A stretch of DNA of 47,801 nt, taken from positions 62,976 to 110,776 of the forward strand of contig NZ_EQ973647.1 of the NCBI RefSeq assembly GCF_000157915.1. The letters run 5' to 3'. This DNA is from Phocaeicola coprophilus DSM 18228 = JCM 13818 (GTDB lineage Bacteria > Bacteroidota > Bacteroidia > Bacteroidales > Bacteroidaceae). Below, in pieces: positions 1 to 47,801 of this stretch. Within the stretch, counting starts at the first letter, position 1; each line of letters begins with the position of its first letter. The notes under the pieces are model-generated. The model did no database searches and was not told the origin of the DNA. It saw nothing but the letters and a program-made list of their open reading frames with translations. The translations under genes were made by a program, and so were the position numbers.

Positions 1-35
1 GAAGAAAGTTGTTATTATAAAATTTAATATTTTCT

Positions 36-66
36 ATTGTTTATTTGAATTTTTTCTATAGCTTTG
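36..66 (+). promoter_or_regulatory. Candidate Bacteroides-type promoter for susC-like gene
   Basis: A perfect TAnnTTTG -7 element (TAGCTTTG) lies at 59-66. An ATTG at 36-39, 19 bases upstream, is a plausible partial match to the -33 TTTG box. The leader to the ATG at 123 is A/T-rich with no strong Shine-Dalgarno, which is normal for this phylum. The call rests on consensus matching only. Confidence 0.5.
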
Positions 67-122
67 TGGTAACCTTTATTTAGATAACTATTAATCATTG
101 TTATTAATATAATTTTAATATT

Positions 123-3100
123 ATGAAACTAAGAAATGTAAATTACCGAGGCAGACTGGCAATTTTGACGGGTGCATTCTGTTGTACATCCTTGCCAATG
201 GCTGCACTTCCGACTTCTGTTGAAGCCGCCTCTCCCAATGAGATTACCCAGCAGACGATGAAGGTAAAAGGTTTGGTTCTGGACGCATCGACTGGTGAAC
301 CTGTGATTGGTGCCAATGTCATTGTGAAGGGAACGACTAATGGGGTGATTACAGACCTGGATGGTGTGTATGAACTGAATGCACCGGCAGGTGCTGTCCT
401 GCAGATTTCATTTGTCGGCTATAAGACCATTGAAGTGAAGGCTGAACCCAACATGAAGGTAAACCTGAAGGAAGACACCGAAACGCTGGATGAAGTTGTA
501 GTTGTCGGTTACGGTACTCAGCGCCGTGAAAGTCTGACCGGTTCTTTACAGACAGTCAAGGAAAATAAACTGAAGGATGTTACTACGGCCAATGTGGAAA
601 ACATGTTGAACGGTAAAGTTTCCGGAGTTTTCGTTGCTCCGGGTTCCGGTCAGCCGGGTTCAAGCGGTGCCGTGATGGTTCGTGGTAAGGCATCTATCAA
701 CGGTAGTTCATCTCCGTTGTGGGTAATCGACGGTGTAATTGTCGGTGATGGAGCCGGACAATTGAATCCTGCCGATATCGAAACCATGACCATCCTGAAA
801 GATGCTGCATCTACAGCTATTTATGGTTCTCAGGGAGCCAACGGTGTTATCCTGGTAACAACCAAGAGCGGCAAGAGCGGTAAGATGACTATCAATGTAT
901 CAGCCAAGGCCGGTGTCAGCAGATTGAATAATGGAAATCTGGAAATGATGGACGGTGCTGAATTGTATGATTACTATAAGTCATTCAGCAATGCTGACCA
1001 GATCAATTTTCCACGCTGGAATGAAGACTTGCGCAATGCCAATTTTGACTGGTGGGATCTGGCGACTCAAAGCGGCGTGACTCAGGAATATAATGTCTCT
1101 CTTTCCGGAGGCGGTGAAAAAATCAATTCTTATTTCTCTATGGGTTACTATGACGAAGAAGGTGCAGTGAAAGGATATGATCTGCAGCGTTACAACTTCC
1201 GTTATCGTACCAATTACAAACCTTTCTCCTGGTTGACCATCAAACCGTCTGTTGCCGGTGCAATGCGTAATACGCATGATGCCCAGTATTCTGTAACAGC
1301 CATGTACTCTATGTTCCCGTGGGACAGTCCGTATGATGAAAACGGCAATCTGGTTCCCGACCGTTACAGCGGATGGGTGAACAGCCAGTCAACCAACTAC
1401 TTGAACGACCTGAGCTATGGTAACCATACAGACTACAAGACCTATGAGTTCAGTGGAAACTTTGATTTTGATATCCGGATTACGGACTGGCTGACTTTTA
1501 ACTCTGTCAATAATTTCCGCTGGACCGGTTATTACTATAATTCTTATTCTGATCCCCGATGCGAGGGAGCTTCCGGTGTAAACGGACGTTTGGAGGAATA
1601 TCAGAGCAATACCGTACGCCGTTATACCAACCAGATTCTGCGTTTCAACAAAATGTGGGATAAACATTCATTGAATGCCTTGCTGGCGTATGAATTCAAT
1701 GACTATCAGGGCAAGGCTATTTCAGCTACCGGTACCGGTTTTGTACCCGGATTTGAGGTACTTGATGTTACAGCGATTCCTGAAGATGTAGGCGGAAGCC
1801 TGAGCGAATGGGCTATGCAGTCTTATCTCTTCAAGGCAATTTATTCTTATGACAACCGTTATCTGGGTGAAGTTTCTTTCCGTCGGGATGGTGCTTCCAA
1901 TTTCGGTGATGAAAACAAATATGGTAACTTCTTCTCTGTCAGTGCCGGATGGAATATCAACCGTGAAAAATGGTTCAAGGCTGATTGGGTGAACAACCTG
2001 AAATTACGTGCTTCCTATGGTACGGTAGGTAACCGTCCAAGTTCACTTTATCCGCAGTATGACCTTTATTCTATCTCTGCAAAGTATAACGGAACTTCCG
2101 CTGCTTTGATCAGTCAGATCGGTAACAAGGAACTTACCTGGGAAAAGACTTATACGACGGGTGTCGGTTTAGATGCATCTATGTTCCATGAACGTTTCCG
2201 CTTCTCATTCGATTATTACTACAAGTATACTTCCAACATTCTGTTTGCTGTACCTGTATCCGGTCTTACCGGTGTAACTTCCCGCTGGAAGAATGTGGGT
2301 GAAATGGAAAACCAGGGTATTGAACTGACTGTCGGTGGCGATATCATCCGTACCAGAGACTGGAACTGGAGTGTGGAAATGAACCTGGGACATAACAGAA
2401 ACCGTATCAAGGAACTGTATGGAAACAATACGGAAATCATTCGTAGCGGTGGTATCGGTATCGCCGGTGAAGCCGACAAGATTCTGAAAAAAGACTATGA
2501 CAGCGACAGCTTCTACATGGTAGAATGGGCAGGTGTCAATCCTGAAACGGGAGCTCCGCAATGGTACAAGCATACCAAAGATGAAAATGGAAATATCACC
2601 GGACGTGAAATCACTGAAAATTATGCAGAAGCAGATCAGGTGATCTGTGATGCTTCCACTCCGAAACTGTTTGGTGGATTCAATACAACTCTTGCATGGA
2701 AAAACATTGATCTGACAGCTGTATTCGGTTACTCCATCGGTGGCAAGATCTATAACTATTCTCGTCAGGAATACGATTCTGATGGTGCCTATACAGACCG
2801 TAACCAGATGAAACTGATGGACGGATGGACCCGTTGGGAAAAGCCGGGTGACATTGCTACGCATCCTGTTGCTTCCTACAATAACTCATCCAACTCCAAT
2901 AAAGCTTCTACCCGTTATCTGGAAGATGGTGACTATCTGAAGCTGCGTTCACTGACTATCGGTTACAACCTGAAGTTGCCGAAATACTACATTCAGAATA
3001 TGCGTATCTTCTTTACCGGTGAAAACCTGTTCTGCGTAACCGGATATTCCGGTGTGGATCCTGAAATTCCGGCCAGTGGAGGTTCTGTAATCGGTTCTAC

Positions 3101-3161
3101 CGGTCCGAGTGTTTATCCCTCTACCCGCAAGTACATGTTTGGTATTAACTTAACCTTTTAA
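123..3161 (+). CDS. SusC/RagA-family TonB-dependent outer-membrane transporter
   Basis: This is the outer-membrane beta-barrel that imports a glycan or glycoside with energy from TonB. The 1012-residue protein starts with a Sec signal ending near an Ala-rich stretch at residues 30-36. A carboxypeptidase-regulatory-like beta-sandwich follows at about 47-115, then a TonB-box-like DEVVVVGYG segment near 122-130, the plug domain (about 135-260) and a barrel that ends in an aromatic residue, Phe. It lacks an STN domain, so it is not the type that signals to an anti-sigma factor. That fits control by the AraC regulator found nearby. The gene is 13 bases upstream of its SusD partner and surely co-transcribed with it. 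The substrate cannot be read from the sequence. The downstream GH2 and methyltransferases suggest a methylated glycoside, which is inference. Confidence 0.95.
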   Translation: MKLRNVNYRGRLAILTGAFCCTSLPMAALPTSVEAASPNEITQQTMKVKGLVLDASTGEPVIGANVIVKGTTNGVITDLDGVYELNAPAGAVLQISFVGYKTIEVKAEPNMKVNLKEDTETLDEVVVVGYGTQRRESLTGSLQTVKENKLKDVTTANVENMLNGKVSGVFVAPGSGQPGSSGAVMVRGKASINGSSSPLWVIDGVIVGDGAGQLNPADIETMTILKDAASTAIYGSQGANGVILVTTKSGKSGKMTINVSAKAGVSRLNNGNLEMMDGAELYDYYKSFSNADQINFPRWNEDLRNANFDWWDLATQSGVTQEYNVSLSGGGEKINSYFSMGYYDEEGAVKGYDLQRYNFRYRTNYKPFSWLTIKPSVAGAMRNTHDAQYSVTAMYSMFPWDSPYDENGNLVPDRYSGWVNSQSTNYLNDLSYGNHTDYKTYEFSGNFDFDIRITDWLTFNSVNNFRWTGYYYNSYSDPRCEGASGVNGRLEEYQSNTVRRYTNQILRFNKMWDKHSLNALLAYEFNDYQGKAISATGTGFVPGFEVLDVTAIPEDVGGSLSEWAMQSYLFKAIYSYDNRYLGEVSFRRDGASNFGDENKYGNFFSVSAGWNINREKWFKADWVNNLKLRASYGTVGNRPSSLYPQYDLYSISAKYNGTSAALISQIGNKELTWEKTYTTGVGLDASMFHERFRFSFDYYYKYTSNILFAVPVSGLTGVTSRWKNVGEMENQGIELTVGGDIIRTRDWNWSVEMNLGHNRNRIKELYGNNTEIIRSGGIGIAGEADKILKKDYDSDSFYMVEWAGVNPETGAPQWYKHTKDENGNITGREITENYAEADQVICDASTPKLFGGFNTTLAWKNIDLTAVFGYSIGGKIYNYSRQEYDSDGAYTDRNQMKLMDGWTRWEKPGDIATHPVASYNNSSNSNKASTRYLEDGDYLKLRSLTIGYNLKLPKYYIQNMRIFFTGENLFCVTGYSGVDPEIPASGGSVIGSTGPSVYPSTRKYMFGINLTF

Positions 3162-3174
3162 TTAGCTGATTCGT

Positions 3175-4953
3175 ATGAAAAAGATTATATCAACCTCTTT
3201 GTTGGTGACCGCCTGTCTGTGCGGAACATTGACATCATGTGACATTGAACGCCTGCCCAAAGGCAGCATGTCTGCAGAACAGATTACGAATGATCCTTTG
3301 GCTTCCCTGGACGGTCTGGTGGATGGTGCTTATGCCCAGTTGAAAGACTGGTCAGATCCGATGCACCGTCTCGGCGAATATGCTGGTGATAATATGATGA
3401 TCCGTGGTGCATCTACCGATGCATTTTATGAATTCATAACCTTCTCCCGTACTCCGAACAACTACCGTCTTCAGAACTTCTGGGATTATGGCTATAAGGC
3501 CATTGCCCAGGCTTCAAATATCATCAAGATGATTGAAGAAGGACAGGATCCGGAAATTGACAGTAAGCTGGGTGAATGTTATTACATCCGTGGTATGATG
3601 TACTTCTACCTGTGCCGTGCGTTCGGCCGTCCGTATTATCAGGCTCCTGACAAGAATCTGGGTGTGCCTATCGTCAATGGTACTCCGGATGATATGGACA
3701 ATCTTCAGTTGCCCGACCGTTCGACTGTGAAGGAAGTTTATGAACAGGCCATCAGTGACCTGAAGAAGGCAGAAGCCATGATTACAGAGAACAAGGGACC
3801 GGCATACGCATCCAAGGAAGCTGCACAGGCCATGCTTTCCAGAGTTTACCTGTATATGAGTGGAACTTACAGCAATCCGAATGCGGAATATGCCCAGCTG
3901 GCCGTTGATTATGCCACTAAGGTGATTGAATCCGGTCAGTATGAACTGTTGGGACACGATGAATTCATGACTTATAATACGATTGTTCCTGAAAATAATA
4001 AGGAATCCATTTTCGTAGTGAAGCGTGTGGCTTCCGAGTTCTCCGGATATGACCATTATTACGGTATCGGCGGTATGTATGGTGTTGTCGGAGGTATGGG
4101 TTGGGGCGAAATGTATGCCAGTGCCAAGTATCTCGACCTGCTGAATGAGACAGGACGTAACGACTGGCGTCCGGACAGCAAAAAGATTGTAGATGCACGT
4201 GCCAACTTCATTGCTCCGCAGTATGTACAGGATGATAACGGAAATTATACGAATGTGTTCCGTTTCATCAAGAATGTATATGATACCAGTGGCAATGTGA
4301 TCAACTTCAACTACGTGCAGGCTAAGCTGAACCAGAACGGAGGCAATTATACTTGTACAGAAACCATTGACGGTGTGGACAAGACTTATGCGATGACTCC
4401 GGTGGATGCTTCCCAACAGATCTATTCCATCCAGTATTCCGACGGACAGACCTATACTGGTGTCATTGATTATCAGATGTCATTGAACCGTGTATATCCG
4501 ATGTTCTACATTACGAAGTGTTCTTACGAAGGTGAAGAATCTCACCTGCATTCACCGATTATTTCCCGATTGGGTGAGATTTACCTGAACCGTGCTGAAG
4601 CATATGCCAAACTGGGTAATTACGGTGCTGCCCTGACTGACCTGAATACCATTCGTGAACGCTCTATTCCGGGTGCCGGATATGCTTCTCTGGATGCTAA
4701 TAATGCTCCTGAACTTATCGACAAGGAACGTCAGCTTGAATTGGCTTATCAGGCAGAGCGAAGCTATGACGTATTCCGTAACGGTGAACCGTTGACCCGT
4801 CATTATCCGGGTCCGCACAATGCAATGGAAGATGTTCCGGCTACGGATTATCGTGTAACTTATTACATTCCGCAAAGTGCGATCAATGCATATCCGAGCG
4901 GATGTACGCTGACACAGAATCCGACCAGCGATGCAGGTGTGATTCTGAATTAA
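3175..4953 (+). CDS. SusD/RagB-family glycan-binding lipoprotein
   Basis: This is the surface lipoprotein that caps the SusC-like barrel and binds the substrate before import. It has 592 residues, with a lipoprotein signal peptide whose lipobox ends at Cys22 (LTSC). The body is the alpha-helical TPR-like SusD fold: the N-terminal helical part contains the usual YYIRGMMYFYLCRAFG region near 137-152, and the C-terminal RagB/SusD domain contains the conserved LGEIYLNRAEAYAKLG segment near 463-478. Length is typical for the family. It follows the susC-like gene by 13 bases, and an intrinsic terminator lies just after its stop, so the two form a closed unit. Confidence 0.95.
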   Translation: MKKIISTSLLVTACLCGTLTSCDIERLPKGSMSAEQITNDPLASLDGLVDGAYAQLKDWSDPMHRLGEYAGDNMMIRGASTDAFYEFITFSRTPNNYRLQNFWDYGYKAIAQASNIIKMIEEGQDPEIDSKLGECYYIRGMMYFYLCRAFGRPYYQAPDKNLGVPIVNGTPDDMDNLQLPDRSTVKEVYEQAISDLKKAEAMITENKGPAYASKEAAQAMLSRVYLYMSGTYSNPNAEYAQLAVDYATKVIESGQYELLGHDEFMTYNTIVPENNKESIFVVKRVASEFSGYDHYYGIGGMYGVVGGMGWGEMYASAKYLDLLNETGRNDWRPDSKKIVDARANFIAPQYVQDDNGNYTNVFRFIKNVYDTSGNVINFNYVQAKLNQNGGNYTCTETIDGVDKTYAMTPVDASQQIYSIQYSDGQTYTGVIDYQMSLNRVYPMFYITKCSYEGEESHLHSPIISRLGEIYLNRAEAYAKLGNYGAALTDLNTIRERSIPGAGYASLDANNAPELIDKERQLELAYQAERSYDVFRNGEPLTRHYPGPHNAMEDVPATDYRVTYYIPQSAINAYPSGCTLTQNPTSDAGVILN

Positions 4954-4988
4954 CAGGCTTTTCTGGATAAATAATAAAGTTTGTCTTG

Positions 4989-5041
4989 AGAGGGATTACA
5001 GAGAACCGGCTGTGAAGCCGTGACTGTAATCCCTCTTTTTT
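4989..5041 (+). terminator. Intrinsic terminator of the susCD-like pair
   Basis: A 13-bp perfect stem pairs AGAGGGATTACAG (4989-5001) with CTGTAATCCCTCT (5024-5036), and a run of T residues follows to 5041. The loop can form a second small stem (CCGGC...GCCG). The left arm is not preceded by an A-tract, so it should act only for + strand transcription. Confidence 0.9.
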
Positions 5042-5058
5042 ATGGAACAAGGCATAGT

Positions 5059-5208
5059 CAATCGACTGCACGATGTCCTCGCAATTGACTGGTCAATGCA
5101 AAAGCAACGACCGCACGATTGCCCTCAAACGACTGCACGATTGGACCGCAACGACCGCACGTTTGGGCTTCAACGACCGCACGATTCAGCTGCAACGGGC
5201 ATTACAGT
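5059..5208. repeat. 22-bp-period direct repeat array
   Basis: Four clear copies of a CAACGACCGCACGATT-like core start at 5105, 5127, 5149 and 5171, exactly 22 bases apart, with variable 5-6 base linkers. A further good core match (CGACTGCACGAT) lies at 5063-5074. Degenerate periods at 5083 and 5193 also fall in register. The array lies between the susD terminator and the 3' end of the araC gene, so it would be in the 3' untranslated part of the araC transcript. A palindrome ATTGACTGGTCAAT sits at 5084-5097. Function is unknown; the two-helical-turn spacing would suit a protein-binding array. Confidence 0.75.
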
Positions 5209-6080
5209 TTTTGAGCGTATTCACTGGGGGTATAGCCGGTTACCTGCTTGAACTGATGATTGAAATGGGAGAGACTGTTGTAGCCGCAGTCGTATGCCAC
5301 CTGGCTGATATTGATGTTTTTGTTGATCAGCAGTTTGGTTGCGTATGAGATTCTCAGTTCCGTGAGGTATTCAAACATTCTTTTCCCGGTATGTTTTTTA
5401 TAGTATCTGCAAAGTGCACTTGGATTCATACCGACATTACAGGCAATGTCTTCCAGGGCGATATTGTTCTGGTAGTTCTTGTTGATAAACAGATGCACCT
5501 TGTTGATAATCGGATCTTCTGTCGAATCACTGTTGATATAGTTCTCTGTTGTCAGGGTTGCATGATTGCATTCGGAACTTAGCCTGTAGAGTAAAGTATA
5601 AAGTCCTTCGATCTTTTCAAATCCTTCTTTGGTAACCAGGGAGCGGAACAGTTCTTTTAAAGCCTCAATGCTGCCGCCGGTAAAGAAGACCCCTTTCTGA
5701 GATTTCTTCAGGAGGGAATAAATATTCTCCAGTTCGGGAATGTCGTGTAAGCTGGCGGGAAAGATCCGGTCATCAAACTGGGTATAGACAGACCGTGAAA
5801 CCAGTCCGGAGTTCTGGTAGTATTCGTCTGCGCTGAGCCACAGATGGGGGAGATTCTTTCCGATCAGCATGAAGTCGCCCGGAGAAAGCTCCTGGATGGA
5901 ATCGCCTACGAAGCTGAGTCCTTTGCCTTCCTCTATCAGAATCAGTTCATATTCCGGATGGATATGTAAAGGTGCGGCAAAGTAGGGATTCGTGTACGAA
6001 ACCACAGAAAATGAAGTTCCTTTTCTCTTCTCTACTTTTTCGAAGGTAGCTTCCATCTGATGTAAGGAGTTTGTTTTCAT
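5202..6080 (-). CDS. AraC/XylS-family transcriptional regulator with N-terminal cupin
   Basis: This is a one-component regulator likely to control the neighbouring susCD pair and the divergent methyltransferase/GH2 operon. The 292-residue protein has an N-terminal cupin-like sensor domain (about 20-100, with the HIHPEYELILIEEGKG strand pattern) and a C-terminal double helix-turn-helix domain (about 190-292). The DNA-binding part shows the typical IALEDIACNVGMNPSALCRYYK first helix-turn-helix and the AYDCGYNSLSHFNHQFKQ-type second one. It is divergent from the 6183 gene with a 102-base shared promoter region. The sensor ligand is unknown; a sugar or other product of the pathway is the simplest guess. 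Confidence 0.92.
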   Translation of the reverse strand: MKTNSLHQMEATFEKVEKRKGTSFSVVSYTNPYFAAPLHIHPEYELILIEEGKGLSFVGDSIQELSPGDFMLIGKNLPHLWLSADEYYQNSGLVSRSVYTQFDDRIFPASLHDIPELENIYSLLKKSQKGVFFTGGSIEALKELFRSLVTKEGFEKIEGLYTLLYRLSSECNHATLTTENYINSDSTEDPIINKVHLFINKNYQNNIALEDIACNVGMNPSALCRYYKKHTGKRMFEYLTELRISYATKLLINKNINISQVAYDCGYNSLSHFNHQFKQVTGYTPSEYAQKL

Positions 6081-6114
6081 CTTTTTGTTCAGGCAAATAA
6101 ATCACACAACCATG

Positions 6115-6146
6115 CAAATATACTATAAAACGATTTAAAAAGCAAC
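6115..6146 (-). promoter_or_regulatory. Candidate promoter of the araC-type gene
   Basis: Read on the minus strand, TATATTTG (6122 down to 6115) is a perfect TAnnTTTG -7 box. GTTG at 6146-6143, 20 bases upstream, resembles the -33 TTTG element. The box lies 35 bases before the araC start codon. Confidence 0.45.
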
Positions 6147-6149
6147 GTG

Positions 6150-6157
6150 TAAATTTG
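6150..6157 (+). promoter_or_regulatory. Candidate -7 box for the methyltransferase/GH2 operon
   Basis: TAAATTTG matches the TAnnTTTG element and sits 26 bases before the ATG at 6183. No TTTG-like -33 box is present at the right distance, which would suit a promoter that needs an activator such as the divergent AraC protein. The activator dependence is inference. Confidence 0.4.
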
Positions 6158-6182
6158 TCAGCAGTAAAAAACTAATACGATT

Positions 6183-7262
6183 ATGAAACATAGAGAACGG
6201 GTTATCAGAGCTTTAAATCATGAAGAAACGGACAGGCCTCCTTTTCAGGCCACATTTACTCCGGAATTTGCAGATCGTTTACGCGAAGTCTTTCATCTTC
6301 CCAGACAGTTTTCGGAACCACACCACAGAGACTGGTACGGATATGAGCTGGAGAAGCTGACAGGACAGGATTTGCTTCAGGCCAGTGTCGGATGGTCTGC
6401 CAACTATTACTTGAAGCAGGAGCCTTACACGGACGAATGGGGTGTCAAATGGAAGATTGATCCTTATGAAACTCCGTTTGGCATCGGACATTATACGAAC
6501 ATTGCCCGGAATCCTCTGCGTGATAATGATGAACTGGCAATGGCTTATAAGGCACCCGATCCACACCGGCCGGAGCTTTATAAGAATGTGGAGCGTCTGG
6601 TGAAGGAATATGGCGATGAATATTATATTATCGGGCGTATTCACTGTACCATCTTTGAGTCTGCATGGGCTTTGAGAGGACTTGATACGCTGATGACCGA
6701 TTTTTATATCAATCCGGATCTGACCAATCACCTGCTGGATGAGACCGGAGGCTTCCATAAGGAAGTGGCTAAGAAGATGGCACAGATAGGCGTTGACATG
6801 ATCTGGCTGGGTGATGACATGGGAGCACAGGATTCACTGATGATTGATCCGGAACTGTGGCGCGAGTTCTTCAAGGGCAGAATGGCCGATATCATCCGCA
6901 CGGTGAAAGAAATTAAGCCGGATATCAAGGTGGCTTATCATACGGACGGCTGTAATTACGACATTATTCCCGATCTGATCGAAATCGGTCTGGATGTATT
7001 GAATCCTATCCAGACGGAATGTATGAATCCGGAGATCCTGCAGGAAAAATATGGAGATCAGCTTTGCTTCTTCGGGGGAGTGGCGGTTCAGTCAACCTTG
7101 CCCATGGGAACTCCTGAACAGATAGAAAAGGAATATGCATGGCTGAAAAACTCTGTAGGAAAGGGAGGAGGATGGATTTGTGCTCCGACTCACCATGTGC
7201 AGCTGGATACTCCGATGGAGAATTTCTTCCATTTGCTGAAAACTGTAGGAACCATCGGTTAA
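6183..7262 (+). CDS. UroD-family (corrinoid-type) methyltransferase, probable substrate-side component
   Basis: The 359-residue protein has the uroporphyrinogen-decarboxylase TIM-barrel fold, which includes methyltransferases of the MtaA/MtbA/CmuA type. It opens with the family's RERVIRALNHEETDRPP segment (residues 4-20). Potential metal ligands are His253 and Cys257 in YHTDGC and Cys333 in WICAP. The spacing H-x3-C differs from the H-x-C of MtaA. A true HemE role is unlikely, because the gene sits first in an operon with a corrinoid protein, a second UroD-family enzyme, a symporter and GH2, with no haem genes around. I infer that it moves a methyl group between the imported substrate and the corrinoid protein at 12311. 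Which of the two UroD-family enzymes acts on the substrate is a guess based on divergence from MtaA. Confidence 0.8.
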   Translation: MKHRERVIRALNHEETDRPPFQATFTPEFADRLREVFHLPRQFSEPHHRDWYGYELEKLTGQDLLQASVGWSANYYLKQEPYTDEWGVKWKIDPYETPFGIGHYTNIARNPLRDNDELAMAYKAPDPHRPELYKNVERLVKEYGDEYYIIGRIHCTIFESAWALRGLDTLMTDFYINPDLTNHLLDETGGFHKEVAKKMAQIGVDMIWLGDDMGAQDSLMIDPELWREFFKGRMADIIRTVKEIKPDIKVAYHTDGCNYDIIPDLIEIGLDVLNPIQTECMNPEILQEKYGDQLCFFGGVAVQSTLPMGTPEQIEKEYAWLKNSVGKGGGWICAPTHHVQLDTPMENFFHLLKTVGTIG

Positions 7263-7336
7263 TGCAAAGACAGATTCAGACAAGAGCGGGAAACTGCCGT
7301 AAAAAGGATTGGTTATACTGAAAAAGCATTCTGTAT

Positions 7337-10300
7337 ATGAGATTGAAAAAGATACTGTTGTTGGGAGGTCTGTTAAGTCTGACCCTGACTTCCTGGTCGC
7401 AAGACAAGAAATGGGTGGAAGTAGCTTATGACGACTGTGGCGAGAAAGGAAAACAGCCTCATCTGGTTTTGGGGGAAAATTATGAAATGCCGGCTGAACT
7501 GTCGGGCAGCACGGCCCAGCGTTCCTGCAATTTCGGCGGGAAGGTGATCTATGCATTCGATAAGATGGATATTCATGCCGACTATCGGATGGAAGTGACT
7601 TTTCTGGCCGACAGTGAACGGATCATAGAAATTGTCGCCGATGGAAATCCAGTCTGTGAGTCTATCCATCTTCCGGCGGGAGAGGTAGTAAAGAAAACAA
7701 TCGATTTGCCCCGTCACTCGTTTGCCTACGGTCAGTTCGTGATGGTGGTGAATCCCGTCAAGGGACCTAATGCCATTATTTCCGGGATCCGGATTTTATC
7801 TTCCGATCCGGGACAGCTGGCTGCCGTGTCTGAAGAGTCACGCGAGGCATTGAAGTCGGTTCAGGCTTATGTCGTAGACACTCAGGTGGATGCGGAACAG
7901 GTGTTGCCGACCTATGTCCCGATACCGGCTTCCGTGAAGGATGTCTACCGGAATCAGCTTTCCCTCAATGGGGAGTGGCTGTTCTCAGAACAGGCGGAAG
8001 GAGAAGACTGGCATCGCATTATGGTACCGGGAGAGTGGTGCATGCAGGGCTTTAAGGTGGATTCAGCCGCATTTGCCCGTTATCAGAAAAACTTTGAAGT
8101 GCCGCAGGACTGGAAAGGCAAGCAGGTCATCCTTCGTTTTGACGGAGTTCATAGTGAATATAAAGTGTTTGTCAACCACCGTCAGGTGGGTTCCCATCTG
8201 GGAGGAATGACACCGTATGAAGTCAACATTACGGATGCCTTGCAGGATGGAACGAATATCCTGTCTCTTCAGGTGCGGAGTGAATCGCTGGCCGATATGC
8301 TGGGAAGCCTTACCCAATATGCCGCTCATCAGCTGGGAGGTATCACCCGTAAGGTTACCCTGTTCGCTGTTCCTGACATTCATCTCTCGGATCTGCGTAT
8401 TCAGACAGACCTGGACGAGAACTATCGGGATGCACGTCTGAAACTTTATGTAGCGGTCAGAAATGATTCCGACCGTCCGTCCCGGAAAGTATCTTTGAAG
8501 GCCGTTTTGGACAAGCATGAGGCATCCGGTTCCCTGAACTTGCCGGAAATCGCTCCGGGAGAAACCTGGAAGGGATGGCTGGAGATGGACGTGAAGTCAC
8601 CTTTGCTGTGGGACAATGAGCATCCCAACCTGTACCGGCTTCATCTGGATTTGTATGAAGGAGAAAATTCCATAGCACAGATTGAGAAAAAATTCGGCTT
8701 CCGTGAAGTGGAAGTACGGGGAAACCGTCTGCTGGTCAACGGCCGTCCTGTCAAGTTGAGAGGAGTCTGCCGTCATGAGGCTCATCCTCTTTACGGACGT
8801 TCTCTGACCGATGAGGAATGGAAGGCCGATGCAGAACTGTATCGGGCTGCCAACTGTAACTTCATCCGAACCTCTCATTATCCTCCGGCAGAAGAGTTCA
8901 TTGAATATTGCGATGAACTGGGGCTGTTTGTCGAACTGGAAGCACCTGTATGCTGGATCGGTCATCATGCCAATGAGAACTGGCAGAAGCTGAATTATAA
9001 GGATGAAAAATATTATGACTATGTTCTGCAGGCTGATATGGAAACTGTACATTTCTACCGGAACCATCCTTCAGTCATTTTCTGGTCGATGGCCAACGAA
9101 TCCTACTGGAACAAAGGATTTGCACAGGTTGCCGAATACATGAAGAAAGCGGATACGACCCGTCCGTTTGCTTTCCATGATCAGGCCTATGGCGGTTTCA
9201 ACAATCAGGGCAGTACGGCTCCGATAGCCAATATTCATTATCCCGGACCGGGAGGATATCAGGAAGCGGCCAAAAGTGACCGTCCGATGACGTACGGAGA
9301 ATACTGTCATCTGAACGTCTATAACCGCAGTGAACTGGTGACTGATCCCGGTATCCGCAGTGACTGGGCCCTGGCACTGGCTCCGATGTGGGAGAACATG
9401 TATGCAACAGATGGTGTTCTCGGCGGTTCAATCTGGTCGGGTATTGATGACATTTTCCAGTTGCCGGACGGAAATGCAGTGGGATACGGTGCCTGGGGAC
9501 CTGTGGACGGATGGCGCCGTCCGAAGCCTGAGTACTGGGACATGAAAAAGATCTATAGTCCGGTCAGGTTACATACCGAAGCCCTGGAACCCGCCCGGAA
9601 ACTGGTGATTGATGTGGAAAACCGCTATACTTATACGAACCTGAACGAGCTGAAGATCCGTTGGACTTACGGAAAGGAAAGCGGAATGTCTGTACTTGAT
9701 GTAGCCCCTCAGGGCCGTGGACAACTGGTGGTAGAGGTCAGTGATCCTTCTGCTTCCAATCAGCTGAGCCTGGAATTTGTCGACCCCAGAGGATTTGTGG
9801 CCGATGAGTATCTGATTCCGGTGGGTGAGCAGAAGCAGAATCAGGTGGAAGCACCTGCCAGACAACGTACGAAGGTGAAACAGGATAAATCCCGTATTCG
9901 CATATACGGAAAGAACTTCACCTGTCTGGTAGACCGTTCTACCGGAATGATCCTTTCCGTGGAGAAAGACAACAGACAGATACTTTCCGGAGGTCCGTGG
10001 CTGATGGCGCTACCTCTGACAGGCGGAGGATGCTATCCGAACCATAATGCCGAGACTCCGGTATTCAATGATTTGTGCAAAGGATGGAAAGTAACCGGTG
10101 TGGAAGTTTCGGAAGAAGGACAGGACGTCCGTCTGAAAGTCAGCGGATCGTATGACGGTTTCGACGGACAGTATGAAATGATATGCAATGCGAACGGAGA
10201 GATCCGGGTTGATTATCAGTTTACGGTTCGTACGGCTGTCAATCCGAGACAATGGGGAATGGTCTTTGAGACCCCTGCCGGATTTGAAGAAACCTTCTGG

Positions 10301-10711
10301 CGCAGAAAGGGACTCTGGAGCGTCTATCCGGCAGATCATATCAGCCGTCCGTCCGGTACGGCAAAGAGCTTTTATCCGGAAGTACCTGCCGTACAGAATC
10401 CCCGTATCAAACCGGCCTGGGCATGGAGCAAGGACTTCAACCAGCTGGGAAGCAACGATTTCCGTTCTACCCGTAGAAACATCTGGTATGCAGGATTGCA
10501 GGATGTGGAAGGACAGTCCCGGGTAACGGTTGTTTCTGACGGCCGGCAGCACTGGCGTTCCTGGAAAGAAGGAGAGAAGACCTGCTTCCTGGTGGCAGAC
10601 TTTGTGACAGCAGGCGACGAAATGTTTTTAGGCAGCCATTATGCGCCTTACCGGAAACCGCTTAAGGTGGGAGACGTGATCAGTGGCAGCATTATTTTGC
10701 GTGTAAGATAA
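7337..10711 (+). CDS. Secreted glycoside hydrolase family 2 (beta-galactosidase/beta-glucuronidase-like)
   Basis: The 1124-residue protein begins with a signal peptide (MRLKKILLLGG... to about residue 21), so it acts in the periplasm or on the surface. After an extra N-terminal beta-rich, carbohydrate-binding-like region (about 25-160) come the GH2 sugar-binding domain (about 200-345), the Ig-like domain (about 345-450) and the catalytic TIM barrel (about 455-770). The acid/base Glu588 is in the SMANES motif and the nucleophile Glu655 is in MTYGEY, so the active site looks intact. The C-terminal part (about 860-1124) resembles the small-chain beta-galactosidase domain. The gene follows 6183-7262 by 74 bases and is nearly fused to the symporter (9-base gap). 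It probably removes a beta-linked galactosyl, glucuronyl or similar unit; the exact sugar cannot be assigned. Confidence 0.9.
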   Translation: MRLKKILLLGGLLSLTLTSWSQDKKWVEVAYDDCGEKGKQPHLVLGENYEMPAELSGSTAQRSCNFGGKVIYAFDKMDIHADYRMEVTFLADSERIIEIVADGNPVCESIHLPAGEVVKKTIDLPRHSFAYGQFVMVVNPVKGPNAIISGIRILSSDPGQLAAVSEESREALKSVQAYVVDTQVDAEQVLPTYVPIPASVKDVYRNQLSLNGEWLFSEQAEGEDWHRIMVPGEWCMQGFKVDSAAFARYQKNFEVPQDWKGKQVILRFDGVHSEYKVFVNHRQVGSHLGGMTPYEVNITDALQDGTNILSLQVRSESLADMLGSLTQYAAHQLGGITRKVTLFAVPDIHLSDLRIQTDLDENYRDARLKLYVAVRNDSDRPSRKVSLKAVLDKHEASGSLNLPEIAPGETWKGWLEMDVKSPLLWDNEHPNLYRLHLDLYEGENSIAQIEKKFGFREVEVRGNRLLVNGRPVKLRGVCRHEAHPLYGRSLTDEEWKADAELYRAANCNFIRTSHYPPAEEFIEYCDELGLFVELEAPVCWIGHHANENWQKLNYKDEKYYDYVLQADMETVHFYRNHPSVIFWSMANESYWNKGFAQVAEYMKKADTTRPFAFHDQAYGGFNNQGSTAPIANIHYPGPGGYQEAAKSDRPMTYGEYCHLNVYNRSELVTDPGIRSDWALALAPMWENMYATDGVLGGSIWSGIDDIFQLPDGNAVGYGAWGPVDGWRRPKPEYWDMKKIYSPVRLHTEALEPARKLVIDVENRYTYTNLNELKIRWTYGKESGMSVLDVAPQGRGQLVVEVSDPSASNQLSLEFVDPRGFVADEYLIPVGEQKQNQVEAPARQRTKVKQDKSRIRIYGKNFTCLVDRSTGMILSVEKDNRQILSGGPWLMALPLTGGGCYPNHNAETPVFNDLCKGWKVTGVEVSEEGQDVRLKVSGSYDGFDGQYEMICNANGEIRVDYQFTVRTAVNPRQWGMVFETPAGFEETFWRRKGLWSVYPADHISRPSGTAKSFYPEVPAVQNPRIKPAWAWSKDFNQLGSNDFRSTRRNIWYAGLQDVEGQSRVTVVSDGRQHWRSWKEGEKTCFLVADFVTAGDEMFLGSHYAPYRKPLKVGDVISGSIILRVR

Positions 10712-10720
10712 GAGCAGATT

Positions 10721-12292
10721 ATGAACACATTCTCCGTTTTAGACAGTGTCATCTTCATTGTTTATGTACTCCTGATCGTGGTAATAGGCCTTTGGTGTTC
10801 CCGTACCCGTAAAGGAGGCGTAAAAGACTCGAAGGAATATTTCCTGGCAGGGAATACATTGCCCTGGTGGGCGATCGGAGCTTCCGTCATAGCGTCCAAT
10901 ATATCGGCAGAGCAGTTTATCGGCATGTCCGGATCCGGCTTTGCCATCGGACTGGGAATCGCTTCCTATGAGTTTGTAGCTGCCGCTTCCCTGATTGTGG
11001 TTGCCGTATTTTTTCTGCCTATCTTCCTGAAGACGAAAATTTATACGATGCCTCAGTTTCTGGAAATCCGTTATGGAAAACCAGTCAAGACTCTCATGGC
11101 ATTCTTCTGGCTGCTGGTTTTTATTTTTGTCAATCTGACCTCCATCCTTTATCTGGGAGCCCTGGCCATTCATAAAGTGGTCGACATACCGGTCGGATTC
11201 AGTATTGTCTGTCTGGCTGTCTTTGCCGGAGCCTATGCCATCTATGGAGGACTGAAAGCGGTGGCACTGACCGACATGGTACAGGTGATCTTCCTGATCG
11301 GGGGCGGTCTGCTGACTACCTACATAGCCCTGAATCACTATTCGGAAGATGCCGGTGCTATAGCCGGAATGCAGAAACTGATAGCGCAGGTTCCGGAAAA
11401 GTTTGACATGATCCTTGATCCCTCCAATCCGGATTATAAATATTTGCCGGGAATCGGGGTCATTCTGGGCGGACTGTGGGTCAGTGCCTTGTATTATTTC
11501 GGATGCAATCAGTACATTATCCAGCGTGCTCTGGCAGGCAAAAGTCTTTCGGAAGCCCGTATGGGACTCGTCTTTGCCGGTCTGCTGAAGCTGATTCTTC
11601 CCCTGATCGTCGTGATCCCCGGAATCGTAGCTTTTGCCCTGGATGCCCCTCTGGAGAAGCCCGATCAGGCCTATCCCTGGCTGATGCATAACTTTATCCC
11701 TTCGGGAGTGAAAGGAATTGCATTCGCAGCACTGGTGGCAGCCGTGGTCAGTTCGCTGGCCTCGATGGTAAACAGCATCACGACGATTTTCACGATGGAT
11801 ATCTACAAGGAATATTTTGCGGGAAAGGATGTGCCGGAGAAACGTCTGGTGAATGTCGGCCGCTGTTTCGGATTCTTCAGTCTGGTACTGGCCGTACTGA
11901 TCGCCCCTGCACTGGCCGGTCTGGAACAGGCCTTCCAGTTTATACAGGAGTTTACCGGTTTCATCAGTCCGGGAGCCCTGGCCATCTTTGTCATGGGATT
12001 CTTCTGGAAACGGGCAGAGATGAAAGGAGCCCTGGCTGCGGCTGCAGGAACCTTTGTCTTCTCGCTGGTACTTATGCTGTTTTTTCCGGAGATCTCCTTT
12101 ATTGACCGGATGGCCTATGTCTTTATCCTTTGCGTACTGCTGATCGTGGTGTTTGGACTGTTGTCCGGCAAGAAGACAGATGAAAGAGCAATTATTCTGG
12201 AGCCGGGACTGTTTGCCACCACCTGGACCTTCAAGCTCCTGAGCGGAGTGATCCTGGCTATTCTGGGTGTGATTTATTATGTATTTTGGTAA
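10721..12292 (+). CDS. Sodium/solute symporter (SSS/SGLT family)
   Basis: This inner-membrane cation-coupled importer has 523 residues and about 13-14 hydrophobic segments. The first begins at residue 7, and the characteristic GG-x-x-SKEYFLAGN-LPWW region is near 32-51. Other family marks are NISAEQFIGMSGSGFA (about 61-76) and the AIYGGLKAV stretch (about 174-182). Members carry sugars, sialic acid, proline or similar small solutes. It is 9 bases after GH2 and 18 bases before the corrinoid protein, so its cargo is probably the GH2 product, passed to the cytoplasmic methyltransferases. The exact solute is unknown. Confidence 0.92.
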   Translation: MNTFSVLDSVIFIVYVLLIVVIGLWCSRTRKGGVKDSKEYFLAGNTLPWWAIGASVIASNISAEQFIGMSGSGFAIGLGIASYEFVAAASLIVVAVFFLPIFLKTKIYTMPQFLEIRYGKPVKTLMAFFWLLVFIFVNLTSILYLGALAIHKVVDIPVGFSIVCLAVFAGAYAIYGGLKAVALTDMVQVIFLIGGGLLTTYIALNHYSEDAGAIAGMQKLIAQVPEKFDMILDPSNPDYKYLPGIGVILGGLWVSALYYFGCNQYIIQRALAGKSLSEARMGLVFAGLLKLILPLIVVIPGIVAFALDAPLEKPDQAYPWLMHNFIPSGVKGIAFAALVAAVVSSLASMVNSITTIFTMDIYKEYFAGKDVPEKRLVNVGRCFGFFSLVLAVLIAPALAGLEQAFQFIQEFTGFISPGALAIFVMGFFWKRAEMKGALAAAAGTFVFSLVLMLFFPEISFIDRMAYVFILCVLLIVVFGLLSGKKTDERAIILEPGLFATTWTFKLLSGVILAILGVIYYVFW

Positions 12293-12310
12293 TAATTAAA
12301 GTCTATAAAT

Positions 12311-12979
12311 ATGGAAGAGTTGTTAGAACGAATTGCAAAATGTGTGGAGTTGGGTAAGATTAACGAGAAAACCCCTTATCCCCCTGCCATGAAAGGACAG
12401 CCTGGAGCCGATGAGCTGACCTTGCAGGCACTGAATGAAGGAATTTCTCCGTCAGATATTCTTCAGAAAGGTCTGATTGTCGGAATGGAACGTATCGGAG
12501 TGAAATTCAAGGCCAATCAGGTGTTTGTTCCCCAGGTGCTGATGAGTGCCAAGGCAATGGGAACGGCGATGAATCATCTCAAGAAGTTCTTTAAGGACGG
12601 AAGCGTGCAGCGTAAGGGAACAGTCATCATCGGCACCGTGGAAGGAGACTTGCATGATATCGGCAAGAACCTGGTAGCCATGATGGTGGAAGGAAACGGA
12701 TACGAAGTGATTGATCTGGGAGTGGATGTAAAGGCTGAGAAATTTGAAGAAACCCTGGAACAGCATCCGGGAGCCTTTGTCTGCATGTCTGCCTTGCTGA
12801 CCACCACCATGATTCACATGGAAAAGATTAATCAGCTGCTCAAGGAAAAACATCCGGAAGTCAAGACATTTATCGGAGGAGCACCCGTGACAGCGGATTT
12901 TGCCAGACAGATCGGAGTCGACTATTATTCAGACGGTCCGCAGGATCTGGTGGAAACATTGAACAAGCTGAGTGCCTGA
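12311..12979 (+). CDS. Corrinoid (cobalamin-binding) protein of a methyltransferase system, MtaC/MtbC-like
   Basis: This is the methyl-carrying shuttle protein of a corrinoid-dependent methyltransferase set. The 222-residue protein has the helical cap domain (about 1-95) followed by a Rossmann-like B12-binding domain. The base-off/His-on cobalamin signature is complete: DLHDIG with His115 (113-118), Ser160-Ala-Leu162 and the Gly189-Gly190 turn. The N-terminal cap holds a short insertion rich in Pro and Gly (residues 17-34) that I do not know from typical members. The upstream symporter is 18 bases away and the downstream MtaA-like gene starts 31 bases after its stop, preceded by a strong Shine-Dalgarno. 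It needs cobalamin, which Bacteroidetes often import. Confidence 0.93.
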   Translation: MEELLERIAKCVELGKINEKTPYPPAMKGQPGADELTLQALNEGISPSDILQKGLIVGMERIGVKFKANQVFVPQVLMSAKAMGTAMNHLKKFFKDGSVQRKGTVIIGTVEGDLHDIGKNLVAMMVEGNGYEVIDLGVDVKAEKFEETLEQHPGAFVCMSALLTTTMIHMEKINQLLKEKHPEVKTFIGGAPVTADFARQIGVDYYSDGPQDLVETLNKLSA

Positions 12980-13010
12980 GAGGGGAAAAAGAGTAATAGG
13001 AGGACTTGTT

Positions 13011-14006
13011 ATGAATCAATGGATCAATGAAATATTTCAGAACAGCAAGCGTGTGGCTGTTCCTGTAATGACCCATCCCGGAATAGAACTGACGGGACAC
13101 CGGGTAATTGAAGCCGTGACAGACGGCCGTGTACATTACGAAGCCATCAAATACCTGGCCGATCATTATCCCTCTTTTGCCACTTCCACCATCATGGACC
13201 TGACGGTGGAAGCTGAGGCCTTCGGATGTCAGATAAACTTTCCGGAAGATGAAGTTCCCAGTGTGGTGGGCAGACTGGTCAGTGATGCAGACTCCGTGGC
13301 AGCCTTGCAGGTTCCCGATTTGCAGGCAGGACGGGTACCCGAATACCTGAAGGCTGTCCGGCTGGCAGTAGAACATATCACCGACCGTCCCGTACTGGCC
13401 GGATGCATCGGCCCTTTCTCACTGGCCGGACGTTTGTATGACATGTCAGAAATCATGGTTGCCATTTATACAGATCCGGAAGTGATTCTTCAGCTGCTGG
13501 ATAAATGTACGGCATTTATTCTCAAGTATTGTGCAGAACTGAAACGTCTGGGAGCTTCGGGAGTCTTCATCGCAGAACCGGCAGCCGGGCTGCTCTCCAA
13601 TGAAGACTGCATGGCATATTCCACCGTGTTTATCCGGCAGATCGTACAAACCTTGCAGGACGATGACTTTGCGGTAATCCTTCATAACTGCGGCGACACC
13701 GGACAGTGTACCCAGGCCATGGTGGAGAGCGGGGCGGCCGCACTGCATTTCGGGAACGCCATAGATATGGTGAGCGCCCTGCAGGAATGCCCTTCCAGTC
13801 TGTTGGTCATGGGAAACATAGATCCCGTCGGAATTATGAAACAGGCCTCTCCGGAGGTTGTCAGAAAAGAAACCCTGGCCTTGCTGGAGGCTACAGCTTC
13901 CTGCCGGAACTTTGTATTGTCCACAGGATGTGACGTACCTCCCCAGGTTTCGCAGGAGAATATTGCAGCCTTTTTCCAGGCACTGGATGAGTTTAACTCC
14001 CTGTAA
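13011..14006 (+). CDS. UroD-family methylcobamide methyltransferase, MtaA/MtbA-like
   Basis: This enzyme is the probable partner that takes the methyl group from the corrinoid protein to an acceptor. From the ATG at 13011 it has 331 residues. The zinc-site pattern of MtaA-like enzymes is complete: His225-x-Cys227 (LHNCG) and Cys307 (TGCDVPP). The start is decided by an AGGAGG at 12998-13003, seven bases upstream; an open frame beginning with GTG at 12972 is unlikely because it overlaps the corrinoid gene and adds a non-family N-terminus. Archaeal MtaA uses coenzyme M, which Bacteroides is not known to make, so the acceptor here is uncertain (a folate or homocysteine-like thiol are options). 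It ends seven bases from the convergent ABC gene. Confidence 0.85.
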   Translation: MNQWINEIFQNSKRVAVPVMTHPGIELTGHRVIEAVTDGRVHYEAIKYLADHYPSFATSTIMDLTVEAEAFGCQINFPEDEVPSVVGRLVSDADSVAALQVPDLQAGRVPEYLKAVRLAVEHITDRPVLAGCIGPFSLAGRLYDMSEIMVAIYTDPEVILQLLDKCTAFILKYCAELKRLGASGVFIAEPAAGLLSNEDCMAYSTVFIRQIVQTLQDDDFAVILHNCGDTGQCTQAMVESGAAALHFGNAIDMVSALQECPSSLLVMGNIDPVGIMKQASPEVVRKETLALLEATASCRNFVLSTGCDVPPQVSQENIAAFFQALDEFNSL

Positions 14007-14013
14007 GATCTAA

Positions 14014-15678
14014 TCAGGCATCTTCTTTATGCAGCCTTACTGCCGAAGTGCAGAGCTGCGCAATGGTTTCCCGGTGGGTGATCAGGATCAGCGTCTTGTC
14101 CTGTACCTGCCGGGAAAGTCGTTCCAGCAGCTTCCGTTCCGTTTCTTCATCCAGGGAAGAAGTCGGTTCATCCAGCAGGAGGATGCTTCCGGGGCGGAGC
14201 AGGCCGCGGGCAATTGCAATCCGTTGTGCCTGGCCTTCACTGAGTCCTGCCCCCTGTTCACCGCAAAGCGTATCCAGTCCTTCCGGTAAGGTCATGACAA
14301 AATCGGCAACAGCCGTATGCAGAGCAGCCTGCAGTTCAGCTTCCGTTGCCTCCGGTTTTCCCAGCAGCAGGTTATCCCGGATCGTTCCGCTGATCAGTGT
14401 GTTTCCCTGGGGCACATACGACAAATTGCAGCGGGTGAGGGGAGACACCTCTTCCCTTTCTTTCCCGTTATAGAGTGTCACAGACCCGCGGTCCGGTTTC
14501 AGCAAAGCCAGCATCAGTCGCAGCATTGTACTTTTTCCGGCTCCTGTCTCACCGACCACAGCAGTAAGACTTCCCGGCAGGAAGTCGTGTGAGAATCCCT
14601 GCAAGACTTTGCGGCTGCTGCCCGGATAGGAATAGTCCACGTCCTTCAGGCAAATACCCAGTCTGCCTTGTAACCGGACCGCTTCCCCCTGTTCTTCCGG
14701 CGATAAGGATGAAAGCTCTTCCAGCCGTTCGGTGGCAGTAAATACCTGGATAAAAGCCGGAATCTGACGGCTGAGTTCCACCATGGGACGCTGCACCTGG
14801 GCAACCAGCTGCAGAAAGGCGGTCATCATACCGAAGGTGACCGAACCGTCGTACAGACCGAATATCCCCCATAAGAAGGCGGTTGCATATCCGGCGGCAA
14901 AGCCTGTCTGTACCATGATCCGTGAGAAAATGGAGAAGTCCGTACGCCGCATCACCTTCCTTTGCAGATCAGCCTGTAAGCCTGCCAGAGCCTGTTCGGC
15001 CTGTTCCGTATACTCCAGTGTGCGGATCAGGATGCGATGCTGTATCTGTTCCTGCAGGTGACTTTGTACCTGACTGTCCGTGGTACGGATTTCCCGTGAG
15101 AGCCGTCTCATCCTGCGTACATACGTTTTGCTGAAGAGCAAGGCGACCGGCGTGATGAACAACAGCAGTCCCGTCAACTGGGGATCCAGCCGGTAGAGAA
15201 AATACAAAGCCCCTGCCAGTTGTACCCCTGTGGCAAAGAGCGCCGGAATGTTCCGGCACAAAGCAGCCGTAATGACCGGTACATCCTCTACCAGACGGTT
15301 GAGCATATCTCCCGAATGCAGTTTTTCCCTTCCCATCCAGCGGCTTTCCAGAATACGTCCGAAGAGCTGGTGGCGCAGCCGGTTCCGGAAGCGGATCTCT
15401 ATCCGGCTTCCCTGACGTGTGCTGATCACTGACAGCAGCAACTGGGCGATGATACATCCGATCAGACAGGCGATGCCTGTATACAGACTGGCTTCTGTAT
15501 GGCGGGTGACAATGTCAATCAGATACTTGCATACCCAGACGAAGCAAAGTGACACACTCACCTGCAGGATGCCGGTCAGTCCGTTGAGTACAGCAGGCAG
15601 ACGGAATCCTTTGGAAGTTTTCCACAGCCAGCCCAGGCATTCCCTGAGCCGCATTTCCTTATCCCTGTCTCTATACAT
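14014..15678 (-). CDS. ABC exporter, fused permease and ATPase
   Basis: The 554-residue half-transporter has an ABC exporter membrane domain of about six helices (residues 20-310) followed by a nucleotide-binding domain. Walker A is GETGAGKST (about 374-382), the signature is LSEGQ (about 476), Walker B is ILLLDEP (about 498) and the switch His is in LITHRE. There is no N-terminal C39 peptidase domain. Its start overlaps the stop of the S24/S26 peptidase-like gene by 8 bases, so the two are translationally coupled and probably handle the same product. The set recalls peptide-export modules, and it lies in one operon direction with the PqqD-like, nucleotidyltransferase and kinase genes near 26-27 kb. 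Cargo is unknown: a modified peptide or a lipid-linked molecule are both possible. Confidence 0.9.
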   Translation of the reverse strand: MYRDRDKEMRLRECLGWLWKTSKGFRLPAVLNGLTGILQVSVSLCFVWVCKYLIDIVTRHTEASLYTGIACLIGCIIAQLLLSVISTRQGSRIEIRFRNRLRHQLFGRILESRWMGREKLHSGDMLNRLVEDVPVITAALCRNIPALFATGVQLAGALYFLYRLDPQLTGLLLFITPVALLFSKTYVRRMRRLSREIRTTDSQVQSHLQEQIQHRILIRTLEYTEQAEQALAGLQADLQRKVMRRTDFSIFSRIMVQTGFAAGYATAFLWGIFGLYDGSVTFGMMTAFLQLVAQVQRPMVELSRQIPAFIQVFTATERLEELSSLSPEEQGEAVRLQGRLGICLKDVDYSYPGSSRKVLQGFSHDFLPGSLTAVVGETGAGKSTMLRLMLALLKPDRGSVTLYNGKEREEVSPLTRCNLSYVPQGNTLISGTIRDNLLLGKPEATEAELQAALHTAVADFVMTLPEGLDTLCGEQGAGLSEGQAQRIAIARGLLRPGSILLLDEPTSSLDEETERKLLERLSRQVQDKTLILITHRETIAQLCTSAVRLHKEDA

Positions 15679-16144
15679 GCAACCTCCTTTCTATCCGGCA
15701 GATGGCCAGCAAGTATCGCCGCAGCGGTCGCAGCCACATCCATAACCAGGCTTTACACTGTTCTGTTACGGATGTACAGCGGATGTAACGTCCGTTGCGG
15801 ATAATTTCTATGACGGTCCCGCAGATCTGGTCCCGGTTACACTGTTCGGTAGCCTGGAGGTTGCCGTCGCCCATCAGGGTCATTTCATTATCCCGGATGG
15901 CAATGATCCGGTGAAGGATATATCCCCTGTCCGGAATCCGGGCCAGCACGATATCACCTTTGTGAACCGTTTTTTTCTTTTGCAGGATGATGCTGTCCCT
16001 GTCGCCTGTGATAAAAGGAAGCATGCTGTTTCCCCTGGCCCGCAGTTTCACCCGGTGTCCTGTCTGGAGCAGGCTGGTCACCTCTGAAAGCATGCTTTCA
16101 TTAGGAAGTGTGATTTTCAACTCCGAATTTGGTTGGTCTGTCAT
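15671..16144 (-). CDS. S24/S26 (signal-peptidase-like) peptidase
   Basis: The 157-residue protein (from the ATG at 16144) has the S24/S26 peptidase fold. The nucleophile Ser40 is in RARGNSMLPFI. The general-base position carries His78 in YILHRI, as in SipW/ER-type signal peptidases, rather than the Lys of LepB. The GDIVLARI strand between them is typical. A hydrophobic stretch near the C-terminus (about 129-144) may anchor it to the membrane. The frame is open to an ATG at 16174, but those extra codons fall in the arm of a large hairpin (16163-16218), so I prefer 16144. Overlap with the ABC gene suggests a joint role in maturation and export. Whether it is an active protease is not proven. 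Confidence 0.75.
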   Translation of the reverse strand: MTDQPNSELKITLPNESMLSEVTSLLQTGHRVKLRARGNSMLPFITGDRDSIILQKKKTVHKGDIVLARIPDRGYILHRIIAIRDNEMTLMGDGNLQATEQCNRDQICGTVIEIIRNGRYIRCTSVTEQCKAWLWMWLRPLRRYLLAICRIERRLHV

Positions 16145-16162
16145 GTACTGTCTGAAAACAAA

Positions 16163-16218
16163 CATGGATTCCATACCGCCGGACAGTCCGTAAAGACTGT
16201 CCGCGGCAGGAATCCATG
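16163..16218 (-). terminator. Large hairpin after the ompA-like gene, probable terminator or attenuator
   Basis: An interrupted inverted repeat pairs CATGGATTCC (16163-16172) with GGAATCCATG (16209-16218), CCGC with GCGG, and GGACAGTC (16181-16188) with GACTGTCC (16195-16202) around a 6-base loop. Read on the minus strand it is followed by TTTGTTTTC, a T-rich tract. It lies between the ompA-like stop at 16244 and the peptidase gene, so it probably limits read-through into the peptidase/ABC pair. Confidence 0.7.
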
Positions 16219-16243
16219 AACCTAATTTAATTAAAAATCTGAA

Positions 16244-17440
16244 TTATTCTCCACGGGTGATAACGGCACGGCTCAGACGAGGATCATCGTAGAACATGTT
16301 ATCCACTCCACCCTTGTAGTCCATGCGAAGCTGTGAAGCCGAAACGCCGAACTCTTTGGTCAGGCAGTCGAATACAGCCTGTGCACGTTCCTTGCTCAGC
16401 TGTTCGTTTCTCTTCTTGCTGCCGGTACCGGCATCCGAGTAACCGGTGATGGTATATACCGTATTCGAGTCGGATGACTTGATTACTTCAGCCAGCATAC
16501 CCAGGTTTACACGTGCTTCGTTTGACAGTTCAGTCTGTCCCATGGCGAATACAATCAGGCTTCCGGAAGCAACCTTCCTGACAGCCACTTCAGCTGCTTT
16601 CTGGTTACCTTCAGCAATGGCCTTCTGCAGACGCTCGTTTTCTTCAGTCAGTTTGTTCAACTGAGCCCGCATGTCATTGATGGCAGCATTGTCATAACGG
16701 GTAACCGTTTTGCTGCGATCCCATCCGCGGCGTTTGAACTTGTAAGTCAGACCGACCGTTGCTCCCAGCAGACCATCGAATTTGGATCCTCCGATTTCCC
16801 CGTCAATGGCATCATCCACCATGGAAGCCCGCAAGTCAATGTTGGCATCCAGTGCATCACACAGACGGAAGGAGTTCAACCAACCTGCACTCAGCGTGAT
16901 GTTTCCGGCTGTCGGTGCTTCCCAGGTACGCATGTAACCCACACCAGCATAGAAACTGCTGTTCCAGATACGTTTTTCCTTGTATCCGCAGAACAGGTTG
17001 GACAGGTTGAACATCACATCAGCCCGTACGTTGTAGTACTTGAACTTGGAGTAATACATACCCTCTCCCCAGTCAGGCACCTGTTCTCCGGTGGAGTGAG
17101 CTTCTCCCCAGCGGGTAGCTCCCCGGAGAGAAAGGCCGTTGTACATCAGTCGCATTCCGACACCCGGAGTAAACCATTTGCCGACAGCAATGTCCAGAGA
17201 GGGCGAAATACGTTTGCCGAATCCGACCTGTTTGTCATGGTCTCCGAACATCACCTGCGGTCCTGCGCCCACCGTAATGAACCAGTTGTCCCAGAAGTGG
17301 TTGGTTTCCACTTTATATTTGTCATCGGTGTATTCCACTTTCTCCGTGATATCACCGTTTTGTGTTGTCTGCTCCGACTGAGCCAGAGCAGGACTTGCAG
17401 CCGCTAAAGTAAGGGCTGCAAAGATTGATTTTTTCATCAT
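16244..17440 (-). CDS. OmpA-family outer-membrane protein
   Basis: The 398-residue protein has a signal peptide (MMKKSIFAALTLAAASPALAQ), an N-terminal eight-strand-type beta-barrel (about 45-240), a short coiled-coil region (about 255-285, NKLTEENERLQKAIAEG) and a C-terminal OmpA/MotB peptidoglycan-binding domain (about 290-398). The last domain shows the TITGYSDAGTGSKKRNEQLS pattern. It probably tethers the outer membrane to peptidoglycan. The gene is 34 bases downstream of the fimbrillin-FISUMP lipoprotein gene and so in the same surface-protein group. The function is structural; a role in anchoring the neighbouring adhesin-like proteins is inference. Confidence 0.93.
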   Translation of the reverse strand: MMKKSIFAALTLAAASPALAQSEQTTQNGDITEKVEYTDDKYKVETNHFWDNWFITVGAGPQVMFGDHDKQVGFGKRISPSLDIAVGKWFTPGVGMRLMYNGLSLRGATRWGEAHSTGEQVPDWGEGMYYSKFKYYNVRADVMFNLSNLFCGYKEKRIWNSSFYAGVGYMRTWEAPTAGNITLSAGWLNSFRLCDALDANIDLRASMVDDAIDGEIGGSKFDGLLGATVGLTYKFKRRGWDRSKTVTRYDNAAINDMRAQLNKLTEENERLQKAIAEGNQKAAEVAVRKVASGSLIVFAMGQTELSNEARVNLGMLAEVIKSSDSNTVYTITGYSDAGTGSKKRNEQLSKERAQAVFDCLTKEFGVSASQLRMDYKGGVDNMFYDDPRLSRAVITRGE

Positions 17441-17474
17441 AACATTATGTTTTGATTAATGTGTTTTTTGTTTA

Positions 17475-19568
17475 TTACTCTTTTACACAACGAATAGCAC
17501 AGGCATCGCGACGGCTTGAACTAAAATCACAGATATTGATTTTGTTTTCTGCTCCCCATGGGGTTGAACCGTTCACTTCCGTATAAGAACCGATCGACAT
17601 ATAAGCCGAATAGGCATCGGTTGTTCCCCCAATATTATAAGGAGAAGCTGACCAATATCTGGATGAACCTCCTCTCATCAGTACAGATTCTTGTCCGGCA
17701 GACCACATTGTTCCCGTTGATCCGTATCGGCTGCCGGTCTGAGGGTAGAATGTTCCTTCGGTATCCGAGTCATTCTTTTTGAAATAGTAGCCATTGTCAT
17801 ACTTGACATAGTTAATGTAATCAAGTCTGCTTGTTGTTCCTGAAATTCCAGATGTATTGCCATCATTTCTTTTTACAAATCCTGTCCATGTATATTTGTT
17901 TGCCACACGGTATCCCACAGGAGAAGGATCATAGATGGTCTTCACATCCGTCCATCCGGAACATGCCATAGGATCTTCAAGATAGTCAGGATATTTTGGA
18001 GTAGTTCCGTTCGTATCTCCCCAAAGGTAATTGTTTGTTTCAGCCATCCAATTACCATGGAAGTTATCGATATATTTCTGTAATTCGGCCGGGTGCTTCA
18101 CACTTTCTGCTATTGTACCGGTCTGCGAAACATATACGGGGAAAGATGTTTCAACTTCTTCTGCTATTCCGTTCACATAATATGTTGAAGTATTTGGAAA
18201 CGGATCTTTTCGTCCCCATTGATACAGAGTAACATAAAGAGATGTTGGAGAATGAGCTCCCAAAGTACGATCCATTACAGTAAACTGGTCACCAATTTTG
18301 TTAGTATATATCTCATCGGCAGGCATTTCATCGCCTACGCCCCAGATATGCCAGCTCCAGAGGATATCACCAGTCTGGTTATCGCCACTATATACTGCAA
18401 TCACCGCATTACCGACATTCTTGTTCGCTGTGTAATAACAACGTCCATCACCACCAAGTCTGATAGAAGAAGCATCAATGAAACCATCCACATCCTGCCA
18501 CAGCAGCTTGGCTGATTTAGGACTGATATATGCCGATTCAGTATGGAATCCGGCTCCCGGAATAATACCTTTCTGACCATTTCCAATGACAGTAGCCAAA
18601 AAAGAATGTTCACCAGCAGAATTTATCATATAGCAGTTGGCAGTCTCTTCCTGAGCAGGTGCATCATCTATCACAGCTTGATTGTTTTCCAGCACAGTGG
18701 CATTCAACGGCATTACGTAATACTTGCCTGCCTCGAAGTCGCAGAGTGCATCTGTTGTGAAAGACACCTCATGCTTGTCGGTCAGGAAAGTGCAATGCCA
18801 TGTAGTACCCTTTTGTGCACCCGGAGCAGCAACAGCATAAGCAATTACTGTTTCCGAGAGTGAAGGCTGTTTTGAGAAAGTCAGATTCAGAGAAGTGCTC
18901 TGTGCGTCGGCCACACCTGCAAGACCTTTATCAAGATTGGTAAGGTCGTATGTGTAGCTTCCAGTCACAGGAGCTCCAGTCTCCAGTGTCACACGTTGAA
19001 GCTTCTCGTCCACAGACAAGCCATCTACATTTGTGAGACTGAACTCGAAACGCACCAGCGAAACCATCTGACGCATCTTCAACTGATAGTTTCCGCTACC
19101 AAGATTGGCAATAGCATCTGTGGCTTTCACATCATAAGCTGCTATAGAGTTTTCATCGGCATAAATCTGCTCTGTAGGTATTGAAACAGGAACAGCCTGC
19201 AGATTCGATACATTATCACTGAACGGATAGTAAGCATACTTGGGAGTATCACCAGCGGTCACACTACCTGAAAATGTGGTCTGAGCAGCAGGCGAAGAGT
19301 GATTGCCTGTAAATGCAGCATTCACTGTATTGTCACCAAACACACCCACTTGGTCACCGACCGACCATTCCATAAACAAAGCCCCGTTTTCGGCCATACC
19401 TCCCACTTGTGTGCGGGTAGAGTGCAATGCCGAAAAGCCGTCAAGTGTTCCGGTTATATTAATTTTCTCCTGCATGGAAGAAGAAGGTTCCTCCAGCTCT
19501 GTACAGGCTGCCATCAAACCGGTAAAAACGAGCAAACAGCCTATCAATCCGTTCTTCTTTTGTTTCAT
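17475..19568 (-). CDS. Fimbrillin-like lipoprotein with C-terminal FISUMP domain
   Basis: The 697-residue protein has a lipoprotein signal with lipobox Cys22 (LMAAC). The N-terminal half (about 35-300) resembles fimbrillin/Mfa-type pilus subunits: GTLDGF, a THR-TQV start and a YAYYPFSDNV segment. The C-terminal part (about 410-697) is of the Fibrobacter-succinogenes-major-paralogous (FISUMP) type, with TVMDRTLGA, the YQWGRKDPFP motif, GYRVANKYTW and a final YWSASPY...AIRCVKE pattern. It is likely a surface-exposed adhesin or minor fimbrial subunit. It follows the PI-PLC-like fimbrillin by 78 bases and precedes the ompA-like gene by 34. The ligand is unknown. Confidence 0.85.
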   Translation of the reverse strand: MKQKKNGLIGCLLVFTGLMAACTELEEPSSSMQEKINITGTLDGFSALHSTRTQVGGMAENGALFMEWSVGDQVGVFGDNTVNAAFTGNHSSPAAQTTFSGSVTAGDTPKYAYYPFSDNVSNLQAVPVSIPTEQIYADENSIAAYDVKATDAIANLGSGNYQLKMRQMVSLVRFEFSLTNVDGLSVDEKLQRVTLETGAPVTGSYTYDLTNLDKGLAGVADAQSTSLNLTFSKQPSLSETVIAYAVAAPGAQKGTTWHCTFLTDKHEVSFTTDALCDFEAGKYYVMPLNATVLENNQAVIDDAPAQEETANCYMINSAGEHSFLATVIGNGQKGIIPGAGFHTESAYISPKSAKLLWQDVDGFIDASSIRLGGDGRCYYTANKNVGNAVIAVYSGDNQTGDILWSWHIWGVGDEMPADEIYTNKIGDQFTVMDRTLGAHSPTSLYVTLYQWGRKDPFPNTSTYYVNGIAEEVETSFPVYVSQTGTIAESVKHPAELQKYIDNFHGNWMAETNNYLWGDTNGTTPKYPDYLEDPMACSGWTDVKTIYDPSPVGYRVANKYTWTGFVKRNDGNTSGISGTTSRLDYINYVKYDNGYYFKKNDSDTEGTFYPQTGSRYGSTGTMWSAGQESVLMRGGSSRYWSASPYNIGGTTDAYSAYMSIGSYTEVNGSTPWGAENKINICDFSSSRRDACAIRCVKE

Positions 19569-19646
19569 TGATTTGTTCGTTATATAAAAGAGTAAAGGAG
19601 GCTGTCCCGGATTTTATTTCCAGAACAGCTTCCCTTGAGAGTTTCA

Positions 19647-22064
19647 TCATTCTATCACGTTGCCGCCTGAAGTATAGGAAGCATCAGAATTTGTCTGTCC
19701 CTGAACATCGTCGATTGTGATAAGCGGGAATCGGTAGTTGTTATTGATAATAACTGACGGCAGATAAGAGCCACCACCATCTTCATACACTCTATCCAAA
19801 ATCACAATATTCATCGGGCCATAGATATTGCTTGTACCATATTTCAAAATTTTATTATAGAACCAATTATTGATATCACGTGCAAAAGCATCAATATTAC
19901 CGGCTACACCACCATTACCATAACTATAGCTATCTTCACCACCATCAGCCATATAACTTTCACTATAACTTTCAATATACGGCTTTTTACTCAATGGAAC
20001 ATTATCATCTACATAATAACCATCCAAGCAGTTAATATAGAATGTAGACCCCTGTTGATTGTTATTGTCCTCTATGGCAAGCTCAAAAGTATTCCATATG
20101 TCATTCTGTTTTTCAGTCAGAGATTCCTGCCAATATGCATATTTAGTATGATCATAATAATATGTCCAAATCGGAATAACTGTATATTCTCTTCTATAAA
20201 CATCATACAGGCTATAATTCTTTGTTTCCTTCACTACTCGTGCCCAATCCTGAATATATGCAGTTCCAGTAGAACCACCTTTACGTGTAGTATTATGAAT
20301 ATAATCCACAGCTCCTTTAATTGGCATACCATTAGGAACAAAATTGGCATCATTATTTTCATTTATCATATAATACTCCATAGTATTTGTTCCCAAATAA
20401 TCTTTTTTAGCCCAGTTGTCAACCGGATAACCACGTCTCGCCCAGTTATCTTTCAAAGAGCCCCACTGGTCTATAAATACTCCCTGTCCTGGGGCTGGAA
20501 GCGTAAGTCCACCGTCTTCTTCACTGGTGATACGAGCAATAAACATTAACGAACCTTTGGCATCACCCACAGTGAGTTCTCTTCCATAAGTAACATATTT
20601 ATAATCTGAATGATCTGTAAAGAACTGGTTCAAGTCATTGGCAAAATCTGTAACACGCCAATCACGTCCAGCATTAGATTCAAATGCAGGCATAATCATG
20701 GCGAACTCTCCAGAATTCTTAACCTTATCCCAAATCATATCAACAGCTTGTCCGAATGTAATACCAAGATTCTCACGATTGCACTGCAACTGAACACCAT
20801 CAAGACTATTGCCGTCACTATTAGGACATCTCAACTCAAAGCAACGAATTCCAGCATTCCATTGCTGTTCGAATGAAGCTGTCTGTGCTTTATAATATTC
20901 AGCATCAGTACCACTATAATTTGCAGAGAATGAATTTGCTGTTCCTGGAATAGATAACTGTGAAATCAAAACTTTTTTATCCATACCGGTAATCCAGTTG
21001 TTCACACCATCTTTGGCAATTTGAGGAGCCTTGAGTTTTACGCAAGTTTTCTGATGCGGATACAGTGTTACCCCAGCAAGAGACATTGTCTTACTTGCCG
21101 TATTGAATCCTGCAACTCTGACACTAATATTTGTCAAATCTGTATGAGGCAGAAGAAATACATTGAACGTAATAGATTCACCTGCTGCAAGTTCCAATGG
21201 TTTTTGAGTTCCATTATCATCATAATAACCACTGATACTGATCATATCCCTTACTGTTGCTGACTGCCCATAATCACAATTCAAGTCATTATTTGTACCA
21301 GAAGTTGTTCCTACTTTTGTCAAATCACAAGTGAAGTATCCGGCAATATTTTCACCATTATTCGCAAAAACGTTGATTGAAGCAATTGGAGCTTCTGTAG
21401 GACCTTCAATAGTCAGTTCCAAAGTTGTAGTCAAGGGCACGAAATGCAGAGATACGCCATCATTAGCATCAGCTGCAGGTATAGTATAATCTTTTTGAAC
21501 AGCAGCCATATATAAATAATCCATATTCGGCTTTGCTATCCAAGCTCCTTTATCATTCTTTGTTATTGTATGTTGCTGGTTTACAGGAATATATCCTTTT
21601 AATACACCATTCTCAAATGAGACAACATTCTTTACAGCTTCATTGCTCATACTTTCCTTGGAAGGATAGATAGCATAGAAACTCTGTGTTGAAGAAGTTC
21701 TATCCCACTGCAAACCATCCCCCAATGCCAACAAATAAGCCTGGTTCTCCTGGTTCTCATCGACATTAGTAATACCATACTCTACCTTTTTCAAACTTGG
21801 AGATGATGGAGAATAAATATCAACTTTATCTGTAGATAACCATTTTATCTCCTGACTTTTCTTGCCATCAGCGCCTGTAACATAATCTCCATATTCAGTT
21901 CTTGTTTGCAGTCCACCATTATAGCTGGCATTAGCTCCAAAAACAATACCATTTCCTTTTGGAATATTATTATTCTGTTTGAACTCGTCATCAGTACATC
22001 CACTCATAACCAGAACTACTGCACTCAATAAAGACAAGTTCATTAAATACGATTTAAATTTCAT
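19647..22064 (-). CDS. Fimbrillin-like lipoprotein fused to a degenerate PI-PLC X-like domain
   Basis: The 805-residue protein starts at the ATG at 22064, which has a GGAG five bases upstream and gives a clean lipoprotein signal with lipobox Cys23 (VMSGC). A frame extension to 22091 is rejected. Residues about 30-350 look like a fimbrillin/Mfa domain (RTEYGDYVTG, YAIYPSKES). From about 365 it resembles the phosphatidylinositol-specific phospholipase C X fold: LSIPGTANSF, then a GIRCFELRC segment and KNSGEFAMIMP. In active bacterial enzymes the first motif is SIPGTHDS, whose His is catalytic. Here His-Asp is Ala-Asn, and the second His position also appears lost, so catalysis is unlikely. It is probably a surface binding protein or fimbrial tip. 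Confidence 0.8.
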   Translation of the reverse strand: MKFKSYLMNLSLLSAVVLVMSGCTDDEFKQNNNIPKGNGIVFGANASYNGGLQTRTEYGDYVTGADGKKSQEIKWLSTDKVDIYSPSSPSLKKVEYGITNVDENQENQAYLLALGDGLQWDRTSSTQSFYAIYPSKESMSNEAVKNVVSFENGVLKGYIPVNQQHTITKNDKGAWIAKPNMDYLYMAAVQKDYTIPAADANDGVSLHFVPLTTTLELTIEGPTEAPIASINVFANNGENIAGYFTCDLTKVGTTSGTNNDLNCDYGQSATVRDMISISGYYDDNGTQKPLELAAGESITFNVFLLPHTDLTNISVRVAGFNTASKTMSLAGVTLYPHQKTCVKLKAPQIAKDGVNNWITGMDKKVLISQLSIPGTANSFSANYSGTDAEYYKAQTASFEQQWNAGIRCFELRCPNSDGNSLDGVQLQCNRENLGITFGQAVDMIWDKVKNSGEFAMIMPAFESNAGRDWRVTDFANDLNQFFTDHSDYKYVTYGRELTVGDAKGSLMFIARITSEEDGGLTLPAPGQGVFIDQWGSLKDNWARRGYPVDNWAKKDYLGTNTMEYYMINENNDANFVPNGMPIKGAVDYIHNTTRKGGSTGTAYIQDWARVVKETKNYSLYDVYRREYTVIPIWTYYYDHTKYAYWQESLTEKQNDIWNTFELAIEDNNNQQGSTFYINCLDGYYVDDNVPLSKKPYIESYSESYMADGGEDSYSYGNGGVAGNIDAFARDINNWFYNKILKYGTSNIYGPMNIVILDRVYEDGGGSYLPSVIINNNYRFPLITIDDVQGQTNSDASYTSGGNVIE

Positions 22065-22081
22065 AATATCTCCTTTCTTCT

Positions 22082-22255
22082 TTATTGCCATTCATTTCCT
22101 GTAAAATCAAACTCTTCAGAAATAGTCTGATTACCAGCTGTTACTTCACTATTAGGATCTTTCTTATCTACAACCGAAGCAGACATAAATCCTTGTTCCA
22201 ACTCCACTTCCGCATGTTGGGTTTGTGGAGCTTCATACTTTTTTTGAGTTTTCAT
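22082..22255 (-). CDS. Small 57-residue protein, candidate peptide substrate or fimbrial accessory
   Basis: Reading the minus strand from the ATG at 22255 to the TAA at 22082 gives a 57-residue product that begins MKTQKKYEAPQ and ends FDFTGNEWQ. It has no signal peptide or membrane segment. The N-terminal third is basic then Glu-rich (AEVELEQGF), followed by a small-residue stretch (MSASVV) and an acidic C-terminus. Small Bacteroides proteins that open with K-x-Y-x-A/S-P and continue with Glu-rich segments are commonly seen beside fimbrillin genes, but I know of no assigned role. It lies 17 bases before the Shine-Dalgarno-preceded fimbrillin-PLC gene, so co-translation is likely. It could be a precursor for the PqqD-like set in the same operon; that is only a hypothesis. 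Confidence 0.7.
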   Translation of the reverse strand: MKTQKKYEAPQTQHAEVELEQGFMSASVVDKKDPNSEVTAGNQTISEEFDFTGNEWQ

Positions 22256-22374
22256 ACTATTGTTTTCTTTTTTAGTTTTTAGTTAATACTCTCACTTCTC
22301 TTTTCTTAGTTCACATGAAACTGTTTTGTCTTTTCTGTCTTTTCTCTTTCTAGTTTTACCTCCGTTTTTAGTTG

Positions 22375-24726
22375 TTATTTTGAATGATTTTTATATCCGT
22401 ATTTATAGCCATAGCCGTAACCATAACCATATCCGTAGCCATATCCATATCCGTGACGTTCCGGATCAGCTCCGTTCAGTACCAGAGCCATGTTCTTCAG
22501 TTTCTTTTCCTGATAGAGTTGCTCAATGTCAGGCAGCTGACGACGGTCCAGCTTGCCTGCACGCACCACAAAGATGGTCAGGTCGGCAATACGGTTGGCA
22601 ATGGTGGCATCGGCAATGATACCTACCGGTACATTATCGGCGATGATGTAATCGTAGCGGGTACGAAGTTCCCGGATCAGCTCGTCCAGACGTTCATCCA
22701 TCAGCAGTTCGGCCGGATTGGGAGCGACGGTTCCTGAGGCGATCAGGTCGAAGTCTTCCCGGCGCTGGATAATGTCATCTACGCGGATGGTGGAATCGGA
22801 CAAATAGTTGGTGATACCCACATGGTGATGCCCATAGTGGCGGCTCAGGGTTCCCTTGCGGATGTCCAGGTCGATCATGATCACGCGCTTTTTGGTGTAA
22901 GCCAGACTCATGGAAAGATTGCGGGCAATGAAGGTCTTTCCGGCACCTACATTGAATGAGGTGAAGGTGATGACCTGCACAGGGTTGTCTTTCCGGGAGA
23001 GGAAGGCCATATTGGTACGCAGGATGCGGAAAGCTTCCGATACGATGTCGTCACCCTGTTCCCGGACAGTGGGTGCATTCTTGTCGTGATGTTTCTGGAT
23101 GGACTTGTCGAGCGGTATTTCACCCAGGTAAGGTACACTGACTGCTTTTTCCAGATCCTTGCGGCTGTGAACGCGGGTATCCATGAACAGAATAAGGAGG
23201 AAGGCGGCTCCCGGCAGGGCAATACCGATAAGGACACCGAGCAGAAGAATGCGGTTGCGGTTCGGGGAAATCGGGAAACTGGTACTTTCTGCACTGTCAA
23301 TGACCCGGGCATTGTTGTCGGCCATGGCCTGTGACAGAGCATTCTCTTCGCGGCGGTTAAGCAGGAAGAGGTAAAGAGCTTCCTTGATCTTTTGCTGGCG
23401 CTCGATGGAAAGCATCTGGCGTTCCTTGGTCGGAATGGCAGCCACCCGGCTTTGTGCACGCTGTTCGCGGCTTTGTGCGTCGTTGCGCTTCACGTTGATG
23501 CTGACAATCATATTGTCGACGGCACGGATGATGCTTTGCTTCATGGCGTGCAGTGTGTTGTTCAGTTCTTCCACTACGGGGTTCTTGTCGCTGCTGTCGC
23601 TGATCAGCCGGTCGCGTTTCAGCTTGGTGGCATTGTAGGCCGTGATCTGGGTCTCAATGTTCATGTCGCTGATGCCTGTATTGGCCGGGATCAGGTCAGT
23701 TTCTTTCTTGGGGTCGGTGAGATATTCCTTGATATACCTGGCCAGGCGCAACTGGGTTTCCAGTTCCAGGGCGTCAGCATTGTATTTCTGCGATTCACTC
23801 ATGTACATGCTGGCCGAGGAAGCAATGTCTACCACCTGATTGTCGCGCTTGAAGGATTCCAGGTCTGATTCAACATCGCCCAGTTCCTGACTGATAATGA
23901 TCAGACGGTCATTGATGAAGTTGGCGGTGTTGATGGCTACCTGATTCTTATCCTTAATGGCTTCTTCGTTGTAGACGTTGATCAGGGTATTGAGGATGTC
24001 TTCGGCCCGTTTGGGGGAGTTGTCTTTCAGCGAGAGCGTGAGGATAGACGATTCGTCTTCTTCCTGACGGATGCCCAGATTTCCCTGATAGCGGGCAGCT
24101 ACACCGTCAAGAGGCTGTTTCCGTACCTTGATGGGAACATTGGTCCAGGCCTTGCTGAAGAAGTTGGTCGGGGTAATCACCAGGTTTCCGCTGCGAAGTG
24201 ACAGGGTGTCGTTCAGCCGGACCTGGTATTCGGACTTTTCCTCTTCCCGGATAAAATCAGACAACAGTACAGTGGTACTGTCCTGTATGGTTACGGTAAA
24301 GCCAAGGTATTGTTCCGGAAGCGCATCGGGAAAGCTGACATTTACCGGTGACTGTGTATACAGTTCGTCGTAGTGAAGGCCGCTTTTCTTCTGGTAACTG
24401 ATGTCGGCATGAACACGCTGTACCACTTCCCGCATCAGTTTCTTGGAACGGAACTGCAGGATTTCGTTAGCCACGTTCACTTTGTTGATGAAATTGTCGT
24501 AACGGTCCAGTCCGGCGGTAGAAGTCTTGTTCGAAGGATCTTTGATGATCACGGTTGTTTTTCCGAAATAAACTTTGGGTGAACTGGCGTATTGATACCA
24601 GGCGATACCGCCGCATATCAGTACGGAGAAAAGAAACCACTTCCATTTGGAAGTCAGGTACATGAGCAGGTCCAGTACGTTGAGGCTCTGCTCATTCTTG
24701 TTTACAGAGGATGGATTTGTCTGCAT
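22375..24726 (-). CDS. Wzc-like polysaccharide co-polymerase and BY-family tyrosine kinase
   Basis: This inner-membrane protein controls chain length and export of the capsule with Wza. It has 783 residues: a Wzz-type membrane segment near 34-50, a long periplasmic helical region (about 60-490), a second membrane helix (about 497-518), and a cytoplasmic BY-kinase domain. Kinase motifs are FNVGAGKT (Walker A, about 590-600), VIMIDLDIRKG (Walker A', about 617) and YIIADNVP (Walker B, about 695). The C-terminal tail is (GY)8-KYGY, with ten tyrosines in the last 25 residues, which are the expected autophosphorylation sites. The gene follows the Wza-like gene by 23 bases. Confidence 0.95.
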   Translation of the reverse strand: MQTNPSSVNKNEQSLNVLDLLMYLTSKWKWFLFSVLICGGIAWYQYASSPKVYFGKTTVIIKDPSNKTSTAGLDRYDNFINKVNVANEILQFRSKKLMREVVQRVHADISYQKKSGLHYDELYTQSPVNVSFPDALPEQYLGFTVTIQDSTTVLLSDFIREEEKSEYQVRLNDTLSLRSGNLVITPTNFFSKAWTNVPIKVRKQPLDGVAARYQGNLGIRQEEDESSILTLSLKDNSPKRAEDILNTLINVYNEEAIKDKNQVAINTANFINDRLIIISQELGDVESDLESFKRDNQVVDIASSASMYMSESQKYNADALELETQLRLARYIKEYLTDPKKETDLIPANTGISDMNIETQITAYNATKLKRDRLISDSSDKNPVVEELNNTLHAMKQSIIRAVDNMIVSINVKRNDAQSREQRAQSRVAAIPTKERQMLSIERQQKIKEALYLFLLNRREENALSQAMADNNARVIDSAESTSFPISPNRNRILLLGVLIGIALPGAAFLLILFMDTRVHSRKDLEKAVSVPYLGEIPLDKSIQKHHDKNAPTVREQGDDIVSEAFRILRTNMAFLSRKDNPVQVITFTSFNVGAGKTFIARNLSMSLAYTKKRVIMIDLDIRKGTLSRHYGHHHVGITNYLSDSTIRVDDIIQRREDFDLIASGTVAPNPAELLMDERLDELIRELRTRYDYIIADNVPVGIIADATIANRIADLTIFVVRAGKLDRRQLPDIEQLYQEKKLKNMALVLNGADPERHGYGYGYGYGYGYGYGYKYGYKNHSK
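22393..22452 (-). repeat. Hexanucleotide (Gly-Tyr codon) microsatellite in the Wzc tail
   Basis: Ten successive GGN-TAY type units (one with AAA in place of the Gly codon) encode the tyrosine-rich tail of Wzc. Units vary at third positions, so the tract is partly degenerate, but each added or lost unit would keep the frame and change the number of phosphorylatable tyrosines by one. Confidence 0.8.
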
Positions 24727-24749
24727 GTCGTTTGAAAGTCTGGTTATTG

Positions 24750-25541
24750 TTATTTAAGAGCCCACATCAGCGAGCAGACGGTTGTCACAAGAGAGAGCAG
24801 GACGGTTACGACCTGGAAGCCGCGGTCTTCGTTGTCTTTCTTGCGATACTTCGGTTCTACATAGACGATGTCATTTTGCTGCAGGTAGAAGCAGGGAGAG
24901 TCGAAGATATCCTTGCTGCGCAGGTCATGAACGAACATCTGGCGTTCGTTGCCTTTTTCACGGATCACGGTCACGCGGTTGATCCGGGCTTTGGCAGTCA
25001 GGTCTCCGGCATTGGCAATCGCTTCCAGCAGCGTGATGCGGTCACCGTCGCAGGTAAAGGTTCCGTTGCGTCCTACGGCTCCCAGTACGGTGTATTTGAA
25101 GTTCAGGACATCAATGGTGACAAGGGGATCCTTGATGTAGTTGCTTGCCTTGATCTGATTCTCAATCAGCGATTTTACCTGGCTGACAGACATTCCGTCT
25201 ACATGAAGTTTTCCGAGAATCGGGAAGTCGATGTTGCCTTCCACATCGACAAAATAACCTTTTTCCTTGCTCCCTGAGGCATCGGATGCCGAGACATTGC
25301 CGTTGCGGTCTATCTGGAAATTTCCTCCCTGAATATTGAACGGGATGGCAAGTTCCGGATTCTTACAGCTTACCGTGATGCCCAGGCGGTCACCGCTTTG
25401 CACGACTACTTCATGGTTCGGATCGAAAGGATATTTTTCACCCATCTGCATGTCAGACAGGTAGACGAAATCCTTGCGTGACGCACACGACGAGAACAGC
25501 AAGGCAATCATCAGGCTTAAAAAAACGAATGTTTTGTTCAT
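24750..25541 (-). CDS. Wza-like capsular polysaccharide export lipoprotein
   Basis: The 263-residue outer-membrane lipoprotein has lipobox Cys19 (FSSC). A polysaccharide-export domain (about 42-140, including VVQSGDRLGITVSCKNPEL) is followed by an SLBB-type domain (about 148-225, ending VHDLRSKDIFDSP and NDIVYVEPKYRK). A single hydrophobic helix at the C-terminus (about 241-262) is in the place of the Wza amphipathic barrel helix. It is transcribed directly before the Wzc-like gene, and the pair forms the trans-envelope export channel with its gate. It is shorter than E. coli Wza, which is common in Bacteroidetes. Confidence 0.95.
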   Translation of the reverse strand: MNKTFVFLSLMIALLFSSCASRKDFVYLSDMQMGEKYPFDPNHEVVVQSGDRLGITVSCKNPELAIPFNIQGGNFQIDRNGNVSASDASGSKEKGYFVDVEGNIDFPILGKLHVDGMSVSQVKSLIENQIKASNYIKDPLVTIDVLNFKYTVLGAVGRNGTFTCDGDRITLLEAIANAGDLTAKARINRVTVIREKGNERQMFVHDLRSKDIFDSPCFYLQQNDIVYVEPKYRKKDNEDRGFQVVTVLLSLVTTVCSLMWALK

Positions 25542-25550
25542 GAGTTATGT

Positions 25551-26447
25551 TTAATAAGATTGATTAATTCGGTTGATTTCATGGTGGCATAATTGGGCAG
25601 CCTCACGGTCAGGCCGACATTCCAGCATGCCTACCGGAACGCGGGTTGCGATCTGTATCAGGGTGTCACACAGCTGCCCGTAAAGGTGTGAATCCTGCCG
25701 GATGGCCGAGCACCCGGGAAGCAGGTCGATAAAGGCTTCCGTATCCTGATGGCTGTGGAATCGATTGGCCGGTGCCTGTTTCAGACGCACGATTCCACCC
25801 ACGGGAAAATGCCGGTTTTTATAACACGGAGTTTTCCCGCTCCACGGAGTGCCGTAAACCAGCACCTGACCGTCTTGAAGGCGGAGGGTGGGGTTATCGT
25901 CGTTCAGCAGTTCGCAATGAGGGAAGACGGAAGTCCACAGGGCTGCATGTGTACTTTTCCCGGTACCGCTTTTTCCCAGGAAGAGGTAGCCCATCCCGTC
26001 TGTATATACAGCAGAAGCATGGATGGAAACGGCTTCCCGGTTGAGAATGGCCTGTGAAAAGACAATGCGCAGCATGGAGCTGAGTACATGTCCTGCATAG
26101 GGATCCGTCCAAAGTATTGTCGCCGTAGCCTGAGTAAAGTCTCTGTCAGCCTGAAGGATATGCTGGGGACCTTCCGGCCAGGGGCTGATGCTAACCTGAT
26201 ATCCTCCGGAAAAGGCATACAGACTGGTATAACCAATATCATTAAGGGTCCGGTCCAGGAGGGTGGATGCAGATGCTGTTTCCGGTCCGGCTTCGGATAA
26301 GACTGTCAGTTGGAAAATGGATTCTTCCTGCGGTTTCTTTTCGCACAGAAAGGGACGGAACGAGGGCAGCAGCCTGTCAGCATCCTGTCCGTCCGGGAGT
26401 GAGAGACTGAAAAAGAATCCGGCTACACAATATTGAGATTCTGTCAT
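25551..26447 (-). CDS. HprK-like serine kinase (PqqD-associated type)
   Basis: From the ATG at 26447 the protein has 298 residues. Its C-terminal half resembles HPr kinase/phosphorylase and PEPCK-type P-loop kinases: Walker A GKSGTGKST (about 157-165), a LLNDDNPTL acidic motif, and the GTPWSGKTPCY and PVGGIVRLKQ segments typical of the HprK-related group found with PqqD-like and nucleotidyltransferase proteins. There is no HPr gene here. The longer frame to 26567 would overlap the nucleotidyltransferase by 104 bases, so I choose the inner start. Such kinases occur in exosortase-linked polysaccharide loci and some lasso-peptide clusters. It may phosphorylate a peptide or sugar carrier; the substrate is not known. 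Confidence 0.85.
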   Translation of the reverse strand: MTESQYCVAGFFFSLSLPDGQDADRLLPSFRPFLCEKKPQEESIFQLTVLSEAGPETASASTLLDRTLNDIGYTSLYAFSGGYQVSISPWPEGPQHILQADRDFTQATATILWTDPYAGHVLSSMLRIVFSQAILNREAVSIHASAVYTDGMGYLFLGKSGTGKSTHAALWTSVFPHCELLNDDNPTLRLQDGQVLVYGTPWSGKTPCYKNRHFPVGGIVRLKQAPANRFHSHQDTEAFIDLLPGCSAIRQDSHLYGQLCDTLIQIATRVPVGMLECRPDREAAQLCHHEINRINQSY

Positions 26448-26463
26448 GATTTGAATTGTCCGG

Positions 26464-27555
26464 TTAAAAGGTTCGTAAAAGTCCAAAAAGCTTCCTGCGG
26501 TGCGTAGCGGCAGGAGAAACGGATGTTGCCAAGGAAAGACCGGAAAGTATGAAACTTGCTGCTCCATTTGTTTCGGCAGTATTCCTGCGTTGTGCGTGGT
26601 ATAAACCGAAGTTTCCTCCCCGTAGAATAATTTCCAGCAGCGGTTCCGGAGAAACAGTCTTTTCCGGATAGGGGAGACTGGAAGCAGGCAGCCCCAGCTG
26701 TTTCACCAGAAAGGTATGAAGCAGACTGTTCCACCGGATGATTCCTGCTTTACGGCAGAGGTCATACAGGGCCTTGCCGTCAGTTTCCGTTTGCAGGCAA
26801 TGATAGGCACGTGCCAGGTCGCATAGCTGACGCAGACCGATTCCCCATCCGAAAGCATGCTTCATGATGTGCGTATTGAGCAGAACCAGATTCAGCAAAG
26901 GAGAGGGAATGGTTATCTCGGTTGGGTTTCCCGGTAGTCTGAAGCTTGTCAGATTGGCGGGATCCTGTTCCTGTTTATACAAGTATTTTCGAATGAACGG
27001 ACTGTGCAGGTCGGTCAGACGCGTATGATGTTCTACGTTGACTCCTTTCCAATAATAGCAGAGACTGTCATCGGCTTTGGGAGAAACACGGCATCCCATC
27101 TGGCTGACCAGTGAAGCAGCCTGACGGCTTTCTTCCTTGTCGGAAAAATAAAAGTCAATATCCCCACATTCCCGCAGCAGCGGTTTTTCGTAAAAACGGG
27201 CGATTCCTTGTCCTTTCTGCAGAACGGGGTGCAGACCGTTGGTGTGAAACAGTCCGTAAAGTTCGGTCAGTACCCGGTTCATCCGGAGATTGGCTCTTTC
27301 GATCCGGTCAATGGTTGCCACCCAATGAAGCAGTTGCTGTTCGGGTGGAAGCAGTTCGTCCGGAAGCTGGCACAATCCCTGATAGACGAGGCCGGTGACT
27401 GTCTGACGCTGTGCCAGATTGAAAATCCTTTCCCAGCTTTCTGATGATCTGGGAAACAGGGAAAGATTTTCAGGAACTTTCTCCCAAAGTCCGGCACGCA
27501 CCAGTATGAACAGGACCTCGGTGTCTTCTAATCGATCAGTCCGTACGCTTTCCAT
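26464..27555 (-). CDS. Nucleotidyltransferase family protein (NTP_transf_5-like)
   Basis: The 363-residue protein matches the family of putative nucleotidyltransferases with the motif KGQGIARFYEKP, followed by ECGDIDFYF (about 118-140), where the Asp-x-Asp pair would bind metal as in the polymerase-beta superfamily. A downstream VEHHTRL segment near 173-180 is also family-typical. Its start overlaps the PqqD-like gene by 28 bases, so it is co-translated with it. In other bacteria this family sits beside PqqD-like and HprK-like proteins, and in some lasso-peptide clusters it tailors the peptide with nucleotide-derived groups. Here the target could be a peptide or a polysaccharide-linked molecule; not decided by the sequence. 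Confidence 0.85.
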   Translation of the reverse strand: MESVRTDRLEDTEVLFILVRAGLWEKVPENLSLFPRSSESWERIFNLAQRQTVTGLVYQGLCQLPDELLPPEQQLLHWVATIDRIERANLRMNRVLTELYGLFHTNGLHPVLQKGQGIARFYEKPLLRECGDIDFYFSDKEESRQAASLVSQMGCRVSPKADDSLCYYWKGVNVEHHTRLTDLHSPFIRKYLYKQEQDPANLTSFRLPGNPTEITIPSPLLNLVLLNTHIMKHAFGWGIGLRQLCDLARAYHCLQTETDGKALYDLCRKAGIIRWNSLLHTFLVKQLGLPASSLPYPEKTVSPEPLLEIILRGGNFGLYHAQRRNTAETNGAASFILSGLSLATSVSPAATHRRKLFGLLRTF

Positions 27556-27794
27556 TGAGCCAATTGTTTTTTTACATCTTGAAGTGCTGTTTCACGGTCG
27601 ACTTCATATATTTCGCACAGCCAGTCAGCCAGTTCTTCCGGAGCAGTTGTTCCTTGAATCATCTGCTGCCATAATCCGGCAGCTGTTTCGTTCAGTGTGA
27701 AAACATCGGACAAGTCAACATTCTCCTGACGGGTGTTTACGATCATGTATTGCCGTCCGATTTTGCGAAGTCGCAGGTTGGATTTAGGTTTCAT
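27528..27794 (-). CDS. PqqD-like peptide-binding protein (RiPP recognition element fold)
   Basis: The 88-residue protein has the PqqD winged-helix pattern: RLRKIGRQYMIVN at the start, VDLSDVFTLNETAAGLWQQM (about 26-45) and a final helix with EVDRETALQDVKKQLAQW (about 64-81). PqqD-like proteins bind leader peptides and present them to modifying enzymes. It heads a tight trio with the nucleotidyltransferase and the HprK-like kinase (28-base overlap, then 16-base gap) and lies 42 bases after the initiating sugar transferase gene. Its presence in a capsule operon suggests that a peptide partner exists in or near the operon; the 57-residue protein at 22082-22255 is one candidate. Confidence 0.85.
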   Translation of the reverse strand: MKPKSNLRLRKIGRQYMIVNTRQENVDLSDVFTLNETAAGLWQQMIQGTTAPEELADWLCEIYEVDRETALQDVKKQLAQWKAYGLID

Positions 27795-27836
27795 CTTTGT
27801 CTGGTTTTTGTTAGTAGGTTCCCTTTCGGGACAGGT

Positions 27837-28508
27837 TCAAAACTTTTTTCCGGAGAGGATGGACAGAACGGTCAGAAAAATGATCTTCGTATCCAGCCAT
27901 AAGGTATGATGGGCCAGGTAGTCAAGATCCATTCTTAGCCGTCGTAACATCTTTTCCATGTTGTCGGTATATCCGTTGTAGAGGGTTGCAGGCGAAAACA
28001 GTCCCGGACGTAATTGATAAAGCAATTCGTAATCAGGATTGATCGCCTTGATCTGTTCTACAAAATATTTCCGTTCCGGACGAGGACCGACAAAACTCAT
28101 ATCCCCTTTGAGGACATTCCAGAGTTGGGGCAATTCGTCCAGATGGTGTTCACGCAGGAAACGTCCGACCCGTGTCAGGCGTTTGTCTCCCTGGCAGCAG
28201 AGAGCTGGTTTTCCGTCAGCTTCAGCCGATTCTTTCATCGAACGGAATTTATAGAGGATGAAGGGTTTACCCTGATATCCAATCCGTTCCTGGCTGAAAA
28301 TAACCTTACCGCCGTTTTCTATTTTTATGACCAGATAAATGAGAAGGAAAAGCGGTGAAAAAACAATCATTCCTGTAATACTTCCCAAAATGTCCAGTCC
28401 CCGTTTGATGCGGTTGATGGCTGGCGACATCATATCCCGACATTTTTTGTTGTCTTTGATCATTTCGGCTTCTGACATAGACATGATTTTTAGTTTGGTA
28501 TCATTCAT
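27837..28508 (-). CDS. Undecaprenyl-phosphate sugar-phosphate transferase (initiating glycosyltransferase)
   Basis: This enzyme starts repeat-unit synthesis by moving a sugar-1-phosphate to undecaprenyl phosphate at the inner membrane. It has 223 residues, with one hydrophobic segment (about 42-63) and the bacterial sugar transferase domain: the IFSQERIGYQGKPF and LYKFRSM motifs (about 70-91) and the DELPQLWNVLKGDMSFVGPR block (about 124-143). It is the minimal form, without the extra N-terminal helices of full-length WbaP/WcaJ. The start overlaps the upstream GT4 stop by 4 bases (ATGA). The sugar is not predictable with confidence. Confidence 0.93.
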   Translation of the reverse strand: MNDTKLKIMSMSEAEMIKDNKKCRDMMSPAINRIKRGLDILGSITGMIVFSPLFLLIYLVIKIENGGKVIFSQERIGYQGKPFILYKFRSMKESAEADGKPALCCQGDKRLTRVGRFLREHHLDELPQLWNVLKGDMSFVGPRPERKYFVEQIKAINPDYELLYQLRPGLFSPATLYNGYTDNMEKMLRRLRMDLDYLAHHTLWLDTKIIFLTVLSILSGKKF

Positions 28509-29626
28509 AGGCTTTCATAGATTTTGAGACATTGATCAATCATCTTTTTCTGAGTAAATAGATTTTGAAAACGTTTTCCGGCATTCTCTGCATATTTCCG
28601 ATAAGTGTTTTCATCGTGAGTCAGAGTCTGAATCGCTTCTGCCAGTTCACGGGCATTTTCAGGAGCTACGTTCAGGCCGGACTCTCCATGTGCATTGACC
28701 CAGGAAACCCCAGACTGAGGAATGCGGGTGGCTATCAAAGGTTTGCTGCATGACATGGCTTCTATTTGTACGATGCCGAACGCTTCGGTCTTCTGGATAC
28801 TGCTCAGGCAAAAAACTTTGCAGGCACCATAATAAGCCGGAAGGTCTTCGTCGCTGATCCGTCCCAAAAGTTTCACTTTGTCCTGTACTCCCAGAGTTGC
28901 TATTTCGTTTTCCAGTTCATCTTTCAGTTCACCGGTTCCTCCGATCAGTATCACATACCTGTCGTCCAGATAGCGGGCTGCTTCTATCAGGTACCGGTAT
29001 CCTTTGTAGGTGACGAGTCTTCCCAGTGAGAAAACAATGTTTTTCCCCTGATAACGCTGAAGAATGCTTTCTACGGCTTCAGGTGAAGGTTTCATGGCTT
29101 CTACACCAATAGGCAGGCAGACCGTTTTCTCCTGTACCTCTTTCAGATACGGTGATTCCTGGAGATATACCGGTGTTGTTCCTACAATCTTGTCTGCTCT
29201 TTTCAGCAACCAGTTCTGTAACGGCTTGTAAAATCGGAGCAGCATTTTCTGTTTCTGGATGTCGCTGTGCCAGTGAAGGACAACTTTCCCCTTGTAACCC
29301 GAGCAATATAACGCCAGACAGGCCATGGGGTCTGGATGGTGTACATGGATTACCGAATAGTTCCGGCTTATTTTTCTTAAGGTCAGAATCATAGCCGGTG
29401 AGATCATTGTTGCGGCGATTTTAGCCCATGAAGGACTTCCAATCAGTCTGGCATGTTCGTTGAGGGGGATAATCTGGCTATCCCCTTTGTCCAGTGCACA
29501 CAACATATCACAATCAACCTTCCGCGCGGATAGACCGAGCATCAGGTCGTACATTACTTTTTCTACACCGCCTCTGATCGGGTAGAATTTTCCCAATTGC
29601 AAGATTTTCAGATCTTCTTTTTTCAT
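28505..29626 (-). CDS. GT4-family glycosyltransferase
   Basis: This cytoplasmic transferase builds the lipid-linked repeat unit. The 373-residue protein has a GT-B fold: an N-terminal glycine-rich loop (GKFYPIRGGVEKVMYDL, about 12-28) and a C-terminal sugar-nucleotide site with VFSLGRLVTYKGYRYLIEAA (about 194-213) and the EAFGIVQIEAMSCSKPLIAT block (about 284-303) containing the E-x7-E motif. Its 3' end overlaps the initiating transferase by 4 bases. Donor and acceptor are not known. Confidence 0.92.
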   Translation of the reverse strand: MKKEDLKILQLGKFYPIRGGVEKVMYDLMLGLSARKVDCDMLCALDKGDSQIIPLNEHARLIGSPSWAKIAATMISPAMILTLRKISRNYSVIHVHHPDPMACLALYCSGYKGKVVLHWHSDIQKQKMLLRFYKPLQNWLLKRADKIVGTTPVYLQESPYLKEVQEKTVCLPIGVEAMKPSPEAVESILQRYQGKNIVFSLGRLVTYKGYRYLIEAARYLDDRYVILIGGTGELKDELENEIATLGVQDKVKLLGRISDEDLPAYYGACKVFCLSSIQKTEAFGIVQIEAMSCSKPLIATRIPQSGVSWVNAHGESGLNVAPENARELAEAIQTLTHDENTYRKYAENAGKRFQNLFTQKKMIDQCLKIYESL

Positions 29627-29653
29627 AGCTTGAGGATCATTTGCCTGGAATAC

Positions 29654-30976
29654 TTACTGTTTATACGTCGTCTTCTGTTCCTGTATCAGTTTCTTGTGCA
29701 GAATGATGGCATCCGGATAATTTCTGCGGATATATCCGCCAATGCTGTTATATACCAGTCCGAGACGAGTTGCGATGGATTTCAAATCTTCCGTCGTTGT
29801 CTGATACAGTTCTATTGCTTTCTTGTATTTCTTTTCACTTCGGCACATCGTACGTTTTCCCTGTTCATTCTGTCCCATTCCTACGATACTGATCAGTTCC
29901 GGTTCGTATTTATGCAGGTATTGGCGGAAACTTTCCGGTTGCAGGTTGAACTCATTGGCTACCTGAGCAATGGAACGTGGATTCTGTTTGATGCTGTTAA
30001 TTGCATCCTGATATTTGAGTGAGGTACGTTTGGTACGGTTTCTGGCTTTTCTCAAGTCTTTCGGACTTTGGCTTTCATCGGTTATTCCCAGATGATCCAG
30101 TACCAGATTTTTGTGCCATTTATGCAGATAAAACCGGAATCCTTCCGTAGTTACTCCTGTCTGATCTGCAATTTCTTTCAGAGTCAGTACTGTATTTTTG
30201 TACAGGGTAAGTGCTTCTGCGTATTTATTGATTGTTTGGGCGGAAGGTTCATATTTCCGTCCGTTTCCCAGGAGTCCTCCTCTTTTTTTATACTTTTCTT
30301 CTTTCGCCCGTTTACGCATGGCTCTTTTTTGCTGAAGCACGTCTTTGTGATAAAAACGTAAATGTTGCATCAGGCCACTTTCGGAGACTTTGAATTTATC
30401 GGCAATTTCCGGTATCGTCATTTCCGTTGTACGGTAAAGTTCAACCGCATCCGTGTATTGCTGGACGCAGGAAGGGCGTGCCCCCCGGGGAATATTGTCA
30501 TTGATACCCAGCCGTTCACGTATCTTTTGTCGCCGGGAAAGAATTTCCTCATAATGTATTCTCATGAAATTGGCCAGTGCAGTACCATTCAGGCCGAATT
30601 TGCGGGCCACCTGTGAAATATTCAAGTCGATGTATTTCATCATGTCGCAAGCCTCTACTGCTGCTTTGTATCTTTCGTGAGACACACGGTTTTGTTTCCC
30701 GGTTGAATAGATTTTAATCGACTGCAAGTCTTCACTTTCCACTGGTATCTGATGCCGTTGCAGAACCAGTTCCCGCCAGTAACGGCGTAAGTAATTTCCC
30801 AAAGCACCGGGAGTAACTCCACAACGTAGGGCTATAATTCTTGTTGACAATGTGGTGTCAGCATACAATGTTACAGCCTTTTCGTATTTACAGTGAAGCG
30901 CATGCCGTTTTTTCAGCAATGCTCTTTCCTTGGCCGGGAGTTTTTCAATCTCGTCCAAATTCAGTTTGTTTTCCAT
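29654..30976 (-). CDS. Protein of six tandem helix-turn-helix-like repeats
   Basis: The 440-residue protein is built almost entirely from six related units starting at about residues 31, 103, 174, 252, 322 and 384. Each unit has the pattern Y-x2-A-(V/I)-x-L-Y, a short turn, then (L/I)-x2-(I/V)-A-x3-G-(V/L)-x3-(G/S) and a Y-L-(R/H)-x-(Y/W) helix, which looks like a homeodomain-type helix-turn-helix. Basic linkers separate them. There is no enzyme motif, signal peptide or membrane helix. It sits inside the polysaccharide operon between two GT4 genes (3 bases after one stop, 27 before the next start). It probably binds DNA, perhaps a long or repeated site, or acts as a capsule regulator. I do not recognise a characterised homologue. 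Confidence 0.8.
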   Translation of the reverse strand: MENKLNLDEIEKLPAKERALLKKRHALHCKYEKAVTLYADTTLSTRIIALRCGVTPGALGNYLRRYWRELVLQRHQIPVESEDLQSIKIYSTGKQNRVSHERYKAAVEACDMMKYIDLNISQVARKFGLNGTALANFMRIHYEEILSRRQKIRERLGINDNIPRGARPSCVQQYTDAVELYRTTEMTIPEIADKFKVSESGLMQHLRFYHKDVLQQKRAMRKRAKEEKYKKRGGLLGNGRKYEPSAQTINKYAEALTLYKNTVLTLKEIADQTGVTTEGFRFYLHKWHKNLVLDHLGITDESQSPKDLRKARNRTKRTSLKYQDAINSIKQNPRSIAQVANEFNLQPESFRQYLHKYEPELISIVGMGQNEQGKRTMCRSEKKYKKAIELYQTTTEDLKSIATRLGLVYNSIGGYIRRNYPDAIILHKKLIQEQKTTYKQ

Positions 30977-30979
30977 GGT

Positions 30980-32230
30980 TTAAATATTGGCTGACGGATT
31001 CCTTTCTGTCAGCTTGTCGTATAAGTCCAGATAATCCTGATAGCGGTCTTCTTTCCGGAAGTTTTCCAAAGCATATGTTCTGCAAGGCTGCTGATAGTAA
31101 GCCTTTCCCCGTTGACTGATCAGGCGGGCTGCCTCCAGCATTTCTTTCACGTTTCCCTGAGGCACGATGAAACCAGTCTGATCCGTGATGGCTTCAATAC
31201 TTCCACCTGTGCGATATGTTACGACCGGTGTGCCACAGGCAATTGCTTCCAGATTGACGGTCGGGTAATTGTCCTGCCACGTCGGGTTGATGAATGCATC
31301 AGCTGCAGCATATAGTTCTGCCAGCTGGTGAATATTTTCCGTACGTGGAATGCCCAGCATGTTTTTTTTAAGTTTTTTCTGTTGTTCCGGCCGGACTCCT
31401 ACTAAAACAAGCATTTCATCAGGATGTAAAAGGTCGGTCATTTGAATACAATCATCAAATCCTTTTTCCCGGCTCCAGATACTGGCCACACCAAGCAGAA
31501 TGTGTTTTCCGTTCAATCCATATTTCTGCTTAACCTGTTCCGGATTATAAATATTGAATATATTGGTATTGATTCCGTTATGAATCACATGAAACTGATT
31601 GTTTCGGAAGAAAGAATGCTGCATTTCTTCCCGGATCCATTCAGAGACCGGAACAATGGTCAGCTGATCCAGGGGTAGGGAAGTAAAAGCCTGTTTCTTG
31701 TCTTCATAATTTTGATGTGACCGGTCAATTAGCCAGCTTGCAGGAAACTCCTTCTTTTGTGGGCAATGTCCACATCCTGTTTGCCATTTATTACATCCGG
31801 CATACGAGTAGTAATAACAGTGTCCGGTATACAGCCAGCAGTCGTGAACAGTCCAGATCACCGGGATATTACTTTGGGCCAGGAAATCAAACAAGATCTG
31901 ATAGTTGAGGAAATAGCCGTGAATATTGTGGATATGAATCACGTCCGGTTTCAACTCCTGAATCTGTTTCACAAATAGTCGGGTAGCCTCGTTCGAAGCC
32001 AGTCCGTGCCGGTCAAACAGTCGGGTCTCCAAGCCATGCCAGATTGTACTCCATTTATTTCCGACCGGAATCACTTCCGACTGGCATGACTTGATTCCGT
32101 CACGTCCTTTGCTGTATGCTATGCAGCTTCTCCATCCGTGTTGCATAGCCAGTTCTCCGATTTCCTGCATAATACGTCCGGTTGACGTATTGACTCTCAG
32201 AACCGGATTAATCTGTAAAAGCGTTTTCAT
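30980..32230 (-). CDS. GT4-family glycosyltransferase
   Basis: The 416-residue GT-B enzyme begins at the ATG at 32230, which shares a base with the preceding stop (TAATG). An open extension to 32263 is rejected. The N-terminal lobe has NTSTGRIMQEIGELA (about 14-28) and a Cys/His-rich GHCYYYSYAGCNKW region (about 136-149). The C-terminal lobe shows GVASIWSREKGFDDCIQ (about 247-263) and the NPTWQDNYPTVNLEAIACGTP block (about 323-343). The cysteine cluster (W-x-T-G-C-G-H-C, about 149-156) is seen in a subgroup of GT4 enzymes and could bind a metal; that is inference. Donor unknown. Confidence 0.92.
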   Translation of the reverse strand: MKTLLQINPVLRVNTSTGRIMQEIGELAMQHGWRSCIAYSKGRDGIKSCQSEVIPVGNKWSTIWHGLETRLFDRHGLASNEATRLFVKQIQELKPDVIHIHNIHGYFLNYQILFDFLAQSNIPVIWTVHDCWLYTGHCYYYSYAGCNKWQTGCGHCPQKKEFPASWLIDRSHQNYEDKKQAFTSLPLDQLTIVPVSEWIREEMQHSFFRNNQFHVIHNGINTNIFNIYNPEQVKQKYGLNGKHILLGVASIWSREKGFDDCIQMTDLLHPDEMLVLVGVRPEQQKKLKKNMLGIPRTENIHQLAELYAAADAFINPTWQDNYPTVNLEAIACGTPVVTYRTGGSIEAITDQTGFIVPQGNVKEMLEAARLISQRGKAYYQQPCRTYALENFRKEDRYQDYLDLYDKLTERNPSANI

Positions 32231-33366
32231 TAATGGGTTAAAGCAGTGAACAAGCGCATCCATTTGTCCATAACGGCCTGTTCAGAATAAGTTGCAACGA
32301 CTTTTCGGGCGTTTTGAGAAAGCATTTTCCGATATTCTGTATCTTCCATTACTTCCATCATTGCGTGAGCTAGCTTTTCTATGTCTCCATTGGGAACGAG
32401 TAATCCATTCTCTCCCTGTCGGATAATATCTTTCGGACCACATTTAAAATCAAATGAAACGACCGGCAGTCCGCAAGCCATCGCTTCGATCATTACCATA
32501 GGAAATCCTTCATAATTGGAACTCATCACCAGCATGGAACTCTGGATGTATTCATTCCCGATTTGTTTAGTAGGTTTGTTTATCCGTACAGACTTTTGCA
32601 ATCCTTTTTCTTCAATCATTTGTTGAAGCATTTCCTGCCATTCTCCCTGACCGAAAATATCCAGGTTCCAGTCAGCAAACTTTTTAGAATGCTGTATCAG
32701 CTGCCAGGCTTCAATCAGACGGTCAAATCCTTTCTGATAATCCAGTCTTCCTACGGCAATTACCCTCTTTCCCGTTACGTCTGAATAATGTTCACTTACA
32801 TGCATTGCAGCATTGGGGATAACTTCCATATTAGGCAATTTCCCCCAGTATTCCCAGTCTTCATTAGTCAGTACAACAAATTTGTCGAATCGGCGGACGA
32901 TTCGTTCGTCCTGCCGGGTACGCCATTTATCAATCCATCCTAATATTCCTTTTCGGTTGTATTGCAAGCGGAAAAACTTGCAGTAATGTAATTCCAGAAC
33001 CTTCTTGCTGCCATCCTTGATGGAAGGGATGAAAGATGATTCAGAAGGGTAGAGGGATATGACAATATCTGCTTTTTCTTGTTGAAGTAATGCCGTCAGT
33101 TTCTGTTTATGTACCTTTCTTTTACGAAGATATCCGGTGATCTTTTTCCATGCACCTTTTTCATTATCGTCTGAATAGTTTATGCCCAGATCTGTCATCC
33201 GTACATTGGGAGGAAACGGATAGAAGGGAGGTCTCTGATGCTGGTCGGTAGTAACAATGGAAACTTCCCAGCCCGGAATCCGGGAAAGATAAGTAACCTT
33301 GTTCAGGAGGACACGCTCCATACCTCCGGGGTTGTATGTGGAATGGGTGCAATAGATGAGTTTCAT
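32230..33366 (-). CDS. GT4-family glycosyltransferase
   Basis: The 378-residue GT-B enzyme has an N-terminal GGMERVLLNKV loop (about 14-24) and a C-terminal donor site with VIAVGRLDYQKGFDRLIEAW (about 198-217) and the NYEGFPMVMIEAMACGLPVV block (about 285-304). It resembles GT4 enzymes that add N-acetylhexosamine or galactose residues, but the donor cannot be fixed. It is linked to the next gene by a TAATG overlap, and 36 bases separate it from the upstream acyltransferase. This is where the base composition shifts to the more A/T-rich cassette upstream in transcription. Confidence 0.92.
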   Translation of the reverse strand: MKLIYCTHSTYNPGGMERVLLNKVTYLSRIPGWEVSIVTTDQHQRPPFYPFPPNVRMTDLGINYSDDNEKGAWKKITGYLRKRKVHKQKLTALLQQEKADIVISLYPSESSFIPSIKDGSKKVLELHYCKFFRLQYNRKGILGWIDKWRTRQDERIVRRFDKFVVLTNEDWEYWGKLPNMEVIPNAAMHVSEHYSDVTGKRVIAVGRLDYQKGFDRLIEAWQLIQHSKKFADWNLDIFGQGEWQEMLQQMIEEKGLQKSVRINKPTKQIGNEYIQSSMLVMSSNYEGFPMVMIEAMACGLPVVSFDFKCGPKDIIRQGENGLLVPNGDIEKLAHAMMEVMEDTEYRKMLSQNARKVVATYSEQAVMDKWMRLFTALTH

Positions 33367-33402
33367 AGAATTTAAATGGCTATCTAAATTTATGGGAGGT
33401 AT

Positions 33403-34011
33403 TCATTCGGAAATTCGTTTTATGACCTTAGCGGGATTTCCACCAGCAATACAATCAGCAGGAATACTTTTGGTTACAACAGAGCCAGCAGCAATAATAC
33501 TCCGTGCACCAATAGTAACCCCTTTTAGAATAAGGCAATTCATACCGATAAATACATCATCTTCAATGACTACCGGAGATGAAACTCCCCAATCGGTAGA
33601 AGGGCTTCTACGCAATTTAAAATCCATATTGTGCGCATCTGTATCGATAATGATACAATTACCACCAATTTTTACATGATTCCCGATAGTAATCTTTTTA
33701 TGTGTCCAAAGCACTGCACTACTCATTCCCACATTATTGCCAATTGTAATACATGCATCATGAGTAGCGTAAATCATTCCTCTCCGATTTGCACACAGTG
33801 CATTCACTCCCCATCCGGATGAAAAATACAGATTATCTCCAATTTTTACTTTGGCTGATGGAAAAAGATGTACATAAAGTTTTCCATGTATGACACAATG
33901 ACGTCCGCATTGTACTCCATACATTTTAAGTCGCAACAGATTATAATAGGAACTGATGCGATTTCTTACTCTTTTAAAAAAACGAACTATTTGTCTAACA
34001 GCTTTACTCAT
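33403..34011 (-). CDS. Left-handed beta-helix acyltransferase (probable sugar O-acetyltransferase)
   Basis: From the ATG at 34011 it has 202 residues, with hexapeptide-repeat left-handed beta-helix rungs from about residue 60 to 195. The ISSAVLWTHKKITIGN and IDTDAHNMDF segments and the GMNCLILKGVTIGARSIIAAGSVVTKSIP block are typical of serine- and sugar-acetyltransferases of the WcaF/LbH group. The start overlaps the wzy stop by 8 bases (ATGAGTAA). It probably acetylates a sugar of the repeat unit using acetyl-CoA. Confidence 0.9.
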   Translation of the reverse strand: MSKAVRQIVRFFKRVRNRISSYYNLLRLKMYGVQCGRHCVIHGKLYVHLFPSAKVKIGDNLYFSSGWGVNALCANRRGMIYATHDACITIGNNVGMSSAVLWTHKKITIGNHVKIGGNCIIIDTDAHNMDFKLRRSPSTDWGVSSPVVIEDDVFIGMNCLILKGVTIGARSIIAAGSVVTKSIPADCIAGGNPAKVIKRISE

Positions 34012-35317
34012 TTTCAAGAATATTATCAGTTTGCACATCATCTTTTTTACTCAATACAAGGAAGATAGCAAAGACCAAAAAGATATCAGTAGACACTTTA
34101 AACCATCCGATATAATTTACTAATAATATCATTAAAAACATCATCTTATAGTTTTTAAACCGATGTATACATGCCCATGCAGATTTCCACATAAAAAATA
34201 CAAATACAAAAGTCCCGACTAATCCAAAGTAAAAGATATAGCGTAAATAACCGATATCTGTCCCTTTATAATATCCATGATATATAGGACCCGTATAATA
34301 TGGGTCGAAAAAAGATAAAGTCTTATCCATAGGATTTGCTGCATATCCATCTCCAATCAACCAAGTAACCCAATTATCAGGAAAGACCACCATATGCTCT
34401 AATAAAATATCATTCGAACTGGTCTGCCACTCACCTGTTTCCCACAAACTAAAGAAGCCTTCAAATCCAAAGCGTATATTTTTATAAAAGGTATCATTGG
34501 CAAAATACAAATAGATAAATACAGGGATTATCACACATAAGATACCTCCTAACCAAAACCAAAGTTTCTGATTCTTTATATTTTGCTTCAAACTCAAAAG
34601 ATTAGTAGAATATATCCAATATACTAATGCAAGTCCTACTCCTACCGTAGTGGTACGAGACATCATATTCCCAATGATCGCAATTATCAAAAAAGAAATA
34701 AGATAGGTCACCACTTGTTTGTGCGACAACTCTTCTGCTTTCGACAAGATATAACCAATCATGACAACGACTGCGGAAAAACGTAATCCAGCCACATCCA
34801 AAGCCGCACCAATTCCCGACAAACGTGCCTCTTTGGTATTTCCCATAAACGCTTCTCCTCCCACAAAACTATCTACCCATGCCTGTAAAGGTGGATATAC
34901 ATCTTTAGTCCACGCAATCAAACACTGAATTACACATACCGCTATCAGTTGATTACAGACCAAACGCACATTAACATAACCATAGGCCGTATCGAGCCAC
35001 CGCACTACAGTATAAGCTCCTCCCATCCATACCCACATGGAAACAAAATAGGTCAGGAACGAAGCATCCGGAGTATTATTAATGGTCATTGTCAATAAAC
35101 TAATTAATGATATGCCCAAGGCTAACAATGACAATACAAAGAAATTCTTGTTTATACCGGCATCCCTTCTTTGTGCCAAACGTTTTCCCAAAATCAATAA
35201 CCCAATACCCGCCAATGCCATTTTAGTATTCATTCCCGGCAAAAAAACAGTTTCAATTGGGAAAAAATAAAAAGAAGTTAGGATAACCGATATAATATGA
35301 ACCAAATACTTATACAT
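34004..35317 (-). CDS. wzy: Wzy-like polysaccharide polymerase
   Basis: The 437-residue protein is almost wholly hydrophobic, with about ten or more membrane segments and a larger periplasmic loop (about 275-345), the layout of O-antigen and capsule polymerases. No enzyme motif is diagnostic in this family. The identification rests on topology, its place among transferase genes and the presence of a single flippase elsewhere in the operon. It should join lipid-linked repeat units in the periplasm. It is in the A/T-rich part of the locus, as expected for a serotype-specific gene. Confidence 0.85.
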   Translation of the reverse strand: MYKYLVHIISVILTSFYFFPIETVFLPGMNTKMALAGIGLLILGKRLAQRRDAGINKNFFVLSLLALGISLISLLTMTINNTPDASFLTYFVSMWVWMGGAYTVVRWLDTAYGYVNVRLVCNQLIAVCVIQCLIAWTKDVYPPLQAWVDSFVGGEAFMGNTKEARLSGIGAALDVAGLRFSAVVVMIGYILSKAEELSHKQVVTYLISFLIIAIIGNMMSRTTTVGVGLALVYWIYSTNLLSLKQNIKNQKLWFWLGGILCVIIPVFIYLYFANDTFYKNIRFGFEGFFSLWETGEWQTSSNDILLEHMVVFPDNWVTWLIGDGYAANPMDKTLSFFDPYYTGPIYHGYYKGTDIGYLRYIFYFGLVGTFVFVFFMWKSAWACIHRFKNYKMMFLMILLVNYIGWFKVSTDIFLVFAIFLVLSKKDDVQTDNILENE

Positions 35318-35352
35318 AAGTTTGAGTCAGCAAATTTATAAGTTTATAAATT

Positions 35353-36333
35353 TTATCTATATAATATTTTATAAGCTATATGAAATAGCCAGTTGTATAT
35401 CCACACCAACCAAAACTGATTTTTCCATGCACACCATTGCAACCACCGGCTGCGTCCCGATATATTCCGGTTACGCAAAATAAAACGGTTTGCCTCCGGA
35501 TACCATTCTTTCCACAAACGATAAAAGTTGACATCACCCATTAAAAGAAACGGGAACTTGGCTTCCAACTTTAAGAATGCGATCTCTTTCTCCAGTGTAT
35601 TTCCATAAACCTGAGTTAATAGAGCTGATATTCTACTAACATTATGTTTCAACTCTACTTTATGTTTATCTGAATACACATTGCTCATGGCTCCCGTATT
35701 CAGTTTTACATAATGATAGAAAGCTTTTGGAACATAAAGTACTTTATCGGCATGTGCAAACAAAAGCATCATGGTCATATCCTCTCCCATCCCATAGCCG
35801 GAAGGAAAAGAAACCTGATAATCTGTATAAAGATTACGTTTTACGAGTTTATTCCATACATTATACTTCATTCCTCCACCCAACATGGCTTTTAAAGCCT
35901 CTTGCGAAGTATCAAAAGAAGGTTGTTTCATATAGCGCTCGTTTTTCTCAAAAGACAAGAACCAGTCACACCACACAATATCTGCCTGATGCCTTATAGC
36001 CTCGGTATATAAAGTTTTCAGCATATCAGGCTCTACAAAGTCATCGCTATCACAATGAAAAATATATTCTCCCTGTGCCATCTGCAACCCAGTGTTCCGG
36101 GCAGCCGGCAGTCCTTTATTGGTTTCATGAACTGTAATTACCATACTATCTTGTCTCTCCGGATAACGGGCTAGTACTTCCTGAAGCACTTCCATACTAT
36201 GGTCGGGAGTCGCATCGTTGACAAAGATATACTCCACCTCTTTTAAAGTCTGTTGCATTAGTTTTTCTGCACACCGACCAATAAACTTCTCCACCCCATA
36301 GATAGGGATAATCACCGAAACTTTATATTTCAT
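35353..36333 (-). CDS. GT2-family glycosyltransferase
   Basis: The 326-residue GT-A enzyme begins at the ATG at 36333 (MKYKVSVIIPIYG). A longer frame to 36372 would overlap the fucosyltransferase gene. The nucleotide-sugar fold shows VNDATPDHS (about 36-44), GLPAARNTGLQMAQGEY (about 73-89) and the metal-binding HCDSDDF motif (about 91-97). The C-terminal half has no special features. It transfers a sugar to the repeat unit; donor unknown. Confidence 0.92.
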   Translation of the reverse strand: MKYKVSVIIPIYGVEKFIGRCAEKLMQQTLKEVEYIFVNDATPDHSMEVLQEVLARYPERQDSMVITVHETNKGLPAARNTGLQMAQGEYIFHCDSDDFVEPDMLKTLYTEAIRHQADIVWCDWFLSFEKNERYMKQPSFDTSQEALKAMLGGGMKYNVWNKLVKRNLYTDYQVSFPSGYGMGEDMTMMLLFAHADKVLYVPKAFYHYVKLNTGAMSNVYSDKHKVELKHNVSRISALLTQVYGNTLEKEIAFLKLEAKFPFLLMGDVNFYRLWKEWYPEANRFILRNRNISGRSRWLQWCAWKNQFWLVWIYNWLFHIAYKILYR

Positions 36334-36347
36334 TTTAATATATTTCC

Positions 36348-37220
36348 TTATAATACAATCCATCCTTTGCACAAGGCTCTATCCGACCTGAATTCATCGC
36401 ATGAATCTGGATTAAACCAGATTTCTGGGGCAATTACCACTTTTTCTGGATTACGGTTCAAAAAAGCACTCCACCAGCTATATGTACTGTTCGAGATAAT
36501 ATTATGCTTGCACAGACTCATCAGCTGCATATCAAAATGACTGCCATAGCCATCTGCCGGATTTCCCTCTACCAGTGTATAGTCTATCTCTTGAAAGTTT
36601 TCCTTTACCCAGTCCACGTTATCAGTAAAGACATAAAACTTAGAATGCTGCAACTTTTCCTTCATCTGTAGAATAGCTTTCCGGTAATACTCCATTGAGC
36701 AGGTATTCTGGTACCAGATACGGCTCTGATAATCTTTTCCCTTCCGCACATGAATGGCTACCGATTCGCATTCCTCTATTTCTTTTTTTAGACGAAGATT
36801 CATTTCATCCGTAAACGGCAAAAAAGTAAAACATTTCTTTATTTCATCATCCACAGCTTCCACAATGGAAGCATTCAAGAAAACCCCGATAATATATTCA
36901 TTCCGAGCCGTATTTGCCGGTAAAGAGGCATCAAAAGCTCCTGTAGTAGTTCTTACATTCGTAGACGAAGGGAAATACCTGCGACGTACTTTGGAACAAA
37001 GATCTGATCCTCCTCCCCATAAAAATACCTTTAAACGGGAAGCCTGTTTTATTTCCGCATACGGAAAAATTGAATTCCATGCCACCTTTTCGTGTGCCAA
37101 TTTAGCCGAACGGTAAAAATCAACAGTAACCTTATACCCCTGCTTTTTTAAGAAGAGATAATAGCTGTACTGAAACATCCGGTTAGCAAGGCCACAAGCC
37201 ATATTAACTATAAATCCCAT
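36348..37220 (-). CDS. GT11-family alpha-1,2-fucosyltransferase
   Basis: The 290-residue protein matches GT11: the N-terminal GLANRMFQYSYYLFLKKQG motif (about 10-28), the HVRKGKDY motif (about 156-163) in place of the usual HxRRxDY, and the SNSTYSWWSAFLN block (about 242-254). It should add fucose from GDP-fucose in alpha-1,2 linkage, often onto galactose. GDP-fucose synthesis genes are not in this window. Fucosylated capsules are a known Bacteroides trait, and the organism can also salvage host fucose. Confidence 0.88.
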   Translation of the reverse strand: MGFIVNMACGLANRMFQYSYYLFLKKQGYKVTVDFYRSAKLAHEKVAWNSIFPYAEIKQASRLKVFLWGGGSDLCSKVRRRYFPSSTNVRTTTGAFDASLPANTARNEYIIGVFLNASIVEAVDDEIKKCFTFLPFTDEMNLRLKKEIEECESVAIHVRKGKDYQSRIWYQNTCSMEYYRKAILQMKEKLQHSKFYVFTDNVDWVKENFQEIDYTLVEGNPADGYGSHFDMQLMSLCKHNIISNSTYSWWSAFLNRNPEKVVIAPEIWFNPDSCDEFRSDRALCKGWIVL

Positions 37221-37233
37221 CAGCTTTTAACTC

Positions 37234-38175
37234 TTAGATTTCCCTTTTACCATACACAAAATAACGAATTAAGATCTTGATACGCTTCCATAGTGAAAGC
37301 TGATCCAACTCATTTAAACGTGTATAAAAAAACTCAAAATAGAATTTTTCATCAAAGAAAGGAGATTTCCGGTAATACTCCCACCAGATATCGGAATTCA
37401 CACAAATACCTTTCCATGGTTTCTGACCGTTATAATGAACAATACCTTCTGTCAAAGCTTCGTCTATATCTTTATCACTCCAAAAATCACGTAACAAATT
37501 CCTATGTCTTAAAGCTAATTCAGAAAAATAGGTTGTCAAACAGAAAACAGGCTTTAAATATGTAATCTTCCCCTTACATGCTATATTTAGAACATCTAAA
37601 TCTTGAAAATGAAATTTGTTTTTTGCCAACTCCTTGAATCGCTCTACCAAATTATCTTCTCTTATTTTTTTTGAGTTTAATATAATATTTCCAGCATAGA
37701 TAATGCTATCAATGTTCACGTTCCCCAATTTCAAATAATACTTTTTCATATCAGGAATAAACGGTACTAATGCATTTACACCTGCCACATAACTATCATT
37801 TAAGTCTGTATGAAAATAAATATCCGACAAATCGAATCGAAAAATTACATCCACATCTGAATAAATAATATTATCATATTCAGGAACTAATTCTGGAATA
37901 AGTAGACGATAATAAGTTGGTGTTGTAATTCCTCTAATTTCAAAAGCCTGATCAAAAGTATTATCTACCACACGATACTGAATCCGACAACGATTGAAAT
38001 ACTTAGGCAATTCATCCAACTGTTCTTTATGCAAATCAACCTTTGAAGAATGCAAAATAAAAATATCATAAAACGTCTCTTCTTTTGCATTCATCAACAA
38101 AGAAGAAATACAAACACAAGCCGGAAGAATTAAATTATTGTCAAAAGCAAATACTATAGGAACTGTTTTCATCAT
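37234..38175 (-). CDS. GT8-family glycosyltransferase
   Basis: The 313-residue enzyme has the GT8 layout: PIVFAFDNNLILPACVCISS (about 6-25), the YYRLLIPELVP segment (about 87-97) and the D-x-D metal motif in YSDVDVIF (about 104-111). GT8 members are retaining galactosyl- or glucosyltransferases of LPS and capsule. Its start overlaps the preceding GT2 stop by 4 bases. The metal-binding His expected near the C-terminus may be the one in EGIVHYNGQKPW (about 248-259), which fits the family. Confidence 0.92.
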   Translation of the reverse strand: MMKTVPIVFAFDNNLILPACVCISSLLMNAKEETFYDIFILHSSKVDLHKEQLDELPKYFNRCRIQYRVVDNTFDQAFEIRGITTPTYYRLLIPELVPEYDNIIYSDVDVIFRFDLSDIYFHTDLNDSYVAGVNALVPFIPDMKKYYLKLGNVNIDSIIYAGNIILNSKKIREDNLVERFKELAKNKFHFQDLDVLNIACKGKITYLKPVFCLTTYFSELALRHRNLLRDFWSDKDIDEALTEGIVHYNGQKPWKGICVNSDIWWEYYRKSPFFDEKFYFEFFYTRLNELDQLSLWKRIKILIRYFVYGKREI

Positions 38176-39143
38176 ACGATCTTTTTAATTAATGGTAAAG
38201 CACGGTATTTCTCACTTTTTATAAAATGTATAGCATCTTTTATCGCCTTTAGTTTTAGTTTGAAAATATCCATTCTTCCCTTTAGTAAAGATATCAGTAG
38301 CGTAAATAAAAGTGCATAGCCAATGCAAACCATACTCCAAACTCTACTCAACCTACACGTATCAGGCAAATAAATAAAACGATGCCAAAAAATAGTCTTA
38401 AAGCGAAAATCGGAATAAATCAGCATCTTCTCTTTCTCTTCACTCATCATTGTAGTTCCTGCATCCAAATGCTTTATTCCACTATGGAACCAAGTCAACT
38501 GTTTCAACCCCATGCAATACATCTTATAGTACATCACCTGATCATCCCCTAAAGCATATTTCATTTGATCCATCCAAAGCTCCTCTTCAAAATGAATTTT
38601 CAAAAAATCATCTTTTTTGCAGAAGAAACACGGGCCAGCATTAGTCTGTGATAAATATACTCCAGATTTAGGATCAGTATTATACGAATATCCCGAATTA
38701 CGCATCACTTTATATCCCCACTTTCCATCATCCCTTCTATCTACCATTCTTCCGGAAAGTTTCATCATCCATTTACCTAGTGTAGGGCGTTCAGCATTTG
38801 GAAAGACATCAGGAGATATTACATCTGCGTCATTATCTACTAAATACTGATACAACTGTGCTACAGTTGTTTTTGGTAAATATACATCATCATCCAAAAA
38901 TAAAATATATTCTGTTTCGACTTCAGTGTAAGACAAAGCACGTTGAGCAACCATACCTTTTTTCACATAAATATATTGCTCTTTTCCAATTGTTTCTTTC
39001 GGAATAGAATACCCTTCTGCTATATATACCAAAATCTTTGAGGGTTGAATGGTTTGCTTATTCAATGAATCCAATAAGGTTTGGTATTTATCTCCTGCTA
39101 TACCTAATGTGCGAATAACAGCTGTATAATTTATTGATTTCAT
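38172..39143 (-). CDS. GT2-family glycosyltransferase
   Basis: The 323-residue GT-A enzyme starts at the ATG at 39143, which shares one base with the preceding stop (TAATG). The open extension to 39224 is rejected. The motifs are RTLGIAGDKYQTLLDSL (about 10-26) and the metal-binding LFLDDDVYLP (about 82-91). A later GDDQVMYYKMYCMG segment (about 203-216) may carry the catalytic acidic residue. The C-terminal part contains one hydrophobic helix (about 260-280), so it may associate with the membrane. Donor unknown. Confidence 0.9.
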   Translation of the reverse strand: MKSINYTAVIRTLGIAGDKYQTLLDSLNKQTIQPSKILVYIAEGYSIPKETIGKEQYIYVKKGMVAQRALSYTEVETEYILFLDDDVYLPKTTVAQLYQYLVDNDADVISPDVFPNAERPTLGKWMMKLSGRMVDRRDDGKWGYKVMRNSGYSYNTDPKSGVYLSQTNAGPCFFCKKDDFLKIHFEEELWMDQMKYALGDDQVMYYKMYCMGLKQLTWFHSGIKHLDAGTTMMSEEKEKMLIYSDFRFKTIFWHRFIYLPDTCRLSRVWSMVCIGYALLFTLLISLLKGRMDIFKLKLKAIKDAIHFIKSEKYRALPLIKKIV

Positions 39144-40120
39144 TATTTTATCTTTCCATGTTTTAAGAATCTTAACACTAACATAAATCGAGAAATCAAA
39201 CTTAAATGATGCACCAAACACCACATCATGATTTTCAATTTGGTATTAATAAAAGGACAAGAGCAAATATACTGATGACAATCTGGATAAAAGCTCAAAA
39301 ACTGATTATACGTGGAAGTACTCAAAACCCATTCTTGGGTACTCTTCAGTATTCGCCAACATAATTGTTTTTCATATAATGGATAGACGCCTTGAAGCTT
39401 AAAATAATTTATTACATCCAAATACATTACCTGCTCATCATGCATCTTTTTTTTATTCAAACTACGCATAATGGAGCCTACATTCATTTGATTATAATTA
39501 TATAAGATTTTACTTAGATGTACAACTTTCCCCGCATGAAACAATACTTTTACAGATAAATTAAAATCTTCACAATATGCAGAATCTGACTCAAAAAACT
39601 TCAATTTATTCTGTACATATATATCACGCTTTACAAGTATATTCCATAATACAGTCCATCCATAAGCTATATAATTACATAGTGAAGCAATTTTATCCTC
39701 AGACCAATCAATTGTATGATAATCTACATAATGATCATTATAAACCATACGAAAATCACAAGTTACAATATCAACCTTTTGCTCTTGTATTACACGATAC
39801 ATATCTTCCAACATCGTATGCTCCATCCAGTCATCACTATCACAATATATTATACATTCTCCAATAGCTTCTGCTAATCCAAAATTTCTGGCTTGTGCCG
39901 GTCCTTTATTTATGGTATGGTATATAATTTTACTGTTTTTAGCTCTTTCCGGATACTCTAGCATAATCTGTTTTAAGATGTCTATACTACGATCCGGAGA
40001 AGCATCATCCACAAAAATGTACTCTACCTCTTTTAATGTTTGCTCGAAAAGTGAACGTACACATTTTTCTATATGTTTTTCAACTTTATATATAGGGATA
40101 ATAACAGAAACTTTATACAT
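39143..40120 (-). CDS. GT2-family glycosyltransferase
   Basis: The 325-residue GT-A enzyme begins at the ATG at 40120 (MYKVSVIIPIYK), the family's usual beginning; the frame is open to 40147. It shows VDDASPDRS (about 36-44), GPAQARNFGLAEAIGE (about 72-87) and the YCDSDDW metal motif (about 91-97). It is a paralogue of the GT2 at 35353-36333 with the same domain order. It is coupled to the next gene by TAATG. Confidence 0.9.
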   Translation of the reverse strand: MYKVSVIIPIYKVEKHIEKCVRSLFEQTLKEVEYIFVDDASPDRSIDILKQIMLEYPERAKNSKIIYHTINKGPAQARNFGLAEAIGECIIYCDSDDWMEHTMLEDMYRVIQEQKVDIVTCDFRMVYNDHYVDYHTIDWSEDKIASLCNYIAYGWTVLWNILVKRDIYVQNKLKFFESDSAYCEDFNLSVKVLFHAGKVVHLSKILYNYNQMNVGSIMRSLNKKKMHDEQVMYLDVINYFKLQGVYPLYEKQLCWRILKSTQEWVLSTSTYNQFLSFYPDCHQYICSCPFINTKLKIMMWCLVHHLSLISRFMLVLRFLKHGKIK

Positions 40121-40192
40121 AACATTGCTCATTTTACAAATATTCATACTTATAAACCTTAATGAACATCTTATAAATTCTTAAAAAAGAAA

Positions 40193-41203
40193 CTACTTCT
40201 TTATTTTAAATGCACGCAATATTTTTCCTCCCCACCAACGTAAACGAAACAGACAAACTCCCCAATAAGGCGAAATATACAGATGAATTGGAAAGTGAAC
40301 TTTTGAAACTTCCTTTGTCCAATTATATACTTTCTTTCTTAAAGCAACTAAAGATAAGTTCTTTTCCAATTCCTCATATCGATCTATATATAAATCACTT
40401 GCAACAGTTTCTAATGTCCAATAATACATCATAATCCCCCTATATAAATAATAGGAAGTCAATCTTTTATCTTCTACTTTATATGCATATTCATAGAATA
40501 CATTACAAAGAGCAAAAGAATTAGCTAGATTACTGATACGTGGAGTAGATATAATAGAATTTTCACGTTGTCTATACGCATAGAATTGGATAGGAAGATA
40601 ACCACATCGATAATTCTTACTAAAAAATTTAATTGCAAAATCTATATCCTCTTGAAATTTCCGATTTTCATCAAAACGCAAACAGCCAATAGCTGATTTA
40701 CGAAACATAAAAAGCCAAGAAAAAAATCTACCGTTTATTACAAACTTCATCATCTCATAAGAACTCAATATTTGATTCTTCAAATTTAAGTTTTCTTCCG
40801 GCAAATCAGGAGTATATAATTGTTTTCCCTTTGCATCTACATTTACAAACTCTCCTCTTACAACATCTAAATTTTGTGATTCTGCCTTTTTTACCAATAA
40901 AAATAAAATATCTTTATCTATCCAAAAATCATCAGAATCTAAAAATATAATATATTCACCCAAAGCTCTATCTATTCCATAATTGCGTGCAGACGATAAA
41001 CCTCCATTAGGCTTATGATAAACTCTGATACGAGAGTCTGTCGAGGCTATTTCATCACATAACTTTCCTGATGAATCTTTACTTCCATCATCAATTAATA
41101 AAATTTCAAAATCTTTAATGCTTTGCATCAATACGCTTTTCACACATTCTTTCAAATATTTTTCTACATTATATACTGGAATAATTATAGAAAGACTAGG
41201 CAT
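40193..41203 (-). CDS. GT2-family glycosyltransferase
   Basis: The 336-residue GT-A enzyme starts MPSLSIIIPVYNVEKYL. It shows the IDDGSKDSS loop (about 36-44), GGLSSARNYGIDRALGEY (about 68-85) and the FLDSDDFW metal motif (about 88-95). It belongs to the large capsule GT2 group whose donors vary from galactose to N-acetylhexosamines. It lies 20 bases after the GT4 stop. Confidence 0.92.
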   Translation of the reverse strand: MPSLSIIIPVYNVEKYLKECVKSVLMQSIKDFEILLIDDGSKDSSGKLCDEIASTDSRIRVYHKPNGGLSSARNYGIDRALGEYIIFLDSDDFWIDKDILFLLVKKAESQNLDVVRGEFVNVDAKGKQLYTPDLPEENLNLKNQILSSYEMMKFVINGRFFSWLFMFRKSAIGCLRFDENRKFQEDIDFAIKFFSKNYRCGYLPIQFYAYRQRENSIISTPRISNLANSFALCNVFYEYAYKVEDKRLTSYYLYRGIMMYYWTLETVASDLYIDRYEELEKNLSLVALRKKVYNWTKEVSKVHFPIHLYISPYWGVCLFRLRWWGGKILRAFKIKK

Positions 41204-41223
41204 AAGATTGAGTTAAATAAAAA

Positions 41224-42363
41224 CTAATTACACACATAAGAAAATAAATCATCCCACTTATTCATCACATTGTCTATTGAAAATACACTAGTTGAAGATA
41301 AAGCATTTTTACCCATTTGCTTTCTTACATCCTCCGAATTCATTAGATATTGTAATTTCATACAATAATCCTCCACATTGTTATCTTTTATCAGAAAACC
41401 ATTATATCCATCTTTTATCAAATCACGAGGTCCATTTTCACAATCATAAGCAATAACAGGCAATCCACAAGAAAATGACTCCAGTATAACCATACCGAAA
41501 CTCTCTACTCTTGACGTAAAGGCAGATATGGAAGCATTCATTAATAATGCTGGAATATTATTAGACTTTTTAATGATATCAACCCTATCTTGTAATTTCA
41601 TTTTTTCTATCATTTCCATAAGAACGTTTATATTATCCCCATCTCCTACCAAAATTAACTTCCAATCAGGATAATTAAAAGCTAAACGCGACCATATATG
41701 CAATAAACGATCCTGTCCTTTCAAATAATCTATCCGTCCAACCATTATAATATGTTTTTTTCGGGATCGTTTAAAATCAACACTTAAACCGTCGAAAGAA
41801 AGAGGATTAGGAATGTAAAAAGAATGGAATTTACATTTCAGAAAATTATTTGCATCAGTTTTTGATAATGCTACTATTGCATTATACTGACGAAACAACT
41901 TCATTTTCAAATAAAAAATTAGTTGCTTCTTAACTTTACATATAAATTTTGATTCAAATTTTCCCAAACGCATCTTCAACGTTATATGATTAACACCTAT
42001 TATAGGAATACCTCCTGCAACTGATGATAAAAAATAACAATCTATTCCCTGCATCATACTAACTATGACATCAGGTTTTTCCTCTTTTATAGCAACTTGA
42101 AATAATTCTTTAGCCTGATTTAAATATCTTAAGAAACTAATACCAGGTATTCTATCTATTATTTTCTTTCTAACACCTACCTTTATATTTCTTATAAATA
42201 CATTACTATCTAATGGATAAAAAGAAATTTGCTCATCTGCATCCCAAGTAATAATGCAAACCTCATATTTTTTTACTTTTGACCAATAATTAGCTTGCAC
42301 AGAAAGTACACGTTCTATCCCTCCTGACAGATTCATATTTTGGGTTACTAATATTATCTTCAT
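41224..42363 (-). CDS. GT4-family glycosyltransferase
   Basis: The 379-residue GT-B enzyme has the N-terminal NLSGGIERVLSVQAN loop (about 11-25), the C-terminal donor-site start HIIMVGRIDYLKGQDRLLHIW (about 203-223) and the SRVESFGMVILESFSCGLPVI block (about 285-305). It is a relative of the GT4 at 32230-33366. A 69-base gap separates it from the pyruvyltransferase gene upstream; I see no clear promoter in that gap. Confidence 0.92.
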   Translation of the reverse strand: MKIILVTQNMNLSGGIERVLSVQANYWSKVKKYEVCIITWDADEQISFYPLDSNVFIRNIKVGVRKKIIDRIPGISFLRYLNQAKELFQVAIKEEKPDVIVSMMQGIDCYFLSSVAGGIPIIGVNHITLKMRLGKFESKFICKVKKQLIFYLKMKLFRQYNAIVALSKTDANNFLKCKFHSFYIPNPLSFDGLSVDFKRSRKKHIIMVGRIDYLKGQDRLLHIWSRLAFNYPDWKLILVGDGDNINVLMEMIEKMKLQDRVDIIKKSNNIPALLMNASISAFTSRVESFGMVILESFSCGLPVIAYDCENGPRDLIKDGYNGFLIKDNNVEDYCMKLQYLMNSEDVRKQMGKNALSSTSVFSIDNVMNKWDDLFSYVCN

Positions 42364-42432
42364 CTACAAATATTTTAGTCAAAACAATCAATAGCTAAAA
42401 AAATTAACGCTCCAACTTTTAGGTTAGTAATA

Positions 42433-43530
42433 TTAATCTTTATCCAATGCCATCCTCAAAAAGCTTTCTGATTCATTTCTAATTTTTTGCAATCTATCAT
42501 TTACTAAAGTATAATCAATCGTTACATTTAATATTTCATCAGAATCTATTGAACATAAACGCTCTCTTATACCCAAAAAAGTCAACAACGATAAGGCACG
42601 TTCATTCATATGTTTTCCACAACTAATTGTATTAAAGTTCTTTTCAAATAAAATAGATAAGGCTGTTCCATGAAAAGAAGTAGTTACTATATAGGTTGCA
42701 TTCTTTATATAGCCTAAAAATTTTTCAGGAGATAATGTTTGTTTTAATTTTTTATTTTTAACCGCATTAGTAGATGAAGTTATTTCTACCAGTTTCAAAT
42801 TCATTTTTTCCGCTAATTGTGTAGCATATTCAGACACAGATTTATCATTTTCAAATTGAAATAATAATAAATAAGGATACCTGCAATCCACCGTAGCTGC
42901 AAGTTGTTCAAAAATAGATTTTCCTATTAATAGTACAGGATCTAATACTACCGGAACATCGGTATAAAATTGTTTCTTAAAAAAAGTTTGCAAAAAACTT
43001 TCTCTTACGCTTACTGCCGAAAATGAATCTAATACAGATTTGAAAGATAAAATATTTTCCGTCTTTAAATTCTGTTCATATCCTGCACTTGCAGCATAAG
43101 CAATCAATTTCTTCCCTTTTACAGCAACACAATCTCCCCAAAAAACTTTATCAACTCCATTAGTTAATCGAGTATTCCAAATCTGATCACTTCCAAAAAC
43201 AAAAGTATCAAAATCGTTCCGGTTATCACTTAAATTTAAATCATATAGATTCAATCTTTTTTTAACAAAAGAATTAAACGCCCTATATCTTTTCCACCGA
43301 ATAGGTACAACAAGACATGCATAAAACCAATTTTTAATCAATTGCTTTATTGAAAGATTACAATTATAAGAAAATAGAAATATTCTATATGGCTTTATCA
43401 AATAATATGGCTTATAATCAATCACATAAACATCATGACCCATTTTTTTTAAAAATTCTTTTAATGCATAAGCCTGCAATACAGCACCATAATTAATGGC
43501 ACAATGAAATGTTAATATACCTATTTTCAT
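42433..43530 (-). CDS. Polysaccharide pyruvyl transferase family protein
   Basis: The 365-residue protein has the WcaK/CsaB-type GT-B-like fold: an INYGAVLQAYALKEFLKKMG start (about 12-31), the FVFGSDQIWN motif (about 110-119) and the YIVTTSFHGTALSILFEKNF block (about 284-303). Members add ketal-linked pyruvate from phosphoenolpyruvate to a sugar, making the polymer acidic. The start overlaps the FrhB-like stop by one base, a pairing found in many Bacteroidetes capsule loci. Confidence 0.9.
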   Translation of the reverse strand: MKIGILTFHCAINYGAVLQAYALKEFLKKMGHDVYVIDYKPYYLIKPYRIFLFSYNCNLSIKQLIKNWFYACLVVPIRWKRYRAFNSFVKKRLNLYDLNLSDNRNDFDTFVFGSDQIWNTRLTNGVDKVFWGDCVAVKGKKLIAYAASAGYEQNLKTENILSFKSVLDSFSAVSVRESFLQTFFKKQFYTDVPVVLDPVLLIGKSIFEQLAATVDCRYPYLLLFQFENDKSVSEYATQLAEKMNLKLVEITSSTNAVKNKKLKQTLSPEKFLGYIKNATYIVTTSFHGTALSILFEKNFNTISCGKHMNERALSLLTFLGIRERLCSIDSDEILNVTIDYTLVNDRLQKIRNESESFLRMALDKD

Positions 43531-44678
43531 TATCGAAAAAGTTTATGTTTAGCACTACGCAATAACTGAAACAAACGATAACTAAAACTTAAATTACCAT
43601 ATTTTTTACCAATATATATAAATCCTCTATTAGCATAATCCTCTTCAAACTGCTCTCTTAAGGGGTGTATTATTGAAGAAAACTGTAAATTATGCTGTAA
43701 ACAATTCTTCACCTCTGTTTGTATAAATTCAATTCTATTTTCAATTTCAGCAAATAGATTCTTTCCTTTTAGAGTATTTATTAACAACAAAGAAACTCCT
43801 TTATTATCCACATTAAAATCTATACCAGTTCTTTCAATCCCCCAAAAATCAGCAATAGTTAAATCAGAAGGACGATTTAAATTAGTGAAATAACAATTTC
43901 CACAAGAATTACGAAGCATTATATTTAAATAAAATAAATCTCTATAAGTAGTTCGTATAACCGTCTTATTTGAAAATGTAAAAGTTTCAAAATGACTATT
44001 CCATCCTCCCCTTGATTTATCCCTAAAGTTGACAGATTTTGCTTTCTCACCTATTTTTCGCTCTACATACTCCAAATAATCACGCCAAATATAAGGGGCA
44101 GGTACACCATGACAAACCAAATCTATAACAAATAGTTTTTCGACATTAACTCTAAACTTTTTTAAATAAGACTGCAACCCTGATGTCTGACAAGGAGTCC
44201 CTGAAAAAAGTACATATAAATCTTGCTTTAAATCATCCTTAACCTGAAAAAAAACAGTATTCAAATCGCTTTGTACATATTTACTTCCTTTAAATTCATT
44301 ACGTTGCTGTTTCGTCGTAGCTCGTTTATGTATAGCCCGAAAATGGTCGGTATATCCTACACCATACACGACACCACCTCGTTCTAAAATCCAATCGGAC
44401 AAAGCAATAAAAGCAGCTCCACTTTGACTTGTTTCTATTTCGGATATATCTTTATGACGAACGGCATAAACTTCTGGAACTAAAAAATCTGACTTTTCAT
44501 AATGTGGATTAAAAGCACATACATCCTCACAAAGTCCACAATCAACACATTTATCCCTATTAATAACTGGATAAAGAAAGCCTAGTCCATCCGGTTGCAT
44601 AGTTATTGCCTGCTTAGGGCAAATACTCGCACATGCCGTACAACCACAACATTGGGATTTATCTATTAAAGTAAGCAT
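43530..44678 (-). CDS. FrhB-like Fe-S protein (coenzyme F420 hydrogenase beta-subunit family)
   Basis: The 382-residue protein has two N-terminal 4Fe-4S ferredoxin motifs: C-x2-C-x2-C-x3-C around CCGCTACASICP (about 10-21) and CVDCGLCEDVC (about 40-50). The FrhB N- and C-terminal domains follow (about 70-350), including the FSGTPCQTSGLQ (about 158-169) and NSCGNCYFTNLNRPSDLTIAD (about 257-277) segments. F420 is not expected in Bacteroides, so it probably uses flavin. It is adjacent to the pyruvyltransferase (one-base overlap) and overlaps the flippase gene by 13 bases. I infer a redox step in sugar modification; the exact reaction is unknown. Confidence 0.88.
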   Translation of the reverse strand: MLTLIDKSQCCGCTACASICPKQAITMQPDGLGFLYPVINRDKCVDCGLCEDVCAFNPHYEKSDFLVPEVYAVRHKDISEIETSQSGAAFIALSDWILERGGVVYGVGYTDHFRAIHKRATTKQQRNEFKGSKYVQSDLNTVFFQVKDDLKQDLYVLFSGTPCQTSGLQSYLKKFRVNVEKLFVIDLVCHGVPAPYIWRDYLEYVERKIGEKAKSVNFRDKSRGGWNSHFETFTFSNKTVIRTTYRDLFYLNIMLRNSCGNCYFTNLNRPSDLTIADFWGIERTGIDFNVDNKGVSLLLINTLKGKNLFAEIENRIEFIQTEVKNCLQHNLQFSSIIHPLREQFEEDYANRGFIYIGKKYGNLSFSYRLFQLLRSAKHKLFR

Positions 44679-46213
44679 ATTTTATTTTTAATAACTATTA
44701 AGATTTTAGTCTTTATAAAATCTCTTTCATGCGAGGTACATCCTATCCAATAAACAGAACTGATTGTACAAAACACAGACAATAAGGACACTACAAAAAA
44801 ACGTAAAAAACCATCCTGCATTTGCCACATAAAAAGAAGCGGAAGCAACAAGGCAGCAGAGGTAACCACAACTACATTAGCACATACTTTGTATAAATAA
44901 CGACGGACGGGAAGTCCAACCATTCTACGCAAGAATAAAAGACGCAATAACAGACAACAAACGGCTACAACCAATGCCACAATTAAAACAGACTCGGGAA
45001 GAAAACCAACTTTAAGACATAAATAAGAAAGAGGGAAATTCATCAGCAACATTCCACCCACAGCTATCTGGTAGTTACGAATGTTACCAGTAGCAGTCTG
45101 AAGATTAATCAATGTATTAGATAAAACATCGCACATAGTAACCAACAGAACTAAACGCACAAAATTAACTGTATGTTCCGGATAGTTTTTCAACCATAAA
45201 GAAAGAATAAACTCGGTTTCGAACAATACAGGTAAGGCAAAAACCAATAAAATGTAATAAGAGAAACGAGATCCTCTCTCTACAAGAGAAAACATATAGG
45301 AGTAATCGCCTGCTGCATACGATTTGGTAATCTGAGGATTGAGAGCTGTCATAAAGTTACTGGCAAAAGAATACAACACATTATTGACAGAACCAGCAAT
45401 AGCACGAGCAGCATTGATGACAGGACCTATAAAGAGATTCAGAAGGATATTGACTCCCTGTTCTTTCAACAGGCCTGCTGTACACCCTATAAAAGTCCAA
45501 CCGGCAAAAGCACTCATGGTTTTCCATGTATCGCGATAAAACCGAAACTGTAAACGACATTCTTCAAAATGTCGCTTGCAATAAATCCAATAGACGGCTT
45601 GCATGGAAATCCCCAATACGACCAACAGCAATGAATAGACAATAAGCCGGTCGAAATGAAAGGGAGTATAGGCAATAAACAGAATAATAAATAAACGAAG
45701 AATAATATCTAATATTCCGATATAGGCAAAAGCTGTCATCCGCTCATGGGCTACAATGGAAGCATTATAGGGTACGCTGAACAAACCGAACATAAAAGCT
45801 ACCAAAGAGGCTTGAAAAACCCAGTTGGCTGCATAAAGGCGATCGGCAGGAATGGTCATCTGAGTATTCAGGAACCAGACTCCCACACTTTCTGCCGCTA
45901 AAAACACAATACCTGCCAAAGCCAAGTGAATGCAAAGAGAGGTAGAAAAGACTTTCTTCAACTGTTCCATATCGCCTCGCCCTAACTCGAAAGTAAGAAA
46001 ACGGCTTACAGAAGAAGACAAAGAAGAAGATATCATGGAAAACATGGCTACGAAGCCTCCTACCACATTGTATATACCATAGTCTTCTACCCCTAATGCC
46101 TGCAAAACTACACGAGAAGTATACAAGGATACCAGCATGCCAAAGAGCATGCGTACGTAAAGCATCAGGGTATTCTTGGCGATGCGTTTTGTATTTTCCT
46201 GTTGTGTAGTCAT
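44666..46213 (-). CDS. wzx: Wzx-like polysaccharide flippase
   Basis: The 515-residue membrane protein has the MATE/MOP-superfamily layout of about 12-14 helices, beginning with AKNTLMLYVRMLFGMLVSLY and the VVLQALGVEDYGIYNVVGGF segment typical of Wzx. It should flip undecaprenyl-linked repeat units across the inner membrane. Its start codon immediately follows the stop of the HAD-like gene, and its end overlaps the FrhB-like gene. The base composition becomes A/T-rich from here onward in transcription. Confidence 0.93.
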   Translation of the reverse strand: MTTQQENTKRIAKNTLMLYVRMLFGMLVSLYTSRVVLQALGVEDYGIYNVVGGFVAMFSMISSSLSSSVSRFLTFELGRGDMEQLKKVFSTSLCIHLALAGIVFLAAESVGVWFLNTQMTIPADRLYAANWVFQASLVAFMFGLFSVPYNASIVAHERMTAFAYIGILDIILRLFIILFIAYTPFHFDRLIVYSLLLVVLGISMQAVYWIYCKRHFEECRLQFRFYRDTWKTMSAFAGWTFIGCTAGLLKEQGVNILLNLFIGPVINAARAIAGSVNNVLYSFASNFMTALNPQITKSYAAGDYSYMFSLVERGSRFSYYILLVFALPVLFETEFILSLWLKNYPEHTVNFVRLVLLVTMCDVLSNTLINLQTATGNIRNYQIAVGGMLLMNFPLSYLCLKVGFLPESVLIVALVVAVCCLLLRLLFLRRMVGLPVRRYLYKVCANVVVVTSAALLLPLLFMWQMQDGFLRFFVVSLLSVFCTISSVYWIGCTSHERDFIKTKILIVIKNKICLL

Positions 46214-46648
46214 TTATTTACTGCTGATCAGGCGTTTCCAAAATGATGTCTTTCTTTTCTCTTCATTCCCCTGAAGCCCCTGTAAATAGCGTTCATAACT
46301 CCATCTATGGGTGACCATTTCGTAAACAGCTCCCCAGTCCGGTAGTCCGCCTACATTGCGATCGTCAATGAACAGGTCGGCTTTGAGTTTTCTGCAAGGA
46401 GTAGAGGGGGTTTCTTTAGTCTGTTCTTCCGGGTAGTTGCTGTTGACTGCATAGAATTCCAGACCTCTTTCCCGGCAGAATTCTACTGCCTCGTCCAGTA
46501 ATTTACCTTCGCGTACGGTCCAGAGTATCAGTTGATGATGTTCTGCCTGTAATTGCTTGAGAGTTACAATGGCAAAAGGAATCTCTTTTCCGATATGTGG
46601 ATATCGGTGTTCCACGATGGTTCCGTCAAAGTCTACGGCTATGATCAT
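46214..46648 (-). CDS. Small HAD-superfamily protein
   Basis: The 144-residue protein has HAD motif I (DFDGT, Asp6 and Asp8), a Thr in ILWTVRE as motif II (about 42-48), and motif IV-like IDDRNVGG (about 95-102), without a cap domain. Such proteins sit in many Bacteroides capsule operons just after the antiterminator gene; phosphatase action on a sugar phosphate or nucleotide is a reasonable guess. The gene lies 12 bases after the NusG-like gene and abuts wzx with no gap. Confidence 0.85.
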   Translation of the reverse strand: MIIAVDFDGTIVEHRYPHIGKEIPFAIVTLKQLQAEHHQLILWTVREGKLLDEAVEFCRERGLEFYAVNSNYPEEQTKETPSTPCRKLKADLFIDDRNVGGLPDWGAVYEMVTHRWSYERYLQGLQGNEEKRKTSFWKRLISSK

Positions 46649-46660
46649 CTTTTAATAATT

Positions 46661-47719
46661 TTAGAGTTTGGAAATTGGCAGGAACGGATAGCGTTTGCAA
46701 ATAGCTTGTTCATCAGCTATCAGTTTTTGTTGCTGCTCCGGCTGGGTATCGGCATATCGCTCTGCAATGGCCGTTATGATTTTATGAGTTTCCTGACACA
46801 GATTGTCTATTTCTTTTAGTTCTCCCGGCTGGAGCTTATAATATATCTTTTCACAGTATTTTCCGATCCCTTTTAGGATTAGTAACTGTACTTGAGCTGC
46901 ATTCGATAATTCCTCTGTCAACATCCAGTATCGGGATTTCATGATCCATTGTTCCAGGCTTCGGGCCAAAACCATCAGGTCAAGACGGTTTTGGGGATAA
47001 AAAAAACATTGGGCAATATCCGACTGAAATGAAACGAATTCATCATTATATGTGAGGGTCTGGGATTCGTTTTGTGTTTCTTGTCGCTGGCGGATGTATT
47101 CGTCAACATTCTCAAAACTTTCTTTACTGATTCCTCCGATAGCTACGGTCATGTTGCCGACGGTAGTAACCAGACACTTGTCGCGGGCGATACGGATGCA
47201 ATAACCTTCCATACCGGTCAGAACTCCGGATGTTATTTTAATTAGTGTATGGTTTGGGGAATAATAATCAAAGGAGTGGGGCATAAAGCGAATGTGATGA
47301 GGATTTATTTGGGAAAGCTGCATGAAAGGTTGCATGACGCGATCAGGAATAATCGCTGTTTTCTTGGTACTGCAATCCTTTACAAGATACAGATCAAATG
47401 CTATCTGGTTCAGATAGTTTTGTATTTCCCGGCTGTTTCCTTGAATGAAAATAAGACCTGATATGGTAGGCCGTTCTGTTTTCCTCACATGGCTTTTACC
47501 ACGTTTGTATGCAATACTTTTATGAATGAATGTTTTGAATTTTAATATTAGTTTTTCATTAATAGTTTCTACTTTGGCATGATGGACAAAAAGATAACAC
47601 CAAGAGTTGGTTGGGCTGTCTTGAGGACAAATCTTCTCTTCCGGACCTGGGTTTTGAGGCTCGTTCTGAACTTTGTCCTTAATGACTTTAGAAGAAGTAT
47701 CTGTACTATACAGTGGCAT
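46661..47719 (-). CDS. NusG-like (UpxY-type) transcription antiterminator with C-terminal extension
   Basis: The 352-residue protein has an NGN-like domain (about 40-145, from WCYLFVHHAKVE) and a KOW-like segment (about 163-195, GVLTGMEGYCIRI). UpxY proteins, about half this length, are usually the first gene of Bacteroides capsule operons and allow RNA polymerase to read through the leader. The position here as the first visible gene of the operon fits that role. Residues about 200-352 form an extra, mostly helical region with no motif I recognise. The frame remains open upstream to the window edge without another ATG, so a start beyond the window is possible but not needed. Confidence 0.82.
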   Translation of the reverse strand: MPLYSTDTSSKVIKDKVQNEPQNPGPEEKICPQDSPTNSWCYLFVHHAKVETINEKLILKFKTFIHKSIAYKRGKSHVRKTERPTISGLIFIQGNSREIQNYLNQIAFDLYLVKDCSTKKTAIIPDRVMQPFMQLSQINPHHIRFMPHSFDYYSPNHTLIKITSGVLTGMEGYCIRIARDKCLVTTVGNMTVAIGGISKESFENVDEYIRQRQETQNESQTLTYNDEFVSFQSDIAQCFFYPQNRLDLMVLARSLEQWIMKSRYWMLTEELSNAAQVQLLILKGIGKYCEKIYYKLQPGELKEIDNLCQETHKIITAIAERYADTQPEQQQKLIADEQAICKRYPFLPISKL

Positions 47720-47801
47720 CGAGACTTTTTCTAATTTATGTTTGGTTTGGTGCTTCGATTTCTTTTTATTGAACTCATATGCACCTCTCTTTTATAAATC
47801 C

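Follow-up and report, generated by a model that had tools for sequence, protein, structure and literature searches.

The window, i.e. the whole stretch of DNA analysed, comprises 47,801 nt of Phocaeicola coprophilus DSM 18228 (positions 62976-110776 of NZ_EQ973647.1; source genome 4.04 Mb, 99.7% complete). Its first part carries eight genes, all with complete reading frames:

123..3161, + strand: SusC-type TonB-dependent outer-membrane transporter (TIGR04056, 866 bits)
3175..4953, + strand: SusD-type glycan-binding lipoprotein (PF14322 and PF07980)
5202..6080, - strand: AraC-family regulator (PF12833, PF02311), separated by a 102-bp gap from the divergent UroD1
6183..7262, + strand: UroD1, proposed O-methyl-sugar:corrinoid methyltransferase (MT1; PF01208 (URO-D), 95 bits)
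7337..10711, + strand: GH2b, LacZ-like glycoside hydrolase (GH2 domains; PF02836, 139 bits)
10721..12292, + strand: SSS, vSGLT-type Na+/sugar symporter (SSF, 209 bits)
12311..12979, + strand: CoP, corrinoid carrier protein of the MtgC/MtaC type (PF02310 and PF02607)
12972..14006, + strand: UroD2, MtaA-like methylcorrinoid:acceptor methyltransferase (MT2; URO-D, 192 bits)

Three further genes are located 2-7 kb before the window start, on the same strand as the window genes:

L028 12479-13135, window strand: MetH-activation-domain protein (PF02965, 26 bits, cut-off 25)
L028 13108-14652, window strand: RACo, corrinoid reductive activase (PF14574, 213 bits; 2Fe-2S domain)
L028 14671-17625, window strand: GH2a, second GH2 enzyme (signal peptide by eye)

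UroD1, GH2b, SSS and CoP are spaced by 74, 9 and 18 bp, and CoP and UroD2 overlap by 8 bp, so that a single operon or transcript is plausible as a prediction. The sequence-only reading, which had placed two UroD-family proteins, a secreted GH2 enzyme, an SSS symporter and a corrinoid protein beside a SusCD pair and an AraC regulator, was confirmed, and all of these genes are intact; the DxHxxG motif that it had reported for the corrinoid protein is read in CoP as DLHDIG. SusC and SusD adjoin a glycoside hydrolase and a regulator, the arrangement of a Sus-type polysaccharide utilisation locus. The five-gene module is present as noted, and the system extends further, with the activase, the activation-domain protein and GH2a outside the window.

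The remainder of the window is occupied in large part by a capsule/exopolysaccharide locus (22375-47719, - strand; GNVR/AAA, Poly_export, glycosyltransferases and a flippase-like protein). Its G+C content is 28-37% over positions 34001-44000, and that of positions 1-14000 is 44-51%. Within the capsule locus, a 440-aa protein (29654-30976, - strand) gave sigma-70 region-4-like/HTH matches at residues ~174-211, 250-278 and 324-358, as if it were built of tandem helix-turn-helix repeats. Two proteins of 697 and 814 aa (17475-19568 and 19647-22091, - strand), flanked by an OmpA-like protein on one side and by the genes for capsule export on the other, had no Pfam match at 0.001. Upstream of SusC, a readable piece at L028 ~18100-18800 resembles a DUF1016-type nuclease by eye.

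CoP contains both B12-binding domains and, in addition to DLHDIG, the letters SAL and GG, as is characteristic of a dedicated stand-alone corrinoid protein. Its best score was obtained with MtgC, the glycine-betaine corrinoid protein (NF047996, 187 bits, under cut-off), and it matched PDB 1y80 at E 3e-46. Genome-wide, one further B12-binding_2 match was found, a 916-aa frame that is taken as MetH; elsewhere the genome also encodes MetF and, at full length, a MetH activation protein. GH2b starts with what looks like a signal peptide (by eye), and its top matches were LacZ-type beta-galactosidase in NCBIfam (320 bits, cut-off 999) and beta-galactosidase 6s6z in the PDB, so GH2b is a probable secreted beta-galactosidase. 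Homologues of GH2b (37-45% identity) occur in 11 other loci with flanks devoid of UroD.

A search with PF14574 (corrinoid reductive activase domain) returned a single match in the genome at a threshold of E 0.001, namely RACo, on the same contig and upstream of the window; the locus is thus accompanied by an activase gene, as a corrinoid-dependent O-demethylase should be. RACo reached 325 bits against NCBIfam AcsV, under the AcsV cut-off. Candidate genes for MT1, corrinoid protein, MT2 and activase are all contained within ~21 kb. With RACo and the MetH-activation-domain gene upstream, the locus has candidates for all four O-demethylase classes, and the four-part gene set (MT1, corrinoid protein, MT2, activator) looks complete, with roles assigned from homology and context.

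UroD1 and UroD2 are the only two URO-D proteins in the whole genome at E 0.001, and hemE had no match there (at E 1e-80, 22 of 119 genomes of the order have one). Against TIGR01463 (MtaA/CmuA), UroD1 scored 61 bits, under the cut-off, and it gave no match to hemE (TIGR01464) at E 0.001. UroD2 reached 149 bits against PRK06252 (MtaA/MtbA; cut-off 244), 134 bits against TIGR01463 (cut-off 235) and 76 bits against hemE TIGR01464 (cut-off 303), with MtaA (4ay7) as its best PDB match. The RQAGR motif of HemE is missing in both proteins. The sequence-only reading had made its case depend on the two proteins not both grouping with HemE decarboxylases; in a 60-row tree, which contains no methanogen MtaA row, three separate supported groups were recovered (HemE 100/100, UroD2 98/89, UroD1 100/98). 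In the same tree, UroD2 joins HemE, apart from UroD1 (97/91), a node that carries a long-branch warning. HemE identity was rejected for both proteins on account of the separate clades, the lack of RQAGR and the missed hemE cut-off.

At the positions of the MtaA metal ligands, UroD2 reads H-N-C...G-C and keeps the H-x-C...C letters, which are the metal (zinc) ligands of MtaA and MtbA. UroD1 has H253-x-D255...H337-H338 instead. None of these four residues varies among the window protein and its 41 aligned relatives (49-84% identity); H-x-C and H were found at these positions in four proteins of 35-38% identity. An O/N ligand set of this kind, being harder, would suit the activation of an ether oxygen over that of a thiol. 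The structure model of UroD1 (pLDDT 95.7) has a fold that fits HemE and MtaA equally, and a search of the PDB with the UroD1 profile at E 0.01 yielded MtaA as the sole match.

Scanning genome contigs with the UroD1 profile gave 272 relatives, 80 of which were kept. Eight other loci (L072-L078, L080) encode UroD1 at 76-84% identity. The order UroD1, SSS, CoP, UroD2 is kept in seven of them, and an activation-domain gene, RACo and a divergent AraC gene were each found in 7/8; the exceptions are L073 (no SSS, CoP or UroD2 near UroD1), L078 (without AraC) and L080 (activation-domain and RACo genes absent from the fetched DNA). Orthologues of GH2b and GH2a are present in 4/8 and 3/8 loci, respectively. 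In two loci (L075, L076), GH2b has the same place as in the window, after UroD1 and before SSS; upstream, these two loci also encode a homologue of SusC (230 bits) and a protein that matches SusD weakly (29 bits). L072 differs in its neighbours, which comprise GH35, a sulfatase and a GH36-type protein (read on a contig shared with L053). Records of other genera show four or five of the genes in an unchanged order, which is more than chance. The co-occurrence check suggested by the sequence-only reading thus found the linkage conserved, so that neither of the two outcomes named there as refuting came about. Cassette-bearing records are titled Bacteroides, Parabacteroides, Alloprevotella, Muribaculaceae and Porphyromonadaceae. 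The cassette is rare: UroD1 was detected at E <=1e-30 in 4/399 genomes of the family including its own, one of them at just 35% identity. Two records with the core cassette have strain titles (not MAG), Parabacteroides faecalis AGMB00274 (L080) and Parabacteroides sp. An277 (L074), which makes the proposal directly testable.

SSS is a full-length homologue of the Na+/galactose symporter vSGLT (PDB 2xq2, E 3e-161). The galactose ligands of vSGLT, as given in the available part of PMC8037263, are Q69, E88, K294, N260 and Q428, and lists in other papers overlap with this one. The window symporter keeps four of these five (Q69, E88, K294, Q428), with A replacing N260, and has F at position 89 (vSGLT numbering), where 16/20 readable non-cassette vSGLT-like rows have W. 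Among eight distinct cassette symporters (window and seven others), position 260 is A in seven and S in one, and all have F at 89. A second clade lacking N260 (L071, L079) carries G there and adjoins a UroD1-like gene (L071) or UroD1 (L079). N260 was present in all 21 vSGLT-like rows above 340 bits from the relatives search, including L161 and L166 near a UroD1-like gene, and in 19/19 vSGLT-like rows above 340 bits without UroD in flanks of up to ~1.5 kb. It is retained in 3/13 distinct vSGLT-like rows adjoining UroD1 or a UroD1-like gene; the L085 symporter, beside a UroD1 of 62% identity, has it. Loss of N260 corresponds to two tree events only, both in UroD-linked lineages, and is not obligatory for linkage to UroD1. 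Below 340 bits, residue 260 is variable whether near UroD1 or away from it, with N (three rows), T, G and A among six SSS rows beside UroD1 and G, A or S in the eight that the relatives search contributed. Four homologues (L157-L160) belong to the same genus as the window; there, the N260 form is paired with a homologue of GH2a (612-650 bits), and UroD is absent within ~1.5 kb. This looks like the parent galactoside system that gained the methyl module.

Relatives of UroD1 at ~50% identity were found in records titled Chloroflexota, Spirochaetes, Planctomycetota, Acidobacteria or Aminicenantes, Verrucomicrobia and others, some MAG labels among which may be wrong. By record titles, the family extends to at least Bacteroidota, Chloroflexota, Spirochaetota, Planctomycetota, Verrucomicrobiota and Acidobacteriota or the related Aminicenantota. 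As judged from these titles and the alignment, the UroD1 family is a multi-phylum one, with invariant H-x-D...H-H in place of the MtaA-type letters.

Neighbours were counted as clusters within 7 kb of UroD1 in 79 loci, each cluster being named after one representative. Ribose-type ABC permeases (25/79) and ribose-type binding proteins (22/79) occur near UroD1, as do LacI (14/79), FGGY sugar kinase (12/79), Fucose_iso_C protein (7/79), class II aldolase or AraD (6/79), galactokinase (5/79) and L-arabinose isomerase (3/79). A second UroD was found in 17 loci and a divergent AraC relative in seven (cluster 11). UroD1 is part of a multi-gene same-strand run in 60/79 loci. A sugar transport, sugar catabolism or GH2 gene was detected by phmmer in 48 of these 60 runs vs 22 of 115 control runs (other runs in the same loci), a comparison that is descriptive, with too small a p-value, since related loci were counted and the sugar-gene queries came from among the neighbours of UroD1. 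By cluster label, 46/60 multi-gene runs include GH2, a symporter of sugar type or one of these sugar genes, and some of the other 14 carry other glycosidases. In Planctomycetota, GH2 genes lie 27 and 57 bp from UroD1; other glycosidases adjoining it are GH95 and GH29-type (L079), GH42 (L112), and melibiase, fucosidase and GH2 types (L083, on a contig shared with L057).

Further neighbours of UroD1 include DUF5703_N (L106), GH123_N (L128) and large proteins without a Pfam match at 1e-5 (L144, L148). One family (representative L090:11010-12203, and 12 other loci) lies within 7 kb of UroD1 in 13/79 loci; the representative had no match in Pfam at 1e-5 or NCBIfam at 1e-8 and by eye is a diverged UroD-like protein with HVDG. 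A 761-aa desaturase-Rieske-reductase fusion (L105:13368-15653, and four other loci) was found near UroD1; most of these loci are from Chloroflexota records, and in most of them CoP belongs to the run as well. The fusion may provide an oxidative alternative to the corrinoid route at these loci.

CoP is part of the UroD1 run in 16/79 loci. Its absence from the run in the other 63, together with metal-site letters unlike those of MtaA, would fit UroD1 being some other UroD-fold sugar enzyme, not a methyltransferase, that adjoins the methyl-transfer set by chance or common regulation. We regard this as unlikely: the UroD1-SSS-CoP-UroD2 order is maintained across genera, MtaA alone was matched by the UroD1 profile in the PDB, and CoP-sized frames are present elsewhere in 46 of 50 genomes drawn from these 63 loci, all of which carry UroD1 (three of the frames being short, with 104, 124 and 157 aa). 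The remaining four genomes had a 468-aa frame only (ambiguous; one genome), MetH-sized matches only (two) or no match (one).

If UroD1 is a methyltransferase, its substrate could still be other than a methylated aldose. Known corrinoid O-demethylases act on methoxyarenes and betaines, and the top score of CoP was to MtgC, under cut-off, so a non-sugar aglycone released by GH2 (methoxyphenol, flavonoid or betaine) might be demethylated. The vSGLT-like symporter with its four retained sugar ligands and the sugar kinases, isomerases and galactokinase accompanying UroD1 relatives speak against it, and we consider an aglycone improbable. Still less credence is given to an O-methyl inositol such as pinitol, derived from galactosides such as galactopinitols. 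SSS transporters do include inositol carriers, and two relatives have melibiase-family proteins, probably alpha-galactosidases, in the vicinity of UroD1; however, among the annotated neighbours (part of all neighbours) no inositol-pathway gene was recognised, and aldose genes were found instead (fucose and arabinose isomerase, galactokinase, class II aldolase). Of the "methylated sugar or aglycone" left open by the sequence-only reading, the sugar is thus favoured, on the grounds of the vSGLT-like symporter and the sugar-catabolic runs of UroD1 relatives, and the aglycone less so.

With moderate confidence, we therefore favour a Sus-type locus that would carry a corrinoid-dependent module by which methylated sugars are demethylated anaerobically. 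Weighing against this reading are the UroD1 fold, which matches HemE as well as MtaA, the joining of UroD2 with HemE in the tree, the loss of N260 in just two events, the presence of CoP in few UroD1 runs and the GH2b homologues with UroD-free flanks. What is observed are the genes with their families and linkage, the conservation of residues and the kinship of the transporter; from these, we infer its catalytic steps, substrate and methyl acceptor as follows. SusCD would take up an oligosaccharide, from which secreted GH2 enzymes, probably beta-galactosidases, would free an O-methyl sugar in the periplasm, most likely O-methyl galactose or a galactose-like sugar. The vSGLT-type Na+ symporter, with its altered sugar pocket, would bring this sugar into the cytoplasm, where UroD1 would transfer the ether methyl to Co(I) of CoP and free the sugar for ordinary catabolism. 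UroD2, with its MtaA-like metal site, would pass the methyl from CoP to tetrahydrofolate or a thiol, e.g. homocysteine; a thiol acceptor is known for MT2 of the MtaA kind. RACo and the MetH-activation-domain protein would re-reduce oxidised CoP. The substrate is probably galactose-like, in view of the LacZ-like GH2 enzymes, the vSGLT kinship, and the galactokinase and fucose-/arabinose-type genes in relatives. The order of events envisaged from the sequence, outer deglycosylation followed by cytoplasmic demethylation, fits these data, and the sequence-only interpretation is supported. More tentatively, with chances that we judge close to evenly balanced, UroD1 may found a family of enzymes that have an H-x-D...H-H metal site and take methyl groups from O-methyl sugars in a corrinoid-dependent way. 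This would represent a general anaerobic demethylation route for methylated sugars, the counterpart of the oxygen-dependent P450 route, for which some Bacteroidales would hold a portable cassette with a retuned galactose symporter.

Methylated sugars are found in algal, plant and microbial glycans. Porphyran contains 6-O-methyl-galactose, as stated in the available parts of PMC12316285 and PMC10033563. In that of the former (2025), the anaerobic demethylation of methylated galactose is described as not elucidated, with its mechanism to be discovered, and none of the titles and abstract starts listed in our literature search concerned such a corrinoid sugar-demethylation system. The locus provides a concrete candidate gene set for this process. 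If the proposal is true, the availability of B12 would be tied to the way in which anaerobes use glycans and metabolise methyl groups.

In marine bacteria, according to the available part of PMC10033563, a P450 monooxygenase demethylates 6-O-methyl-D-galactose oxidatively with release of formaldehyde. That system shares with the present locus the same kind of chemical goal and nearby GH2 genes, as far as this part of the source goes, whereas the route proposed here would be oxygen-free and keep the methyl on a carrier. SSS is homologous over its full length to the Na+/galactose symporter vSGLT of Vibrio and differs from it in having A for N at 260 and F at 89. UroD2 is nearest by sequence to the methanogen methylcobamide:CoM methyltransferases MtaA and MtbA, with H-x-C...C kept; CoM is presumably an unlikely methyl acceptor at this locus. 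UroD1 is a distant relative of MtaA and bacterial CmuA; unlike MtaA, MtbA and CmuA, it has H-x-D...H-H, and both UroD1 and UroD2 remain under the NCBIfam cut-offs. The known four-component O-demethylases of acetogens (MT I, corrinoid protein, MT II and activating enzyme) use methoxyarenes. UroD1, CoP, UroD2 and RACo would encode the same roles, but, unlike in acetogens, the protein on the substrate side is here of the UroD family and is accompanied by SusCD, GH2 and a symporter for sugars.
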